Shown here in pieces: positions 1 to 58,545 of a DNA stretch of 58,545 nt. The position numbers and the translations under genes are program-made. How positions within the stretch are numbered: the stretch's first letter is position 1; each line of letters begins with the position of its first letter. The stretch is from assembly GCA_903884505.1 (NCBI GenBank), contig CAISET010000022.1:1-58545 (forward strand), read 5' to 3'. The stretch is from an uncultured Microcaldota archaeon (lineage in GTDB: Archaea; Micrarchaeota; Micrarchaeia; Burarchaeales; Fermentimicrarchaeaceae). The notes beneath the pieces are model-generated. The model was not told where the DNA came from and did not search any database. It saw nothing but the letters and a program-made list of their open reading frames with translations.

Positions 1-3000
1 GGACGTTGTAATACCAGCTGACGTTGAGCGTGCCGTTAAGCTCCACGGCACTGCTCTCGTCGAAGGTCGTGTTCAGCATCGTGGCGTTGCATGACAGCAG
101 GAAGGCTGAGTAGTTCGCCTCAGGTATTGTGGAGTTTGCAAGTGTGTTATTGTTGCATCCAATCAGCAGGTATGCGGGGGGCCCTGCTGCGGAAGCCAGC
201 CTGGTCGCGTTGGAGCCGAACCTGCTTCCCGCGGCCAGCCCGTTAATTCCGGTTGCGTACATGCCTCCGTTGAAGTAGGCACCGTATGCCATTCCGTTCT
301 CAGCGGATATGCCATTGGCTGCAAATCCGGAGATTGTGTTGTTTGCGCCGCCCAATATGGCAACGCCGGATGCATGACCTTCGCTGGCTATATTGCCGAA
401 GTTTGCCCCTTGGACAGTATTGCCGGGGCTGATTTCGAAAACAATCCCATAGGACGTATCATACGCTTCCACGCTCCCTGCCGAGAAGTTCACGATGGTG
501 TTGCCGACGGAGGCGAGGAGAACCGCCCCTGCGCTAATGAAGCTGTCGCCGTAGATTTCTTCGGCTGAGAAGTTTTCGATGCGGTTGCCGGAACCGCCCA
601 GTAAGCCGATGCCTTCTGCCTCGATACCGGCATCGATGCCGGCTACGTGGAAGTTGGATATGCGGTTTGAGCTTAACTCGTCTTCAGCAATCCCGATAAG
701 GCCCATGGCCCAGTCGGATGCACTCACCGCATCAGCCAGCAGGAAGCCGTTTATGGTGTTGTTCGTGCCGCTCATCAACACGCCCATGCTGGTGCCATCG
801 GAACCGATGAACTCCATTCCTGTTCTGTTGAAGTCGCTGTTCGTTACGTTGTCTAGGTAAAGGCCGACTGATTCCGAGCCGGACAATATCGGGCCGTAAA
901 ACGCCACGTTATTAATGAAGTGCAGCTGGTCCGAGCCCAATGCGTAAAGGCCGTAGGCGGATTCGCCAGACGCATACTCGCCGCCCACCGCACCCAGGTC
1001 CACATAGCTGTTGTTGAAGCTGTCCGCGTCGTAGAATGCAACCGCGTCCTGGCCTGCAATGACATCGCCGAAAGTCCCGACTACCAGGAAGATGGAACTT
1101 GACGAGTTGGCAGAGTGGATGAGGTAGGAGTTGCCATCCGTGCTGACCACGCTGCCGTAATCGTAGGGAGTGCGCGGCAGGGTTGCTGCGCTTACCGAAC
1201 GGGACCCTCCGGACATGTCTCCTTGGACGATGAACATGTATCCGTTGCCGTTCACGTCGTCTGCGGAAAGCAGCGTTGCCTCATCAGCTCCGATGACGGA
1301 ACCGTCAATGGCTATTTCCGCGAAGACGGAATCGTTCGAGCCATCGGTGATGATGCCGTAGGCGTTGCCCGTACTCGTGGTTATGTTGCCAAGGGTTATG
1401 TTGTCGAACAGGTCCCTGGTCGCGTTGGAGGCATCAATCCCGTAGACTGAGTAGAACGGAATCCCGATGTCCCCGATTGCAATGTCGGTGAATTCGGAGT
1501 CGTGGGTCCCTGACGCGTTTATGCCTGCAACCGCACCCGGAAGCATGGTGAAGCCGCTCATGTTGACCGATAGGCCGGGGTCAACGGTTACAAGCGGGTC
1601 CGACTCGGCGGCTTCGATGAGCACGCCATCCGGTGACTCGCCAATAAGGTTGACGGACTTGTTGATGTGGACGTTCTCATTGTAAGTGCCGTTGCAGACC
1701 ACTACCAGCCCGTTTTCTGGCGCAGCAGCAAGCGCCGCAGCGATGGTGGTGTAATAGTCGCCGGTTTCGCAGGCCGGGCCGGAGTTGTTCACGACCTTCA
1801 GGGACGAGAGGCTGAAGGAAAAGTTGAGGAGCGTGGAGTGGTTCATGGTGAATATGACCCAGTCGCTCGTGGCATCGCCCTTGCTGGCCATGACTGCATG
1901 CGGCGTGTAGGTGTTTCTGGAGTATGAGTTCATCTGGTATTCTTCGCCCACCTGCCATCCGATATAGCCATCCAAGCCGGTTTGCCCGATGAATATGGGG
2001 TTGTCAATACCGAAATGAGTGGATTCGTTCACCGTGACCTGGGCTTCTGGCACGGGCTCGCTGCCCATTATGCCGGATTTTTTGCTAAGGAGCGCCTCGA
2101 TGCGCTTTTCAATCAGCTGGACGTAGTAATTATTCTGCGTGTCCAATTCGCCTGCCTGTGCGGCGTCCTGGCTGCCTGCTTCGGGCTGCAGGCCAAGCCG
2201 AGTAATATTATGCTGCAGCTTGCTCTCGAAATTCTGTTTCCACTCCTGGGTGCGGCTTGAGGCCTGGCTGTTGCCGGAGGCGCCAGCCCAGGAGAAGGTG
2301 TTGGCGCTGAATTCCTCAGGCAGGGCTGCGCCCCGTATCAAGCCTCCGCCTTCCATCTGGTCCACGTATACGTTGTAATACCAGTCGACGACGAGCACGC
2401 TGAAGGTGTCACCATACTCAACGTTGCTCTCGTTGAATGTAGCGTTCAGCATTGTCTGGTCGCTGCTGCCTCCGAAGTAAACATCATCGCCGCCCACAAT
2501 CGTTGGCAGCGTCGAATTCGCAAAGATGTTGGCCGAACCGCCAGTCGCGTAGACCCCGTATGGCGTCCCGTCTGCAACAATGTTTTCGAAGCTTGCGCCA
2601 GTAACTGTGTTGTTAATGGAGTCCTCGAAGTATGCGCCGTATGCATTATCATCCTCGGAGGTTATGTTGCCGGTCGTGATTCCGTCTACGGTGTTTGCAC
2701 CTTTGCCGCCGCTGGATTCGAACTGCACGCCAAATGCCACATCATTATGCGATGTAATGTCGCCGATTGTCAGGTTGCGGACCAGGTTGGAAGTGGCATG
2801 GTCAAACAATACGCCCGCAGTAGTCGTGTTCGCGTCCTGGAAGCCTATGCGGACGTTTGAAATGTTGCTGTACGTAGTGTATGAGATGAGTACGCCAGAT
2901 ACGTTGCCTGTTGTTGACTGGAGCTCAGTGGCATTCACGTCGGAGATGATTTCGCTTTCTGCCTCGTATAAGTACACGGCCGAGCTCGTCAGCACGCCGG

Positions 3001-5080
3001 TGCCGGATATCTTTCCGAAGGATATGCTACTCACCGTGTTGCCGGAATTGCCATACCCGCTGTAAACGCCATAGGCGTATCCGTTGGGTGGCGAGCCCGT
3101 GACATTATCAAAAGTCAGGCCCGTGAAGTAGCTGTTTCCCGTATTCCAGTAGGCAAGGCCGTATGCGCTTCCGCTTCCTCCGGGGGCCACGATGTGGCCC
3201 AAGGTCATGCCGGTTATGTTGTCAGTATCGCCGTGGTCCCATCCGATGCCGTAAGCAGCCTGTGAACTCGCCGCTGCCGTGATGGTACCGATGCTGCCTC
3301 CGCTGACGGTGTTGTCCCCATCGGACGACACTTGGTATATCCCGAATGCGACTCCTCCGCCCGCATACACGCTGTCCGCAGTGAAGTTGCTCAGCACGTC
3401 GCTCTCAGTATTGACAAGGTAGGCGCCGTATGCGGACGAGCTTCCCCCGGAAACGTTGCCAACGCTGACGTTGAAGAACTTGTCATCAATGGAATTCGCA
3501 ATGTCCATTCCGTAGCCGCCGACCGTGCCGTTTATGTTGCCGGTGGTAATCTGGCTGAAGGTGTTGTGCGACTTGTCGCTTATTTCTATCCCGAATGCAT
3601 ACTGGCTTGCGTTGATGTCGCCGCAGGTTGCCCCGGTCACGTTGTTGTATTCGGCTGAAGTCCACAGGTATATGAATTTGGCTTCGCCGTCATTCGCTGC
3701 GAGATTGCCCGCGGTAAGCGACTGAATCGTGTTGTAGTCTGAGGAATCTATTTCCATGCCGGTGGCTGAAGTGCCCGTGATGTTGTTGAACTGGATTGCA
3801 GTGAAGTTGTTGTAGTTCGCGCCGTCCAGCACGATGCCTTTTGCATCCGTGTTTATTCCGGCCACGTCCTCAAAGGTTATGTCATTGAAAGTATTGTTAT
3901 TGGCAGGGCCGTTGAGATATATGCCGTATGCGCTCGGTGAATCGTCGGAGGTTATGTTTCCGCCGCTTATTCCGCTGAAGTGGTTGTCGGACGCGTTGGT
4001 GAGGTAAATCCCGTATGCGTTGTTGCCGCTGCTCGCGTATATGTTATTCATCAAAATGTCGGATATGGCCGCATTGTTTGTGGTGTCGACGTATATCCCG
4101 TGCACAAAGGAGCCATGCGACAGGTCCCCCTCTACGGATATGTTGCTTACAGCCACGTGGTCTGTGCGTTCCAAGTCTAGGATGCGATAATCGCCTGGGG
4201 AGAGGGAGATTGTAAGGTTAGACACGCTGGTGTAGTTTGCGTCGTGGATGTAGAACGTGCCGGTAATCACCCCGGCGCGGGACTCGCCGATGATGTTGAC
4301 TTCCTTGTCTATCGCGATGGATTCGTCATAGGTGCCATTGCAGACTATTATATGGTCCCCGTTCGAGCCGTTTGCTGCACTAACTGCGCCCGTAATGGTA
4401 TTGAAGTAGCCGCCGCCATTTGCTGCTGTGCAGGCAGGGCTTGTCTTGTTCACGACGAACGTATCGAAACCGCAGGATTGGACCCACCTGCAGCTGTCGC
4501 GGCCGTCGCAGGTGTTTCCGCCGTCCGTGTTAGATGACGAGTCGGAGCAGAGGAAATCGTATATGTTATTGCCAGTTATTGTGTTGCCGGTGAAGTTGTT
4601 GTTGGTGCTCGAAGACTCCAGCATAATGCCGTCATCGTTCGAGGTCGCGTTGTTGTTTTCCACCGTGTTGCCTGTCGCGGCATGCAGCAAAATGCCGATG
4701 CTCGACGAACTGATGTTGTTACCTGTTACATTGTTGCCTGTCGCGCCCCACAGTTCGATGCTGTCATAATAGCTGCCCATATCGCAGTTCCTCACCGTGC
4801 TCCCGGCGGAGGCCATTTGAACAGCCATACCCAAGCTTCCCGGGCCAGTTATGCTATGGCCCTGGCAGTCCAGCACCACGTTATTCGCAGTGATGGCTAT
4901 GCAGGTGGAGGCGTCGCCCGAGGTCAGGCCGCTGGCGTTGATGGTGTAGGTGCCGGGCACGTCCAGGGTGCAGCCGCAGGCGCCCACTTCCCAGCCCGGG
5001 GCGCAGGCCGGAGGGTCAATTGCGCTCACTAACGCTGCGAACATTACGGCTGCGAAGACGATTGATAGTACGTTTTTCAT
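1..5080 (-). CDS. Giant secreted right-handed beta-helix protein, partial (C-terminus beyond left edge)
   Basis: The frame is open from the ATG at 5080 to position 1, so at least 1693 codons are present and the stop lies outside the window. I checked the frame at 5080, 2383, 2038 and 58. It begins with a Sec signal peptide (MKNVLSIVFAAVMFAALVSA), then a Cys-containing first strand and NosD/pectate-lyase-like repeats rich in Asn, Gly and Ser (patterns such as NNIxGN). At about 2340-2450 the array ends in a WYYNVYVDQ block followed by a roughly 150-residue spacer. A second array then starts with a VVCNGTYNENV segment and ends near position 20 with another WYYNV block. The protein is therefore a tandem of at least two helix-plus-WYYNV units. 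It probably acts outside the cell as an adhesin or S-layer-associated protein. Many NxS/T sequons suggest N-glycosylation. Substrate and exact role are unknown. Confidence 0.85.
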   Translation of the reverse strand, partial: MKNVLSIVFAAVMFAALVSAIDPPACAPGWEVGACGCTLDVPGTYTINASGLTSGDASTCIAITANNVVLDCQGHSITGPGSLGMAVQMASAGSTVRNCDMGSYYDSIELWGATGNNVTGNNISSSSIGILLHAATGNTVENNNATSNDDGIMLESSSTNNNFTGNTITGNNIYDFLCSDSSSNTDGGNTCDGRDSCRWVQSCGFDTFVVNKTSPACTAANGGGYFNTITGAVSAANGSNGDHIIVCNGTYDESIAIDKEVNIIGESRAGVITGTFYIHDANYTSVSNLTISLSPGDYRILDLERTDHVAVSNISVEGDLSHGSFVHGIYVDTTNNAAISDILMNNIYASSGNNAYGIYLTNASDNHFSGISGGNITSDDSPSAYGIYLNGPANNNTFNDITFEDVAGINTDAKGIVLDGANYNNFTAIQFNNITGTSATGMEIDSSDYNTIQSLTAGNLAANDGEAKFIYLWTSAEYNNVTGATCGDINASQYAFGIEISDKSHNTFSQITTGNINGTVGGYGMDIANSIDDKFFNVSVGNVSGGSSSAYGAYLVNTESDVLSNFTADSVYAGGGVAFGIYQVSSDGDNTVSGGSIGTITAAASSQAAYGIGWDHGDTDNITGMTLGHIVAPGGSGSAYGLAYWNTGNSYFTGLTFDNVTGSPPNGYAYGVYSGYGNSGNTVSSISFGKISGTGVLTSSAVYLYEAESEIISDVNATELQSTTGNVSGVLISYTTYSNISNVRIGFQDANTTTAGVLFDHATSNLVRNLTIGDITSHNDVAFGVQFESSGGKGANTVDGITTGNITSEDDNAYGAYFEDSINNTVTGASFENIVADGTPYGVYATGGSANIFANSTLPTIVGGDDVYFGGSSDQTMLNATFNESNVEYGDTFSVLVVDWYYNVYVDQMEGGGLIRGAALPEEFSANTFSWAGASGNSQASSRTQEWKQNFESKLQHNITRLGLQPEAGSQDAAQAGELDTQNNYYVQLIEKRIEALLSKKSGIMGSEPVPEAQVTVNESTHFGIDNPIFIGQTGLDGYIGWQVGEEYQMNSYSRNTYTPHAVMASKGDATSDWVIFTMNHSTLLNFSFSLSSLKVVNNSGPACETGDYYTTIAAALAAAPENGLVVVCNGTYNENVHINKSVNLIGESPDGVLIEAAESDPLVTVDPGLSVNMSGFTMLPGAVAGINASGTHDSEFTDIAIGDIGIPFYSVYGIDASNATRDLFDNITLGNITTSTGNAYGIITDGSNDSVFAEIAIDGSVIGADEATLLSADDVNGNGYMFIVQGDMSGGSRSVSAATLPRTPYDYGSVVSTDGNSYLIHSANSSSSIFLVVGTFGDVIAGQDAVAFYDADSFNNSYVDLGAVGGEYASGESAYGLYALGSDQLHFINNVAFYGPILSGSESVGLYLDNVTNSDFNRTGMEFIGSDGTSMGVLMSGTNNTINGFLLADAVSASDWAMGLIGIAEDELSSNRISNFHVAGIDAGIEAEGIGLLGGSGNRIENFSAEEIYGDSFISAGAVLLASVGNTIVNFSAGSVEAYDTSYGIVFEISPGNTVQGANFGNIASEGHASGVAILGGANNTISGFAANGISAENGMAYGAYFNGGMYATGINGLAAGSRFGSNATRLASAAGPPAYLLIGCNNNTLANSTIPEANYSAFLLSCNATMLNTTFDESSAVELNGTLNVSWYYNV

Positions 5081-5120
5081 CGGAACACACCCCGAAACTG
5101 CGGAGGGATTTGGACGGGGA

Positions 5121-5130
5121 TTATAAATAT
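5121..5130 (-). promoter_or_regulatory. TATA box of the left beta-helix gene
   Basis: On the minus strand this reads ATATTTATAA, 41-50 nt upstream of the ATG at 5080. A GGGGTGTG stretch about 5 nt before the start could be its ribosome binding site. Confidence 0.55.
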
Positions 5131-5165
5131 TGCTTTCGGCGAGGAGGGGTCAGCGGGGGAATCAG

Positions 5166-5264
5166 GAGGAGCGTGGATCGGCAACGAACGTTGCCGACAT
5201 TTCGCCGGGAGGCGAATTTGACTGAAGGGGGCCGTCGCAACTGCGCAACACCCGAAGGTGTTGC
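5166..5264. other. Multi-hairpin structured element, copy 1
   Basis: GAGGAGCG at 5166-5173 is followed by three hairpins: 5178-5185/5190-5197 (8 bp, loop GAAC), 5201-5206/5211-5216 (6 bp, loop GGGA) and 5245-5252/5257-5264 (8 bp, loop CGAA). The first two hairpins, their 3-nt spacing and the GAGGAGCG lead recur at 43291-43342 with compensatory changes in the stems. The element lies between the divergent promoters of the beta-helix gene and ftsZ. It could be a structured RNA or a mobile palindromic repeat. Confidence 0.6.
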
Positions 5265-5299
5265 GGGAGACGCACATCCCTGCGGTTTCGTTGAAAAGG

Positions 5300-5306
5300 T
5301 TTATAT
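5300..5306 (+). promoter_or_regulatory. TATA box of ftsZ
   Basis: TTTATAT lies about 47-53 nt before the chosen ftsZ start. The same TTTATATGG form precedes the MoxR gene at 21740. Confidence 0.6.
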
Positions 5307-5352
5307 GGGAAGCGTGAGATTTCTGCCCATCAAGTTTATGGAGATGGTTTTG

Positions 5353-6408
5353 ATGGACTCTCTAGTGAAGGACGCATTGGTGCACAAGGCTGATGAGACG
5401 AAGCAGGAGCTTTTTGAGACGCCGAGAATCGTGGTTGCGGGTGTTGGCGGCGCGGGCTGCAACACCGTGAACAGGCTTGCGCGCGTCGGGATAAGGGGCG
5501 CGGAGCTTATTGCATTCAACACGGACAAGAAGCATCTGAACATCATTTCCGAGTCCGCGAAGAGACTGCTCATAGGCGGAACGCTGACGAGGGGATTGGG
5601 CGCGGGAGGATTCCCTGAAGTGGCGATGAAGGCCGCTGAGGCAAGCAGGGGTGAGATTGAGAAGATGCTGCAGGGAGTGGACTTGCTGTTCATCGCTGCG
5701 GGGATGGGAGGCGGGACAGGGACCGGCGCTTCGCCCGTGATTGCGGATGTGGCGAAGAAGCAGGGGGCAATCGTTGTTTCCATGGTATCCTACCCGTTCG
5801 TGCTTGAGAGGAACAGGATGAAGATTGCGGACGAGGGGCTCGAGCAGCTGAGGAAGAGCTCGGATACAGTAGTAGTAATAGACAACAACAGGCTGGTGGC
5901 GCTTGTCCCCAACCTCCCAATAGACCAGGCGTTCTCAGTCGCTGATGAGATTACGGCGAGGGCGGTCAGGGGGATTACGGAGACTATTACTACCTCATCG
6001 CTCATCAACCTCGACTTTGCCGACGTCCGCTCGATTATGAGGGGCGGAGGCGTCTCCATGATTGCAGTCGGGGAGGCGAAGGGGAGCAACAGGGTGCACG
6101 ATGTGGCGAAGAACACGCTGAACCAGAGGCTCCTCGATGTGGACTACTCCGGGGCGAGCGGGCTGCTCATCCACCTTACGGGCGGGCCGGACATGACGCT
6201 CGGGGAGGCGAACGAGATTGGCGAGCTGATTTCGCAGAACGTCGCCTCGAACGCCAACGTCATCTGGGGCGCGAGGATGGATCCTGCCTATGAAGGGAGG
6301 ATTGAGGCGATTGCCATATTCACGGGAATAAAGTCGCCTTACATAGTCGGGAAGACGAGCTTCGAGACCTCACCCAAGAAGAAAGGATTCGTGCTTGATG
6401 AGATATAG
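5353..6408 (+). CDS. ftsZ: Cell division protein FtsZ
   Basis: Tubulin-family GTPase that polymerises at mid-cell to form the division ring. The nucleotide-binding loop GGGTGTG is at about residues 119-125, the first glycine loop is VAGVGGAGCNTVNRL near residue 28, and the T7 catalytic loop NLDFAD is near residue 219. At 351 aa it has normal core length with a short C-terminal tail (KTSFETSPKKKGF). The frame is open much further upstream, but that part is composed of the hairpin element and promoter. The ATG at 5353 has a GGAGATGG ribosome-binding-like stretch 5 nt before it; ATGs at 5338 and 5344 are alternatives. It stands alone with its own promoter. Confidence 0.95.
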   Translation: MDSLVKDALVHKADETKQELFETPRIVVAGVGGAGCNTVNRLARVGIRGAELIAFNTDKKHLNIISESAKRLLIGGTLTRGLGAGGFPEVAMKAAEASRGEIEKMLQGVDLLFIAAGMGGGTGTGASPVIADVAKKQGAIVVSMVSYPFVLERNRMKIADEGLEQLRKSSDTVVVIDNNRLVALVPNLPIDQAFSVADEITARAVRGITETITTSSLINLDFADVRSIMRGGGVSMIAVGEAKGSNRVHDVAKNTLNQRLLDVDYSGASGLLIHLTGGPDMTLGEANEIGELISQNVASNANVIWGARMDPAYEGRIEAIAIFTGIKSPYIVGKTSFETSPKKKGFVLDEI

Positions 6409-6442
6409 CGGAGTTCCAGGAGTCCGGGCGTGCGACCCACCT

Positions 6443-6471
6443 ATTTTTATTTCTTATTGTACATATATGTA
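6443..6471 (+). promoter_or_regulatory. Promoter and palindromic operator of the toxin-antitoxin pair
   Basis: A T-rich TATA-like stretch (6443-6450) is followed by the perfect 12-bp palindrome TACATATATGTA at 6460-6471, just before the start at 6484. A palindrome between TATA box and start is where an autoregulating antitoxin would bind. The T-run here may also end ftsZ transcription. Confidence 0.45.
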
Positions 6472-6483
6472 TAAGTGGTCTTT

Positions 6484-6759
6484 ATGGCAAGGCAAGCCCA
6501 GATAAGCCTCGCCCGCAACCCCACGCTGGAGAGCGTCCTGATGGTGGAGGGGGCGATTCGCGAGCATGGCGGGGAGATGGGGAAATACCAGGTTTGGAAG
6601 AATCTTCCCCGCAAGATGTCCTACCAGACCTTCCAGGTGATTGTCGACTACCTTCTCCATTCGGGCAAGATAGTCGTGGACAGGAAGGGGAAGCTGGTCT
6701 GGATATGGAACCCCGGGCTGGCCGCAAAGCTGCAGAAACAGATGGTTGTGATGCGGTGA
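6484..6759 (+). CDS. Small winged-helix protein, probable antitoxin
   Basis: A 91-aa basic protein whose middle part (GKYQVWKNLPRKMSYQTFQ, then IVDYLLHSGKIVVDRKG) looks like a winged-helix DNA-binding fold with a beta-hairpin wing. The ATG at 6484 is preferred over a GTG at 6475. Its stop overlaps the next start (GTGA), so the two genes are translationally coupled. The partner resembles RelE-type toxins and a palindrome precedes this gene. I infer an antitoxin that represses its own operon; this rests on context, not on a recognised family match. Confidence 0.6.
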   Translation: MARQAQISLARNPTLESVLMVEGAIREHGGEMGKYQVWKNLPRKMSYQTFQVIVDYLLHSGKIVVDRKGKLVWIWNPGLAAKLQKQMVVMR

Positions 6760-7100
6760 AGCCGGTCATAGTCGGATTTTGGGATGCCCGCACGAAGAGG
6801 GCATATGATGCGCTGAAGAAAGGGAGGACCGAGGACCGCGAGCTGGCACGCTGCATCGACTGCGCGCTTGATGAACTGAAAAAGAACCCGTTTTGCGGGA
6901 TTCAAATCCAGAAAAGGCTGATACCAAAAGGCTACAAGAAACGCTTTGATGGGCTTGACAACTTGTGGAAGTATGACTTGCCGGATGCCTGGCGGCTCGT
7001 CTATACTGTTGTGGGGAAGGAGGTGCACATCCTGGCGGTTGTGCTGGAGTGGATGAGCCACAAGGAGTATGAGCGCAGGTTCGGTTATAAGCCCGGATAG
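6756..7100 (+). CDS. RelE/ParE-superfamily toxin-like protein
   Basis: From the GTG at 6756, which overlaps the upstream TGA, the protein has 114 aa. It has the layout of small RelE-type RNases: an N-terminal helix pair (RTKRAYDALKKG, ARCIDCALDELKKNPF), then strands with basic residues (GIQIQKRLIPKGYKKRF, LWKYDLPDAWRLVYTV) and a last strand before KEYERRFGY. The segment LPDAWRLVYTV matches the typical RelE core strand. Family members cleave mRNA on the ribosome and are neutralised by the adjacent antitoxin. Activity here is inferred. Confidence 0.7.
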   Translation: MKPVIVGFWDARTKRAYDALKKGRTEDRELARCIDCALDELKKNPFCGIQIQKRLIPKGYKKRFDGLDNLWKYDLPDAWRLVYTVVGKEVHILAVVLEWMSHKEYERRFGYKPG

Positions 7101-7112
7101 TCGGCATTGAAT

Positions 7113-7160
7113 AAGTTTTTCTCCTCTTTTCCCCATTTTTATTTGATTTTTTTGGGTTTT
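7113..7160 (+). terminator. T-rich transcription terminator
   Basis: Several T-runs (gtttttctcctctttt, catttttatttgattttttt) follow the RelE-like gene without a hairpin, the usual form of an archaeal terminator. Confidence 0.55.
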
Positions 7161-7162
7161 GC

Positions 7163-7170
7163 TTTATATT
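7163..7170 (+). promoter_or_regulatory. TATA box of the 7204 gene
   Basis: TTTATATT lies 34-41 nt before the ATG at 7204; the SD GGGGTGA sits at 7193-7199. Confidence 0.55.
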
Positions 7171-7203
7171 CTACCTAAACTAAAAAAGAGGCGGGGTGAA
7201 AGC

Positions 7204-8184
7204 ATGGTCGTTCACGATAAGAGTATTGCTATTAAGACGAGAGAGGATGTGGACAGGATTAAGAAGGAGGGCGGATGCGGCCCGGACAAAATCCCACTGA
7301 GGATGGCTGACAGCAATGATGACAGGGTAGCCCGCGACACGCAGAAGAATGAGCCAATGCCCCAGAAGCAGATAGACCCCAAAAACCAGATTACTGATTT
7401 CACGTCCCGAAAGAAGCCTCCGCACGCAGAGACTTCGGCGGACGCATTCGATAAGGATAATGCGGACAGCACAAAGGGAAATCCGCCGGTCGAGCAAAAG
7501 CCTTCGTTCCCGGCCATTGAGAAGGGCGACCTTGTGAGGAGGCCAAAGGTCCCCCGCGGAAATAGCTCGGCGGACATATTCGATGAGACTAATGCGAAGA
7601 GCGCCGCTGGGAGCACGCCTGAGCCGCTCTCCACCTTTTTCCCGTATGCAGGCAAGGCGAGGAAGCCCGCGCCCGGGCCGCGCGGCGGAATGGGAAGGCC
7701 GGAGGACCGGATTAATGCGGAGAACGTTGTCGAGGCGGCGAAGGAGGCAGACGGGAAGACGCTGCTCGAGGTGATGGGCGAGTACAACAGCGGCAGGTAT
7801 GCGGTTGACCTTCTTTCACTCCAGCAGTGCTGCGCGGACCTTGAGAAGGCGAAAGTTTCCATGCCTGAGATTGAGGCTGCGATAAAGGCGCACGAGGAGA
7901 AGATAGGCAGCCCCGAGTTCTACGTGACAAGGATAATGCCTGAGATTGCGCGCGCATGCGCGGGCAAGGAGAATGCGAACGGCCGCTTCTGGCAGATTAA
8001 TGAGCAGGTGCTCGATTATCTTGCGGCTGTAAAGGAGAAGATGAGCCCCGAAGATGCAGTCTCGCGGAGCTGCCACCAGGTGCCCGACCTCGTGAAGAAG
8101 TCGGGCGGTGACCCCGAGGCGCTGGCGCAGAGCTTCCAGAGCTCGCTCGGGTTAATCGAGTCCTACAAGGGCGCGAAGGTCTAG
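7204..8184 (+). CDS. Hypothetical protein with disordered N-terminal half
   Basis: A 326-aa soluble protein I do not recognise. The ATG at 7204 has a good SD (GGGGTGA) and TATA box. Roughly residues 1-175 are charged, Pro/Ser/Lys rich and probably disordered. They contain two copies of a short motif, SADAFDKDNADS and SADIFDETNAKS, about 40 residues apart. The second half is helical (EAAKEADGKTLLEVMGEY, DLEKAKVSMPEIEAAIKAHEEKI, PEDAVSRSCHQVPDLVKK). No signal peptide or membrane segment is seen. It could be a scaffold or regulatory protein. It converges with the site-2 protease gene, overlapping it by 4 nt. Confidence 0.7.
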   Translation: MVVHDKSIAIKTREDVDRIKKEGGCGPDKIPLRMADSNDDRVARDTQKNEPMPQKQIDPKNQITDFTSRKKPPHAETSADAFDKDNADSTKGNPPVEQKPSFPAIEKGDLVRRPKVPRGNSSADIFDETNAKSAAGSTPEPLSTFFPYAGKARKPAPGPRGGMGRPEDRINAENVVEAAKEADGKTLLEVMGEYNSGRYAVDLLSLQQCCADLEKAKVSMPEIEAAIKAHEEKIGSPEFYVTRIMPEIARACAGKENANGRFWQINEQVLDYLAAVKEKMSPEDAVSRSCHQVPDLVKKSGGDPEALAQSFQSSLGLIESYKGAKV

Positions 8185-9716
8185 GTCCAGAGCCACGGCA
8201 GAAGGTTCGCGAGGAATGCGAGCACGATGAATGCCGCGATGAGGTCCATCGCCTTCGCCCCGAATATTTTCTTTTCCCCTACCATTCCCGAGACGATCCT
8301 GTTTCCGTCGAATGCGGGGATGGGCAGGAGATTAACTATTCCCACGAGGATATTGAGTATGAATGCCAGCGCGAGGAAGTTGAAGACGAAGCCCGGCCAA
8401 TGCTTTCCCCTTGCGGAGAGCTCGCCGACGTAGTCCGAGAACCCGTAGGTGTGCTCGAGCACGCTCACCCCGACCTTGCCATCCGTCCCGGCGCGCAGCA
8501 TGAACGTTCCGGAGTCCGTCACCACCTGCACAAGGTCGCACGCCTTCGTGCCATTGGCCGCGGAAACGAAATCGGAGACCTTCGAAACCCTGGAGCCCCT
8601 CCACGCGAGTATCTTCATCCCGGGGGTGATGAAACCCTGCGCCGAGGAGCCGTTGAGGGTTCCCACGACTTCCACATAGGTCGTCCCCATCTTATCGGTG
8701 GGGTAGGCAGCGAGCATGAGGGACTGGAAGAAAAGGAGAAAGACGAGGAAGATGACTGCGGTCACCAGGTTCGCGGTGGAGCCTGCGACGAGCACGCGGT
8801 TCTGCTTCTCCTGCTCCGCCTTCTGCAGCTTTTTCTCGTCCGGGTCTATGAAAGCGCCTATCGGAATGATGCCGAAGAGGACTATTCCCGCCGATTTTAG
8901 CGGAATCTTCTCTACGCGCGCGAGTATGCCGTGCGCGGACTCGTGGACTACTAATAGGACCGCGAGCGCGAGGATTCCCTCGAAGAACGGGAGGTTAATG
9001 CCCGGGAGCACGGGGGCTGCGCCCGGCCCCTCGGTTGCGAGGATTCCGGTGTTATGGACGCCGCCGACCAATGCCGAAAGGAAGGCTGTGACTGCGAACA
9101 GTATTGTGAATGTCTTTAGCGCCAGGCCCGCTATCCCGGCGAGCGCGAGCCCGCCCACGAGCATGGAGAGGAAGACCATGTAAAAGAGCGCGGCCGAGAG
9201 AAGGGCAAGCGTACTGTCGCTTGCGCCCGATGCCGCGGCAGTCGAGAGGCCTATGCCCTGCGATGATGCCGGGAGGCTTATCAGCTCCAGTATCAGCGGC
9301 GCTGCGGCGGGGAGGATGAGCTGGGAGAAGATTAGCAGGCCGACCATCGAGAAGATGAAGGTCTTCTTGGGAAGCTGCTTGAAGATGAATATGGAGCAGA
9401 GGCCGAACCCCAGCACCGTGCCAAAATCGGCGAACGTGCGCCAGAGCTGAGGGTTCGCCCTTGCGAGCTCATCGAGGATGTCAAGGCCCTTCTTCGTGCG
9501 GATGAGCATCAGGCCGTACTCGCCCTCCAGGCCGAGGAGCCGCTGGATGGAGGAGCCGCAGGCGAGCAGGAGGATGAGAATTGAGAAGACCTTCACGAAC
9601 AGGGCGGGGATGAAGAGGAAGGAGGGCAGGTTGTAGTTCACTAGATAATAGAAGTCGGCTGCAGTAAACAGCGCGATGAGAAATGCGAGCAGCAGTGTGG
9701 CCGTTCTGTGCTTCAT
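8181..9716 (-). CDS. Site-2 protease family membrane metalloprotease (M50) with PDZ domain
   Basis: A 511-aa polytopic membrane protein that should cleave substrates inside the membrane. The zinc-binding HESAH (HExxH) lies near residue 257 in a hydrophobic segment. The third ligand motif is NLLPIPAFDGNRI near the C-terminus, corresponding to the family NxxPxxxxDG. Between them sits a PDZ-like domain (SSAQGFITPGMKILAWRG). The N-terminal part adds several extra transmembrane helices. The TATA box just upstream implies a nearly leaderless mRNA. Such proteases usually process membrane-bound regulators; the substrate is unknown. Confidence 0.9.
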   Translation of the reverse strand: MKHRTATLLLAFLIALFTAADFYYLVNYNLPSFLFIPALFVKVFSILILLLACGSSIQRLLGLEGEYGLMLIRTKKGLDILDELARANPQLWRTFADFGTVLGFGLCSIFIFKQLPKKTFIFSMVGLLIFSQLILPAAAPLILELISLPASSQGIGLSTAAASGASDSTLALLSAALFYMVFLSMLVGGLALAGIAGLALKTFTILFAVTAFLSALVGGVHNTGILATEGPGAAPVLPGINLPFFEGILALAVLLVVHESAHGILARVEKIPLKSAGIVLFGIIPIGAFIDPDEKKLQKAEQEKQNRVLVAGSTANLVTAVIFLVFLLFFQSLMLAAYPTDKMGTTYVEVVGTLNGSSAQGFITPGMKILAWRGSRVSKVSDFVSAANGTKACDLVQVVTDSGTFMLRAGTDGKVGVSVLEHTYGFSDYVGELSARGKHWPGFVFNFLALAFILNILVGIVNLLPIPAFDGNRIVSGMVGEKKIFGAKAMDLIAAFIVLAFLANLLPWLWT

Positions 9717-9736
9717 GGGGGAGTGATTTGCAGTGG

Positions 9737-9749
9737 TATAAATATAAAG
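9737..9749. promoter_or_regulatory. Shared divergent TATA region
   Basis: TATAAATATAAAG reads as a TATA box on both strands. It lies 21 nt from the protease start (9716, minus) and about 45 nt before the aMBF1 start (9794, plus). Confidence 0.55.
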
Positions 9750-9793
9750 CGTTGCAGAATGTTAGGTCGCGTTTTTGGCTTTCGGGTGATTTG

Positions 9794-10267
9794 ATGGGAG
9801 AGTGCGAAGTTTGCGGGGAAAGGGAAGCCGGCTATTACGTGCTTATCGAGGGAGCGAAGCTCTGGGTGTGCGCCGACTGCTCGAGAAGGGGAAAGATTAT
9901 AGCGAGGCCCGCGCCTGCCCCGAAGAAATTCGCGAAGCCTTCTGCCGCGGGAAGGCCGCCTGTTTCCACCGAGCTTGAGCTTGTTCCGGATTATGCGGAG
10001 AAGATTCGCGCTGCGCGGCAGAAGATGAAGCTCGGGATTCACGTTCTTGCCGAGCTTGTGATGGAGAAGCAGTCCTTTTTGGAGCGGGTCGAGGCGGAGA
10101 AGGCGCTGCCCACTGAAACGCTTGCCAAGAGGCTGGAGAAGGCGCTGGGAATCGTGCTGTTCGAGCAGGTGAGCTATGGCGCTTCCAGTGGTGAGAAGAA
10201 GAAATCCGGAGGGCTCACGCTCGGCGATTTGGTTTTCGTGAAGAAGAAAGGGGAGGGGAAGCAGTAA
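9794..10267 (+). CDS. Archaeal multiprotein bridging factor 1 (aMBF1)
   Basis: 157 aa. The N-terminal zinc ribbon has CEVCGE at residues 4-9 and CADC after a strand, and is followed by a flexible Pro/Lys linker. A Cro/C1-type helix-turn-helix (YAEKIRAARQKMKLGIHVLAELVMEKQSFLERVE) and a basic C-terminus complete it. This is the standard layout of archaeal MBF1, which links transcription and translation. The ATG at 9794 follows the strong SD GGGTGAT by 3 nt. The longer upstream frame is promoter sequence. The stop overlaps the FEN1 start (TAATG), so the two are co-translated. Confidence 0.9.
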   Translation: MGECEVCGEREAGYYVLIEGAKLWVCADCSRRGKIIARPAPAPKKFAKPSAAGRPPVSTELELVPDYAEKIRAARQKMKLGIHVLAELVMEKQSFLERVEAEKALPTETLAKRLEKALGIVLFEQVSYGASSGEKKKSGGLTLGDLVFVKKKGEGKQ

Positions 10268-11301
10268 TGGGAGTGGAGCTTGGCGACCTTGCAGTGAAGG
10301 AGCCCGTCTCCCTGGAGCAGCTCGCAGGGAAGAAGGTCGCAATCGATGGGAACAATGCGCTTTACCAGTTCCTCGCGATTATCAGGCAGAGGGATGGGAC
10401 CCCGCTGCTGGACTCGAAAGGAAGAGTGACGTCGCATCTGTCCGGGCTATTCTATCGCACGGCAAGGCTGGTTGAGGCGAAAGTCAAGCCAATCTATGTC
10501 TTTGATGGCGAGCCTCCGAAGATGAAGAGAAGGACGCTGGATGAACGCAGAGCGATTCGCAGCGAGGCAAAGGAGAGATGGGAGGCTGCGCTGAAGGAGG
10601 GGAATTTGGCGGAGGCGCGGACTGCTGCGATGGCGTCCAGCAGGCTGACCCGGGAGATGGTTGGGGATTCAAAGAGGCTGCTTGAGATTATGGGGATTCC
10701 CTGGGTGCAGGCACCGCAGGAAGGCGAGGCGCAGGCAGCCGAGATGTGCATCAAAGGGGACGTGTGGGCGAGCGCGTCGCAGGATTTTGACTCGCTTCTT
10801 CTCGGTGCGCCGAGGCTCATCCGGAACCTTACCCTGAGCGGGCGGAGGAAATTGCCGGGAAGGGACGATTATGCGGAAGTCGTTCCTGAGATTATTGAGC
10901 TGGATAAGACGCTTTCCTCGCTTGGGCTCTCGCGCGAACAATTGATTTGGATTGGCATTTTGACGGGAACTGACTTCAACAAGGGGGTTAAGGGAATCGG
11001 GCCGAAGAAGGCGCTCAAACTAGTGAAGGAGTGCAAATCCCTTGAGGAAGCGGTCCAGAAAGCGGGCGGGGCTGAGCTTTTCGAGGTTGAGCCGCGCGAG
11101 CTTGAGGATTATTTCCTGCACCCGAAAGTAATTGGGGACTATTCTCTTGAGCTGAAGGTGCCTGAGCTGAAGCCGCTTATTGATTTCCTTGTGCTTGAGC
11201 ATGACTTTTCGAAGGAAAGGGTGGAGGGCTCTGCCAAGGCTTATATCGAGGCGATGACGGAGACGGCGCAGCAGTCCAAGCTGGGCGAGTGGTTCAGGTG
11301 A
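10267..11301 (+). CDS. fen: Flap endonuclease 1
   Basis: 344-aa structure-specific nuclease that removes 5' flaps in Okazaki fragment maturation and repair. N-terminal and internal nuclease motifs carry the metal-binding acids (AIDGNN, YVFDGEPP, EGEAQAA, SQDFDSLL, GTDFNKG), followed by the helix-hairpin-helix GVKGIGPKKALKLVK. It ends in a PCNA-interacting PIP box, QQSKLGEWF, near residues 335-343. The start overlaps the aMBF1 stop. A second PIP-like sequence lies downstream of the stop (see separate feature). Confidence 0.96.
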   Translation: MGVELGDLAVKEPVSLEQLAGKKVAIDGNNALYQFLAIIRQRDGTPLLDSKGRVTSHLSGLFYRTARLVEAKVKPIYVFDGEPPKMKRRTLDERRAIRSEAKERWEAALKEGNLAEARTAAMASSRLTREMVGDSKRLLEIMGIPWVQAPQEGEAQAAEMCIKGDVWASASQDFDSLLLGAPRLIRNLTLSGRRKLPGRDDYAEVVPEIIELDKTLSSLGLSREQLIWIGILTGTDFNKGVKGIGPKKALKLVKECKSLEEAVQKAGGAELFEVEPRELEDYFLHPKVIGDYSLELKVPELKPLIDFLVLEHDFSKERVEGSAKAYIEAMTETAQQSKLGEWFR

Positions 11302-11327
11302 GCGCTGAATTCGGGAGCAGGGGCGCG

Positions 11328-11360
11328 CGGCAAATCGGGCTGAGTGAATGGTTCAGGTGA
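11328..11360 (+). pseudogene. Orphan PIP-box coding fragment after FEN1
   Basis: The DNA reads R-Q-I-G-L-S-E-W-F-R-stop, a perfect PIP pattern (Q-x-x-L-x-x-W-F), in a different frame from FEN1. A 16-nt stretch TGGTTCAGGTGAGCGC is identical at 11290-11305 (true FEN1 end) and 11349-11364, 59 nt apart. This looks like a tandem duplication of the FEN1 3' end followed by a frameshift. Confidence 0.55.
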
Positions 11361-11411
11361 GCGCAAAGCCTGAGGGCAATTGCTGGCAGCAGGTTAGAGT
11401 GGGTGGTCCGG

Positions 11412-11945
11412 TTGAGCATTGATATCCTGATTCTGGTGCTGCAAATCCTGTTCATGCTGGCAGGCTGCGCAGTCGCGTTTTTCTTCCTATTCTCCTGCCT
11501 TTCCTTCCTTTATGGCGCGCCGTTTGTCACGAGCGACAGGCGGGCGGTGGATGCTGCGCTGAAGCTGGCGAAGCTGAAGAAGGATGAATGGTTCTATGAT
11601 TTGGGAAGCGGTGATGGCCGCGTGGTTCTTGCTGCTAGCAAGCTGGGGGCGAAGGCGGTTGGAGTTGAGATAAATCCGTTTCTCTGGCTTTTGGGCGCAT
11701 GCCGTTCAGTGCTCTCTGGAAGGAAGGCGAACTTCCTTCTCCAGAGTTTTTACGATGTTGATTTGAGGGATGCGGATGTCGTGTTTGTTTATACCTGGCA
11801 GGGGACGAATGAGAAATTGGAGGGGAAATTGAGGAGGGAGCTGAAGAAAGGGGCGCGAGTTGTTTCGCACCGATTCACATTCCCCGGCTGGAAGCCTGCT
11901 GCGAAGGATGATGAGCGCAAGCTTTTATTGTATGTGAAGGAATAG
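11412..11945 (+). CDS. Membrane-anchored class I SAM-dependent methyltransferase
   Basis: About 177 aa. An N-terminal transmembrane helix (roughly residues 1-30) is followed by a Rossmann methyltransferase core with motif I YDLGSGDGRVV and motif II acid AVGVEINP. Later come VVFVYTWQG and a final strand before the C-terminus. Small archaeal proteins of this type are usually annotated as methyltransferases of unknown substrate. The TTG at 11412 has GGGTGGT 4-5 nt upstream; a GTG at 11403 is the alternative. It precedes the HPS-RraA fusion by 17 nt and is probably co-transcribed with it. Confidence 0.75.
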   Translation: MSIDILILVLQILFMLAGCAVAFFFLFSCLSFLYGAPFVTSDRRAVDAALKLAKLKKDEWFYDLGSGDGRVVLAASKLGAKAVGVEINPFLWLLGACRSVLSGRKANFLLQSFYDVDLRDADVVFVYTWQGTNEKLEGKLRRELKKGARVVSHRFTFPGWKPAAKDDERKLLLYVKE

Positions 11946-11962
11946 AATGGCGGTCGATTCTG

Positions 11963-13243
11963 ATGGCTTATTTGCAGGTAGCGCTCGATTTCGTTGATTT
12001 GGAGAGGGCACTGAAAGCGGCTGAGGAGGCGGTGAGAGGAGGAGCCGACTGGCTGGAGGCGGGAACGCCGCTCATCAAAAGCGAAGGGATGGAGGCGGTG
12101 AGGGAACTGAAGAAGAGATTTCCCTCCAAGGTGATTGTTGCTGACATGAAGACAATGGACACGGGCGCGCTTGAAACTGAGATGGCATGCAAGAGCGGGG
12201 CGGATGTCGTTGCGGTCCTTGCTGTTGCAGATGACAAGACCATCAGGGAGGCGGTTGCCGCTGCGAGAAGGTATGGCGCGCGGGTGATGGTGGATTTGCT
12301 CGGAGTGGAGAAGCCGATTGATAGGGCGAAGCAGCTTGAGAAGCTTGGTGTCGGCCTAATCTGCGCGCACGCTGGGATAGACCAGCAAATGGTCGGGATG
12401 ACTTCTACTGAGATGGCTGCGGAATTGGGAAGAAAGGTGAAGGCGAAGATTGCGGTTGCTGGAGGAATCAATACGGAGAATATCGCTGAGGCTGCGAAAT
12501 ATTGCGAGGTAGTGATTATTGGCGGCGCGATTACGAAGGCTGCGAAGGCCGATGAGGCTGTCCGCGATTTGAAGAAGGCGATGAGGAGCGGAAAAGCCGT
12601 GAAGAGCGAATTGTACAAGAGATATGGGGAAAAGGATTTGGCGAAAGTTTTCCTCAAGATTTCCACGCCAAACCTATCCGATGCGATGCAGCACCGCGGG
12701 GAGATTATCGGGGTGAAGAATCTCTTTGGTCTGAAGTTTGCAGGCCCTGCGCTAACCGTAAGAACCTATGACGGCGATTGGGCAAAGCCTGTTGAGGCGC
12801 TGGAGAAAGCAGAGCCGGGAACGGTTATTGTTGTTGATGCGCAGGGGGGAAAGAAGGCGGTCTGGGGGGAGTTGGCCGGGAATTCTGCAATTGTAAGGAA
12901 GATTGCGGGAGTGGTCATAGATGGCGCTGTCCGAGATGTGGATGAGATTAGGAAATTGAAATTGCCGGTCTGCGCCAGGAATGTTTCTTCTGCTTCCGGA
13001 GACCCGAAGGGCTGGGGAGAAATAGGGCCTGAGATTGTTTGCGGAGGAGTGAAGGTGCGGAGCGGGGACTGGGTTGTCGGGGATGAGAATGGGATAGTTG
13101 TTGTTCCTGCGGAAGAGGCGGTTGAGATGGCGAACCGCGGCCTCGATGTGCTGGAGAGGGAGAACAGGCTGAGGGCAGAAATCCGCAGGGGGAAGACTCT
13201 TTCTGAAGTCGCCTATTTGAAGAAATGGGAGAAGGTTGGATGA
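11963..13243 (+). CDS. Bifunctional 3-hexulose-6-phosphate synthase / RraA-like protein
   Basis: 426-aa fusion. Residues about 1-210 form an OMP-decarboxylase-type barrel with the HPS signature DMKTMDTG near residue 61 and the phosphate-binding end AVAGGINTENI. Residues about 222-426 are an RraA/aldolase-like domain with PALTVRTYDGD and the GAVRDVDEI signature. In archaea lacking an oxidative pentose pathway, HPS run in reverse makes ribulose 5-phosphate from hexulose 6-phosphate and releases formaldehyde, feeding nucleotide synthesis. The same fusion occurs in other archaea. The RraA part has an uncertain role. The stop overlaps the next gene (ATGA). Confidence 0.9.
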   Translation: MAYLQVALDFVDLERALKAAEEAVRGGADWLEAGTPLIKSEGMEAVRELKKRFPSKVIVADMKTMDTGALETEMACKSGADVVAVLAVADDKTIREAVAAARRYGARVMVDLLGVEKPIDRAKQLEKLGVGLICAHAGIDQQMVGMTSTEMAAELGRKVKAKIAVAGGINTENIAEAAKYCEVVIIGGAITKAAKADEAVRDLKKAMRSGKAVKSELYKRYGEKDLAKVFLKISTPNLSDAMQHRGEIIGVKNLFGLKFAGPALTVRTYDGDWAKPVEALEKAEPGTVIVVDAQGGKKAVWGELAGNSAIVRKIAGVVIDGAVRDVDEIRKLKLPVCARNVSSASGDPKGWGEIGPEIVCGGVKVRSGDWVVGDENGIVVVPAEEAVEMANRGLDVLERENRLRAEIRRGKTLSEVAYLKKWEKVG

Positions 13244-14028
13244 GCGGGCTTGCGGAAACTTATGGCAGGACGCGCACGGATACGGATTATTTCACCAAAC
13301 TTGCGAAGCGCTACATCAAAACTGGCGATTCAGTGGTTGATGTGGGCTGCGGGGCAGGCAACTACTTCCAACTTCTTAGGGAGCTGGTGGGAAAGAAGGG
13401 CGCGGTCTGGGCTGCAGAGCCCAACGAGGAGATGTTTGCCGCTGCAAAGAAGGAGGCGGGCAGGTTCGGTGTGAAGATTTACAGGAGGAAAACCGAGCAG
13501 CTGTCCTCCCTCGGGAAAAAATTTGACGTTGTTTTTGCGAGCCTTTCGCTCCAGTTCTGCGGAAATGACAAGGCATTTTCGGAGCTGCGGAAATCGGTGA
13601 AGCGGGGAGGGCTTCTTCTGTTTGTAATCCCGACCAAGCGCGATGGGATTACGAGCGCGGATTCGGAACGGAGCAGGAAATTCAGGGAGTTTTTTTACGC
13701 TGGAATGAGAACGGGCCTGAAGGAGAGGAACCTTCCCCCGAAATTTGATTTCGCCTACGTTTGCGGCCGGGGAAAGGAATTCAGGCGCCTTCTTTCCGCC
13801 CACGGGTTCAGAAGTTTGCGCTGGAACGAGGCGCCGAGCGGAAAAGCGGGCCTGGAAGGCATGCTGAAGTACTATGTCATTCCGTGGCGCAGCGAAAAAA
13901 TCATCCCCGGTGTGAAGTTCAAGGATAGATACGAGATCATCACTGCAGCGCTGAAGCATGCTTTTGCCAGGTATCCGAAATTCGTTGTAACGCGCTATCA
14001 CTTGGCCTGCGCTGCGCGGCGGATTTAG
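13240..14028 (+). CDS. Class I SAM-dependent methyltransferase
   Basis: 262 aa starting in the ATGA overlap with the HPS-RraA fusion. Motif I is VVDVGCGAGNYFQLL, motif II AAEPNEEMFAAAKKEA and motif IV FDVVFASLSLQFCG, followed by a kinase-like-free methyltransferase C-terminus with LRKSVKRGGLLLFVIP. It resembles the UbiE/BioC type; the substrate cannot be told from sequence. The tight coupling to the pentose-synthesis fusion suggests a shared operon but not necessarily shared chemistry. It converges on the SAM synthetase gene with a 4-nt overlap. Confidence 0.85.
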   Translation: MSGLAETYGRTRTDTDYFTKLAKRYIKTGDSVVDVGCGAGNYFQLLRELVGKKGAVWAAEPNEEMFAAAKKEAGRFGVKIYRRKTEQLSSLGKKFDVVFASLSLQFCGNDKAFSELRKSVKRGGLLLFVIPTKRDGITSADSERSRKFREFFYAGMRTGLKERNLPPKFDFAYVCGRGKEFRRLLSAHGFRSLRWNEAPSGKAGLEGMLKYYVIPWRSEKIIPGVKFKDRYEIITAALKHAFARYPKFVVTRYHLACAARRI

Positions 14029-15194
14029 GCTACGGGTATCTTCCCGTGGGCGAGCTCGTCGATGAACTTGTCAAGGTGGTCGAACTCGTGCTCAACCACC
14101 GCATCGACCTTGTGCCTCAGCCCGTGGACATCAAGCCCGTTCTCGTGCGAGAGCTGCACCGCGACTATGTGCGGGTGGTCAACCGGCTTCCCTATCTGGG
14201 AGACGAGCCAGACATAGACCTCATCCACGTTCCCGAGCTCAGTGTGTATCTTCTCCGCGAGCCGGTAGGAAAGGAGGTTATAGATTTTCCCGATGTGGGA
14301 GACGGGGTTCTTGCCTGCTGCGGCTTCGCTGGAGCCGGGCCGGTTGAGCGGGATGATGCCGTGCACGCGGTTGCCCCTTCCGACCTGGCCGCAGTCCCCG
14401 TCCTCCGCGGAAGTTCCGAGAAGGGTGAGGTAGGTGCCGTTGATTCCACGGCCCCTGATGTCGAGCGTGTTCATGTCGAGCGAGACCGTCTTGTGGGTTT
14501 TTGAGCGGAGGAAGGCGAGGCCTGCTGCCTGTATCTCCTCCTTGCGGCGGAAGTATGCGCTCTCGCTGTCTATGAAGCGCTCAACGAGGCCCATCGCGAC
14601 CGTGAAGTTAAGGCTGTCCCCGGTCCTGAGGCCCATCACCTTTATGTCCTCACCGCTCTCAGGGAATTTACTCTTGAAGTCGTGCGAGTTGTAGAATCGC
14701 TCCAGCTCCAGGACGAGCCTCTCCGTCTCGCTCATCGGCGCATAGCCTACCGCGGCCGAGGTGTCGTTCGCGGGGAGGAACTTGCCGCTCTTCCTGTTGA
14801 ATATGTCGGAAAGCTCGGCCGAGCCGGGCTTCATCTCGTTCTGGAAGCTGACATGGACGTTGGGGTCCACGAAGCGCATGTTCCCCTTGAACCACTTGTG
14901 CGCAGCGCCTTCCGCTATCGCCTTTATGTCAATGGTCTTGCCTTCCATGCCGTATGCGGCGCGGTCCCCGTAGACCAGCTTCATCGGCTCGCGCATCTCG
15001 CCGCCCCCGAACCTGTGCTCAACGCGGCCCGCGACGAGAAGGGACTTGTCCGCGTTGTGGTGGAGGATGGCACCGAACTCCTTCATGTAGGCCCTGCAGA
15101 GTTCCACGGAAATTTCGTTCATGATGAAATCGCAGATGGTGTCGGGGTGGCCGATTCCCTTCCTCTCGACCACCTCGACCTGCCGCTTGTGCAT
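14025..15194 (-). CDS. mat: S-adenosylmethionine synthetase, archaeal type
   Basis: 389 aa. Makes S-adenosylmethionine from methionine and ATP. This is the archaeal family, not the bacterial MetK: it starts with VEVVERKGIGHPDTICD and contains GRGNRVHGIIPLNRPGSSEA and GKNPVSHIGKIYN, which are diagnostic. It is cytosolic and supplies the methyl donor for the two methyltransferases encoded next to it on the opposite strand. The start lacks a clear SD. A TTTAAAAA element at 15264-15271, shared with the divergent PrsW gene, may serve as promoter. Confidence 0.96.
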   Translation of the reverse strand: MHKRQVEVVERKGIGHPDTICDFIMNEISVELCRAYMKEFGAILHHNADKSLLVAGRVEHRFGGGEMREPMKLVYGDRAAYGMEGKTIDIKAIAEGAAHKWFKGNMRFVDPNVHVSFQNEMKPGSAELSDIFNRKSGKFLPANDTSAAVGYAPMSETERLVLELERFYNSHDFKSKFPESGEDIKVMGLRTGDSLNFTVAMGLVERFIDSESAYFRRKEEIQAAGLAFLRSKTHKTVSLDMNTLDIRGRGINGTYLTLLGTSAEDGDCGQVGRGNRVHGIIPLNRPGSSEAAAGKNPVSHIGKIYNLLSYRLAEKIHTELGNVDEVYVWLVSQIGKPVDHPHIVAVQLSHENGLDVHGLRHKVDAVVEHEFDHLDKFIDELAHGKIPVA

Positions 15195-15263
15195 CGGCGG
15201 CGCGTGAACTTGCTCTAGCGTTATGTTCCTCGTTGAATCACCGCTATGCTTTTGCAGGGAGGA

Positions 15264-15271
15264 TTTAAAAA
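15264..15271. promoter_or_regulatory. TATA-like element between SAM synthetase and PrsW genes
   Basis: TTTAAAAA lies 21-28 nt before the PrsW start at 15292 and about 70 nt before the minus-strand SAM synthetase start. Confidence 0.45.
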
Positions 15272-15291
15272 GCAGGGGAGAAATCTATGCC

Positions 15292-16785
15292 ATGCGGAAA
15301 ATGATGGCGCTTCTGGCGCTTCTTGCGTTCGCCTGGGTTGCTGCCGCCGCATTGGAGCAGGGGCAGGGGCTCGCGAACGGCTCGTTCGCGAACGATTCGC
15401 TGCAGGTGCAGATGTCGCTTAACAGGACGACGGTTTTTGAGGAATCGCCCTCAGCGGTCGCGCTCTCGGTAACAGTCCAGAACCCGTCCGATTCAAACCT
15501 CGAGGTCTGGTTCGCCGTCTATGACAAGGACAACGAGGAGTGGAAGGTCATTGAGAAGATTGGCGACGTGCCCGCAAGGGGAAGGGCGACCCTCGGCTAC
15601 AATGCGAGCTTCCAGTATACGGGAATCAGCGAAGAGGAGACGCAGATTGCAATCATAGGTGAGATGGACGGGAGGGTGGTCGGCAGGACCTTCTCAGTCC
15701 TTGAGCAGTGGGAGATTTACGAGGGGTATTTGAAGGGAGGGCTCAGCGGGATTGCGCTCATCGCCGTGCCTGTTGCGAGCCTCGTGCTCCTTGCGCTGCT
15801 TGCCTTCTCGGTGCTCGTTGCGCGGAGCAGGAGGAGGAAGCCGAAGGAGGGCGATGAGTATACCCTGAAGACGCTTTTCTTCCCGCACATAAGCGGGAGG
15901 CCGCTCGGCGAGCTGCTGGCGGACCTGGTGATAAACCCCATCTTCTGGCTCGTGGAGGCTGCGTGCGGGTTCGTGCTCGTGATGATAATACTGGTCTCTT
16001 CGCTGGTTTCCATCCAGACCGATATTGCGCTGCTCGTATTCGTCATCGGGGGGCTGGTCTGCTGGCTCATGCCCTTCATATACCTCACCGTTGCCTGGAC
16101 GCTGGACGTCTGGGATAGGGAGCCGCTCAGGTTCATCGCCTCGCTCTTCATGTGGGGGATTCTTGCCGCTTTCGTCGCATTCTGGGTGAACACCGCCATT
16201 GATCTTGCCCTGGGCCTGTTCCTCGGAGGGTTTGTCGGGATCCTTACCGCCATATTCGTTGCGCCGGTCGTTGAGGAGCTTTTAAAGGGGTCCGGGGTGC
16301 TTCTTGCGAGCGGGCACCATGAGATGAAGAATACCTACGACGGGCTGCTTTACGGGTTCGCGGCGGGCGTAGGGTTCGCCGCGATTGAGAACTGGTTGTA
16401 CTTCGCCGTCCAGAACAACCCCGCATCTGCCGGCGGGATAGGCGGCTGGATTTTCCTCGTGACCTACCGCTCGCTCTTCAATTCGCTAGGGCACGGGTGG
16501 TTCACCGCGAGCACGGGCGCGGTCATCGGGTTCATGAAGGGAAGGAAGAGCCTGAAGAGGTATGCCGTCTTCGGATTCGTCCCGGGCGTGCTCATCGCGA
16601 TTGCGCTGCATGCGACATTCAACTTCTTCGCGGTAGTGGATGCGGTCGTGGAGCTTGTCACGCAGGTTCCCATATTCATCTTCAACCCCCTGCTCGTGAT
16701 AGTTGTGACTGCCATCTACCTTTGCATAATGGCGCTTGGGCTGCTTGAGTCGCGCGGGAAGACCATGGAAGATGCGCAGGGGTAG
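15292..16785 (+). CDS. PrsW-family intramembrane protease with extracellular domain
   Basis: 497 aa. A signal peptide (MRKMMALLALLAFAWVAAAA) leads into a roughly 130-residue extracellular beta domain with several N-glycosylation sequons (about 20-150). A transmembrane helix, a basic linker (SRRRKPKEG) and a C-terminal polytopic domain follow. The latter has the PrsW signatures APVVEELLKG near residue 325, GFAAGVGFAAIEN, HGWFTAS and ALHATFNF, which carry the Glu and His residues of the active site. PrsW relatives cleave membrane-bound regulators such as anti-sigma factors in bacteria; the archaeal substrate is unknown. The ATG at 15292 fits the TATA box; the frame is open further upstream without support. 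Confidence 0.88.
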   Translation: MRKMMALLALLAFAWVAAAALEQGQGLANGSFANDSLQVQMSLNRTTVFEESPSAVALSVTVQNPSDSNLEVWFAVYDKDNEEWKVIEKIGDVPARGRATLGYNASFQYTGISEEETQIAIIGEMDGRVVGRTFSVLEQWEIYEGYLKGGLSGIALIAVPVASLVLLALLAFSVLVARSRRRKPKEGDEYTLKTLFFPHISGRPLGELLADLVINPIFWLVEAACGFVLVMIILVSSLVSIQTDIALLVFVIGGLVCWLMPFIYLTVAWTLDVWDREPLRFIASLFMWGILAAFVAFWVNTAIDLALGLFLGGFVGILTAIFVAPVVEELLKGSGVLLASGHHEMKNTYDGLLYGFAAGVGFAAIENWLYFAVQNNPASAGGIGGWIFLVTYRSLFNSLGHGWFTASTGAVIGFMKGRKSLKRYAVFGFVPGVLIAIALHATFNFFAVVDAVVELVTQVPIFIFNPLLVIVVTAIYLCIMALGLLESRGKTMEDAQG

Positions 16786-16789
16786 AAGG

Positions 16790-16796
16790 TATAAAA
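16790..16796 (+). promoter_or_regulatory. TATA box of purB
   Basis: TATAAAA lies 34-40 nt before the purB ATG at 16830, with the SD GGGGTG at 16819-16824. Confidence 0.6.
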
Positions 16797-16829
16797 GGCG
16801 CGCGACCTGAATTGATTCGGGGTGTTCCT

Positions 16830-18161
16830 ATGGCGGTCGCAGCTATTGATGTGCGCTATTCCGGGCCGATGAATGCGGTTTTTGATGAGGAGAACAAGCT
16901 GGCGAAATGGCTCGAGGTCGAGGCTGCGCTCGCGCTCGCGCAGGGGGCGCTCGGGATAATCCCGAAGGAGGCTGCTTCCGAGATTGCAAGGAAGGCGAAT
17001 ACGAAGGCTGTGAAACTAGCGCGAGTGAAACAGATTGAGGCGCAGATAGACCATGACCTTATGGCCATGGTGAAGGCGCTCTCCGAGCAGTGCGGGAAGG
17101 AAGGCAGGTTTGTGCACTACGGGGCCACGAGCTATGATGTGGAGGACACCGCGACAGCGCTCATCTTCCGCGATGCCATCGCGCAGATTGAGGGAAGGAT
17201 GAAGGCGCTGAAAGGCGCGCTTTTGAAGCAGGCGCTGAGGCATAAGGCGACCGTCTGCATGGGGAGGACGCACGGCCAGCACGCCGTGCCCATGACTTAT
17301 GGGATGAAGTTCGCGCTCTGGGCGAGCGAAATCCAGAGGAATTTCGAGAGGCTCGAGGCGGCGAAGGAGAGAATCCTCGTCGGGAAGATGAGCGGCGCCG
17401 TGGGGACGATGGCGACTTTCGGGCCGAAGGCTTTCGAGATACAGAAATCGGCCATGGATAGGCTGGGGCTGAAGCCCGCGCTCGTGACCACGCAGGTCAT
17501 ACAGAGGGACAGGCATGCCGAAGTCCTGTTCGTGCTTGCGCTCACCGCCGCTTCGCTGGAGAAGATGGCGAAGGAGATAAGGAATTTGCAGAGGACCGAG
17601 ATAATGGAGGTCGCGGAGCCGTTCGGGAAGAAGCAGGTGGGGAGCTCCACCATGCCGCACAAGAGGAACCCGCACAAGAGCGAGCGGATATGCTCGCTCG
17701 CGAGGAATCTGAGGATGGATGCGCAGGTCGCGCTCGAAAACATTGCGCTTGAGCACGAGAGGGATTTGACGAACTCGGCGAACGAGAGGGTGATTTTCCC
17801 GGAATCGTTCATCCTGCTGGATTACATGCTGGGGCAGATGGAGTTCATAATCTCCGGGCTGGAGTTCTTCCCCGAGAACATCAAGAGGAACCTGGAGATG
17901 AGCCGCGGCCTCGTCATGGCCGAGAGGCTGATGATTGCGCTCACGGGCAAGGGGATGGGAAGGCAGGAGGCGCACGAGCTTCTCCGCGAGGCGAGCATAA
18001 AGGCGTTCAAAGAAAGGAGGCACCTGCGCGACGAGCTCTCCGGGGACAAAGCTGTGAGACAGTATCTCTCAAAAGTGGAGCTCGAGAAGATTTTCGATGA
18101 GAAGACCTACATCGGGAAGGCCATCGAGATTGTCGAGAACGCCGTGAAGAGGCTGTCCTGA
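16830..18161 (+). CDS. purB: Adenylosuccinate lyase
   Basis: 443 aa member of the fumarase/aspartase family. It cleaves SAICAR to AICAR and adenylosuccinate to AMP in purine synthesis. The family signature GSSTMPHKRNP is near residues 270-281, and upstream catalytic regions are HYGATSYDVEDT and GRTHGQHAVPMTYG. The ATG at 16830 is favoured by SD and TATA spacing over an upstream ATT/GTG extension. Other purine genes are at 38473-43258 and 48812-51083, so the pathway is scattered within this window. Confidence 0.96.
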   Translation: MAVAAIDVRYSGPMNAVFDEENKLAKWLEVEAALALAQGALGIIPKEAASEIARKANTKAVKLARVKQIEAQIDHDLMAMVKALSEQCGKEGRFVHYGATSYDVEDTATALIFRDAIAQIEGRMKALKGALLKQALRHKATVCMGRTHGQHAVPMTYGMKFALWASEIQRNFERLEAAKERILVGKMSGAVGTMATFGPKAFEIQKSAMDRLGLKPALVTTQVIQRDRHAEVLFVLALTAASLEKMAKEIRNLQRTEIMEVAEPFGKKQVGSSTMPHKRNPHKSERICSLARNLRMDAQVALENIALEHERDLTNSANERVIFPESFILLDYMLGQMEFIISGLEFFPENIKRNLEMSRGLVMAERLMIALTGKGMGRQEAHELLREASIKAFKERRHLRDELSGDKAVRQYLSKVELEKIFDEKTYIGKAIEIVENAVKRLS

Positions 18162-18179
18162 AAACCCGGAGCAATTCCG

Positions 18180-19346
18180 ATGCTGCTGGAGTATGCAATC
18201 GCCTTTGCGACGATTTATGTTGCAGTGCTGTTTCTCCTAATCTATCTTGAGGAGTCGGAGGAGATGGAGGACCCGAAGCCCGAGAAGTTTCCGTCCATAA
18301 GCATCCTTGTTCCCGCTTACAATGAGGGGGAGCATATTGCGGAGACGCTGAAGTCGCTCCTCCTGCTGGAATATCCCGGGAAAAGGGAGATAATAGTCAT
18401 CAACGACGGCTCGAAAGATGATACGGGCGAGCAGGCGAGGAAATTCGCGAAGAAAGGAGTAATAGTTATAGACAAGCCGAACGGAGGGAAGGCGAGCGCG
18501 ATGAACGTGGGAATCAAGCGCGCAAAAGGTGAACTGGTTGCAGTCCTTGATGCGGACTCCATTGTTGCGCAAGACGCCCTGCTCCATATGGTGGGCTATT
18601 TCGGGGAGCCCGAGATTGCCGCTGTCACGCCGATGATGAAGGTGTGGGAGAGCCGCACGCCCGCGCAGAAACTGCAGAAGGCGGAGTATATTTTGAATTC
18701 GTTCACGAAGAAGCTGCTTGAGCAGCTTGATGCGATTACGGTGACTCCGGGGCCTTTCAGCATCTACCGCGCCTCGGTCTTCAAAAAATTGGGGGGCTTT
18801 GACGAGGAGACGCTGACCGAGGACCAGGAAATCGCCCTGCGGATGCAGAGGGCGAACATGAGGATTGCGAGCTCTGTCGGCGCAATCGTCTATACTGATG
18901 CGCCTGCGGATTTGCGCGGCCTCTACCTGCAGAGGAAGAGGTGGTATACGGGTTTCCTGCAGAACATCTGGAGATACCGCGACCTGCTCAGCCCGAAGTA
19001 CGGCGACCTGGGGGTTTTCGTACTGCCCGTAACGCTTGGAATGCTGGTCGCTGGAATCTTCGCGCTGCTCGCCTCGATTTCCGGAATCCTCACGCCGCCC
19101 GAATTCCGCCTTGACTTCATTTATGCGGATTTGGGCGCGGCACAGGTGATAATGCTCTTCGCATTCATTCTCGGGCTGCTGATTACCTACCTTGCCGCGC
19201 AGAGGCTCCATGAGAAGAATTCGCTCGCGCTTTTCGCAACAACATTAATAATGTCGCCAATCCTAACGCTATTCTGGCTCTTGATAATAGCCACTGCTGC
19301 GTTCAACATGCTGTCCGGGGGAAAGGAGATATGGAGAGGCGGATAA
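18180..19346 (+). CDS. Processive glycosyltransferase family 2, membrane protein
   Basis: 388 aa with an N-terminal transmembrane helix (about 1-22), a GT-A catalytic domain and three or so C-terminal membrane helices. Catalytic signatures are SILVPAYNEGEHI, the DAD metal site near residue 123, TEDQEI and QRKRWYTG (QxxRW) near residue 250. The set D-DxD-D-QxxRW is typical of processive beta-glycosyltransferases such as NodC and hyaluronan or cellulose synthases. It probably makes an extracellular polysaccharide or glycolipid from UDP-sugars. It follows purB by 18 nt. Confidence 0.88.
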   Translation: MLLEYAIAFATIYVAVLFLLIYLEESEEMEDPKPEKFPSISILVPAYNEGEHIAETLKSLLLLEYPGKREIIVINDGSKDDTGEQARKFAKKGVIVIDKPNGGKASAMNVGIKRAKGELVAVLDADSIVAQDALLHMVGYFGEPEIAAVTPMMKVWESRTPAQKLQKAEYILNSFTKKLLEQLDAITVTPGPFSIYRASVFKKLGGFDEETLTEDQEIALRMQRANMRIASSVGAIVYTDAPADLRGLYLQRKRWYTGFLQNIWRYRDLLSPKYGDLGVFVLPVTLGMLVAGIFALLASISGILTPPEFRLDFIYADLGAAQVIMLFAFILGLLITYLAAQRLHEKNSLALFATTLIMSPILTLFWLLIIATAAFNMLSGGKEIWRGG

Positions 19347-19386
19347 GGACGGCTTTCGCGCATGCAATCGCGCTGGGGGAAATGGC

Positions 19387-20040
19387 ATGGAGAGAGGGAT
19401 AAGGGCAAGGATGTATTTCTTCGCGTTCGTGATTTCCGCGCTTCTCTTCACTGTGGGAATTGTCCTTGGCTGGTATTTCGGGATTTCCGCGGTGAGCCAG
19501 ACGCAGCAGGATTTCGACAGGCTGAAATCGGAGGCCTACTCGCTGGAGATACTTTCGCTCATGGGCGACTCGAACGCATCAGCCGTCTCCTGCGCGGTCT
19601 ATTCCCGGAGCTTCGGAGACCTGATTTACCAGACCGAGCAGTTCGGCGGGAAGCTTGACTACCTTGAGAAGCAGAAGGGGAAGCTCGACCCAGAGGTCAT
19701 GGCGCTCAAGTCCGACTATTCCTCCATGCAGATGCGCAACTATTTGATTCAGCAGAAGATGGATTCGAAATGCGGGAAAAGCAATAATGTGATTCTTTAC
19801 TTCTATTCGAATGAGAACTACTCTTCGGCGACTGATGAGGGGCTACAGATAGCGCAGGTGGACAGGGAATTCAACGTATATACGTACCACTTCGATGTGA
19901 ATGTGCAGAACCCGGTTGTCGATGCGCTGAAGGAGTCCTATGGGGTGGTGGTTACGCCTACGCTCATTGTGAATGGAAATAAGCTTGAGGGTTTCAAGAC
20001 TGCTGGCGAGCTCCGCGCAATACTCAGCTCGCAGCACTGA
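19387..20040 (+). CDS. Membrane-anchored thioredoxin-fold protein
   Basis: 217 aa. One N-terminal transmembrane helix (ARMYFFAFVISALLFTVGIVLGWYF region), an external helical segment, then a thioredoxin-like domain from about residue 130: SNNVILYFYSNENYSS, then REFNVYTYHFDVN and the cis-proline loop GVVVTPTLIVNGNKLEGF. The position before the first strand has a single cysteine (SKCGKS) rather than CxxC, so classic disulfide exchange is doubtful. A second Cys (VSCAVY) lies in the helical part. Possible roles are a redox-inactive chaperone or a DsbA-like protein working with another cysteine. Confidence 0.7.
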   Translation: MERGIRARMYFFAFVISALLFTVGIVLGWYFGISAVSQTQQDFDRLKSEAYSLEILSLMGDSNASAVSCAVYSRSFGDLIYQTEQFGGKLDYLEKQKGKLDPEVMALKSDYSSMQMRNYLIQQKMDSKCGKSNNVILYFYSNENYSSATDEGLQIAQVDREFNVYTYHFDVNVQNPVVDALKESYGVVVTPTLIVNGNKLEGFKTAGELRAILSSQH

Positions 20041-20647
20041 ACTTCTTCTCCAATTCTTTCGTGACCTCCCTTGCGGAGTTGAGGAGCTCCTCCAGGGTTA
20101 CGGGCATTGTTTTTTCGATCATGTAGACGTGATTGGTGACGACCGGCACCTCCTTGAAGGACCAGCCCTTGCCATCGAAGGATTTCAAAGCCTCTGCCAT
20201 CTCCGCTTTCCTGGCTTTTGAAAGGGCCATCACCTGCGCCCACTCGGGCTTCAAATGGAGCGAGACGTGGGCCTGGAATGTCAGCTCGAATTCGCCCAGC
20301 TGCCTGAATGCCTCCAGCCAGAGGGTGTTCGTCATCTCGCTCGGGGAGGCCTGGAACAGGGAGCCCCTGGCAGCGCATTCGTAGCCCGGGAAGGCCTTTC
20401 CCAGCAGCTCATTCGCCTTAGCGAGCTGCTTCTCCGCCTGCCGAATTAAGGATAGGCTGGAATCCACGCCCTTCAGAATTTCCCCGCCCGCGCCCGCGGC
20501 TGCCAGGCATTCCTTCAGCTTGGCGGCTTTTTTCTCAAGCTCCTCCTCTCCGATGAAGGCGAGCGGGTCGTTTAGGAAGGGGATGACCCTGAGCGGGCAG
20601 TCCGGGGGAAGCTTCTTCTGCAATAAGATTAGGGCTGCGAAATCCAA
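20024..20647 (-). CDS. Hypothetical helical protein
   Basis: 207 aa, soluble and helix rich, not recognised. The start is a TTG at 20647 with GGTGA 5 nt upstream, inside a 27-bp sequence that also ends the upstream NTPase gene. Notable segments are PPDCPLRVIPFLNDPLAF at the N-terminus, a Lys/Glu-rich helix (EELEKKAAKLKECLAAAG), and KAFPGYECAARG. The last 17 nt overlap convergently with the thioredoxin-fold gene. No catalytic motif is evident. Confidence 0.65.
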   Translation of the reverse strand: MDFAALILLQKKLPPDCPLRVIPFLNDPLAFIGEEELEKKAAKLKECLAAAGAGGEILKGVDSSLSLIRQAEKQLAKANELLGKAFPGYECAARGSLFQASPSEMTNTLWLEAFRQLGEFELTFQAHVSLHLKPEWAQVMALSKARKAEMAEALKSFDGKGWSFKEVPVVTNHVYMIEKTMPVTLEELLNSAREVTKELEKKFSAAS

Positions 20648-20709
20648 TCATCTCACCTTCGGCGGGGGAGCCCCAAAATCCTGGCTGCGAAATCCAATCA
20701 TCTCACCTT
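20633..20709. repeat. 27-bp direct repeat, 50-bp period
   Basis: Identical 27-nt copies at 20633-20659 and 20683-20709. On the minus strand each reads AAGGTGAGATGATTGGATTT and continues to CGCAGCC. The right copy contains the NTPase stop codon. The left copy contains the SD and TTG start of the next gene. It is a recent tandem duplication at a gene junction. Confidence 0.8.
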
Positions 20710-21213
20710 GAGCGCTTCCTTGAGCCTTTTCTTTATCTCCGGCCTGTTATCGAGAGTGAGATGGAGGACTTCGCCGTATTTCCCGAACTTGTCAAGATAG
20801 TCTTTGTTGAGGACAGCGAGCACCGGCTTGTTGGATTTGAGGCAGGCTATTACCGCCTCCTCGAACCTTTTTGAGAAAAGCTCCATCTTCCCGATTTCGT
20901 CTATCACTATCAGGTCCACGGACGTATCAAAAGCTGCTGCCTCGAGCGCCTCAACGCCTATCTCGTTAAGGTCCGAGAGGTTCACCCCGTAGCCCCCGAC
21001 GTTAGCGGGGCTGCGCATGGATTTTGAGGAGAGAATGCCTTTTTTGCCGGTTTTCAGGTCAAGAAGGGCGAAGCCTATCCTTTCCCCTCCTTCCTTCATT
21101 TCAGGGGTGGAGATTCCCGCAAGCTTGAGCCCCAGCTCCCTTGCGACTTCCATGGCCAGGGCGGATTTGCCGGTCCTCGGAAGGCCGGTGATTAGCAGCT
21201 TAGGCGCGGGCAT
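20698..21213 (-). CDS. THEP1-like nucleoside-triphosphatase
   Basis: 171-aa P-loop protein. Walker A is GLPRTGKSAL near residue 9, Walker B is DLIVIDEIGKME. The DEIGKME and the end of the domain (KPVLAVLNKD) match archaeal and bacterial THEP1/NTPase_1 proteins, which hydrolyse NTPs and in vertebrates are cancer-related NTPases; their cellular role is unclear. The ATG at 21213 is chosen because a TATA-like CTTTTAATTA lies 21-30 nt upstream. The longer open frame upstream is not supported. Confidence 0.85.
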   Translation of the reverse strand: MPAPKLLITGLPRTGKSALAMEVARELGLKLAGISTPEMKEGGERIGFALLDLKTGKKGILSSKSMRSPANVGGYGVNLSDLNEIGVEALEAAAFDTSVDLIVIDEIGKMELFSKRFEEAVIACLKSNKPVLAVLNKDYLDKFGKYGEVLHLTLDNRPEIKKRLKEALKVR

Positions 21214-21233
21214 ATGCCTGATTTGAGTGCGAC

Positions 21234-21243
21234 TAATTAAAAG
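21234..21243 (-). promoter_or_regulatory. TATA box of the NTPase gene
   Basis: CTTTTAATTA on the minus strand, 21-30 nt before the ATG at 21213. Confidence 0.4.
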
Positions 21244-21319
21244 ATTATTCTGGAAAATCCGCCGGGAAGCCCGGTGACTTCGTTTCCCGCCCCAGGCCAC
21301 GCATTTCCGTCGGGCATAA

Positions 21320-21405
21320 TCATTCCTTCGCAATTCCTTTGAGCCTGGCCTGGTGCCTTTCCGTAAATCAGCCCTTTGAAATTCCCTTGAGCCTCGCCTG
21401 GTGCC
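21320..21405 (-). repeat. Duplicated 3' end of the small winged-helix-like gene
   Basis: The last codons of the gene at 21368-21673 (HQARLKGISKG-stop) recur downstream as HQARLKGIAKE-stop. DNA copies are 21380-21405 and 21332-21357, 24 of 26 identical. The two stop codons are 48 nt apart and in frame, so the second copy would be read only if the first stop were bypassed. Confidence 0.7.
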
Positions 21406-21673
21406 CCTCAAGCCCCCTTATTACCGCAGCCGCATCCTCGTGGAGCACCCAGCCGACCTTCTTGCCCGAGAGGACAGGCTTCGCCAGCCCCGCCCTCTTC
21501 AGCCTTCCGAAGGCCGCGACCGCGGTGCCGAAAGAAAAATCACCCATCTTCCGGTAGATTTCCATGGGCGCCCGGGGCTTGCCGTCGGAAAGGAGCCTTG
21601 CTATGGCAAAATCGGGGGCCCTGACCAGCTCCCTCACCAGGTGCACGCCGTCCCTGGGCTTGAGCGTGGGCAT
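21368..21673 (-). CDS. Small winged-helix-like protein, paralogue of 38129-38434
   Basis: 101 aa. It starts TLKPRDGVHLVRELVRAPDF, then has a likely helix-turn-helix (GKPRAPMEIYRKMGDFSFGTAVAAFGRLKRAGLAKPVL) with a wing (GKKVGWVLHE) and a basic end. The protein encoded at 38129-38434 is its paralogue; about 60% of residues agree by eye. It is divergent from the MoxR gene, with a palindrome in between (21719-21735), so it may regulate the operon and itself. DNA binding is inferred from the fold guess only. Confidence 0.7.
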   Translation of the reverse strand: MPTLKPRDGVHLVRELVRAPDFAIARLLSDGKPRAPMEIYRKMGDFSFGTAVAAFGRLKRAGLAKPVLSGKKVGWVLHEDAAAVIRGLEGHQARLKGISKG

Positions 21674-21696
21674 ATGCTTGTTTTGTGGATTTGGTC

Positions 21697-21705
21697 ATTT
21701 ATAAT
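21697..21705 (-). promoter_or_regulatory. TATA box of the winged-helix-like gene
   Basis: ATTATAAAT on the minus strand, 24-32 nt before the ATG at 21673, giving a leaderless transcript. Confidence 0.5.
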
Positions 21706-21718
21706 CGTTTGTATCGGG

Positions 21719-21747
21719 TTCTATTTGAAATAGAAACTATTTTATAT
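21719..21747 (+). promoter_or_regulatory. Palindrome and TATA box controlling the MoxR-HEAT operon
   Basis: TTCTATTTgAAATAGAA (21719-21735) is an 8-bp inverted repeat around one base. It directly precedes the TATA box TTTTATAT at 21740-21747. The start at 21781 is 34 nt after the TATA box. The position suits a regulator acting at TFB/TBP binding, possibly the divergently encoded winged-helix-like protein. Confidence 0.5.
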
Positions 21748-21780
21748 GGCAATAGGCAAATTATGGCGTGGCGGGCCGTC

Positions 21781-22812
21781 ATGCCGCCCAACCGTCTCCG
21801 ACGGGGTGATTTCGTGGTCGAAAAGAACGGTGATGCGCTGAAGACGCTCGAACGCCGGCCTAACGGCGTCTTTGTCTCGAGGCCTGATGCGGTTGATGCG
21901 GAACTCAGGAAGCTTTTTGATTTGCAGAAGGAGAGGATTAAGAATGAGCCCTATTTCCCCGTCGGCGGGGAGCTGGAGGTCATGCGTGCGGCTTATTACG
22001 CGAACCTCCCGATAATACTCAAGGGCCCGACGGGCATCGCGAAATCCACCCTGGTCGCCAATTTTGCGGTAATGATGGGGCTGCCCATGGAGAAGGTGCC
22101 CGGCGAGCAGAATATCTCCACGTCGAACTCCATCGGCAGCGTCATTCCCCTGGAGGTCGAGGGTATGGGGGTAACGATGGTGTACAAGGACGGCCCCGTG
22201 GCGAATTTCGCCCGCTCCGAGAAGGGCGCGCTCCTTTATATCACCGAGGCGAACAAGATTGAGGGCGGCATGCTCTCCGCATTCCACACCATTACGGATT
22301 ATGACCGGATGCTCTATATACTGGTCACGGGCGAGCACATACCGCTTTCGCCGAAAAGCGCCGTGATTACGGACTACAACCCGCTCTATAAGGGGGGGCT
22401 GGAGAACCTCTCGCCCGCGTTCCTGCAGAGGTTCGTCCACATCACGCTCGAGATGCCCGAACAGAAGAAGGAGCAGGCGATTTTCGAGATGAAGTACGGG
22501 CTCAGGGACAGGCCTGGCGCCCCGGAGCTCGGGAAGCGCGCGCCGAGGAAGGCGGATAAGGCGCTCATAGATGCGCTCACGAAGGTCGCGAAGGACATCC
22601 GCATGGGGAAGGACAAGAACTTCGACATCATCGAGTCGCCCTCCCCGAGGCTCGTTGACAACGCGATTAAGCTCGTGGAGCAGGGGCTTTCCCCGTATTA
22701 CGCCGTCATGCACGGGCTCATACAGCCTCTCGTCGACACGCTGAACGGCTCCTACCACGCCATGCTGAAGGTCGTGGACGGGTTCTCGACTTTGCTTGAA
22801 GGGAAGCCTTAG
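21781..22812 (+). CDS. MoxR-type AAA+ ATPase
   Basis: 343 aa. AAA+ core with Walker A GPTGIAKST near residues 82-90 and sensor 1 region AVITDYNP. The arginine-finger region SPAFLQRF is present. Walker B reads ALLYITEANK: the catalytic Glu (about 156) is kept but the usual Asp before it is Thr. A C-terminal helical lid follows (PRLVDNAIKLVEQGLSPYYAV). MoxR ATPases such as NorQ, CbbQ and RavA work with a VWA partner to remodel or activate other proteins; the partner here is encoded at 30585-32990. The ATG at 21781 suits the TATA box; an ATG at 21763 is too close to it. Confidence 0.88.
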   Translation: MPPNRLRRGDFVVEKNGDALKTLERRPNGVFVSRPDAVDAELRKLFDLQKERIKNEPYFPVGGELEVMRAAYYANLPIILKGPTGIAKSTLVANFAVMMGLPMEKVPGEQNISTSNSIGSVIPLEVEGMGVTMVYKDGPVANFARSEKGALLYITEANKIEGGMLSAFHTITDYDRMLYILVTGEHIPLSPKSAVITDYNPLYKGGLENLSPAFLQRFVHITLEMPEQKKEQAIFEMKYGLRDRPGAPELGKRAPRKADKALIDALTKVAKDIRMGKDKNFDIIESPSPRLVDNAIKLVEQGLSPYYAVMHGLIQPLVDTLNGSYHAMLKVVDGFSTLLEGKP

Positions 22813-22822
22813 AGGTGGGCGC

Positions 22823-23380
22823 ATGCCGACTGAGCGCTCCAGGGCCGGCTTCCTCTACGAGGCCAGCTTCATAGAAAGGGCCAGGATTTGGTGGCACGTG
22901 CGGAGGCTGAACAGGAGCCGCAGCGAAAGGGCGCGTTACGATGCGGCTTGCACATTGAGCGCAATTGGGGACGCAAGTGCGGTGGAGCCGCTCATCAAGG
23001 CGGCCCGGTCTTCTTCCAGCCTCAGGGTTCGGATTGCTTCGGTATTGGCGCTGAGGAACATCGGGGATGAAAGGGCCATCGAGCCGCTGGTTAAGCTTCT
23101 GGAAGGAGACACCAGTGAGTCGCATGATTACAGGATACTTGATGCGCTCGCGGAATTTGGCATGCCTGCTGCCGCGCCGCTTGTTGAGCTTGCGAGGACG
23201 ACCGAAGACAAGCACCTGAGGCGGGAGATTTCGAATGTTTTGGAGAAGATAAACAGGATTGCGAAGTGGAAGCCGCATGACTTCGGGATTCGGGATACGG
23301 CTGTAATTCCTAAGCCGGAGGTTCCGCCTGAGTTCCAGAGACTGGTGCTGAAGGATGTGCCGAAAGCGAAGATTGCGTGA
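22823..23380 (+). CDS. HEAT-repeat protein 1
   Basis: 185 aa, about four HEAT repeats of the PBS-lyase type, shortest in repeat number of the series. The head is atypical: MPTERSRAGFLYEASFIERA, then RIWWHVRRL, the WWHVR form seen also in copies 3 and 17. The cap LVELARTTEDKHLRREIS resembles that of copy 11. The tail has HDFGIRDT and PPEFQRLVL. HEAT arrays form curved alpha solenoids that bind proteins or DNA; a partner is not known. SD GAGGTGG lies 4 nt before the ATG, 11 nt after the ATPase stop. Confidence 0.85.
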   Translation: MPTERSRAGFLYEASFIERARIWWHVRRLNRSRSERARYDAACTLSAIGDASAVEPLIKAARSSSSLRVRIASVLALRNIGDERAIEPLVKLLEGDTSESHDYRILDALAEFGMPAAAPLVELARTTEDKHLRREISNVLEKINRIAKWKPHDFGIRDTAVIPKPEVPPEFQRLVLKDVPKAKIA

Positions 23381-23385
23381 TGATT

Positions 23386-23982
23386 ATGGATGAGGTCGAT
23401 GAGCTCATAGGAAGGCTGCGGAAGGATGGCGATGCTGAGGAGCGGGCGCGGGCTGCGTTGAGGCTGGGGGGGCTGAAGGAAAAAAGGGCAGTGGAACCGC
23501 TGATTGAGGCGCTTGGAGATGCGGACTCGAATGTTAGGAGGTATGTGGCGTTAGCGCTGGGGAAGATTGGTGATGAGAGGGCGGTGGAGCCGCTGATTGG
23601 TGCACTGAACGGAGATGCGCAGCCGTATGTTCGATGGGATGCGACGGATGCGCTGGGGGAGATAGGTGGTGCGAAGGCGGTGGAGACGCTAATTGAGGCG
23701 CTTGAGGATGCGGATAGATTTGTTCGAAATAGTGCAGCTGATGCACTGGTAAGGATTGGGGAGCCTGCCGTGAAACAGCTGGTTGAGGCGGCGATGGAGC
23801 CGGAGAAGAGGCATCTTAGGGGGATGATTGCCGGGATTCTGAAGGACATTGATGAGAAAGCGAAGTGGAAGCCGCATGACTTCGGGGTTCGCGATACGGA
23901 TGTGATTCCCGTCCCCAAGGTTCCGAAGGAGTTTGAGAGATTGGCGCTGAAGGATGTGCCGAAAGCGAGGGTTCCTGGTTGA
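23386..23982 (+). CDS. HEAT-repeat protein 2
   Basis: 198 aa, about five repeats, head MDEVDELIGRLRKDG, tail HDFGVRDTDVIP with PKEFERLAL. The start is taken at ATGGATGAG because the preceding GTGAT, part of the stop junction TGATGATT, sits where an SD should be. An ATG 6 nt earlier is the alternative. The repeat at about 23521-23570 (SNVRRYVALALGKI) is nearly the same in DNA as one in HEAT protein 12 at about 33399-33440, a sign of module exchange. Confidence 0.85.
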   Translation: MDEVDELIGRLRKDGDAEERARAALRLGGLKEKRAVEPLIEALGDADSNVRRYVALALGKIGDERAVEPLIGALNGDAQPYVRWDATDALGEIGGAKAVETLIEALEDADRFVRNSAADALVRIGEPAVKQLVEAAMEPEKRHLRGMIAGILKDIDEKAKWKPHDFGVRDTDVIPVPKVPKEFERLALKDVPKARVPG

Positions 23983-23987
23983 TTGCT

Positions 23988-25043
23988 ATGTTCGAGGGAA
24001 TTAAGGTATGGTGGCATGTGCGAAAGCTGCGGAGCGGAGATGCCGAGGAGCGGGAGCATGCTGCGGAAAGGCTGGGAGAGCTGAGAGGTGCAAGGGCGGT
24101 GGAGCCGCTGATTAAGGTGTTGGGGAATGACGAGCCGTATATTCGGTATTATTCGACTGAGGCGCTGGTGAAGATTGGAGAGCCTGCGGTGGAGCCGCTG
24201 ATTAAAGCTCTGGAAGAGGGTGATTCGCGCGTTCGCTATGGGGCGGCGAGGGCTCTGGGGAAGATGGGGGATGCAAGAGCAACGGAGCCGCTGATTAAGA
24301 CGCTTGGGGATGCGGATAGAAATCTTCGGATTAGTGCGGTGGAGGCGTTGGGGACAATTGGTGATGAGAGGGCCATTGGGCCGCTGAGTGAGATGCTTGG
24401 AGATGCGGATTCGACTGTTCGGAGGAATGCGACGTTGGCGCTGGGAAAAATAAAATATGTGAGGGCAGTTGAGCCGCTGATAAGGGCGCTTGATGACGAA
24501 GATGCAGATGTTCGGACATATGCGGCATTGGCACTGGAAAAGCTGAAAAATGTGCGTGCGGTGGAGCCGCTGATTAAGTCGCTTGGGGATGGGACGTATT
24601 GGGTTCGGATACATGTGGTGGGGGCGCTGGGACAGATAAAGGACGTAAGAGGTGTGGAGCCGCTGATTAGGACGCTTGGAGATAAGGACGCGGATGTTCG
24701 AATGAATGCGACGTTGGCGCTGGGGGGGATAGGCGAGCAGGCGGTTGGGCCGCTGATTAAGGCGCTTGATAATGGAGATGCGAGTGTTCGGTGGAATGCA
24801 GCGAAGGCGCTGGAGGAGATAGGCGAGCCCGCTGTTGTAAAGCTAGTCGAGGCGGCGAAGGAGCCGGAGAAGAAGCACCTTGTGAGGACGATTTCCGGGA
24901 TTCTGAAGGAGATTAACGAGAAAGCGAAGTGGAAGCCGCATGACTTCGGCTGCAGGGAGACGGAGATTCTTCCTGTGAAGAAGGTTCCGAAGGAGTTTGA
25001 GAGATTGGCGCTGAAGGATGTGCCGAAAGCGAAGGTTGCGTGA
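23988..25043 (+). CDS. HEAT-repeat protein 3 (about ten repeats)
   Basis: 351 aa with the longest single uninterrupted solenoid of the series. Its head is MFEGIKVWWHVRKL instead of the MDEVEEL form. Repeats alternate between connectors of the type DARAVEPL and the shorter type GEPAVEPL. The cap is VVKLVEAAKEPEKKHLVR and the tail HDFGCRETEILP with PKEFERLAL. It starts 5 nt after the upstream stop. Confidence 0.87.
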   Translation: MFEGIKVWWHVRKLRSGDAEEREHAAERLGELRGARAVEPLIKVLGNDEPYIRYYSTEALVKIGEPAVEPLIKALEEGDSRVRYGAARALGKMGDARATEPLIKTLGDADRNLRISAVEALGTIGDERAIGPLSEMLGDADSTVRRNATLALGKIKYVRAVEPLIRALDDEDADVRTYAALALEKLKNVRAVEPLIKSLGDGTYWVRIHVVGALGQIKDVRGVEPLIRTLGDKDADVRMNATLALGGIGEQAVGPLIKALDNGDASVRWNAAKALEEIGEPAVVKLVEAAKEPEKKHLVRTISGILKEINEKAKWKPHDFGCRETEILPVKKVPKEFERLALKDVPKAKVA

Positions 25044-25048
25044 TGATT

Positions 25049-25666
25049 ATGGATGAGGTCGATGAGCGCATAGAGAAACTGCGGAAGGGGGACGGTGCCG
25101 AAGAGCGGAGGCAGGCTGCGGTGAGTCTGGGAGAGCCGGGATACACGAGGGCTGTTGAGCCGCTGATTGAGGCGCTTGGGGATGCGGATTGGAGTGTTCG
25201 GGCTGATGCAGCGGGATCGCTGGGGAAGATTGGTGATGAGAGGGCGGTGGAACCGTTGATTGGTATGCTGGGAGATGAGCAGGCTGGTGCGCTGGGAGAT
25301 GAGCATGGATATGTTCGATGGCAAGTGGCGAAGGCGCTGGGTGAGATGGGTAGTGTGAAGGCGCTGGATGCGCTGATAGGGGCGCTTGGGGATGCGAATA
25401 AGGATGTTCGCGAGAAGGTGGCGGGGGCGCTGGTGAAGATAGGCGAACCGGCCGTGAAGCACCTGATTGAGGCGGCAAACGACCCGAACAAGAAGCATCT
25501 GAGGCGGGGGATTGCCGGGATTCTGAAGGAGATTAACGAGAAAGCGAAGGAGAAGGAGCACGATTTCGGGATTCGCGATACGGATGTGATCCCTAAGCCG
25601 AATATTCCAAAGGAGTTCAAGAGATTGGTGCTTACGGATGTGCCGAAAGCGAGGGTGAAGGCATGA
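25049..25666 (+). CDS. HEAT-repeat protein 4
   Basis: 205 aa, about five repeats, head MDEVDERIEKLRKGD. The second full repeat carries an 8-residue internal duplication (GDEQAGALGDEHGYVR), a slip of the GDE-A-LGDE unit. Tail HDFGIRDTDVIP, PKEFKRLVL, ending RVKA. The stop codon overlaps the next start as ATGA. Confidence 0.85.
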   Translation: MDEVDERIEKLRKGDGAEERRQAAVSLGEPGYTRAVEPLIEALGDADWSVRADAAGSLGKIGDERAVEPLIGMLGDEQAGALGDEHGYVRWQVAKALGEMGSVKALDALIGALGDANKDVREKVAGALVKIGEPAVKHLIEAANDPNKKHLRRGIAGILKEINEKAKEKEHDFGIRDTDVIPKPNIPKEFKRLVLTDVPKARVKA

Positions 25667-26256
25667 GCGACGAGGTTGAGAAGCTCATAAAGAAACTGCA
25701 GAAGGGCGATAACATGGAGCGGAAGCTGGCTGCGGGGAAGCTGGGAAAGCTGAAAGATAAAAGGGCGGTTGGGCCGCTGATTAATGCGCTGGGGGATGAA
25801 GACGGAACGGTTCGGTGGTGGGCAGCGGGGGCGCTTGGGAGGATAGGCAATGTGAAGGCCGTGGAGCCGCTGATTGGTGCGCTGGGAGACGAGGATAAGC
25901 GCGTTCGAATGTATGCGGCCGATGCACTGGGAAGGATTAAGAATGAGAAGGCGGTTGGGCCGCTGATAGGAGTGCTTTGGGATAGGAATTCGGGTGTTCG
26001 GGTTAATGCGGTGTGGGCGCTGGTGGAGATTGGTGAACCTGCCGTGAAGCATCTTGTCGAGGCAGCGAAGGAGCCGGAGAAGAGGCATCTTAGAGGAATG
26101 ATTTCCGAGATTCTGAAGAAGATGGATGAAGAGATGAGGAAGAAGCCGCGCGATCTGGGCTGTAGGGAAACGGAGGTACTGAAACCGAAGAAGGTTCCGG
26201 AGGAGTTCGAGAGGTTGATGCTGAAGGATGTGCCGAAGGCGAGGGTGAAGGCATGA
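25663..26256 (+). CDS. HEAT-repeat protein 5
   Basis: 197 aa, about five repeats, head MSDEVEKLIKKLQKGD. This is the first member with the MSxEV start, which follows genes ending in VKA through an AAGGCATGAGC junction. The tail is the RDLG variant (PRDLGCRETEVLK, PEEFERLML), where His and Phe of the common form are replaced. Confidence 0.85.
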   Translation: MSDEVEKLIKKLQKGDNMERKLAAGKLGKLKDKRAVGPLINALGDEDGTVRWWAAGALGRIGNVKAVEPLIGALGDEDKRVRMYAADALGRIKNEKAVGPLIGVLWDRNSGVRVNAVWALVEIGEPAVKHLVEAAKEPEKRHLRGMISEILKKMDEEMRKKPRDLGCRETEVLKPKKVPEEFERLMLKDVPKARVKA

Positions 26257-27404
26257 GCGGCGAGGTTGAGGAGCTCGTAAAGAAACTGCAGAACGGCAGC
26301 GATGAGGAGCGGAGGAAGGCAGCCAGAAAGCTGGGGGAGATGAAGGAGAAGAAGGCAGTGGAGCCGCTTATTGGGGCGCTGAAGGATGTGAATGCGGGTG
26401 TCCGATTGTATGCTGCGGAAGCGCTGGGGAATGTGGGTGACGTGAAGGCAATCGAGCCGCTGATTGGGGTTCTGGGGGATGAAAATCCATATGTTCGTGA
26501 GGATGTGGCGAAGGCGCTGGGGAAGATTGGTGATGCAAGGGCCGCGGGAGCGCTGATTGGGGTTCTGGGAGATAGGACTTCGATGGTTCGGCATTATGCG
26601 AAGGAAGCGCTGGTGCAGATTGGCGAGCCTGCGGCTGGAAAGCTGGTCGAGGCAATGAAGGACCCGGAGAAGAAGCACCTGAGGCTGGAGATTTCCAGGA
26701 TTCTGGAGAACAGGTTCGGGTTGACGGTTTTGGACGAGGTTGAGAGGCTCGTAGCGGAACTGGAGAACGAATGTGTTCATGGGCAGATAGAGGCTGCGAA
26801 GAAGCTGGGAGAGCTGAGAGACATCAGGGCAGTCGGGCCTTTGATTGAGGCGCTTGAAAGTTTGGACGATGAGATCCAAAGGAATGCGGCTTGGTCGCTG
26901 GGGGAGCTGAAGGATGCGCGGGCAGTGGAGCCGCTGGTAAAAAGGCTTGGCGAGGCGGATGAGATTTTTCGGGATAATGCGGCAGAGGCGCTGGGTAAGA
27001 TTGGCGTGCCTGCGATTGGGTTGCTGATTAAGGCACTTGGGGATGCAGATAGAAATGTCCGAATTAATGCGGCAGTGGCGCTGGTGAAGATGGGCGAACC
27101 GGCCGTTGGGCCGCTGATAGGGGCGCTTGGGGATGGGAATGCTGAGGCTCGGGGCCATGCGACGTTGGCGCTGGAGGATATTGGCGAGCCTGCCGTGAAG
27201 CATCTTGTCGAGGCGGCGAAAGACCCGAAGAATAAGCACCTGAGGTGGGAGATTTCAGGTATTTTGAAGAGGATTGACGAGGGGATGAGGGAGAAGCCGC
27301 GCGATCTGGGCTGCGTTGAGAATGAGAGGCTGAAGCCTCCGGAGATTCCGCCTGAATTCCAGAGATTGGTGCTGAAGGATGTGCCGAAGGCGAAGATTGC
27401 GTGA
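26253..27404 (+). CDS. HEAT-repeat protein 6, fusion of two units
   Basis: 383 aa, about eleven repeats. Residues 1-150 form a full unit (head MSGEVEELVKKLQNG, three repeats and a cap ending ISRILEN) whose tail is missing. Directly after it comes a second head, RFGLTVLDEVERLVAELENE, and a six-repeat unit with cap and tail PRDLGCVENERLK, PPEFQRLVL. It looks like two neighbouring genes joined by deletion of one tail and stop. Its last 132 nt match HEAT protein 13 at 130 positions. Confidence 0.87.
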   Translation: MSGEVEELVKKLQNGSDEERRKAARKLGEMKEKKAVEPLIGALKDVNAGVRLYAAEALGNVGDVKAIEPLIGVLGDENPYVREDVAKALGKIGDARAAGALIGVLGDRTSMVRHYAKEALVQIGEPAAGKLVEAMKDPEKKHLRLEISRILENRFGLTVLDEVERLVAELENECVHGQIEAAKKLGELRDIRAVGPLIEALESLDDEIQRNAAWSLGELKDARAVEPLVKRLGEADEIFRDNAAEALGKIGVPAIGLLIKALGDADRNVRINAAVALVKMGEPAVGPLIGALGDGNAEARGHATLALEDIGEPAVKHLVEAAKDPKNKHLRWEISGILKRIDEGMREKPRDLGCVENERLKPPEIPPEFQRLVLKDVPKAKIA

Positions 27405-27409
27405 TGGTT

Positions 27410-28084
27410 ATGGACGAGGTTGAGAAGCTTATTGAGAAGCTGCGGAACGGCGATGACAGTGAGCGGTCGCAGGCCGTGAAACAGCTTGGAGAGTCGAACG
27501 ACCCGAGGGCGGTTGAGCCTTTGATAGCGGCGCTTAAGGATGCGAAGTGGAGCAATCGGATTAATGCGGCGAGTGCGCTGGGAAAGATGGGAGACGCGAA
27601 GGCGGTTGAGCCGCTTATTGAGATGCTTGGGGCGGAGGCGAGTGTTCGGATTGGTGTAGCACATGCCCTGGGAGAGCTGAAGGATGCGAGGGCTGTGGGG
27701 CCGCTGATTAAGGTGCTTGAGGGTGCGGACTCCGATGTTAGGAAGTATGCAGCGGAGGCGCTGGGGAAGATAGGCAAACCTTCCGTGGAGCCGCTGGTTA
27801 AGCTGCTGGAGAACGCGGATGGAGATGTTAGAGACGATGCGGCGTGGGTGCTGGTGGATATTGGCGAGCCGGCCGTGAAGAATCTGGTTGAGTCGGCTAA
27901 GGACCCGGAGAAGAGGCACATCGTGAGGACGATTTCCTGGATTTTGAAGAAGATCAACGAGAAGGCGAGAATAAGGGAGCACGATTTCGGAGTTAAAGAT
28001 AGGACCGTGATTCCGGCCCCGGGAATTCCGAGAGAGTTCCAGAGACTGGTGCTGAAGGATGTGCCGAAGATGAAGATTGCGTGA
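27410..28084 (+). CDS. HEAT-repeat protein 7
   Basis: 224 aa, about six repeats, head MDEVEKLIEKLRNGD. One repeat is shortened (EMLGAEASVRIG, two residues less than usual). Tail REHDFGVKDRTVIP with PREFQRLVL, ending PKMKIA. The stop TGA is part of the TGATGATT junction with the next gene. Confidence 0.85.
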   Translation: MDEVEKLIEKLRNGDDSERSQAVKQLGESNDPRAVEPLIAALKDAKWSNRINAASALGKMGDAKAVEPLIEMLGAEASVRIGVAHALGELKDARAVGPLIKVLEGADSDVRKYAAEALGKIGKPSVEPLVKLLENADGDVRDDAAWVLVDIGEPAVKNLVESAKDPEKRHIVRTISWILKKINEKARIREHDFGVKDRTVIPAPGIPREFQRLVLKDVPKMKIA

Positions 28085-28089
28085 TGATT

Positions 28090-28677
28090 ATGGACGAGGT
28101 TGAGTGGCTCATAAAAAAGCTGCAGAAAGGCAGCGAAGAGGAGCGGCTGGAAGCAGCCAGAGCGCTGGGGAATAGGAAGGAGAAGAAGTCGGTGAAACCG
28201 CTGATAAGGAGGCTGAAGGATGCTGATGCGGGTGTTCGCTGGTATGCCGCGGAAGCGTTGGGGAATGTGGGCGATGCGGAGGCGGTGGAGCCGCTGATTG
28301 AGTTGCTGGGAGATGAAGCTCCGGTGGTCCGAATCTATGTCGCAAGTGCACTGGGAAAGTTAGGGGATGCGCGGGCTGTTGGGCCGCTGATTAAGGCGCT
28401 GAGGGATGCGGATTCGAATGTGCGCAATATGGCGAATGATGCGCTGGTGGGAATCGGCGAGCCTGCCGTGAAGGCACTCGTTGAGGAGTCGAGGAAGCCT
28501 GAGAACATGCACCTGAGGCGGCAGATTTCGAAGATTTTAAGGTGGATTGAGTCTGATGCAAAATGCAACAAGCATGATTTCGGGATTCGCGATACGGATG
28601 TTATTCCCGTCCCCAAGGTTCCGAAGGAGTTTGAGAGATTGGCACTGAGAAATGTGCCGAAGGCGAAAATTGCGTGA
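28090..28677 (+). CDS. HEAT-repeat protein 8
   Basis: 195 aa, about five repeats, head MDEVEWLIKKLQKGS. The first repeats resemble those of protein 6 (DAGVRWYAAEALGNVGDAEAVEPL against AGVRLYAAEALGNVGDVKAIEPL). Cap KALVEESRKPENMHLRR; tail NKHDFGIRDTDVIP with PKEFERLAL. Confidence 0.85.
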   Translation: MDEVEWLIKKLQKGSEEERLEAARALGNRKEKKSVKPLIRRLKDADAGVRWYAAEALGNVGDAEAVEPLIELLGDEAPVVRIYVASALGKLGDARAVGPLIKALRDADSNVRNMANDALVGIGEPAVKALVEESRKPENMHLRRQISKILRWIESDAKCNKHDFGIRDTDVIPVPKVPKEFERLALRNVPKAKIA

Positions 28678-28682
28678 TGATT

Positions 28683-29360
28683 ATGGACGAGGTTGAGGGG
28701 CTCATAGGAACGCTGCAAAAAGGCTATTCTTGGGAGCGGAAGGAGGCTGCAGATAGGCTGGGAGCGCTGAAAGATATGAGGGCGGTGGAGCTGCTGATTA
28801 AGGCGCTTGGGGATGGAGATTGGCAGGTTCGGGAGGCGTCGGCTGGGGCGCTGGGAAAGGTAGGTGATGCAAAGGCGGTTGGGCCGCTGATTAGGGCGCT
28901 TGGGGATGGAGCTACGAATGTTCGGTATGAGGCGACGCGGGCGCTGCTGAAGATTGGCGAGCCCGGCATTGGACCGCTGATAAAGGCGTTTGGGGATGAG
29001 AGGGCGAATGTTCGATTGTGTGCGGCGCAGGTGCTGGAGGGGATTGGCGAACCGGCAATAGAACCGCTGATTGAGGCGCTTGGGGACGCAGACGTGAATG
29101 TTCGGATTAATGCGGCATATACGCTGGTGAAGATGGTAGGCGAGCATGGGGTTGGCAAGCTGGTTGAGGCAACGAAAGACCCGGAGAAGAGGCATCTGAG
29201 GCGCGAGATTTCTGCGATTATTACGAAGATAAACGAGGAAGCGAAGGAGAAGCCGCATGATTTCGGCTGCAGGGAAACGAAGGTGCTGGAGCCGAAGAAA
29301 ATTCCTGATGAGTTCAAGAGAGCGATGCTGAGAGACGGGCAGGTTAAGGTGAAAGCATGA
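28683..29360 (+). CDS. HEAT-repeat protein 9
   Basis: 225 aa, about six repeats, head MDEVEGLIGTLQKGY. The cap is altered (VKMVGEHGVGKLVEATKDPE) with one extra residue. The tail keeps HDFGCRETKVLE and PDEFKRAML but its end is degenerate (RDGQVKVKA instead of KDVPKAKV). The stop overlaps the next start as ATGA. Confidence 0.83.
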   Translation: MDEVEGLIGTLQKGYSWERKEAADRLGALKDMRAVELLIKALGDGDWQVREASAGALGKVGDAKAVGPLIRALGDGATNVRYEATRALLKIGEPGIGPLIKAFGDERANVRLCAAQVLEGIGEPAIEPLIEALGDADVNVRINAAYTLVKMVGEHGVGKLVEATKDPEKRHLRREISAIITKINEEAKEKPHDFGCRETKVLEPKKIPDEFKRAMLRDGQVKVKA

Positions 29361-29968
29361 GCGACGAGATTGATGATCTCATTGAGAAGCTGCGGACGAG
29401 CCATGACGGCGAGCGGGAGCACGCTGCGAAAAAGCTGGGGGAGCTGAAGGATGCGAGGGCTGTGGGTCCGCTGATTAAGGCTCTGGGAGATGCGGATTCG
29501 TTGGTTCAGGACAATGCAATGCAGGCGCTGGGAAAGATAGGCAAGCCTGCGGTGGAGCCGCTGATTAAGGCGCTGGAGTATGCGGACTCGGAAGTTCAAT
29601 GGTATGCGGCGCGAATCCGGGGGAATGCAGCGTTGGCGCTGGGAATGATAGGCGATGCGAAGGCAGTGGAGCCATTGGTTGAGCTGCTTGGGGATGCGGA
29701 TTCGACTGTTCGAAGGAATGCGACGTGGGCGCTGGAGTGGATTGGCGAGCCTGCGGCTGGAAAGCTGGTTGAAGCGGCGAAAGACCCGGAGAAGAAGGCG
29801 CTGAGGGGGACGATTTCCGAGATTCTGAAGAAGATAAACAATATTGCGAAGTGTAACTCGCATGATTTCGGGTGCGTTGAGAAGGAGAGGCTGAAGCCTC
29901 CGGAGATTCCGAAGGAGTTTGAGAGATTGGCGCTGAAGGATGTGCCGAAGGCGAAGGTTCCAAGTTGA
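29357..29968 (+). CDS. HEAT-repeat protein 10
   Basis: 203 aa, about five repeats, head MSDEIDDLIEKLRTSH. The third repeat has a 5-residue insertion (WYAARIRGNAALALG). Cap EPAAGKLVEAAKDPEKKALRG is shared with proteins 13 and 14 in part. Tail NSHDFGCVEKERLK, PKEFERLAL. Confidence 0.85.
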   Translation: MSDEIDDLIEKLRTSHDGEREHAAKKLGELKDARAVGPLIKALGDADSLVQDNAMQALGKIGKPAVEPLIKALEYADSEVQWYAARIRGNAALALGMIGDAKAVEPLVELLGDADSTVRRNATWALEWIGEPAAGKLVEAAKDPEKKALRGTISEILKKINNIAKCNSHDFGCVEKERLKPPEIPKEFERLALKDVPKAKVPS

Positions 29969-29973
29969 TGGTT

Positions 29974-30588
29974 ATGGATGAGGTTGAAGGACCCATAGAG
30001 AAGTTGCAAGATGGCAGTGTTAATGAGCGGCAGCAGGCTGCGAAGAAGCTGGGGGAGCTGAAAGGCACGAAGGCAGTGGAGCCGTTGATTGGAGCGCTGA
30101 AGGATGGAGATGCAGATGTTCGGATGTGTGCGGTGAATGCGCTGGGGGAGATTAAAGACGAGAGGGCCGTGGAGCCGCTGATTGTGGCGTTAAAGGATGA
30201 TGATTCGTTTGTACAGATCTTAGCGGCATTTGCGCTGAGTGATATTGGCGGTGAGCGGGCGGTTGGGCTGTTGATTGAAACGCTGAAGGATAAGGATCCA
30301 ATTATTTGTTTGTGGGCGATAGGGGCACTGGTGAGGATTGGCGAGCCTGCTGTGAAGAGTCTTGTTGAGTTTGCAAGAACGACCGAGAACTGGCATCTGA
30401 GGGGGACGATTTCCGAGATTCTGAAAAAGATAAACGAGGAAGCGAAGGAGAAGCCGCATGATTTCGGCTGCAGGGAGAAGGAGATTCTGGAAACGCCGAG
30501 GACGCCAGATGAATTCAAGAAGATCATACTCGATGGGAAACCGGTGAAAGAGGATGCGGAACGGAAGCAGACGAGGGTGAAGGCATGA
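29974..30588 (+). CDS. HEAT-repeat protein 11
   Basis: 204 aa, about five repeats, head MDEVEGPIEKLQDGS. It is more divergent than its neighbours: repeats such as DSFVQILAAFALSDIGGERAVGLL and DPIICLWAIGALVRIG are specific to it. The tail has HDFGCREKEILE and PDEFKKIIL, then an unusual charged ending (GKPVKEDAERKQTRVKA). It directly precedes the VWA gene through an ATGA overlap and may be the member closest in function to it. Confidence 0.83.
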   Translation: MDEVEGPIEKLQDGSVNERQQAAKKLGELKGTKAVEPLIGALKDGDADVRMCAVNALGEIKDERAVEPLIVALKDDDSFVQILAAFALSDIGGERAVGLLIETLKDKDPIICLWAIGALVRIGEPAVKSLVEFARTTENWHLRGTISEILKKINEEAKEKPHDFGCREKEILETPRTPDEFKKIILDGKPVKEDAERKQTRVKA

Positions 30589-32990
30589 GCGGCGAAATCA
30601 AGCTGAAATTGCCGAAAAATGAGGCTTACGAGCGGCTTGGGGAGCTGGCGAAGGGCATGCCGCAGGAGAAGTTCGAGGAGATGCAGAAGAAGCACGGGAA
30701 AAAGTTTGAGGAGCTCGCCGAGCTGGCCGGGAAGGCCGCGAAAATAAACGTGAGGCTCGCGGGGAAGGTGCTCGAGAAGGCCGACGATTTCCTGAAGAAG
30801 ATGGGGGAGAAGGAGATTGACGAAAGGGCAATCTATGTCGCGGTGAAGTGGGGCAACCAGGTCCTCATCCAGAGGGGGAAGGAGATGCCCATCTTGAGCG
30901 AAACGCTCATCGCCGAATTCAAGCCCGAGTTCGCGAAGATGGAGGACTGGCAGTGGGGGCAGCTTGTGGAGCTGCTCCGTGAATTCAGGGATGCGCCGCT
31001 CGCCGCAATCTACTTCATGGATGTCGCCGCGAAGTATGCGGAAGTGAGGCTGAACTGGGAGAAGTTCGTGGAGATGGCGATGAGGGACAAGGATAACGCC
31101 ATACCCTTCATCTGCGAGGAGTCGGACGAGGCGAAGGAATGGCTCGCAAAGGAGATTGCCCGCAGGAAGGTGGCCGTGGTCCGCGGCGCGGACATGCTGG
31201 ACGAGCTGCACGGGTTCGTCGTCTGCGTCTCGCACAGGTCCCTCGGGCTCGTAATCGGGAAGGACAACCACTTCAGCACCAACATGACGAACGTGTTCAA
31301 CCCGGAGATGGTCCACCTCTTCGATTCCAAGGAGAAGAACAGGCGCTGCTACGTGGTAAGCAACCTGCACGAGGCAGGCCACCACAGGTGGGATTCCTTC
31401 GAGGTGGATGTCGGGAAGCTGAATTACGGGGCGTTCGGCTGGAAGCGCGCTGCGACCGGGAAAATAATCCTGGAGAAGGGGGAGGAGAGGATAGAGGTGA
31501 AGGACTGCTTCGACCTGTACAAGCTCTTCCCGAACTCCGCAGTAGGGCAGTGGCTGCACAACGTGCTCGATGACGGGAGGGTGGACCTCTCGAACTGCAG
31601 CTATTACGATGGCTATGCCGAGGACATAAGGGGAGACAACCGCGACCTCCTGCGTTTCAGGCCCGATGTGAAGGGGAGCGGCGCGGAAGAGATTTTCGAG
31701 GCGCTGCTGCAGCTCGTGATTACCGACACTACGAAGCACCCGCTCTCCCCCGAGCTTGAGAAAAAGGTGATGCCGCTCTACGAAATTGCGAAGAAGGTCA
31801 GGAGGATTGACTCCAATGCGACCGAGACCTTCAACGCGGCAATCGAGATTTACAAGGCGCTGGAGAAGGAGATTCCTCCTCCGAAGATGATTGAGATTCC
31901 GCCCGAGGGCCTCCCAGGCGAATTCAGGCCGAACAAGAACAACCCCGCGAACGTGCGGATTGTCGAAAGCAAGAATGCGAAGGATGGGAAGAAAGGGGAG
32001 GGCGGGAAGCGCGACCAAAAAGAGGGCGCTCCGCACGAGTTCGACGGGCCTGACCCGAAAAAGGATGTGAACATCGAGCCGGACTACTACGATTCGAAGG
32101 ATGGGAAGAACAATTACGACGAATGGAACTACCAGGCCATGAGCTACAGGAATAGTTTTACGCACGTCGATGAGGTGGTGCTGCCTGCCGGGGAGCCCAT
32201 AGAGATTCCCCTGGAGGTCTCGCGCAGGATTGCGAGGATGTTCGACCAGATGAGGCCCGTCGACTTCAGGACCAGGAGGAGGCAGGAGGAAGGGGACGGG
32301 ATAGACGACGAGAGGCTCGCGGAGTATGTGGTTGAGAGGCTGATGGGGCGGATTACGGAGCAGAACTTCTACACGAAAACCACGAGGGAAAAGCGCTCGG
32401 TACTCGTGGGCGTCCTGGCGGATTTCTCGGGCTCGCACCAGGAGAGCATAGGCGGGGTGATGGCGATAGAGATAGGGAAGCAGGCCTTCGCCTGCGTTGA
32501 GAAGGGGGCGGAGATAACGGGCGACCGCGCCGGGGTTTTCGGCTTCACCTCATCCGGGCCTGGCAGGACCGAGGTATACGTCCTGAAGCCGTTCAACGGG
32601 AGGCTCAGCAACTTCAAGATTGAGCCCAAAGCGGCGAACAGGGACGGGACTGCGATAAGGCACGTCACCAGGAAGATGCTGCGCGAGCCGGAGAAGAAGA
32701 AGGTGCTCTTCGTGATAAGCGACTGCAAGCCCAACGACGATGAAGTCTACAAGGATAAATACGCGATTGAGGATGCCGCGAAGGCGGTTTTTGAGGCGAG
32801 GAAGGCGGGAATAGTGACGATGGGGATAGTGCTCGCGGATGAGAAGGAGAGGGATTATGAGAAGATGATGGGGACGGCCAGGGAGGAGGTCTGCGACCGC
32901 ATCTACGGTCGCGGCAGGTACATCACGATAAGCGACATCCGCCAGCTTCCGGAGAGGCTGACGCGGCTCTACGCCTACCTTACGCAGTGA
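30585..32990 (+). CDS. NorD-like VWA-domain protein with HEAGH motif
   Basis: 801 aa. The N-terminal 250 residues are helical. A metallopeptidase-like site HEAGHHRWDSFE starts near residue 262 and HNVLDDGRVD follows about 65 residues later, resembling the NorD-family pattern with an acidic-D-x-R motif. A charged Lys/Gly-rich linker (about 460-500) leads to a C-terminal VWA domain: MIDAS DFSGS at about 613-617, NRDGTAIRH, and SDCKPNDDEVYKDKYAIEDA, which parallels NorD TDGKPND. NorD/CbbO proteins are partners of MoxR ATPases. Its first codons (ATGAGCGGCGA) match those of HEAT proteins 6 and 19-type starts, so the translation start was exchanged too. Confidence 0.88.
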   Translation: MSGEIKLKLPKNEAYERLGELAKGMPQEKFEEMQKKHGKKFEELAELAGKAAKINVRLAGKVLEKADDFLKKMGEKEIDERAIYVAVKWGNQVLIQRGKEMPILSETLIAEFKPEFAKMEDWQWGQLVELLREFRDAPLAAIYFMDVAAKYAEVRLNWEKFVEMAMRDKDNAIPFICEESDEAKEWLAKEIARRKVAVVRGADMLDELHGFVVCVSHRSLGLVIGKDNHFSTNMTNVFNPEMVHLFDSKEKNRRCYVVSNLHEAGHHRWDSFEVDVGKLNYGAFGWKRAATGKIILEKGEERIEVKDCFDLYKLFPNSAVGQWLHNVLDDGRVDLSNCSYYDGYAEDIRGDNRDLLRFRPDVKGSGAEEIFEALLQLVITDTTKHPLSPELEKKVMPLYEIAKKVRRIDSNATETFNAAIEIYKALEKEIPPPKMIEIPPEGLPGEFRPNKNNPANVRIVESKNAKDGKKGEGGKRDQKEGAPHEFDGPDPKKDVNIEPDYYDSKDGKNNYDEWNYQAMSYRNSFTHVDEVVLPAGEPIEIPLEVSRRIARMFDQMRPVDFRTRRRQEEGDGIDDERLAEYVVERLMGRITEQNFYTKTTREKRSVLVGVLADFSGSHQESIGGVMAIEIGKQAFACVEKGAEITGDRAGVFGFTSSGPGRTEVYVLKPFNGRLSNFKIEPKAANRDGTAIRHVTRKMLREPEKKKVLFVISDCKPNDDEVYKDKYAIEDAAKAVFEARKAGIVTMGIVLADEKERDYEKMMGTAREEVCDRIYGRGRYITISDIRQLPERLTRLYAYLTQ

Positions 32991-32995
32991 TGGTT

Positions 32996-33850
32996 ATGGA
33001 CGAGATTAAGGGGCTCATCAAGAAGCTGCAGGCCGGCAGCGATAAGGAGCGGAGGAAGGCGGCTGAGAGGCTTGAGGAGCTGAGGGACAAGAGGGCAGTT
33101 GAGCCGTTGGTTAAGGCGCTGGGGGATGCGAATTTGGATGTTCGGCGTTGTGCGGCGGGGGCGCTGGTGAAGATAGGGAAGCCTGCGGTGGGGCCGCTGG
33201 TAACGGCACTTTGGGCCGTGGATTTTGAGGTTCGGACTAATGCGGCGGCGGTGCTGGGGAGGATGGGAGAGCCTGCTGTCGGGCCGCTCATTAAGGTGCT
33301 GAATGCGAGTTCGACTGTTCGGATGTATGCGGGGCAGGCGCTGGTGAAGATAGGCAAGCCGGCGGTTGGGCCGCTGGTTGAGGCGCTTGGAGATGCGGAC
33401 TCGGATGTTAGGAGGTATGTGGCGTTAGCGCTGGGGAAGATTAAAGATGCAAGGGCGGTCGAGCCGCTGGTTAAGCTAATTGGAGATGCGGATTCGAACG
33501 TTCGAAATGAGGCGGCGTGTGCGCTGGGGGAGATAGGAGATGCGAGGACAGTGGAGCTGCTGGTTAAGGCGCTGGAAGATGCAGATGCTCGTGTTCGGAA
33601 AAATGCGGCAAAGGCGCTTGGGATGATAGGTGAGCCCGCCGTAGGGAAGCTGGTTGAGACGGCAAACGATCCTGAGAAGAAATACGTGAGATGGACTATT
33701 TCAAAAATTCTGGAGGAAATAAACGAGAAAGCGAAGAATAAGCCGCACGATTTTGGCTGCAGGGAGACGGAGATTCTTCCTATGAAGAAGGTCCCGAAGG
33801 AGTTCGAGAGATTGATGGCAGACGGGACTCCGCCCGTAAAGTTGAAGTGA
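32996..33850 (+). CDS. HEAT-repeat protein 12
   Basis: 284 aa, about eight repeats, head MDEIKGLIKKLQAGS. Connectors GKPAVGPL and GEPAVGPL dominate the first half. The tail is HDFGCRETEILP with PKEFERLMADGTPPVKLK, an ending shared in form with HEAT protein 15. A 70-nt stretch (33723-33792) is identical to 37381-37450 in HEAT protein 17 in order. Confidence 0.85.
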   Translation: MDEIKGLIKKLQAGSDKERRKAAERLEELRDKRAVEPLVKALGDANLDVRRCAAGALVKIGKPAVGPLVTALWAVDFEVRTNAAAVLGRMGEPAVGPLIKVLNASSTVRMYAGQALVKIGKPAVGPLVEALGDADSDVRRYVALALGKIKDARAVEPLVKLIGDADSNVRNEAACALGEIGDARTVELLVKALEDADARVRKNAAKALGMIGEPAVGKLVETANDPEKKYVRWTISKILEEINEKAKNKPHDFGCRETEILPMKKVPKEFERLMADGTPPVKLK

Positions 33851-33855
33851 CGGTT

Positions 33856-34551
33856 ATGGACGAGGTTGAGAAGCTCATAGGAACGCTGCAATTCGGCAGT
33901 GTTGAGGAGCGGAAGGAGGCTGCAATACGGCTGGGAACGGTGATGAAGGATGCACGTACGGTGGAGCCGCTCATTAATGCATTGGGGGATGCGGACTCGG
34001 ACGTGCGCTATTGGGCAGCGCGTGCGTTGAGGGAGCAGGGGGATGAGAGTGCGGCGGAACCGCTGATAGTGGCGCTGAAGGATGATGAACCGAATGTTCG
34101 CGGGAAGGCGGCGGAGGCGCTGGGAGAGATAAAAGATGCGAAGGCGGTGGGGCTGCTGATAGGGATGCTGAAGGACGATTCAACGCCACTGAACAGGTCG
34201 GTTCGGGGACATGCGGCGATTGCGCTGGGAAATCTCAAAGATGCCCGGGCAGTGGGGCCGTTGATTGAAGCGCTGAGTTGCGCGGATTCCTGGGTCCATA
34301 TGTACGCGGCGGAGGCGCTGGGAAAGATTGGCGAGCCTGCTGTCAAGCCGCTGATTGCCGAGGCTGCGAAGCCGGAGAAGAAGGCGCTGAGAGGAACGAT
34401 TTCCGGGATTTTGAGGAAGATTGACGAGGGGATGAGGGAGAAGCCGCGCGATTTGGGCTGCGTTGAGAATGAGAGGCTGAAGCCTCCGGAGATTCCGCCT
34501 GAATTCCAGAGATTGGTGCTGAGGGATGTGCCGAAGGCGAAGATTGCGTGA
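33856..34551 (+). CDS. HEAT-repeat protein 13
   Basis: 231 aa, about six repeats, head MDEVEKLIGTLQFGS. This gene fixes the start for the whole family: the junction is GTGACGGTTATGGAC, with no ATG other than ATGGAC. A repeat contains an insertion (MLKDDSTPLNRSVRGHAA). Tail PRDLGCVENERLK, PPEFQRLVL, whose DNA is nearly the same as the end of HEAT protein 6. Confidence 0.86.
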   Translation: MDEVEKLIGTLQFGSVEERKEAAIRLGTVMKDARTVEPLINALGDADSDVRYWAARALREQGDESAAEPLIVALKDDEPNVRGKAAEALGEIKDAKAVGLLIGMLKDDSTPLNRSVRGHAAIALGNLKDARAVGPLIEALSCADSWVHMYAAEALGKIGEPAVKPLIAEAAKPEKKALRGTISGILRKIDEGMREKPRDLGCVENERLKPPEIPPEFQRLVLRDVPKAKIA

Positions 34552-34556
34552 TGGTT

Positions 34557-35144
34557 ATGGATGAAGTTGAAGCGTTTGCTGAAAAGCTGCGAACAGGCAG
34601 TTATTCGGAGAAGACGGAGGCAGTTGAAAAGCTCGGCGAGCTGAAAGATGCGAGGGCTGCGGGGCCGCTGGTTAAGGCGCTGGGAGATGCGCATTCGGCG
34701 GTCCGGGAGAAGGCGGCGGGTGCTCTGGCGGATATGGGCAAGCCTGCCGTTGAGCCGCTGATTGGGGCGCTGGGATGTGAATATTGGGATGTCCGTTACT
34801 GGGCGGCTTGGGCGCTGGGAGAGATAGGTGATGTGGAGGCTGTCGGGCCGCTGATTGGGGCGCTTGGGGATGGGGATAGGTTTGTCCGGGAGAAGGCGGC
34901 AGAGGGGCTGGTGAAGATGGGCGAACCCGCCGCAGGGAAGCTCGTCGAAGCGGCAAACGAGCCGGAGAAGAGGCACCTGAGGTGGGAGATTTCCGGGATT
35001 TTGAGGAAGATTGACGAGGAAGCGAAGAGGAAACCGCATGACTTCGGGATTCGGAATGTGACTGTGATTGCTAAGCCGGAGGTTCCGAAGGAATTCAAGA
35101 AACTGGCGCTGAAGGATGCGCAAAAAGGGAGGGTTACGGGCTGA
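34557..35144 (+). CDS. HEAT-repeat protein 14
   Basis: 195 aa, about five repeats, head MDEVEAFAEKLRTGS, where the usual EELIEKL is changed. Third repeat EYWDVRYWAAWALGEIGD; cap EPAAGKLVEAANEPEKRHLRW. Tail PHDFGIRNVTVIA, PKEFKKLAL, then DAQKGRVTG. The next gene starts 5 nt later. Confidence 0.85.
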   Translation: MDEVEAFAEKLRTGSYSEKTEAVEKLGELKDARAAGPLVKALGDAHSAVREKAAGALADMGKPAVEPLIGALGCEYWDVRYWAAWALGEIGDVEAVGPLIGALGDGDRFVREKAAEGLVKMGEPAAGKLVEAANEPEKRHLRWEISGILRKIDEEAKRKPHDFGIRNVTVIAKPEVPKEFKKLALKDAQKGRVTG

Positions 35145-35149
35145 TAGGT

Positions 35150-35938
35150 ATGTTCGGTATGTTCGACGGAATCAAGGTATGGTGGCATGTGCGAAAGCTG
35201 CAGAACGGCAGCGATGAGGAGCGGAGGAAGGCCGCGATGAAGCTGGGAGAACTTAAAGACGCACGGGCAGTGGAGCCGCTGATTGAAGCGCTGAAGGATG
35301 AGACTGCGGGTGTTCGTGCCAGTGCGGCATGGGCACTGGGAGATATCGTCAACCTCGGGAAAATAATCCGGAAGGGCGAGTTCCCTGCCCGCGGCACTGT
35401 TGTCGGGGCAGTGATGGATGAGCTTTCATCGAAAGAATTTGATGACGCGAAGGCAGTGGAGTCGCTGATTGGGATGCTTGGGGATGGGGATCGGTTTGTC
35501 CGGGAGCATGCAACGATGGCGCTGGGGAAGATAGGTGATGTGAAGGCATTGGAGCCGCTCATTAAGGCGCTGGAAGATGCGGATGTTCGGGGATTCGCGG
35601 CATGGGCGCTGGGGGCGATGAGGGATGAGAGGGCGGTGGGACCGCTGATAAGTATGCTCGGGAATAAAGATGAAGTAGTTCGGGGGTTTGCGGCTGGGGC
35701 GCTTGAAAAAATAGGCGAGCCTGCCGTGAAGCATCTTGTCGAAGCGGCGAGGGACCCGGATAAAAAACCTCTGAGGGGGGCGATTTCAAGAATTTTGAAG
35801 AGGATGGACGAGAATGAGCAGACGAAGAGGCATGACTTCGGCTGCAGGGAAACGGAGATTCTGAAGCCCCCGGAAATCCCGAGGGAATTCCAGAGACTGA
35901 TGGCAGACGGGACTCAGAAGGTGAAGTTGAAGGCGTGA
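35150..35938 (+). CDS. HEAT-repeat protein 15, WWHVR head and insertion
   Basis: 262 aa, about six repeats. The head GIKVWWHVRKLQNGS matches HEAT protein 3; an ATG at 35159 (MFDGIKVWW) is an equally likely start. Between the first and second full repeats lies an insertion of roughly 35 residues (IVNLGKIIRKGEFPARGTVV, then GAVMDELSSKEF) not found in the others. Tail HDFGCRETEILK, PREFQRLMADGTQKVKLK. Confidence 0.85.
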   Translation: MFGMFDGIKVWWHVRKLQNGSDEERRKAAMKLGELKDARAVEPLIEALKDETAGVRASAAWALGDIVNLGKIIRKGEFPARGTVVGAVMDELSSKEFDDAKAVESLIGMLGDGDRFVREHATMALGKIGDVKALEPLIKALEDADVRGFAAWALGAMRDERAVGPLISMLGNKDEVVRGFAAGALEKIGEPAVKHLVEAARDPDKKPLRGAISRILKRMDENEQTKRHDFGCRETEILKPPEIPREFQRLMADGTQKVKLKA

Positions 35939-35943
35939 TGGTT

Positions 35944-36825
35944 ATGGACGAGGTTGAGGAGCTCATAGAGAAGCTGCAGAAAGGCAGCGCTGAGGAACGT
36001 GCTGAGGCGGCTAGGAGGCTTGGAAGGATGAAGGACGAACGGGCCGTGGAGCCGCTGATAGGGAAGCTTGGGAATTTGGAGGTATTGGAACACCTTGTAT
36101 TTGGCCAGAAGTATATAGTGGAGGCGCTGGTGGAGATTGGCAAGCCCGCAGTGGAGCCGCTGATTAAGGCGCTTGGAAATGAGGATGCGGACGTTCGCAG
36201 TGCTGCGGCGCGGACGCTGGAAAAGATAGGGGATGCGAAGGCTGTCGGGCCGCTGATTGGGTTGCTTAGAGATAGGAATGCCGATGTTAGATGGAATGCA
36301 GCGAGTGCGCTGGGTGAAATAAAAGATGTGAATGCCGTCGGGCCGCTGATTGGGGCGCTTGGGGATAAGGATATGGGCGTTCAGGGGAGAGCGGTGGGAG
36401 CGCTGGGAAAGATAAAGGATGCGAGGGCCGTTGAGCCGCTAATCGAAGTGCTGGGAAAAACGGATAAATCCAACCGCGCCACTGCGGCATGGGCGCTGGG
36501 AGAGATAAAAGATGTGAGTGCAGTTGAGCCGTTGATTGTTGCGCTCGAGGATGATGATAAGCTGGTCCGGGAGTTTGCGGCGCGTGCGTTGGGAGAGATA
36601 GGCAAGCCTGCTGTGGAGCCGCTTGTTGAGTTGGCGAGGGACCCGGAGAAGAAGCACCTGAGGCGGGAGATTTCCGGGATTTTGAGGAAGATTGACGGGG
36701 AGATGAGGAAGAAGCCGCATGATTTCGGGTGCAGGGAACGGAAGGTTATGGAGGCGCCACCGATTCCGAGGGAGTTCGAGAGATTGGTGTTGAGGGATGT
36801 GCCGAAAGCAAGGGTTACAGGTTGA
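35944..36825 (+). CDS. HEAT-repeat protein 16
   Basis: 293 aa, about eight repeats, head MDEVEELIEKLQKGS, the consensus form. The first repeat has a divergent block (GNLEVLEHLVFGQKYIVEAL). Connectors of the type IKDVNAVGPL and IKDARAVEPL prevail in the second half. The cap is EPLVELARDPEKKHLRR and the tail HDFGCRERKVME, PREFERLVL, VTG. Confidence 0.86.
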   Translation: MDEVEELIEKLQKGSAEERAEAARRLGRMKDERAVEPLIGKLGNLEVLEHLVFGQKYIVEALVEIGKPAVEPLIKALGNEDADVRSAAARTLEKIGDAKAVGPLIGLLRDRNADVRWNAASALGEIKDVNAVGPLIGALGDKDMGVQGRAVGALGKIKDARAVEPLIEVLGKTDKSNRATAAWALGEIKDVSAVEPLIVALEDDDKLVREFAARALGEIGKPAVEPLVELARDPEKKHLRREISGILRKIDGEMRKKPHDFGCRERKVMEAPPIPREFERLVLRDVPKARVTG

Positions 36826-36830
36826 GGGAT

Positions 36831-37511
36831 ATGGACGAGGTTGAGGAGCTCATAGAGAAACTGCGGAAGGGCGATAACATAGAGCGGAAGCTGGCTGCGG
36901 AGAAGCTTGGGAAGCTTAAGGATGAGAGGGCGGTGAAGCCGTTGATTATGGCGCTGGGAGATACGGACTGGGAAGTTCGTTGGAATGCGGCATGGGCGCT
37001 GGGAAAGATGGGTGATGCGAAGGCCGTGGAGCCGCTGATTGAGGCACTTGGGGATGCGAACTCGACCGTGCGCCACTGGGCGGCGCAGGCATTGGGGGTG
37101 CTGAAGGATGAGAGGGCGGTTGAACCGCTGATTAATATGCTTGGGGATAGAGATGGGCTTGTCCGGGAGTATGCTGTGAGGGTGCTAGGGAGGATAGGCG
37201 AGCCTTCTGTGGGGCCGCTCATAAAGGCACTGGAAGATTCGGACTGGGAAGTTCGAACGCATGCGATGGACGCGCTGGGAATAATTGGCGAGCCTGCGGT
37301 GGGGCAGCTCATAGCTGCGGCGAACGACCCGGAGAAAAGACATCTGCGGCGTGCAATCTCCGCAATCCTGGTGGATATCAACGAGAAAGCGAAGAATAAG
37401 CCGCACGATTTTGGCTGCAGGGAGACGGAGATTCTTCCTATGAAGAAGGTTCCGAAGGAGTTCAAGAGATTGGTGCTGGCGGATGTGCCGAAAACGAGGG
37501 TGAAGGCATGA
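36831..37511 (+). CDS. HEAT-repeat protein 17
   Basis: 226 aa, about six repeats, head MDEVEELIEKLRKGD. The junction is TGAGGGATATGGAC, so the start must be this ATG; the frame upstream is the end of the previous gene. Tail HDFGCRETEILP, PKEFKRLVL, RVKA; 70 nt of it equal HEAT protein 12. The stop overlaps the next start as ATGA. Confidence 0.86.
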   Translation: MDEVEELIEKLRKGDNIERKLAAEKLGKLKDERAVKPLIMALGDTDWEVRWNAAWALGKMGDAKAVEPLIEALGDANSTVRHWAAQALGVLKDERAVEPLINMLGDRDGLVREYAVRVLGRIGEPSVGPLIKALEDSDWEVRTHAMDALGIIGEPAVGQLIAAANDPEKRHLRRAISAILVDINEKAKNKPHDFGCRETEILPMKKVPKEFKRLVLADVPKTRVKA

Positions 37512-38116
37512 GCGGCGAGGTTGAAGGACTCATAGATAAGCTCCAAAGGTGCTACCCGGCTGAAGAGCGGAGGCAGGCTGCGAAGAAGCTGGGAGAGTTG
37601 AAGGATGAGAGGGCTGCGGTGCCGCTGATAAGTGTGCTTGGGGACGGGGATTTGGAAGTCCGGGTGTATGCGGCGCGGGCGCTGGTGGAGATAGGCCGTG
37701 CTGGAGCGATTGAGCCGCTGATAACGGGACTTGGGGATGGGAATGCGGAAGTCCGAACTAATGTGGCGTGGGCGCTGGAGAATACTGGTGATGCGAGGGC
37801 CGTGGGGCCGTTGATTGGGATGCTGGGGGACAGAAGTGTGAGTGTTCGGATTAATGTGGCATGGGCGCTGGAAAGGATTGGCGAGTCCGCCGTGAAGCAT
37901 CTTGTCGAAGCGGCAAATGACCCGAAGAAGAAGCACCTGAGGCGGGAGATTTCCGGGATTTTGAAGAGGATTGATGAGAAGGCGCGGAAAATGGAGCATG
38001 ATTTCGGGATTCGGAACACGGAGAAGCTGGTGCCGCCGAAGATTCCCGAGGAATTCCGGAGACTGATGCTCGGGGATGCGCCCGGGGAGCGGAAAAAGGT
38101 TAAAACTGCTGCGTGA
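37508..38116 (+). CDS. HEAT-repeat protein 18
   Basis: 202 aa, about five repeats, head MSGEVEGLIDKLQRCY. One connector has an extra pair (IGRAGAIEPLITGL). The tail is the most altered: MEHDFGIRNTEKLV, PEEFRRLML, then GDAPGERKKVKTAA in place of KDVPKAKV. It is the last HEAT gene; 12 nt separate it from the winged-helix-like gene. Confidence 0.85.
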   Translation: MSGEVEGLIDKLQRCYPAEERRQAAKKLGELKDERAAVPLISVLGDGDLEVRVYAARALVEIGRAGAIEPLITGLGDGNAEVRTNVAWALENTGDARAVGPLIGMLGDRSVSVRINVAWALERIGESAVKHLVEAANDPKKKHLRREISGILKRIDEKARKMEHDFGIRNTEKLVPPKIPEEFRRLMLGDAPGERKKVKTAA

Positions 38117-38128
38117 GAAGGTGAGGAT

Positions 38129-38434
38129 ATGGCAACGCTAAAACCGAGGGACGGGGTGCATCTGGTGCGGGACCTGATAAGGGCGCCGGATTTTGCGATA
38201 GCGAAGCTGCTTTCTGACGGAAAGCCGAGGACGCCGATGGAAGTATACCGCGGGATGGGGGAATTCTCGACTGCGACCGCGGTTGCCGCGTTCGCGAGAA
38301 TAAGGAAGAGGGGGATTGCGAAGCCGGTGCTGGCGGGGGAGAGGGTTGCGTGGAAGCTCGAGGAGGAGGCTGCAGCAGTCGTGAGGGAGCTTGTGGAGCA
38401 TCAGAGGACGCTGGAACGGATTTCGAAGAAGTGA
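38129..38434 (+). CDS. Small winged-helix-like protein, paralogue of 21368-21673
   Basis: 101 aa. Same layout as the gene before the operon: TLKPRDGVHLVRDLIRAPDF, GKPRTPMEVYRGMGEFSTATAVAAFARI, a wing with GERVAWKLEE and the end HQRTLERISKK. SD AAGGTGAGG lies 4 nt before the ATG. It is the last gene of the operon and mirrors the first-side paralogue in inverted orientation, so the two bracket 21.7-38.1 kb. Confidence 0.7.
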   Translation: MATLKPRDGVHLVRDLIRAPDFAIAKLLSDGKPRTPMEVYRGMGEFSTATAVAAFARIRKRGIAKPVLAGERVAWKLEEEAAAVVRELVEHQRTLERISKK

Positions 38435-38444
38435 TGAATCAATC

Positions 38445-38452
38445 TTTATATT
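38445..38452 (+). promoter_or_regulatory. TATA box of purM
   Basis: TTTATATT lies 21-28 nt before the ATG at 38473, so the purMLQ mRNA is probably leaderless. Confidence 0.6.
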
Positions 38453-38472
38453 AGTTCTTTCCAAAACAACTC

Positions 38473-39480
38473 ATGGGCCGTCTTACTTATGCGTCTTCTG
38501 GGGTAGACAGGGAGGGAAGGGCGAAGGCAAAGCAGAGGCTGACCCCGCTCCTGGAGACCCGGAGGTTCAGCAGGCGGGGGCAGATTCTGATTACTCCGTA
38601 TAATGACCTCTACTCCATCGGAGGGGGAAAGTACCAGGTTAAGACCTGCGACGGCGTTGGGACGAAGGTGCTCCTTGCAGAGGCCGCGAACAAGCACGAT
38701 ACGATTGGGATTGACGCGGTTGCGATGGTTGTGAATGACGCCCTCCGGTGCGGGGCGAGGCCGATTGCGCTAACCGATGTGATTGATGTCAAGAAATCTA
38801 CGCCCGAGCTGCTTTCTGCGCTCGCTGAGGGGCTGGCGAAGGGGGCGGAGGAGTCGGAATGCCCGTTCGTCGGGGGGGAGACAGCGGACGTGCCCGAGCT
38901 GATGAGCGCCGCGTACCATATCAATTGCGACTGCGTGGGAGAGGTGGATAAGGACGCGATTATAGACGGGAGCAAGATAAAACCCGGGGATGCGGTCATT
39001 GGGCTCAGGTCTTCCGGACTGCACAGCAACGGGATTTCGCTTGCAAGGAAGGCCCTCTTCAGGAGATGGGGCGGGAGACATGATGAGAGGAAGGAGCGGG
39101 AGCTTCTCCTTGAGGCGCTCACGCCTACGAAAATATACGTGAGGCAGTTCTTCAGGCTCATGGAGAAGATAGAGCTGCTCGGGGCGGTGCACATTACGGG
39201 CGACGCCTATTTGAAGTTCAGGAAGATTTCGAAATACGGGTTCCATTTCAACAACTTCAAGCCGCACCCGATTTTCGGAAAGATTATGGAAGCGGGGAAT
39301 GTGGAGCTGCCCGAGATGTTCAAGACCTTCAATATGGGCTGGGGGTTCGCGGTTATTGTGCGGAACGAGAACGTCGATGCCGCGCTTCAGGCCCTTGGGG
39401 AGGATGCCGAGAGGATTGGCGACGTGGTTGAGTCGGGAATCACGATTGAGTGCGGCGGAAGCAAGTTTGCGATTGCATAG
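38473..39480 (+). CDS. purM: Phosphoribosylformylglycinamidine cyclo-ligase (AIR synthetase)
   Basis: 335 aa. Converts FGAM to AIR with ATP in purine synthesis. Signatures: YASSGVDREGRAKAK, KTCDGVGTKVLLA, VVNDALRCGARPIALTDVID, FVGGETADVPEL and GLRSSGLHSNGISLARK. It shares ancestry with the PurL catalytic domains encoded next. First gene of a purMLQ operon; the steps catalysed by PurL/PurQ and PurM are consecutive. Confidence 0.95.
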   Translation: MGRLTYASSGVDREGRAKAKQRLTPLLETRRFSRRGQILITPYNDLYSIGGGKYQVKTCDGVGTKVLLAEAANKHDTIGIDAVAMVVNDALRCGARPIALTDVIDVKKSTPELLSALAEGLAKGAEESECPFVGGETADVPELMSAAYHINCDCVGEVDKDAIIDGSKIKPGDAVIGLRSSGLHSNGISLARKALFRRWGGRHDERKERELLLEALTPTKIYVRQFFRLMEKIELLGAVHITGDAYLKFRKISKYGFHFNNFKPHPIFGKIMEAGNVELPEMFKTFNMGWGFAVIVRNENVDAALQALGEDAERIGDVVESGITIECGGSKFAIA

Positions 39481-39495
39481 TTCTTGGTGAGCTTG

Positions 39496-42459
39496 TTGGT
39501 CAGGAGGATTGAGGTCGGATTCAAGAGCGGCACAGTGGACGCCTTGGGAGAGTCCACGAAAAGGAGAATCAATGAGGACTTGAAGATTGAGGTGGAATCC
39601 GTAAAGACGATTGATGCCTTTGCGATTGATGCCGATTTTGATGATGCCGTGATGGAGAGGCTCGGAAAGGAGCTTTTCGCGGACCCGGTGATACAGGAGT
39701 TCGAATTCAGGAAGCCGCTCGCCTCTGGCTTTGACTGGATTGTTGAAGTAGGGTTCAAGCCCGGCGTGAAGGACAATGTGGGCGACACGGCGAAGGAGGC
39801 GGTTGAGGATATCCTGAGGATGGAGCTTCGGGGGAAGGTCTATACCTCGAAGCAGTACCTTCTGAAGGGGAAGATTTCGCGCGAGGAGGTTGAGAGGATT
39901 GCCGCGAAGCTCCTTGCGAATGAGCTGATTGAGAGATGGCAGATTGCGGATTCGAACTCCTGGGACCCGCAGCACGGGTTCATGGGCTATGTGCCTCGCG
40001 TGAAATTGGAGCATGAGCCGAAAGTCGCTGAGATTCCGCTGAATGTCCGGAATAGCACGCTAATGAAACTCAGCAAGGATAGGCTGCTGGCGCTTGAGCT
40101 GAAGGAGATGAAGGCCATCCAGAAGTATTACAGGCGGAAGGAGGTGGCTGCTGAGAGGGCGGCGCTTGGGCTTCCGCCAAATCCCACGGATGTGGAGCTT
40201 GAATGCCTGGCGCAGACCTGGAGCGAGCACTGCAAGCACAAGATTTTCAATGCAAAAATCAGGTATGATGACGGGAAGGGAAAGGTGAAGAGAATCAATT
40301 CCCTATTCAAGAGTTATGTGAGAAAATCCACGGAAAGGATTGCGAAGAAGGCGAACTGGCTCGTTTCCGTTTTCAAAGACAATGCGGGCGTGATAAAGTT
40401 CAACGATGAGTGGAACCTGGTGATGAAGGTTGAGACCCACAACACGCCTTCCGCGCTCGACCCGTATGGCGGTGCGCTAACCGGGATTGTCGGAGTGAAC
40501 AGGGACCCGATGGGGACCGGGAGGGGTTCGCTGCCGGTCTTCAACACGGATGTCTTCTGTTTTGCGTCGCCGTTTTATGACAAGGAGCTGCCGCCGAGGC
40601 TGCACCACCCGAAGAGGATTTTCGAAGGGGTGAGAAGGGGGGTTGAGCACGGCGGCAACAAGATTGGGATTCCTGTAATCAACGGCTCCATCGTATTTGA
40701 TGACCGCTACCTTGGGAAGCCGCTCGTATATTGCGGGACTGGCGGGATGATGCCTGCGAAGATTGATTCCGAGGACTGCTCGGTGAAGAAGGTGGATGCG
40801 GGCGACCTGGTCTTGATGGTGGGCGGAAGGATTGGGAGGGACGGAATCCATGGGGCGACATTCTCCTCTGAAGAATTGCACGAAAGCTCACCCGTGAGCG
40901 CGGTGCAATTAGGCGACCCGATCACGCAGAAGAAGATGCAGGATTTTCTGATGGAGGCAAGGGATTTGATGCTCATAAAGGCGATTACGGATAATGGAGC
41001 GGGCGGCCTCTCCTCATCAATCGGCGAATTGGCGCAGATGAGTGGTGGGTGCGAAATCTACCTGGACAAGGCGCCGCTAAAATATCCCGGGCTGGACCCC
41101 TGGGAGATTCTGGTTTCGGAATCGCAGGAGAGGATGACTGTCGGGGTTGAGCCCGCGAAGCTCGATGCCTTCCTTGAGCTTGCGAATAGGAGGAGCGTCG
41201 AGGCGGCTGTTGTCGGGAAATTCACGGATTCGGGGAAGTTCCTTGTGAAGTTCGGTGAGAAGGCCGTCGCATCGCTCGAGATGAAGTTTTTGCATGACGG
41301 GGTTCCGCAGATGAAGCTTGAGGCGAAGTGGGAGGAGAAGAAGTTTGATGAGCCGCAGTTTGCGGATGAGCCGGACCAGACTGCCAATCTGCTTTCCCTG
41401 CTTGGAAGGCTGAACGTCTGCTCCAAGGAGTATGTGGTGCGGCAGTATGACCATGAGGTGCGCGGAGGCTCGGTTGTGAAGCCGCTCATGGGCGCTGAGA
41501 ACGACGGGCCGAGCGATGCCGCAGTCATGATGCCGCGCCTTGGCTCATTCGAAGGAGTGGTTGTTTCGAACGGGATTATTCCCAGGTATGGGGATATTGA
41601 CGCTTACTGGATGACTGCATGCGCGATGGATGAGGCGCTGAGGAATTATGTGGCTACGGGCGGTTCCCTGGAGAAGGTCGCGTGCCTGGATAACTTCTGC
41701 TGGCCCGACCCGGTGAAATCCGAGAAGGCGCCTGATGGGGAGTACAAGCTGGCGCAGCTTGTGCGTGCGAATCAGGCGCTCTATGATTTTGCAATTGCTT
41801 ACAAGATGCCGCCAATCTCAGGAAAGGATTCGATGAAGAATGATTATGTCATCGGGAATGTGAAAATCTCCATCCCGCCTACGATTCTCATAACCGCGAT
41901 TGGGAAGATTGAGGATGCGCGGAAGGCCGTGACGATTGATGCGAAGAAAGCTGGGGATTTTGTCTATGTTCTTGGGGTTACGAAAGATGAGCTTGGGGGC
42001 TCTGAATTCTATGCGCTGAAAGGCTTTGTGGGGAATGAAGTTCCGAAGGTTGATGCGAAGAGGGCGTATGCGCTCTATTCAAAATTGTCGAAAGCCATCC
42101 TGAAGGGGCTTGTTGCCTCGTGCCATGATTGCTCGGATGGGGGGCTCGGGGTTGCGCTTGCGGAGACCGCTTTTGCTGGAATGCTGGGAATGAATGTGGA
42201 TTTGCGGAGCGTGCCACGCGAAAGGGCGGAGAGGAACGACTTCGTCCTATTCTCCGAGTCGCAGAGCCGCTTCGTTGTGACCGTTTCACCTCAGAATGCT
42301 GCGAACTTCGAGAAGGCGATGAAAGGAGTTTCGTTTGCTAAGGTCGGCGATGTGCGGAATGATGAGCAGTTTGTGGTTGTCGGGCTGAATGGCAGCGAGG
42401 CCGTGAAAAGCGATGTTGCAATTCTGAAAGCCGCCTGGAAGAAGACGTTGAACTGGTGA
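39496..42459 (+). CDS. purL: FGAM synthase PurL with fused PurS-like domains
   Basis: 987 aa from a TTG at 39496, which has GGTGA 5 nt upstream; TTG 39484 and GTG 39487 are alternatives. Residues about 1-75 and 75-150 are two PurS-like ferredoxin folds (RRIEVGFKSGTVDALGEST and IVEVGFKPGVKDNVGDTA). The linker and catalytic region follow, with QTWSEHCKHKIFNAKI and METHNTPS-type VETHNTPSALDPYGG, MGTGRGSLPVF and ITDNGAGGLSSSIGE. Makes FGAM from FGAR, using ammonia from PurQ. Many archaea encode PurS separately; here it is fused and doubled while PurQ stays separate. Confidence 0.93.
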   Translation: MVRRIEVGFKSGTVDALGESTKRRINEDLKIEVESVKTIDAFAIDADFDDAVMERLGKELFADPVIQEFEFRKPLASGFDWIVEVGFKPGVKDNVGDTAKEAVEDILRMELRGKVYTSKQYLLKGKISREEVERIAAKLLANELIERWQIADSNSWDPQHGFMGYVPRVKLEHEPKVAEIPLNVRNSTLMKLSKDRLLALELKEMKAIQKYYRRKEVAAERAALGLPPNPTDVELECLAQTWSEHCKHKIFNAKIRYDDGKGKVKRINSLFKSYVRKSTERIAKKANWLVSVFKDNAGVIKFNDEWNLVMKVETHNTPSALDPYGGALTGIVGVNRDPMGTGRGSLPVFNTDVFCFASPFYDKELPPRLHHPKRIFEGVRRGVEHGGNKIGIPVINGSIVFDDRYLGKPLVYCGTGGMMPAKIDSEDCSVKKVDAGDLVLMVGGRIGRDGIHGATFSSEELHESSPVSAVQLGDPITQKKMQDFLMEARDLMLIKAITDNGAGGLSSSIGELAQMSGGCEIYLDKAPLKYPGLDPWEILVSESQERMTVGVEPAKLDAFLELANRRSVEAAVVGKFTDSGKFLVKFGEKAVASLEMKFLHDGVPQMKLEAKWEEKKFDEPQFADEPDQTANLLSLLGRLNVCSKEYVVRQYDHEVRGGSVVKPLMGAENDGPSDAAVMMPRLGSFEGVVVSNGIIPRYGDIDAYWMTACAMDEALRNYVATGGSLEKVACLDNFCWPDPVKSEKAPDGEYKLAQLVRANQALYDFAIAYKMPPISGKDSMKNDYVIGNVKISIPPTILITAIGKIEDARKAVTIDAKKAGDFVYVLGVTKDELGGSEFYALKGFVGNEVPKVDAKRAYALYSKLSKAILKGLVASCHDCSDGGLGVALAETAFAGMLGMNVDLRSVPRERAERNDFVLFSESQSRFVVTVSPQNAANFEKAMKGVSFAKVGDVRNDEQFVVVGLNGSEAVKSDVAILKAAWKKTLNW

Positions 42460-42463
42460 AGTG

Positions 42464-43258
42464 ATGGAGAAGCCGAAAGTGCTTGCACTGACTGGGTTCG
42501 GGGTGAATGCAGATACTGAGCTCAACCGCGCATTCCTGATGGCCGGCGCGGATTCGCGGCTCGTCCACCTAAATGACATCATTCTCGGCAAGTCAAAATT
42601 GGAGGACTTCCAGATTCTCGCATTCCCTGGCGGCTTTTCATTCGGCGACGACCTGGGGTCCGGGAAGGTCTTCGCGAACAAGTTCAAGTTCAACCTCTCG
42701 GAGCAAATGCGGAAGTTCCTGGAGGACGGGAAATTGGTGATTGGAATCTGCAACGGCTTCCAGATGCTCGTGAAGATGGGCCTTCTTCCAGCGTTTGAGA
42801 AGAAATATTTCGAGCAGACGGTGACACTCACATTCAATGATTCTGGGAGGTTTGAGGACAGGTGGGTGCGGCTGAAGGCGAATCCCAGTTCCAAGTGCAT
42901 ATTCACGAAGGGCATTGAGACGCTCTCGGTTCCTGTCAGGCATGGGGAAGGGAAGTTCATACCCATGAGCGAGGAGATTCGCAAGAGGCTGCATGAGAAC
43001 GGGCATGTGGCATTCCAGTATTGCGATGCGAATGGCAGTCCAACGATGGATTATCCGCTGAACCCGAACGGCTCGGTTGATTCAATCGCCGGAATTTGCG
43101 ATGAGAGCGGAAGGGTGTTCGGGATGATGCCGCACCCCGAGGCGCACATCTTCGGGGTAAACAATCCGCAGTGGGCGCGGGAGGGGCTTGCCAATTCCGA
43201 AGGGGCAGGGCTGAGGATTTTCAGGAACGCCGTTGAGTTTGCGAAGAAAGAGTTCTGA
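42464..43258 (+). CDS. purQ: FGAM synthase glutaminase subunit
   Basis: 264 aa class I glutamine amidotransferase that provides ammonia to PurL. The catalytic nucleophile is Cys in GICNGFQML near residue 92; the His-Glu pair is MMPHPEAHIF. It contains the PurQ entry AFPGGFSFGDDLGSGKVFANK. It is longer than the roughly 225-aa archaeal PurQ and resembles the C-terminal domain of large PurL. The ATG at 42464 has GGTGA 3 nt upstream, 4 nt after the PurL stop. Confidence 0.94.
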   Translation: MEKPKVLALTGFGVNADTELNRAFLMAGADSRLVHLNDIILGKSKLEDFQILAFPGGFSFGDDLGSGKVFANKFKFNLSEQMRKFLEDGKLVIGICNGFQMLVKMGLLPAFEKKYFEQTVTLTFNDSGRFEDRWVRLKANPSSKCIFTKGIETLSVPVRHGEGKFIPMSEEIRKRLHENGHVAFQYCDANGSPTMDYPLNPNGSVDSIAGICDESGRVFGMMPHPEAHIFGVNNPQWAREGLANSEGAGLRIFRNAVEFAKKEF

Positions 43259-43272
43259 TTCTTTCGTTAACG

Positions 43273-43379
43273 TTTCTTAGGATGTCGAGTGAGGAGCGAA
43301 GCGATGCGCAACGTAAGTTGCGCAGTTATCGCCGAAGGCGATTCGACGAACGTCCCCCGAAGGGGCGACACCGAAGAAA
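43273..43379. other. Multi-hairpin structured element, copy 2
   Basis: Hairpins: 43305-43312/43317-43324 (TGCGCAAC, loop GTAA), 43328-43333/43337-43342 (ATCGCC, loop GAA), and 43352-43358 with 43362-43369 (GTCCCCC, loop GAA, one bulge). GTCGA at 43284-43288 pairs with TCGAC at 43343-43347, enclosing the first two. TTTCTTAGG at 43273-43281 can pair with CCGAAGAAA at 43371-43379, closing a multibranched fold. It lies in the 137-nt gap after purQ and is homologous to 5166-5216. Confidence 0.6.
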
Positions 43380-43395
43380 GGTTAAAGGAGAAGTT

Positions 43396-45033
43396 TTAGC
43401 GGATTCTTGGGAAGGCGTCGGAGAAGAGGAAGCCGATTAGGCGCCTGAACTGCGAAGAGTAGGCATCCCTCAGCTCCTTCTCCCTCTGCACGTCTATTCT
43501 CTGATTCAGGCTTAGGAGGCCCTGTGAGATTCGCGTGAAGTTGGATTTGATGCCCGGGACATCCGCCTCCCGTATCGGCGGCCTCATGGAGAGCAGCGTG
43601 GCATCGTAGGAAGCTGAAAGGTTGGCAAACTCCTGCTGGAAGGCGGTCTCGTTGCCTCGTATCCTTGCGCCCGTGGCTGAGATTTGGGGGTCGACCTCCC
43701 TCTGCTGGCGCGAAATTTCGCCGTAGGTTTCCGAAACGTTGGCAATGGAGGACTGCGCCTTCCCGGCCTCCCACCAGTAGTCATCTTCTAGCTCGAACGC
43801 GCCCGTGAAATTTGTTTCATTTGCGAGCAGCTCCATCTGCAAGGTGATGTTGTCCATCCTTTCAAGCGACACGCGCAGGCCCGAGTCGTTTATGAGTGCC
43901 AGCGCGTTGTTCGCATTAAGGGTTATGTTAAGCTTTGAGGCGGTGATGTTCGCCATCATCCCATCATAGCGGTCAAGAATGGCCTTGAGGGAAGTGATGC
44001 GGGAGTCAATTTGCGAGGCGAGGAGGTAAAACTGCGGCTCGAGGGCAAATGCGGGCTCGTAATCCTCCGCTGTCCCGTAATCGCGGACCTGTGCGATTAT
44101 TCCTCTCAGCCGCGTCATGTTCGCTTCTACGACCGCGTCGTGCATCCTCTCTATCTCCTGCGCATGGGCATCGAGCGACTGTTCGGTTGCGGTCATGTTA
44201 TAGAGCATGGAATCGAACCTCGCCTGGTTCACGCGGACGAATGTGCGCCTTTGGATGTCCTGTGAGAGGACGGCGAACCCGCTCATTGGTGAAAGCTTAT
44301 CGCTTATCTGCGCCAACTGGGCGTGCGAGGAGTTGAGGATGTCGGTGTTAAAGGGAATTGGGAAGCAGTAGTTGAAGCAGTCTGGGCAGGCATTGAAGAG
44401 CTTGTTCGCCCTGATTGCTGCGACTGGCGGGAAGACATGGTCAAGAACGGTTCCTGCTGTGGAGACCGCAACATTCATCTGGTCGCTCCTCTGGGAGATG
44501 AGTGCGAGCTGCTGGGAGTATTCGGTGAGATTCGCATCCATCTGCCCCTCGGCCAGCTGCCAGGCAAGGACTTCATTCGAGAGAGCGCCGCCGGATGGCT
44601 GGTTGTAGGCCCTGCAAGCGGGAACCGAGAAGCATGCCTGCAGGCATGAATCCTGGTCGTAGCAGGGAGCGTGGTCCGTCCCCGTAAGCACCTCGCAGTC
44701 GTGCTGCCTCGGCTGCCTGCTATTGTTGAAAGCCACCAGGTTCGAGTTCAGGGTGGAGAGTTCGGAGTCTATGCTGAGGTGATTGAGGAAATCCTGGAGT
44801 AGGACCCCGTGGATTGTGGGGGTGTAGTTCAGGAACGAGTAGGTTTCGCCAACCTGCTCGAGGACGAATGTCTCGGTCGCGTTCACCCAGACGATGTAGT
44901 AGCTATTTGAGGAATAGTTCACCTGGTGAGTGTAGGCGTATTCCCCCGGCTTGAGGTAGGGCTGTACGAATGCTTCGGGCGTTATCGCTGCTGCCAATGG
45001 GATGAGAAACAGCAGGGCAGCCATGAATCGCAT
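43396..45033 (-). CDS. Secreted coiled-coil protein of unknown function
   Basis: 545 aa. Signal peptide MRFMAALLFLIPLAAA, then a short beta-rich domain (GEYAYTHQVNYSSNSYYIVWV). A Cys-containing segment (HDCEVLTGTDHAPCYDQDSC, then LQACFSVPAC and CPDCFNYCF) is probably disulfide bonded. The remaining 300 residues are long helices with heptad character and many NxS/T sequons. No C-terminal membrane anchor is seen. It is probably exported and may be a cell-surface stalk or spacer. A TATATAA box at 45055-45061 gives a nearly leaderless mRNA. Confidence 0.75.
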   Translation of the reverse strand: MRFMAALLFLIPLAAAITPEAFVQPYLKPGEYAYTHQVNYSSNSYYIVWVNATETFVLEQVGETYSFLNYTPTIHGVLLQDFLNHLSIDSELSTLNSNLVAFNNSRQPRQHDCEVLTGTDHAPCYDQDSCLQACFSVPACRAYNQPSGGALSNEVLAWQLAEGQMDANLTEYSQQLALISQRSDQMNVAVSTAGTVLDHVFPPVAAIRANKLFNACPDCFNYCFPIPFNTDILNSSHAQLAQISDKLSPMSGFAVLSQDIQRRTFVRVNQARFDSMLYNMTATEQSLDAHAQEIERMHDAVVEANMTRLRGIIAQVRDYGTAEDYEPAFALEPQFYLLASQIDSRITSLKAILDRYDGMMANITASKLNITLNANNALALINDSGLRVSLERMDNITLQMELLANETNFTGAFELEDDYWWEAGKAQSSIANVSETYGEISRQQREVDPQISATGARIRGNETAFQQEFANLSASYDATLLSMRPPIREADVPGIKSNFTRISQGLLSLNQRIDVQREKELRDAYSSQFRRLIGFLFSDAFPRIR

Positions 45034-45054
45034 GGGGAGAGTTCGGGGGCAGCC

Positions 45055-45061
45055 TATATAA
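45055..45061 (-). promoter_or_regulatory. TATA box of the secreted coiled-coil gene
   Basis: TTATATA on the minus strand, 22-28 nt before the ATG at 45033. Confidence 0.55.
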
Positions 45062-45067
45062 GTTTAT

Positions 45068-45418
45068 TCAGAGGTCCGGCGAGACGGATGATTTAGTTAC
45101 GGGCAGCTTAACGTAGTAGATTCCGTACGGGTCCCGGATGATTATCGGGTCGTTGCTCATGAGCGATTTGAGGTTGAGCTCGAAGACGCCCCTTTTCAGC
45201 ATCCTTATGTTCTCCACTTCGAGGGAAATGGGCTTCCCGTGCTTTTCGAGAAGGCCTGCGAGCTCCTTCTCAAGCCATGCCGCGTTCCCGGCCAGCTTCT
45301 CTGAGCCGCGTTGGTTTTTCACCACTAGGAAGATTCTCGCCCCGCATTTGCAGCCCTTTATCAGCTCAGGCGCCTTCTCGGTGTAGGTTCGGCTGCATTT
45401 AATGCATTGGTGGAACAA
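45068..45418 (-). CDS. arvC: OapC/ArvC-family zinc-ribbon protein
   Basis: 116 aa from a TTG at 45418, with the SD GGAGGTGA 5 nt upstream; a GTG at 45427 overlapping the previous stop is the alternative. The N-terminal zinc ribbon is CIKC ... CKCG (FHQCIKCSRTYTE, then GCKCGARIFL). The C-terminal half has ISLEVENIRMLKRGVFELNL and DPIIIRDPYGIYYVKLP, typical of the archaeal DUF2072 family. In haloarchaea the OapABC/ArvABC set, named for its position near an origin and for vesicle formation, contains this protein. Confidence 0.75.
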   Translation of the reverse strand: MFHQCIKCSRTYTEKAPELIKGCKCGARIFLVVKNQRGSEKLAGNAAWLEKELAGLLEKHGKPISLEVENIRMLKRGVFELNLKSLMSNDPIIIRDPYGIYYVKLPVTKSSVSPDL

Positions 45419-45423
45419 ATGCC

Positions 45424-45786
45424 TCACCTCCTCCCTGCGGATGCGAATATGCTCATGGACTGCGGGTCGCGCTTCATGGCGCGAACGAGGTGGGAGGGGC
45501 CGATTACTGTGAGCCCGCTCGTCTTTCCCCCGAGCATCTTTATGAGCTGCCCCCTTATGCCGTCCGGCGAGGTCGAGCCCAGCGTCCCTATTTCTATCCC
45601 CGGGAATTTGGAGCTGACCTTCTTCATGGTCGCTTCTATGAGCTTCGTCTCTTCCATGTTGGTGAGCGGGTTTTCGAGAACGAGGATTTTCCCGTCCTTA
45701 ATGCTGCTTATTATGAGGTTGATTTTCTCGTTCCCGTCCTTGCCTGCGAGAAGCGCTGATGAGAGGAATTCAATCTGTATCTGCAT
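45424..45786 (-). CDS. arvB: OapB/ArvB-family protein (DUF2073)
   Basis: About 120 aa. The start is ambiguous: four ATG codons in a row (45795-45784) overlap the arvA stop. The last one is 7 nt after GAGGTGAT. Sequence features are EKINLIISSIKDGKILVLENPLT, TKLIEATMKKVSSKFPGIEIGTL and a conserved GLTVIGPSHLVRAMKRDP end. The gene sits between arvA and arvC with overlaps on both sides, as in other archaea. It has no recognised catalytic motif. Confidence 0.75.
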   Translation of the reverse strand: MQIQIEFLSSALLAGKDGNEKINLIISSIKDGKILVLENPLTNMEETKLIEATMKKVSSKFPGIEIGTLGSTSPDGIRGQLIKMLGGKTSGLTVIGPSHLVRAMKRDPQSMSIFASAGRR

Positions 45787-45791
45787 CATCA

Positions 45792-46424
45792 TCACCTCAG
45801 GCTCTTCGTGATTATCTCGTAAAGCTCGTCTATGTTGCTCCCTTTGAGCGCCGAGATCTCAATCACTGGGTATTGCGGGTAAGCCTCCCTTATCTTCTCC
45901 GGCTCCGCATCCGGAAGGTCTATCTTGTTCGCGACGAGGATTACGGGTATTTTTCTCGCCTCGAGATTTCCGATTACCGTGATGTTCACCTGGGTGTATG
46001 GGTCCTCCGAGGAGTCCATCACCACTAATGCGGCATCCACGTTCTCGAGCCATTTTATTGCCTCAATGATGCCCTTTGTGGCCTCCTTGGAGCGCTTGTG
46101 CGCCTCCTCGAGCGTGAGGCCATACTTCATGAACTCGCGGTAGTCGACCTTCGTGGAGATTCCAGGCATGTCGAGCAGGTTCATGTTGAGCTCGTGGCCG
46201 TTAGCCCTCACCTTAACGTGCTCTTTCTTCTGTATCGTTCTGGTCTCATGTGGGACCTCGGAGACCTTTCCTACCGGCTCTCCCAGCCAGTCCATTGAGA
46301 TTTTGTTCGCCAAACTAGTCTTTCCCGCGTTAGGCGCCCCGTAAAGCCCCAATCTCACTATCTTCCTCTTCTGGAAGATGCTGGCGATGCCCATCAGCCA
46401 GTTTACCAAAGCCTCGAACGCCAT
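45792..46424 (-). CDS. arvA: OapA/ArvA-family small GTPase
   Basis: 210 aa Era/Ras-like GTPase. G1 is GAPNAGKTSL, G3 LLDMPG, G4 NKID and G5 ISALKG. A helical N-terminal extension (AFEALVNWLMGIASIFQKRK) could attach to membrane. In haloarchaea this GTPase drives extracellular vesicle formation together with ArvB and ArvC. The ATG at 46424 has GGTGG 5 nt upstream; an ATG at 46439 is less likely. The three genes overlap and form one operon. Confidence 0.85.
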   Translation of the reverse strand: MAFEALVNWLMGIASIFQKRKIVRLGLYGAPNAGKTSLANKISMDWLGEPVGKVSEVPHETRTIQKKEHVKVRANGHELNMNLLDMPGISTKVDYREFMKYGLTLEEAHKRSKEATKGIIEAIKWLENVDAALVVMDSSEDPYTQVNITVIGNLEARKIPVILVANKIDLPDAEPEKIREAYPQYPVIEISALKGSNIDELYEIITKSLR

Positions 46425-46511
46425 TTTACCACCTGCCAACGGCTAGCATATCACTCTGCAATCCACTGGTCGCAAGCGCGGTTTTGCCCTCAGGAGCTAT
46501 TTAACCTTTTT

Positions 46512-46536
46512 GGTGGGCCCCGAATTGACGTGAAGC
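46512..46536. repeat. 25-nt direct repeat, copy 1, flanking the beta-helix/propeller gene
   Basis: GGTGGGCCCCGAATTGACGT and the following GAAGC match 48175-48199 at 22 of 25 positions in the same orientation. The two copies lie just outside both ends of the lipoprotein gene. Confidence 0.6.
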
Positions 46537-46550
46537 TCTGTTCGCGTTCC

Positions 46551-48095
46551 TTATTTTGGCACCTTGTCCACGTTCCCGCCGACAGCTTCGATAAAGTAGA
46601 CGTTAGTGCCGTCAACCGCGACCCCAGACGGAGTGTGCAGGCCGCGGGCAAGGGTGGTTATGCTCCCGCCCCCTATCGGCACCTTGTCCACCGTTCCGCC
46701 ACCACGTTCGGTAAAGTAGATGCTGCTGCTGTCGACCGCAATGCCAAACGGACCGTTCAAGCCGCTGGCAAGCGTGGTTACGCTCCCGCCCCCTATCGGC
46801 ACCTTGTCTATCTTCCCGCCATTAGCCTCGCTAAAGTAGATGCTGCTGCCATACACCGCAATGCCCCACGGAGAGATCAGACCAGTGGCGAGGACGGTCA
46901 CGTTCCCGCCTCCTATCGGCACCTTGTCCACCTTTCCGTCTGGCAGGTTACTACCCCACTCGGTAAAGTAGACGTTGCTGCCGTCAACCGCGATGCCGCC
47001 CGGACCGTTCACGCGGGCGAGGACGGTCACGCTCCCGCCCCCTATTGGTACGCTGCCCACCTTCCCAGTACCAGCGTCGGTAAAGTAGACGTTGCTGCCA
47101 TACACCGCAATGCCCCACGGAGAGATCAGGCCAGTGGCGAGGACGGTCACGTTCCCGCCTCCTATCGGCACCTTGTCTATCTTCCCGCTAGTATACTCGG
47201 TAAAGTAGACGCTGCTGTTGTCAACCGCGACCCCAGACGGATAGCTCAGGCCGCTGGCAAGTATTACCGGTGTCCGAGTGGGAGTCGGGCTTACTCCAAG
47301 GGTTGAAGTGGGTATAGGAGTAGGTGTTGGCGTTTCAGCCCCTCCCCGGCACGTGAGCCATGTGCAGCCGTAGTTTGTGTTGCAGGTGTTGCCGAGACCG
47401 TCGGTATTTGTGGGCGAGTAATAGCAGCCAAAGTCGCCGTTTGAATTGCCCGTTGCCGTGTTGCCCGTGAAGTTGTTGTTGTTTGAAAAGTCTAGGCGGA
47501 TGCCCGTGCCGCCGTTCGAGTTGGCGGTATTGCCCGTGATAGTGTTGTCGCTTGAAGAGTCTAACATGATGCCGTTGTGGCTGTTCGAGCTGGCATTGTT
47601 GCCCGTGAGAAGGTTGTTGTTGCTTGATTGGTCTAACTCGATGCCAGCTATGGCGTTTGAATTAACGGTGTTGCCTGCGATGGTGTTGTTGCCATGTGAA
47701 GAGCGTAGGTAGATGCCGTAGGTGAAATTGCTGACAACGCAGTTCTGGACCATGTCATTTGAGCTATCAAGGGTGATGCCGTAGCTGACTCCCGCTCCGG
47801 CGATGCTGTGTCCTCCGCAGTTGAGCGTAACATCGTTGGCGGTTATGGTTATGCAGTCCGCTCCGCCCGAAGTCAGGCCGGCTTCAGGGATCGTGTAAGT
47901 GCCTGGCGAGCTTATGACCACGCCGCAGGACGAGATCGTGCTGCTGAGAGCCGGCGATGGGCTTTGCGCGGGCGTCGGGGTGGTTGTCGGCGTCGGTGTT
48001 ATATTATAGCCGTTCGTTTGAAGGCAACAGCAGCCGGAAAGGGAGAACATTACTAATGAAACTAAAAGCGGCGTTATGAGACTCGTTAGCTTCAT
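46551..48095 (-). CDS. Lipoprotein with beta-helix and beta-propeller domains
   Basis: 514 aa. The signal peptide ends in a lipobox-like FSLSGC, followed by more Cys and a Thr/Pro linker (PTPTTTPTPAQSPSP). Next is a NosD-type right-handed beta-helix (about 50-230, repeats such as SSDNTITGNTANSNG) and a second Pro/Thr linker (TPTPTPIPTSTLGV). A propeller with six blades of about 42 residues follows (GIAVDGSNVYFTE, KVDKVPIGGGNVTVLA). It is expected outside the membrane, anchored by lipid, and may bind sugars or other surface proteins. The ATG at 48095 has the SD GGGGTGG. Confidence 0.85.
   Translation of the reverse strand: MKLTSLITPLLVSLVMFSLSGCCCLQTNGYNITPTPTTTPTPAQSPSPALSSTISSCGVVISSPGTYTIPEAGLTSGGADCITITANDVTLNCGGHSIAGAGVSYGITLDSSNDMVQNCVVSNFTYGIYLRSSHGNNTIAGNTVNSNAIAGIELDQSSNNNLLTGNNASSNSHNGIMLDSSSDNTITGNTANSNGGTGIRLDFSNNNNFTGNTATGNSNGDFGCYYSPTNTDGLGNTCNTNYGCTWLTCRGGAETPTPTPIPTSTLGVSPTPTRTPVILASGLSYPSGVAVDNSSVYFTEYTSGKIDKVPIGGGNVTVLATGLISPWGIAVYGSNVYFTDAGTGKVGSVPIGGGSVTVLARVNGPGGIAVDGSNVYFTEWGSNLPDGKVDKVPIGGGNVTVLATGLISPWGIAVYGSSIYFSEANGGKIDKVPIGGGSVTTLASGLNGPFGIAVDSSSIYFTERGGGTVDKVPIGGGSITTLARGLHTPSGVAVDGTNVYFIEAVGGNVDKVPK
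46845..47177 (-). repeat. 84-bp near-identical propeller repeats
   Basis: 46845-46928 and 47094-47177 (offset 249 bp) match at 83 of 84 positions. Both code for the blade with GLISPWGIAVYGS. Recent duplication of a two-blade unit is likely. Confidence 0.8.
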
Positions 48096-48135
48096 GCGTT
48101 CCACCCCAACTATAAGGAGCTATTCTGGTTATGAC

Positions 48136-48142
48136 TTATAAA
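48136..48142 (-). promoter_or_regulatory. TATA box of the lipoprotein gene
   Basis: TTTATAA on the minus strand, 41-47 nt upstream of the ATG at 48095. Confidence 0.5.
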
Positions 48143-48174
48143 GAATGTTGTGTGTCCGGCCTGATGGATGGCTC

Positions 48175-48227
48175 GGTGGTCTCCGAATTGACGTGGAGCC
48201 TTTTGTTCGGCTCTCCCCGAACGAAAA
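48175..48227. repeat. 25-nt direct repeat copy 2 and alternative hairpins
   Basis: 48175-48199 repeats 46512-46536. Just after it, GAGCC (48196-48200) can pair with GGCTC (48209-48213), or GTTCGG (48205-48210) with CCGAAC (48217-48222) extended by TTTT/AAAA. The two folds exclude each other. The second could end transcription or protect an RNA end. Confidence 0.45.
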
Positions 48228-48233
48228 CTCCGC

Positions 48234-48241
48234 TTTTTAAT
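48234..48241 (+). promoter_or_regulatory. TATA-like box of the 48280 gene
   Basis: TTTTTAAT lies 39-46 nt before the ATG at 48280. Confidence 0.4.
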
Positions 48242-48279
48242 AGCCGCTTTCCCTCCCATATTGGCACGAGGTGTTTTTG

Positions 48280-48810
48280 ATGAAAGCAATCTATGGAATT
48301 GGCGTTGCCGTGCTTGCATTGCTCGTGCTCGCTGGCGCAGCAACCCTTGTAAAGGCGGACCTTGCGCCGCCGCCGTATGACCCCACATACAATCCCTCAT
48401 ACACGCCCCCATCGCCCACGTACAATCCCACCTACTCGGTGCAGACCATGCAGGGGTTCGCGATGAACCAGGATTCGTTGGATACGGAACCGGTTGTCTT
48501 CGTACGCCTGAGCTATGGCAGCGGGGAGAGCACATACCTGTTCATCGGTGATGAATTCCACCGGCTGCGCGAACTGAATAGCCAGTGGATCGAGAACGGC
48601 GAGGTTGTCCGCTATTCGGTTGAGGGGATGGATGACAAGCTGACCCTTTACTCGACGGATGGATTCTACTCCTCGGCCTCCGGGCTGCTCGGAAGCAGGA
48701 TGCTGGTCTTCCAGCCGACCTATTGGGCGTATCCGGTGTATGGGGAGGCCATGAATGTGACCGCGCCGGGGGGCATCGTGCCCGCAAGTTCGGTCCCATC
48801 CGGAGACTGA
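48280..48810 (+). CDS. Secreted hypothetical protein with Pro/Tyr repeat
   Basis: 176 aa. Signal peptide MKAIYGIGVAVLALLVLAGA, then a Pro/Tyr/Thr region (PPPYDPTYNPSYTPPSPTYN) and a beta-rich domain (VVFVRLSYGSGESTYLFIGD, YSVEGMDDKLTLYSTDGFY). No transmembrane anchor. The SD GAGGTG lies 6 nt before the ATG. It may be a small surface or matrix protein. It converges on the first purP gene. Confidence 0.7.
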   Translation: MKAIYGIGVAVLALLVLAGAATLVKADLAPPPYDPTYNPSYTPPSPTYNPTYSVQTMQGFAMNQDSLDTEPVVFVRLSYGSGESTYLFIGDEFHRLRELNSQWIENGEVVRYSVEGMDDKLTLYSTDGFYSSASGLLGSRMLVFQPTYWAYPVYGEAMNVTAPGGIVPASSVPSGD

Positions 48811-48811
48811 A

Positions 48812-49900
48812 CTAGTGAATCACTTTGGCGAGCGCATCTTTTTGCGCCGCCACTTTTATTTCCCTCGAGATTCTTCTCCCGGTGCTCATCAGCTCATCGA
48901 AGATGTAGCAGGAATATTGCGAGCCTCTCGGGTAAAGGTTTGTTCCGGCGACTATCCTCGCGGAAACCTCGAAAGCGGTGATGTTGAAGTTCTCGTCGAT
49001 TATGGTTTCTATGCAGAACGGGCCGTAGATTCCCCCGAAGAGCTCGAAGGAGGCATCGACTATTCCCCTGCCCATCCTCAGGATTTCGTCCAGCAGGCTT
49101 TCCCTCATTATTACCGGCGCGTTTCCGACCACGGTGTAGGACGGCTCCGTCTTCACGCCGAACACGAGCGGCCTGTAAATCTCGTCGATGTTGCTCTCAA
49201 TCCTCTTGTCCAGCCCCAGCATCTCCAGCCTTCCTTCCTGGCACTTGAACCCGTCCTTGAAGAATGGCGTGTAGAAGTAATGGGGGTAGAAGCGGACTCC
49301 TGAAAGGAACTCCTGGATGACGACCCCGTCCACGTCATTCTGCGTAATCCTCCCTGCCTTGAGCTCCCTTGCAATCTTCTCATTGAATTCCTTCGTGCTC
49401 TTCACGACGAAATAGCCTTTTCCGCCCCTTGCCCCGGGGAATTTCACGATAGCAGGCCCGGGAATGTCCTCCGGCTTGTAGGTCTTCGGCGCCTTGATTC
49501 CCGCCACGCCCAGCCACTTTACCATCTTCTGCCTGTCCGCTTCCCAGAGCAGGACCCGCCTGTTGCCGAAGATTGGGAGCTTGATGGTTTCTATCTTCTT
49601 CCCGATGTATTCCACTGCAGAGCCGTGCGGGATGAGGATTGCGTTTTTCGCCGCAAGCTCGTCCACGTGGTCGCTAATCTCCTCGTATTTATCAACGAAA
49701 ATGTACTCGTCCGGCTTCGCGAGCGGGAACGCCTCGTACCTCTCCTTGTTGCTTTTCTTGCAGATTCCGATGGTCTTGACCCCTTCCTGCCTCGCCCCGT
49801 GGAAAATCTGTAAGGCGGAGTGGGAGCAGATTACCGCAATTGCCAGCTTCTTCCTGTCGTAGCCCTCTAGAATTTTGTCTATTTCCCCCTTTGGAATCAA
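48812..49900 (-). CDS. purP: Formate-dependent AICAR formyltransferase-type enzyme PurP, copy 1
   Basis: 362 aa ATP-grasp enzyme. PurP makes FAICAR from AICAR, formate and ATP, the archaeal replacement of folate-dependent PurH. Segments: ICSHSALQIFHGARQEGVKT, ILIPHGSAVEYIG, PAIVKFPGARGGKGYFVV (ATP-binding), GPFCIETIIDENF and FEVSARIVAGTNLY. The TTG at 49900 follows GGGGTGA and matches the start of copy 2 (MIP...); a GTG at 49909 lies within the SD. A second PurP is encoded directly upstream. Confidence 0.9.
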   Translation of the reverse strand: MIPKGEIDKILEGYDRKKLAIAVICSHSALQIFHGARQEGVKTIGICKKSNKERYEAFPLAKPDEYIFVDKYEEISDHVDELAAKNAILIPHGSAVEYIGKKIETIKLPIFGNRRVLLWEADRQKMVKWLGVAGIKAPKTYKPEDIPGPAIVKFPGARGGKGYFVVKSTKEFNEKIARELKAGRITQNDVDGVVIQEFLSGVRFYPHYFYTPFFKDGFKCQEGRLEMLGLDKRIESNIDEIYRPLVFGVKTEPSYTVVGNAPVIMRESLLDEILRMGRGIVDASFELFGGIYGPFCIETIIDENFNITAFEVSARIVAGTNLYPRGSQYSCYIFDELMSTGRRISREIKVAAQKDALAKVIH

Positions 49901-49940
49901 TTCTTTCACCCCAGAATTAGCATTGATATAGGTATTTTGG

Positions 49941-49950
49941 GGTTTAATAA
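49941..49950 (-). promoter_or_regulatory. TATA box of purP copy 1
   Basis: TTATTAAACC on the minus strand, 41-50 nt before the TTG at 49900. Confidence 0.45.
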
Positions 49951-49961
49951 TGTTGGCGATT

Positions 49962-51083
49962 CTAGGTGACGATTTCTCCCAGCTTCCCCTTCCAAGCCGC
50001 CTCCTTCACTTCCATTGCGATTCTCCTTCCGACGCTGACCGATTTTCCGAACAGGTATTCGGTGTAAGGCGTAAATCTCGTTCCGGGGGAGCCTGGAACC
50101 CTCAGGCTAACATCGAAAATGACCGGCTCCTCGCCCTTCTCTTCGGGCGTGATTGCGCCCTGCAATGCAAATGGCCCGATGATTCCGGGCGGATAGTCCT
50201 TCTTCGCGGCTTTCACGAACGCCTCGCCGATTTTGAAGACCTTCTCGAGAAGCGACTCGCGGAGCGTGCAGGCGATGTGCCCCACTTCTATCTGCTTCAT
50301 GATTCCTGGCGGAAGCATGGCCTGCTGTTTCGCCGGCAGCCTCAAAATCCCATCCAGGTTGGTTTGGCGGCGAGTATCGGTCCCGAGAAGTTCCAGCTCC
50401 CCGTTTATCGGCGAGTAGAAGTAGTTGAAGTTGTAGTGCGCGCCGAGGATGTATTCCTCAATCACCGCATTTTCGATTCCTTCTTTAGTCGCCTCACCCG
50501 CCTTCACCTTCTCCGCAGCCTTCTTTTTGAATTCCTCATAATTGTTCACGATGAAGAATGCCCTCTCGTAGCTTCTCTTAGCCTCCGGGGCCTTCACCAG
50601 TGCGAGCCCGTCTATTTCCTCGGGCTTCCTGTAGATTTTCGGAGTCCTTATTCCGGCTGTTTTGAGGAGGTCATATTGGTTGGGCCTGCTCGTCCTCTCT
50701 TCCGCCCTTAACAGGCTCCTGCTCCCGAAGAGCGGGACTTTGAATTCGTTCTCAATCCCGTCATAGCCCACATAGACCTCGAATGAGCGGTGCGGGATGA
50801 AGATGGCGTTTTTCTCCTGCAAAGCCTTCACGATTCCCGGCTCCAGAATCTCCTTGAACTTCCCGAGCGTGATGATTTCATCTATGCAGCCCCGCCCCCC
50901 CTTCGCCTTGTAATACTTCGCGTAGGTCTCCTCCCTTCCCTTCTCGCAGATGACTATCGACTTGAATCCCTCCTGCTTCGCCCCGCTCGAAATGTCCAGA
51001 GCTGAATGCGAGCCTATGCAGGCAATCGAGACCTTCTTCCCGTATGAATCGGCAAGCTTCTGCATTTCACTTCTCGGAATCAT
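49962..51083 (-). CDS. purP: PurP paralogue, copy 2
   Basis: 373 aa. Same fold as the neighbouring PurP but clearly diverged: CIGSHSALDISSGAKQEGFKS, AIFIPHRSFEVYVGYD, ALVKAPEAKRSYERAFFIV, GPFALQGAITPEEKGEEPVI and VSLRVPGSPGTRFTPY. The glycine-rich ATP loop of copy 1 is replaced by EAKRSYERA, so substrate or activity may differ. Paired PurP genes occur in several archaea. The ATG at 51083 has GAGGTGTGGGG upstream; a GTG at 51098 is less likely. Confidence 0.85.
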   Translation of the reverse strand: MIPRSEMQKLADSYGKKVSIACIGSHSALDISSGAKQEGFKSIVICEKGREETYAKYYKAKGGRGCIDEIITLGKFKEILEPGIVKALQEKNAIFIPHRSFEVYVGYDGIENEFKVPLFGSRSLLRAEERTSRPNQYDLLKTAGIRTPKIYRKPEEIDGLALVKAPEAKRSYERAFFIVNNYEEFKKKAAEKVKAGEATKEGIENAVIEEYILGAHYNFNYFYSPINGELELLGTDTRRQTNLDGILRLPAKQQAMLPPGIMKQIEVGHIACTLRESLLEKVFKIGEAFVKAAKKDYPPGIIGPFALQGAITPEEKGEEPVIFDVSLRVPGSPGTRFTPYTEYLFGKSVSVGRRIAMEVKEAAWKGKLGEIVT

Positions 51084-51116
51084 CCCCACACCTCTCACTA
51101 CCTTTTGGCGGAAGGC

Positions 51117-51124
51117 AATTTAAG
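51117..51124. promoter_or_regulatory. Divergent TATA-like element between purP copy 2 and 51146 gene
   Basis: AATTTAAG lies about 34-41 nt from the minus-strand ATG at 51083 and 22-29 nt before the plus-strand ATG at 51146. Confidence 0.45.
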
Positions 51125-51145
51125 AAGGTTGCCGCTAATTCACCC

Positions 51146-51700
51146 ATGGCCGAGGAAGGGAAGAGGCGTGAGATAACGACCATCTCCGAGACGATTGCGC
51201 TTGACTGCTACGACGACATATTTTCCGACTTTGACTACGGGCCGTTCGAGACAAGGCGGCTCTCCGAGGATCTTCTCGACGAGCTGGTGGGCAGGCTGCA
51301 CAGGAAGAGCGGGAAGATTTCCCTCGTCTTCGAGATGCCGGAGAGGCTGAGGCGGCCCGAGGTCGAGGCGATGGTGAGGAAAAGGCTGCGCCAGGTCTTT
51401 TTCGACAGGTGTCGCTCCGCAAGCACGGACATAAGCAAGAACGTCCGCACCGCGGGCTTCAGGATTACCGTGGGCACCGCCATCCTCGTTTTGGAGTCGG
51501 CATTGCTCGTTTTCGGGAAGGGCGAGTTCTGGCTCACTCTTCTTGGCACGCTTGTCGCGCCTGCCGGCTGGTTTGGCGTCTTCACCGGGCTTGAGCGGCT
51601 CTTTGACATGCCAAAGCTGCTGATTGAGAAGAAGGAAATCTACGGCAGGCTGAAGGACGCCGAAATCTCCTTCACGCACCTTCCGGGGAAACAGCCCTAG
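51146..51700 (+). CDS. Hypothetical membrane protein
   Basis: 184 aa. A cytosolic-looking N-terminal domain (residues 1-95: ETIALDCYDDIFSDFDYGPF, LVFEMPERLRRPEVEAMVRK) is followed by two adjacent transmembrane helices (GTAILVLESALLVFG and LTLLGTLVAPAGWFGVF) and a short charged end. Not recognised. The ATG at 51146 agrees with the TATA box; the upstream open frame runs through the promoter. Confidence 0.65.
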   Translation: MAEEGKRREITTISETIALDCYDDIFSDFDYGPFETRRLSEDLLDELVGRLHRKSGKISLVFEMPERLRRPEVEAMVRKRLRQVFFDRCRSASTDISKNVRTAGFRITVGTAILVLESALLVFGKGEFWLTLLGTLVAPAGWFGVFTGLERLFDMPKLLIEKKEIYGRLKDAEISFTHLPGKQP

Positions 51701-51709
51701 AATGCGAAC

Positions 51710-52216
51710 ATGCGCAAAGTATCTAATACCTTACACCGCAACAACAGAATTATGTTTGACTTTAGCAGGTTCAGCTTTGGGGCGACATCAGCGATCACCA
51801 GCAGCTTGGCGCTTCTGATCGGGCTGAACCAGCTCGAGGTTTCCCGGATTGGCGTGATTGGCGCGCTGCTTGTCCTTGGGCTTGCCGATAATATTGCGGA
51901 CTCGCTTGGGATGCATGTATATTCTGAATCGAAATCAAAGACGCATACGAAACTCAGCACGGCCACCAATTACCTGACTCGGCTGGCCATAACGCTGGCC
52001 ATAATCGTGTTCGTGATATTCCTTCCCATTTCCTACGCAATCGCCGCATCAGTAATTGTCGGCATGGCCGTACTGGCGGTGTTGAGCTATTTCATAGCAA
52101 AAGACCGCAGCCTCAATCCGGGCCGCTCTGTGGCGGAGCATCTGGCAGTTGCTGTGCTGGTGCTTGTTGTGAGCCAGCTGGTAAGCGCCTCGATCAAGTC
52201 CCTGTTCCACAATTAG
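51710..52216 (+). CDS. VIT1/CCC1-family-like membrane transporter
   Basis: 168 aa with about five transmembrane segments. The first (FSFGATSAITSSLALLIGL) and the following LADNIADSLGMHVYSES resemble the VIT1/CCC1 iron and manganese transporters, which contain a GATDGxxTxxAL start and an acidic-rich second helix. It is shorter than full-length VIT1 and lacks the cytosolic metal-binding loop. An ATG at 51752 (MFDFSRFSF) may be the true start. Metal export is a family-based guess. Confidence 0.6.
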   Translation: MRKVSNTLHRNNRIMFDFSRFSFGATSAITSSLALLIGLNQLEVSRIGVIGALLVLGLADNIADSLGMHVYSESKSKTHTKLSTATNYLTRLAITLAIIVFVIFLPISYAIAASVIVGMAVLAVLSYFIAKDRSLNPGRSVAEHLAVAVLVLVVSQLVSASIKSLFHN

Positions 52217-52290
52217 CTCCCTGCGATGCACCGGCGTCCTGGTTTTATCCTGAAGGTGTTAGTGGGCTGCATTTCCTCTTTTCCGGCCTT

Positions 52291-53502
52291 TCAATCCCTT
52301 ATTGCGAGCTCCTTTCCGACTGCTTCGCGGAATTTCTCCACGAGCTCGCCCTTTTTCCTCCCAAAACCAGCCCTCGCATCCTCCAGTGATTTCTTCTGCT
52401 TCTCCAATTTCATTGCGAGCTGCTCCGCGGAGTTCTCCATGGCCTGCCGCTCCCTTTCCTTCCTGTGGAGGGGCTCCAGCTCATTCTCCGACCGGCCCTT
52501 CTTCTCCTTCAGCTCTTTGTAGTTCTTCAACAGCGGGGTGAGGTTACCGGCAAGCAGCCAGCCTATTTGTTCCCTGATTTTCTCCGGGTTCTTCAGCTCC
52601 AGCTCCCCTTTTACTATGAGCTTCTCCATCCTCGCAAGCGTCTCCTTCAATTGAGGGTATTCGTCCCCGTCCCTCAGCAGCTCGGCGATGGGGGCCTCCG
52701 CGTACCTCTCCGGCTTATCCTTCGGGTCGCAGATTCTCCCGTATTTCCTAAGCGCCCGCTCGAGAAGCGTTATGGATGAGGAGATTCGGCCGCTCACGTT
52801 CGCGAACTCCTCAGAAGCCTTAGAGAGCTCCTCCTGCTTTCTCTTCAGCTCCGCGCTTTCACTGGAACTCGCCAGCCCGGACCTTTTTTCCACGAGCCTG
52901 CCGCCGAGGTGCGCATTTTCGGAGTCGAGCTCGGCAATCCGCTTCTTCTCGTCCCCAAGCTCCCGGATTAGTTCGGATATTTTCCCGAACGTTTCGGCCT
53001 CCTCCTTCCTTTCCTCCAGCCTCGCCTTCAGCTTCTCAGAAAGGCCGGCTGCGCGCTCGAAAGGGCCCTTGAACCTTTCCGCATCCTCCTTATAGATTGT
53101 GAAAATGTACCTGTTGTCCGAATTAATCTTCGAAATTTTCGCCATCGTCTCCTGCAGCCCCTTAGAGAAGCTTGTGAGCTGCGCGTAATCCGCCGCTGGA
53201 AGCGCCCCGAGCTCCACCGCTGCCCTCGTCCTCGCGATGAAGTTCTCCTTCATCTTCCTCGTTATCCCTTTCACTGCGGAGCGCAGCTCTGGGTCCACTT
53301 CTGCCTTGCTCTGCTCGAATAGTTCGCAGTCCTTCCTTATTTCCCCGAAAGCCTCCCTCAACTCCTCGCAGATGCGGCCGCACTCCGGGTAGATTTCCCT
53401 GAGGCTTTTCTCCCTCTCCTCCTCAACAAGCTTCCTTGCGCCCTCGAGGCTAGTCTCTATTTGTTCCCTTCTTCCGAAGCCGAGGGTCCGCAGGATGTCC
53501 AT
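52291..53502 (-). CDS. Long coiled-coil protein
   Basis: 403 aa, almost entirely charged helix with heptads, no signal peptide and no membrane segment. Typical stretches are KLKARLEERKEEAETFGKIS, KQEELSKASEEFANVSGRIS and AMKLEKQKKSLEDARAGFG. A central part (YGRICDPKDKPERYAEAPIA, NPEKIREQIGWLLAGNLTPL) is more globular. It may be a cytosolic structural or SMC-accessory-like protein; no family is recognised. A TTATTAAA box at 53524-53531 supports the ATG at 53502. Confidence 0.7.
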   Translation of the reverse strand: MDILRTLGFGRREQIETSLEGARKLVEEEREKSLREIYPECGRICEELREAFGEIRKDCELFEQSKAEVDPELRSAVKGITRKMKENFIARTRAAVELGALPAADYAQLTSFSKGLQETMAKISKINSDNRYIFTIYKEDAERFKGPFERAAGLSEKLKARLEERKEEAETFGKISELIRELGDEKKRIAELDSENAHLGGRLVEKRSGLASSSESAELKRKQEELSKASEEFANVSGRISSSITLLERALRKYGRICDPKDKPERYAEAPIAELLRDGDEYPQLKETLARMEKLIVKGELELKNPEKIREQIGWLLAGNLTPLLKNYKELKEKKGRSENELEPLHRKERERQAMENSAEQLAMKLEKQKKSLEDARAGFGRKKGELVEKFREAVGKELAIRD

Positions 53503-53523
53503 GCGGAAATTTCACTGCGGGGA

Positions 53524-53531
53524 TTTAATAA
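53524..53531 (-). promoter_or_regulatory. TATA box of the coiled-coil gene
   Basis: TTATTAAA on the minus strand, 22-29 nt before the ATG at 53502. Confidence 0.5.
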
Positions 53532-53574
53532 GATGGATTCGGGAGGGTTTGCGGGGGCATGAAGCGAGCCCGGG

Positions 53575-53763
53575 TCAGCCGCAGGTGTTGGCGGGGCAGC
53601 TGCAGAGCCAGTCTTCGCATCCATTCTGTGCGCCGCAGGTGTTGCCGCTGTCCGTGTTGCTCGTGAAGTTATTGTCCGCTGAAGAGACTAGGTAGATTCC
53701 GACGTGGACGTTGCCAATTGCAGTGTTGCCCGCAAGATTGATTTGCCACCTTTCCCCTCGCAT
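53575..53763 (-). pseudogene. Remnant of a beta-helix gene
   Basis: A 62-codon frame whose ATG overlaps the stop of the giant gene (TAATG). It codes for two beta-helix turns (NLAGNTAIGNVHVGIYLVSS, then ADNNFTSNTDSGNTCG) and a Cys end (GCEDWLCSCPANTCG), with no signal peptide. The DNA closely resembles the part of the giant gene around 56600-56640. It is best read as a leftover of duplication or deletion. Confidence 0.55.
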
Positions 53764-56700
53764 TATTGATTATAGTCGCATTCGCCCAAATTGCAGTAGT
53801 AGCCGGGACTACACTCATCGCCTATCGGGCAAGTCGGCTGGCAGGTGTAGTCCGAGGCGCAGTTGCCGGAATCGCATTGGTCGTCGTCCGTGCAAGAGTC
53901 GCAGGTGCCTGAGGGGCAGTAGCCGGAAGTGCAGTCCGTGCCGTCCGTGCAGGGATCGCCTATGCCGCAGTCGGGGGAGCACGTGGGCGGGCAGCTAGGG
54001 TCGCCGGGGCAGACTGGGGGGCAGCTAGGGTCGCCGGGGCAGATCGGGCCAGATGGCTGGCAGATGTTCGACTCGCAGTCTCCGGAAGCGCAATCACCGC
54101 CACTGCTGCAGCAGATGTCCGAGGCGCAGCAATAGTGGGACCCGTAGTCACTGGACCCGCAGTACTCGGAGGTGCATTCGTCGCTGGCGCCACATGACTC
54201 CCCGTCCCCCAGGGTCGGCTGGCATGTGCCCGAGCCGCAGTAGTAGCCGGAATCGCATTGTAGGCTATCCGTGCATGCCCCGCAAGTGCCCGAGTCGCAG
54301 TAACCTGAATCGCACTCGTCGTTGGAGTCGCAAGACTCGCATGTGCCTGAGGGGCAGTAGCCGGAAGCGCAGTCCGAGTTGAACACGCATTCGGGAGGTG
54401 GCGAGCAGGCGAGCCAGTCGCAGGAGTCGTTGGTGGCGCAGATGTTTCCGCCGTCTATGTTGGCGCCGAGGCCGACGCATTCGAAGTCGTATTGTGTGTT
54501 GCCGATGACGTTGTTGCCCGTGAAGTTGTTGCCCGCGGACGATATGTTAATAAGGGCGCCATCCCAGTTCGAGGTGGCGTTGTTGCCGGTGAAGATGCTG
54601 CTGTTTGAATAGAACAGATGGATGCCATAGCGGGTGTTGCCGATGGCGTCGTTGCCGGTATAGTTGTTGCTGTTTGAATACCCGGAGTAAAAGCCGTCCT
54701 GGTCGTTGCCGCTGGCATTGTCGCCCATGAAGGTGTTGCCGTCCGAGAAGGACAGGTAAAAGCCGTCCCGCGAGTTGCCGGTGGCGTTGTTGGCCGTGAA
54801 ATTGTTGCCGGTTGAACCATCCAGCCCGATGCCATCGAAGGCGTTAATGGTGGCGGTGTTGCCCGTGAAGTTGTTGTCGTCCGACCCGGACAGGTAAATG
54901 CCGATGGCCGAATTCTGGCTTGCGTTGTTGCCCGTGAAGTTGTTGCTGTTTGAATATAGCAGCCAGATGCCGTATTGCCCGTTCAAGCTGACGGTGTTGC
55001 CTGTGAAGCTGCTGTATTCGATGCCGTTCGGGACAATGCCGCTGTCGAAGTTGGTGACGGTGCAGTTGGTTACGGAAAATCCGCTTAGGCCGTCAAGGCG
55101 AATCCCGTCGCCGCTTCCCGACCCGTTGATGCTGTACCCGCCGCAGTCCAGGGTGTAGCCGCTAAGTGTCGGCGGAATTACCAGGCCCTCATCGCACGAG
55201 GTCAGGTTGCCTGCCAGAGTGTAGTTGTGTGCCGGGTAGAGGAGGCAGGGGCAGGAACTCACGTTGTAGCCCGATGCGCAGTCGGGCGGAGGCGGGGGCG
55301 CGGGGCAGCCGGTATTGCAGGTTATCCCGCATCCGGCCTGGAAATCGCACACATTGCCGGTTCCATCGGCCTGCGTGCTGCCGCAGACGGCATCGCCATA
55401 AACGTTCGCGCAGAGCGTATTGCCCGTGAGGGTGTTGCCGTCCGATGAGTGCAGGAGGATGCCGTTGAGCGTGTTGTTGCTCGCGTTGTTGCCGGTGATT
55501 ATGTTGGAGCCCGACATGACCAGTGTGATGGCGCCATCACCATCGTCCGCGTGGTTTTCGTTTGCGGTGTTGCCGGAGATTGTGTTGCCATCGGAGCTGC
55601 CCAGGAATATGCCGGAGTCGGTGTTGTTGCTTGCGGTGTTGCCGGTGAGGTTGTTGCTGCCTGAAGATTCCAAGTAGATGCCATGGTAGTTGATGGTGGC
55701 GGTGTTGCCCGTGAGGTTGTTGCTCTCTGAGATGTCTAGGTAGATACCGGCATTGGTGTTGTTGTTTGCAGTGTTGCCCGTGAAGTTGTTGCTGTCTGAA
55801 GAGGATAGATAGATGCCATTCACGCTGTTTGAATCGGCGGTGTTGCCCGTGAGGATATTGCCGGTTGAAGGGTCTAGCTCGTTAATCATTGAAATGCCCA
55901 GGTAGATGCCGTACTGGCCGTTGTTGCTGGCAGTGTTGCCCGTGAGGTTGTTGTAGTTCGAAGACGATATGTCGATGCCATCGTTATTCTCGTTCTGGCT
56001 GGCGTTGTTGTCCGTGAGGTCGTTGTTGTTGCTTAAAGAATCCAGCGTGATGCCCGCATCGCCAGAGTTCGCCTGGTTTCCGTTTGCGGTGTTGCCTGTG
56101 AGGATGTTGCCGCTTGAGGCTTCCAGGTATATGCCTGCGTCGCTGTTCTGGCTTGCGTTGTTGTCCGTGAGGTTGTTGTCGCCTGAAGAGTCCAGGTAGA
56201 TGCCGTCGTAAAAGCCGGTGACGTGGCAGTTCTCGACGCTTACGCCGCTGGCGCCGCTTGCGCCGTCGAGGTAAATCCCGTTGCCGTCGTAGCCGTCCCC
56301 GGTGATGCTCTGGCCGCGGCAGTTGAGGGTCACATCAGGCGCGGTTATGGTTATGCAGCCATTGCCATCTGGGTCGCTGAGGTCGCCACCCAATATATAG
56401 TACCCGGGCGTGCCAATCGCGTATGGGGCGCTTGAGCAGTCGGTGATGATAGTGGGCACGATGCAGGTGAGCCAGCCGCCTGACGATTGGTTGCAGCTGT
56501 CGGAGTTGATGCAGATGTTGCTTCCTCCGTCTATGCTCCCATCGGGGGCAGCTGATGTGCCGCTGCAGTTGAAATCGAAGTCCGTGTTGCCGGTGGCCGT
56601 GTTGCCCGTGAAGTTATTGTCCGCCGACGAGACCAGGTAGACGCCGTCGCGGGCGTTGTCAACTGCGGTATTGCCGGTGAAGTTGTTGTCATATGAGTTG

Positions 56701-58545
56701 TACACATAGATGCCATACTGGGTGTTGTTGCTGGCGTTGTTTCCCGTGAAGCTGCTGTGGTTTGAATATCGCGAAAAGATTCCATACTTGGTGTTGTTGG
56801 TGAAGTTGTTGCCTGCGATGATGTTGTCAACTGCCTCGTCCAAGCCGCTGCCATCCAGGTACATGCCCGCTTCCCCGTTCAGGCTTGCATTGTTGCCGGT
56901 GAGGTTGTTGCGGTTGCTCGAGGGGGCGATGTAGAGGCCGTAGTGGGTGTTGTTGCTGGCTGTGCTGCCCGTGACGTTGTTGTCGTTTGAAACGACTAGG
57001 ATAATGCCGGAATCGTGATTGTTGCTGGCGGTGTTGCCCGTAAGGCTGTCGTTGCTGGAATAGAGGACGTAGATGCCGGAATCAAAGTTGCCGTTGGCGG
57101 TGTTGCCGGTGAGGTTGTTGCGGTCTGAATAGTCATCCACGTAGATGCCTTTCTCCCCGTTCAGGCTTGCATTGTTGTGGGTTATGCTGCTTTCGATTGA
57201 AGCACGAAGGTAGATGCCGCTGGAAAAGTTGGTGGCTGTGCAGTTGTTCACGGAAACGCCGCTTGCCTGGTCAACGAAAATGCCGTCTCCGCCTCTCCCG
57301 GTGATGCTCTTCCCCCCGCAGTCGAGCGAAGTGCCGTTGGAAGCCGGCCCGATGGTGATGCAGGTGTCGGCCGAGGTAAGGTTGCCTGCCAGAGTGTAGT
57401 TGTGTGCCGGGTAGAGGGTGCAGGGGCAGGAATTCACCTCGTAGCCGGGTGCGCAGGCCCTTGGCTGGGGCGTGGGGCATGGCGAGCAGGCTATGCCGCA
57501 GTCCATGCCGGTGCCGCAGGCGTTGCCGTCGCCGTCCACCTGCAGGCTGTTGCAGACCGCATCCCAATAGGCGTTCGAGCAGATTGTGTTGCCCGTGAAG
57601 TTGTTGTCCGCTGCCAGGTTCGTGATGACGCCACGGTCGTCGTTTTCACTGGCGTTGTTGCCTGTGAGCGTGTTGTTGGTGGAGGAGTCGATGCGCATGC
57701 CGTCGCCCGTGTTCCTTGCCGCAGTGTTGCCAGTGAGGTTGTTGCCGTCGCTCCCGTCGCCCAGGTTTATGCCTGCATAGCTGTTGTTGCCTGCGGTGTT
57801 CGCGGTGACACTGTTGTTTTCGGATGCAATCAGCAGGATGCCATCATAGTTCTGGCTGGCGTTGTTATCAGTCAGGTTGTTGTCGTTTGAATTGTCCAGA
57901 TAGATGCCGGCAAAGAACTCGGTGATGGTGCAGCCTGTTACCGTAACGTTGCTCACCGAAGAGAGGAAGATTCCGTTGTTGCTCGGGTGGCCCCCGATTA
58001 CGCTGTGCCCGGCGCAGTCCAGGCGCACGTCATTCGAGGTTATGGCTATGCAGTCGCCGCCCGACAGCTCGGTGAGGTTGCCCGAAAGGCCGTAGTTTCC
58101 CGGCGCATCAATCAGCGAGCCAGTAGGCCACGAAACGCTGGGGTTGCAGGTTGTGATGTAGTGAATGGGTGCCGAGCAGGTGAGCCAGCCCCCGGATGAT
58201 TCGTTGCAGCCGTCCGAGTCGAGGCAGATGTTGCTTCCGCCGTCTATGTTCGATGACGTGTCGTAGCAGAAGAAGTCCGCGATGTTGTTGTCGGTTGCCG
58301 TGTTGCTGGTGAAGTTGTTGCCAGTGGATGTAGATAGGTAAATTCCATAATTGTTGCCCGGGCCCATGTTGTTTCCCGAGATGTTGTTGTAATTTGCGCT
58401 GTTTAGCTCAAGTGCAATGGAGCCCGAGCTGAAGTTGTTGCCCGTGATGTTGTTGTAGGCCGAGGCCAGGTAAAGGCCTATTGCGCCACTGATGTTGTTG
58501 CCGATTACGCTGTTGTTGTTGCCGATGACGCGTAGGGCTGCGTCA
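53763..58545 (-). CDS. Giant beta-helix protein with Cys-rich tail, partial (N-terminus beyond right edge)
   Basis: The frame is open to the right edge (last full codon at 58544), giving at least 1594 codons; an ATG at 58367 is internal. It contains five NosD-type beta-helix modules. Modules begin with a Cys/Pro segment such as GYEVNSCPCTLYPAHNYTLA or GTPGYYILGGDL and end with SIDGGSNIC-SDSCN-type or CGTGMDCGIAC-type segments; the two kinds alternate. The last roughly 220 residues are Cys-rich repeats (DCASGYCPSGTCESC, ECDSGYCDSGTCGAC) with a duplicated CPGDPSCPP linker. It is most likely an adhesin or surface-coat protein. No membrane anchor is visible at the C-terminus. Confidence 0.87.
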   Translation of the reverse strand, partial: DAALRVIGNNNSVIGNNISGAIGLYLASAYNNITGNNFSSGSIALELNSANYNNISGNNMGPGNNYGIYLSTSTGNNFTSNTATDNNIADFFCYDTSSNIDGGSNICLDSDGCNESSGGWLTCSAPIHYITTCNPSVSWPTGSLIDAPGNYGLSGNLTELSGGDCIAITSNDVRLDCAGHSVIGGHPSNNGIFLSSVSNVTVTGCTITEFFAGIYLDNSNDNNLTDNNASQNYDGILLIASENNSVTANTAGNNSYAGINLGDGSDGNNLTGNTAARNTGDGMRIDSSTNNTLTGNNASENDDRGVITNLAADNNFTGNTICSNAYWDAVCNSLQVDGDGNACGTGMDCGIACSPCPTPQPRACAPGYEVNSCPCTLYPAHNYTLAGNLTSADTCITIGPASNGTSLDCGGKSITGRGGDGIFVDQASGVSVNNCTATNFSSGIYLRASIESSITHNNASLNGEKGIYVDDYSDRNNLTGNTANGNFDSGIYVLYSSNDSLTGNTASNNHDSGIILVVSNDNNVTGSTASNNTHYGLYIAPSSNRNNLTGNNASLNGEAGMYLDGSGLDEAVDNIIAGNNFTNNTKYGIFSRYSNHSSFTGNNASNNTQYGIYVYNSYDNNFTGNTAVDNARDGVYLVSSADNNFTGNTATGNTDFDFNCSGTSAAPDGSIDGGSNICINSDSCNQSSGGWLTCIVPTIITDCSSAPYAIGTPGYYILGGDLSDPDGNGCITITAPDVTLNCRGQSITGDGYDGNGIYLDGASGASGVSVENCHVTGFYDGIYLDSSGDNNLTDNNASQNSDAGIYLEASSGNILTGNTANGNQANSGDAGITLDSLSNNNDLTDNNASQNENNDGIDISSSNYNNLTGNTASNNGQYGIYLGISMINELDPSTGNILTGNTADSNSVNGIYLSSSDSNNFTGNTANNNTNAGIYLDISESNNLTGNTATINYHGIYLESSGSNNLTGNTASNNTDSGIFLGSSDGNTISGNTANENHADDGDGAITLVMSGSNIITGNNASNNTLNGILLHSSDGNTLTGNTLCANVYGDAVCGSTQADGTGNVCDFQAGCGITCNTGCPAPPPPPDCASGYNVSSCPCLLYPAHNYTLAGNLTSCDEGLVIPPTLSGYTLDCGGYSINGSGSGDGIRLDGLSGFSVTNCTVTNFDSGIVPNGIEYSSFTGNTVSLNGQYGIWLLYSNSNNFTGNNASQNSAIGIYLSGSDDNNFTGNTATINAFDGIGLDGSTGNNFTANNATGNSRDGFYLSFSDGNTFMGDNASGNDQDGFYSGYSNSNNYTGNDAIGNTRYGIHLFYSNSSIFTGNNATSNWDGALINISSAGNNFTGNNVIGNTQYDFECVGLGANIDGGNICATNDSCDWLACSPPPECVFNSDCASGYCPSGTCESCDSNDECDSGYCDSGTCGACTDSLQCDSGYYCGSGTCQPTLGDGESCGASDECTSEYCGSSDYGSHYCCASDICCSSGGDCASGDCESNICQPSGPICPGDPSCPPVCPGDPSCPPTCSPDCGIGDPCTDGTDCTSGYCPSGTCDSCTDDDQCDSGNCASDYTCQPTCPIGDECSPGYYCNLGECDYNQ

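Follow-up and report, generated by a model that had tools for sequence, protein, structure and literature searches.

In the 58,545-nucleotide stretch of DNA analysed here (the window), which derives from an uncultured Microcaldota archaeon, two short segments, one located before ftsZ (copy 1) and one after purQ (copy 2), contain a series of hairpins in which changes on one side of a stem are matched on the other. This raises the question of whether they encode a structured RNA, as selection for base pairing would suggest, or represent palindromic mobile units resembling bacterial REPs, the two readings offered by the original prediction. Because these sequences are dispersed in dozens of copies with defined ends, are mosaics of modules, have inserted in pilin, tRNA and rRNA genes, are in some cases flanked by direct repeats and are patchily distributed between genera, the second reading is favoured, and we consider it probable that they belong to a non-autonomous, REP/MITE-like family of mobile palindromes whose insertions in RNA genes survive as spliced introns.

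The unit common to both segments consists of two hairpins, with the sequences and pairings originally described. Copy 1 (5166-5264) opens with GAGGAGCG, followed by a first hairpin (TCGGCAAC at 5178-5185 with GTTGCCGA at 5190-5197), the spacer CAT and a second hairpin (TTCGCC at 5201-5206 with GGCGAA at 5211-5216). In copy 2 the first hairpin (TGCGCAAC at 43305-43312 with GTTGCGCA at 43317-43324) is followed by the spacer GTT and the second one (ATCGCC at 43328-43333 with GGCGAT at 43337-43342). The third hairpin is also present in both, with a CGAA loop in copy 1 and a GAA loop in copy 2. The outer pairing proposed for copy 2 is real and in fact runs four pairs further (T43268-A43384, A43269-T43383, A43270-T43382 and C43271-G43381), across a G.G mismatch that separates these pairs from the stem 43273-43281/43371-43379. 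Against dinucleotide shuffles, the fold of copy 2 (43259-43384) has a z score of -3.11 and that of copy 1 (5150-5292) one of -2.22. The features of the two segments are the following, types A, B and C being distinguished by their ends as described below.

43259-43384, + strand: copy 2, a complete type-A palindromic element of 126 bp (covariance model match, fold z score, own-genome BLAST).
43259-43267, + strand: 5' foot of copy 2, located outside the stem and reading TTCTTTCGT, against a family consensus of TTTTCCGT (columns of alignment A3 that are invariant or almost so).
43268-43281, + strand: 5' arm of the terminal stem of copy 2, composed of TAAC, the G of the G.G mismatch and TTTCTTAGG (pairing, fold).
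43305-43346, + strand: module M1 in copy 2, two hairpins with the spacer GTT, then TCGA (alignment of 19 M1 copies).
43355-43365, + strand: third small hairpin of copy 2, CCCC (43355-43358), GAA, GGGG (43362-43365) (fold).
43371-43384, + strand: 3' arm of the terminal stem of copy 2, composed of CCGAAGAAA, the G of the G.G mismatch and GTTA (pairing, fold).
5166-5220, + strand: module M1 region in copy 1, from GAGGAGCG through the hairpins at 5178-5197 and 5201-5216 to TTTG (M1 alignment, fold).
5221-5288, + strand: body of copy 1, ACTGAAGG...GCGGTTT, which holds module M2 and is common with a locus on another contig (near-identical alignment).

The two segments had been taken as copies of one element, which is right insofar as both carry M1; beyond this module they have nothing in common, copy 2 being of type A and copy 1 being a composite whose end type is different. 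The body of copy 1 contains M2, the hairpin formed by GCAACACC (5245-5252) and GGTGTTGC (5257-5264), and recurs nearly unchanged at locus L002 on contig G000:C5. Since this otherwise near-identical stretch has no M1, M1 is a separable, inserted module.

Elsewhere in the window, at positions 21685-38116, some twelve related ORFs with HEAT repeats are arrayed in tandem and have a C-terminal tail in common (HDFG...VPKEFxRLxLKDVPKAK); they adjoin an ORF for a MoxR-like ATPase (21685-22812) and one with a VWA-like C-terminus (30585-32990). On the minus strand, a 1534-aa ORF (53763-58367) has repeats of the right-handed beta-helix type (NNLTGNTA...), and a smaller ORF similar to it lies at 46551-48104, also on the minus strand.

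The family to which the two segments belong is best seen in their own genome (G000; 1.51 Mb in 37 contigs), where BLAST finds 19 places with copy 1 as the query and 37 with copy 2, pairing being kept in these further copies. Three types of ends can be distinguished: type A (TTTTCCGTTAACGCTTTTASSATRT ... AAAAGGGTTA), type B (GGAGGTTCAGGAACCNASGATRT ... GGTTCTGA) and type C (GTAGAAACCGACGATATGCGC ... GCGCATCGGGGGTTTCT). A pattern scan of the genome allowing up to three mismatches detected 35 ends of type A and 27 of type B, and the reversed-pattern control none. Elements with the same ends differ in their insides and in length (57 to about 370 bp): a single imperfect hairpin makes up the shorter ones, and the longer ones contain extra hairpin modules. 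The core of type A is an 8-nt foot, TTTTCCGT, followed by an imperfect hairpin whose outer stem comprises a variable self-complementary triplet, a conserved G.G mismatch (C.C on the other strand) and a CTTTT/AAAAG block, after which elements of this genome have an AT bulge of 2 nt and then the inner stems. These inner stems have received additional modules of two hairpins (M1, M2 and others), and both M1 and M2 are found inside type-B elements as well. A covariance model built from type-A ends (R1) recovers copy 2 at 43260-43384 (32.1 bits, E 4.4e-5).

The compensatory nature of the stem changes is borne out by alignments of many more copies. Among 19 distinct genomic copies of M1, 99.6% of the cells are paired, five pairs are changed on both sides and the covariation score is 0.308, against 0.069 when shuffled. 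In alignment A3, which contains 28 type-A ends, 80.4% are paired and 15 pairs are changed on both sides, giving a score of 0.328 against 0.147 for shuffled alignments, a value that none of 500 shuffles reaches (0.06-0.14 for slid versions). The three outermost pairs of A3 show changes on both sides in three, six and six copies, respectively, and are broken in none. The terminal triplet is the exact reverse complement of its partner in 25 of 25 own copies and in 60 of 62 copies of relatives (85 of 87 in total), while shuffled triplets match in means of 8.8 and 11.8 and maxima of 16 and 22 copies, respectively. Twelve different complementary triplet pairs are in use (TAA, GAA, CAA, TGA, TGG, TAG, CAG, GGG, GAG, AAA, CGA and AAG), and the position one step inside the triplet retains its mismatch (G.G, or C.C on the other strand).

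Such covariation, together with the stable folds, is what a discrete structured or cis-regulatory RNA (e.g., a riboswitch, sRNA or attenuator) would display. However, it does not point to an RNA function of its own, because a paired end required for mobility and, in RNA genes, for splicing would produce it, and palindrome-correcting mutation may do so as well. Several observations speak directly against the RNA reading: the window contains no Rfam match above the gathering score; the copies have no common gene context, being found behind purQ, ahead of ftsZ, at the ends of tpiA and lipA and in genes for pilins, tRNA and rRNA; whole stems are exchanged between copies, and modules are inserted and lost; and it is the stems that are kept and not the loops. 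The elements in the window are thus best read as something other than a discrete functional RNA, an explanation to which we assign an extremely low probability.

Dispersed copies outside RNA genes show how these elements sit in the genome. Many lie just 3' of stop codons, and copy 2 itself starts right at the 3' side of the purQ stop codon, between convergent genes. This is the placement expected of fixed extragenic palindromes, i.e., transcription terminators or sites of DNA-protein binding that have been spread by recombination. That explanation is nonetheless highly improbable, since copies are also found within tRNA, rRNA and coding sequence, the foot and hairpin have defined ends, and the elements are present in some genera and absent from others. 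As to coding sequence, type-B elements at L088 and L090 are in frame in pilin genes, where they are read antisense and add SEPP...VPEPP segments, L090 having coding sequence for the pilin N-terminus on both sides of the element; L101 is a further type-B element of the same genome, and all three are placed within or at the N-terminal part of a pilin-like gene. A separate observation concerns L040 (G000:C1:91644-94681), where M1 is in frame in the N-terminal extension of a gene read as that of ribosomal protein S11.

Direct repeats are found just outside the ends of several elements, with lengths of 49 bp at L055 (tpiA), 33 bp at L057, 25 bp at L062, 36 bp at L081 (lipA), about 20 bp at L106 and 12 bp at L101, in the pilin gene. 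This range of 12-49 bp is unusually variable, and most dispersed copies have no flanking direct repeat above the level of shuffles; a target-site duplication of constant length, as expected of MITEs, was not found. At L055 (G000:C27:46479-49497) and L081 (G000:C1:53383-56402) the two repeat copies differ almost only synonymously, and just one of them can be the live gene end; one possibility is that the live copy has been replaced via recombination with a diverged strain. A guide-target model in which an internal triplet picks the target, as in IS200/IS605, was considered for the variable triplet and rejected, as at L055, L057 and L062 this triplet lies outside the duplicated target, from which it follows that both halves of the triplet travel with the element.

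A second setting of type-A elements is the interior of tRNA genes. With introns allowed in ARAGORN, complemented by reading, about 11 tRNA genes of the own genome contain a type-A element as an intron: Thr(TGT), Thr(CGT), Ser(GCT), Ser(TGA), Arg(GCG), Gly(TCC), Lys(CTT), His(GTG), a Leu and, with an ambiguous isotype, those at L060 and L063; the intron of Thr(TGT) is 47 nt long. Several identities had been misnamed by ARAGORN, Lys(CTT) being assigned by in-silico splicing and Gly(TCC) and Leu by reading the anticodon arm. In-silico removal of the element yields a normal tRNA in about 11 own genes and at many loci of relatives, the latter not including matches with the junction at a tRNA edge, which are intact neighbours. 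The predicted pre-tRNA folds contain the anticodon stem, a short bulged helix (similar to a bulge-helix-bulge, BHB, in several), the hairpin of the element and often another one near GGAAAA; statistics of exon-intron complementarity in a helix test are not significant. The restored cloverleaves and these folds suggest that type-A elements are removed from tRNA genes by splicing, and their orientation, which is sense in all cases, is what selection for an intron that can be removed would favour. The sister genus (G001) has intronless versions of five of these tRNAs, namely Arg(GCG), Gly(TCC), His(GTG), Thr(TGT) and Leu(CAG), a comparison made by isoacceptor and not by synteny, and its introns in Thr(CGT) and Lys(CTT) are unrelated to type A. 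As Lys(CTT) of this genus already contains an intron of 12 nt, some copies may have entered older introns instead of creating new ones. At L127 (G000:C36:104904-108407) a gene for a tyrosine recombinase that ends in a C-terminal zinc ribbon lies about 0.7 kb from the type-A element in a tRNA-Leu intron; next to it, an ORF of 237 aa without a Pfam match is, by eye, a possible remnant of a homing endonuclease.

The distribution among relatives extends this picture. R1 matches occur in 30 of the 196 genomes of the class, at up to 21 places each; copy numbers are lower bounds, and the compared genomes are MAGs of uncultured organisms with largely fragmented assemblies. Within one family there are 21 matches in G000, 16 in G002 and 11 in G003, whereas genus g2, which belongs to this family too, has none in its five genomes. 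An exact-pattern scan of 85k genomes returned only two real relatives, both from the same family, the remaining matches being chance; the two loci come from MAGs named 'Candidatus Micrarchaeota archaeon' and 'Candidatus ainarchaeum sp.', the nearest named relatives here, which places the host in this group of DPANN archaea. As to viral carriage, IMG/VR gave no relevant match, the single one (L151) being without a hairpin partner. Copies of relatives are found, by reading, in tRNA T loops (GTTCAA|...|ATC; L157, L171, L176, L208 and L212), in D loops (L166 and L214) and in anticodon loops, and a tRNA-Leu of G002 (L113) carries two elements; others lie within matches to 23S rRNA (L158, L163, L170 and L210) or 16S rRNA (L175 and L201). 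Further copies, e.g., in G065 and G086, are outside any recognised RNA gene. One locus of G086, L202 (G086:C123:18394-19100), contains four type-A-like elements in tandem at a spacing of exactly 50 bp.

Since most of the sampled copies of relatives sit in tRNA or rRNA genes, the order of events could be the reverse: the tRNA introns would have come first, and excised introns, as RNA or as a DNA copy, would have been pasted elsewhere, the dispersed copies being dead copies of introns. Intron copies are indeed structurally fuller than dispersed ones, with the second hairpin around GGAAAA, and there is a precedent in Thermoproteales, in which, according to the passages of PMC4090602 and PMC4033280 that draw on Fujishima 2010, tRNA introns with similar sequences have moved among tRNAs by a mechanism given as unknown. 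However, a search for reverse transcriptase (PF00078) was negative in all 8 family genomes; the dispersed copies form a large, modular and internally covarying set, some members of which have direct repeats of their own; and types B and C, none of which was seen as a tRNA intron, have the same general design as type A. An origin from introns is therefore possible and yet doubtful.

The enzyme that would mobilise such a family is putative. The Y1 (HUH) transposase associated with REPs (PF01797) has no match in the 8 family genomes, whereas the control genomes were positive, and no autonomous copy with an internal gene, nor a parent transposon, was seen among the loci examined. Tyrosine recombinases were also considered, and rejected as the mobiliser, as their presence does not track that of the elements: there are three matches in G000, none in G003, which has elements, and eight in G001, which has none. 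This bears on another explanation, in which the bulged, asymmetric and imperfect hairpins would be folded attachment sites recombined in single-stranded form by such an enzyme (attC/integron-like or att). One of the three G000 matches does lie close to a type-A element, the one in the tRNA-Leu gene mentioned above; most copies have none linked to them. Yet the copies are single and dispersed among housekeeping genes instead of forming cassette arrays, and single sites alone explain neither insertion nor flanking repeats of up to 49 bp, which together with the distribution of the recombinases makes this explanation improbable.

Under the preferred reading of a mobile palindromic family, a putative trans-acting enzyme would recognise the folded end formed by foot and hairpin, as RAYT does on bacterial REPs, and would copy or move the element. 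Insertion would be tolerated at gene ends and in intergenic gaps, in protein genes if in frame, and in tRNA and rRNA genes if in sense orientation, where the archaeal splicing endonuclease could remove the element as an intron of the BHB type. Compensatory changes would then preserve the hairpin for mobility and, in RNA genes, also for splicing, and not a separate functional RNA. The endonuclease of Micrarchaeum (ARMAN-2) accepts relaxed BHB substrates (PMC12397907).

Several known systems share part of these properties. The foot of bacterial REPs is GTAG or GGAG, unlike the TTTTCCGT of type A. Rickettsia palindromic elements, which measure about 100 bp, likewise enter protein genes in frame, as well as other places, and the present elements are likened to them by description and not by sequence; formation of tRNA or rRNA introns is not a known feature of the Rickettsia elements. 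REP/REPIN systems with their RAYT (TnpA-REP) also have a palindrome that is short, imperfect and interrupted by a mismatch or bulge, with a conserved foot on one side, many dispersed copies and composites (PMC2817692, PMC3116915), represented here by the foot, the G.G mismatch, the AT bulge and the 35 type-A ends. The present family differs in the presence of copies as introns in tRNA and rRNA genes and in the lack of a Y1 transposase in the genome and its relatives, because of which the family can be called REP-like in its working and is not established as REP. MITEs are likewise small, non-autonomous and dispersed and have terminal inverted repeats, as found here, but the present family stands apart in the long and variable direct repeats of some copies, the asymmetric foot, the nested hairpin modules and the failure to find a parent transposon.

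With regard to introns, integration of a larger element has been proposed for one Caldiarchaeum tRNA (PMC3293823) and direct repeats near introns have been surveyed (PMC11782384); the open-licence literature yielded no account of DPANN archaea in which one palindromic family occurs both in dispersed form and as introns. In contrast to the Thermoproteales introns, which belong to another phylum, the same sequence is abundant here outside RNA genes, with termini, modules and some flanking repeats. This dispersed form with termini of its own would give the intron a mobile form that is open to study. These elements could show how archaea gain introns, and they make such gain testable: one sequence exists both as introns (in anticodon, D and T loops and in 16S and 23S rRNA) and in a dispersed form that has defined ends, in some cases flanking repeats, and a strict rule of internal pairing. 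A further parallel is found in the eukaryotic introners, transposable elements that generate introns (PMC9860276), in which one repeat family likewise gives rise to many introns at once, its ends being terminal inverted repeats that are accompanied in part by direct repeats. Here, too, the same repeat occurs as many introns and in dispersed form, and introns are present or absent by isoacceptor in the comparison with G001; the differences are that the host is an archaeon, the genes are those of tRNA and rRNA, and the splicing endonuclease probably takes the place of the spliceosome. We give an even chance to the proposal that these elements are an archaeal counterpart of introners, in which mobile palindromes, moved by a putative, so far unrecognised enzyme, create new introns in tRNA and rRNA throughout an entire DPANN class while, in the same genomes, their mobile form still exists outside RNA genes.
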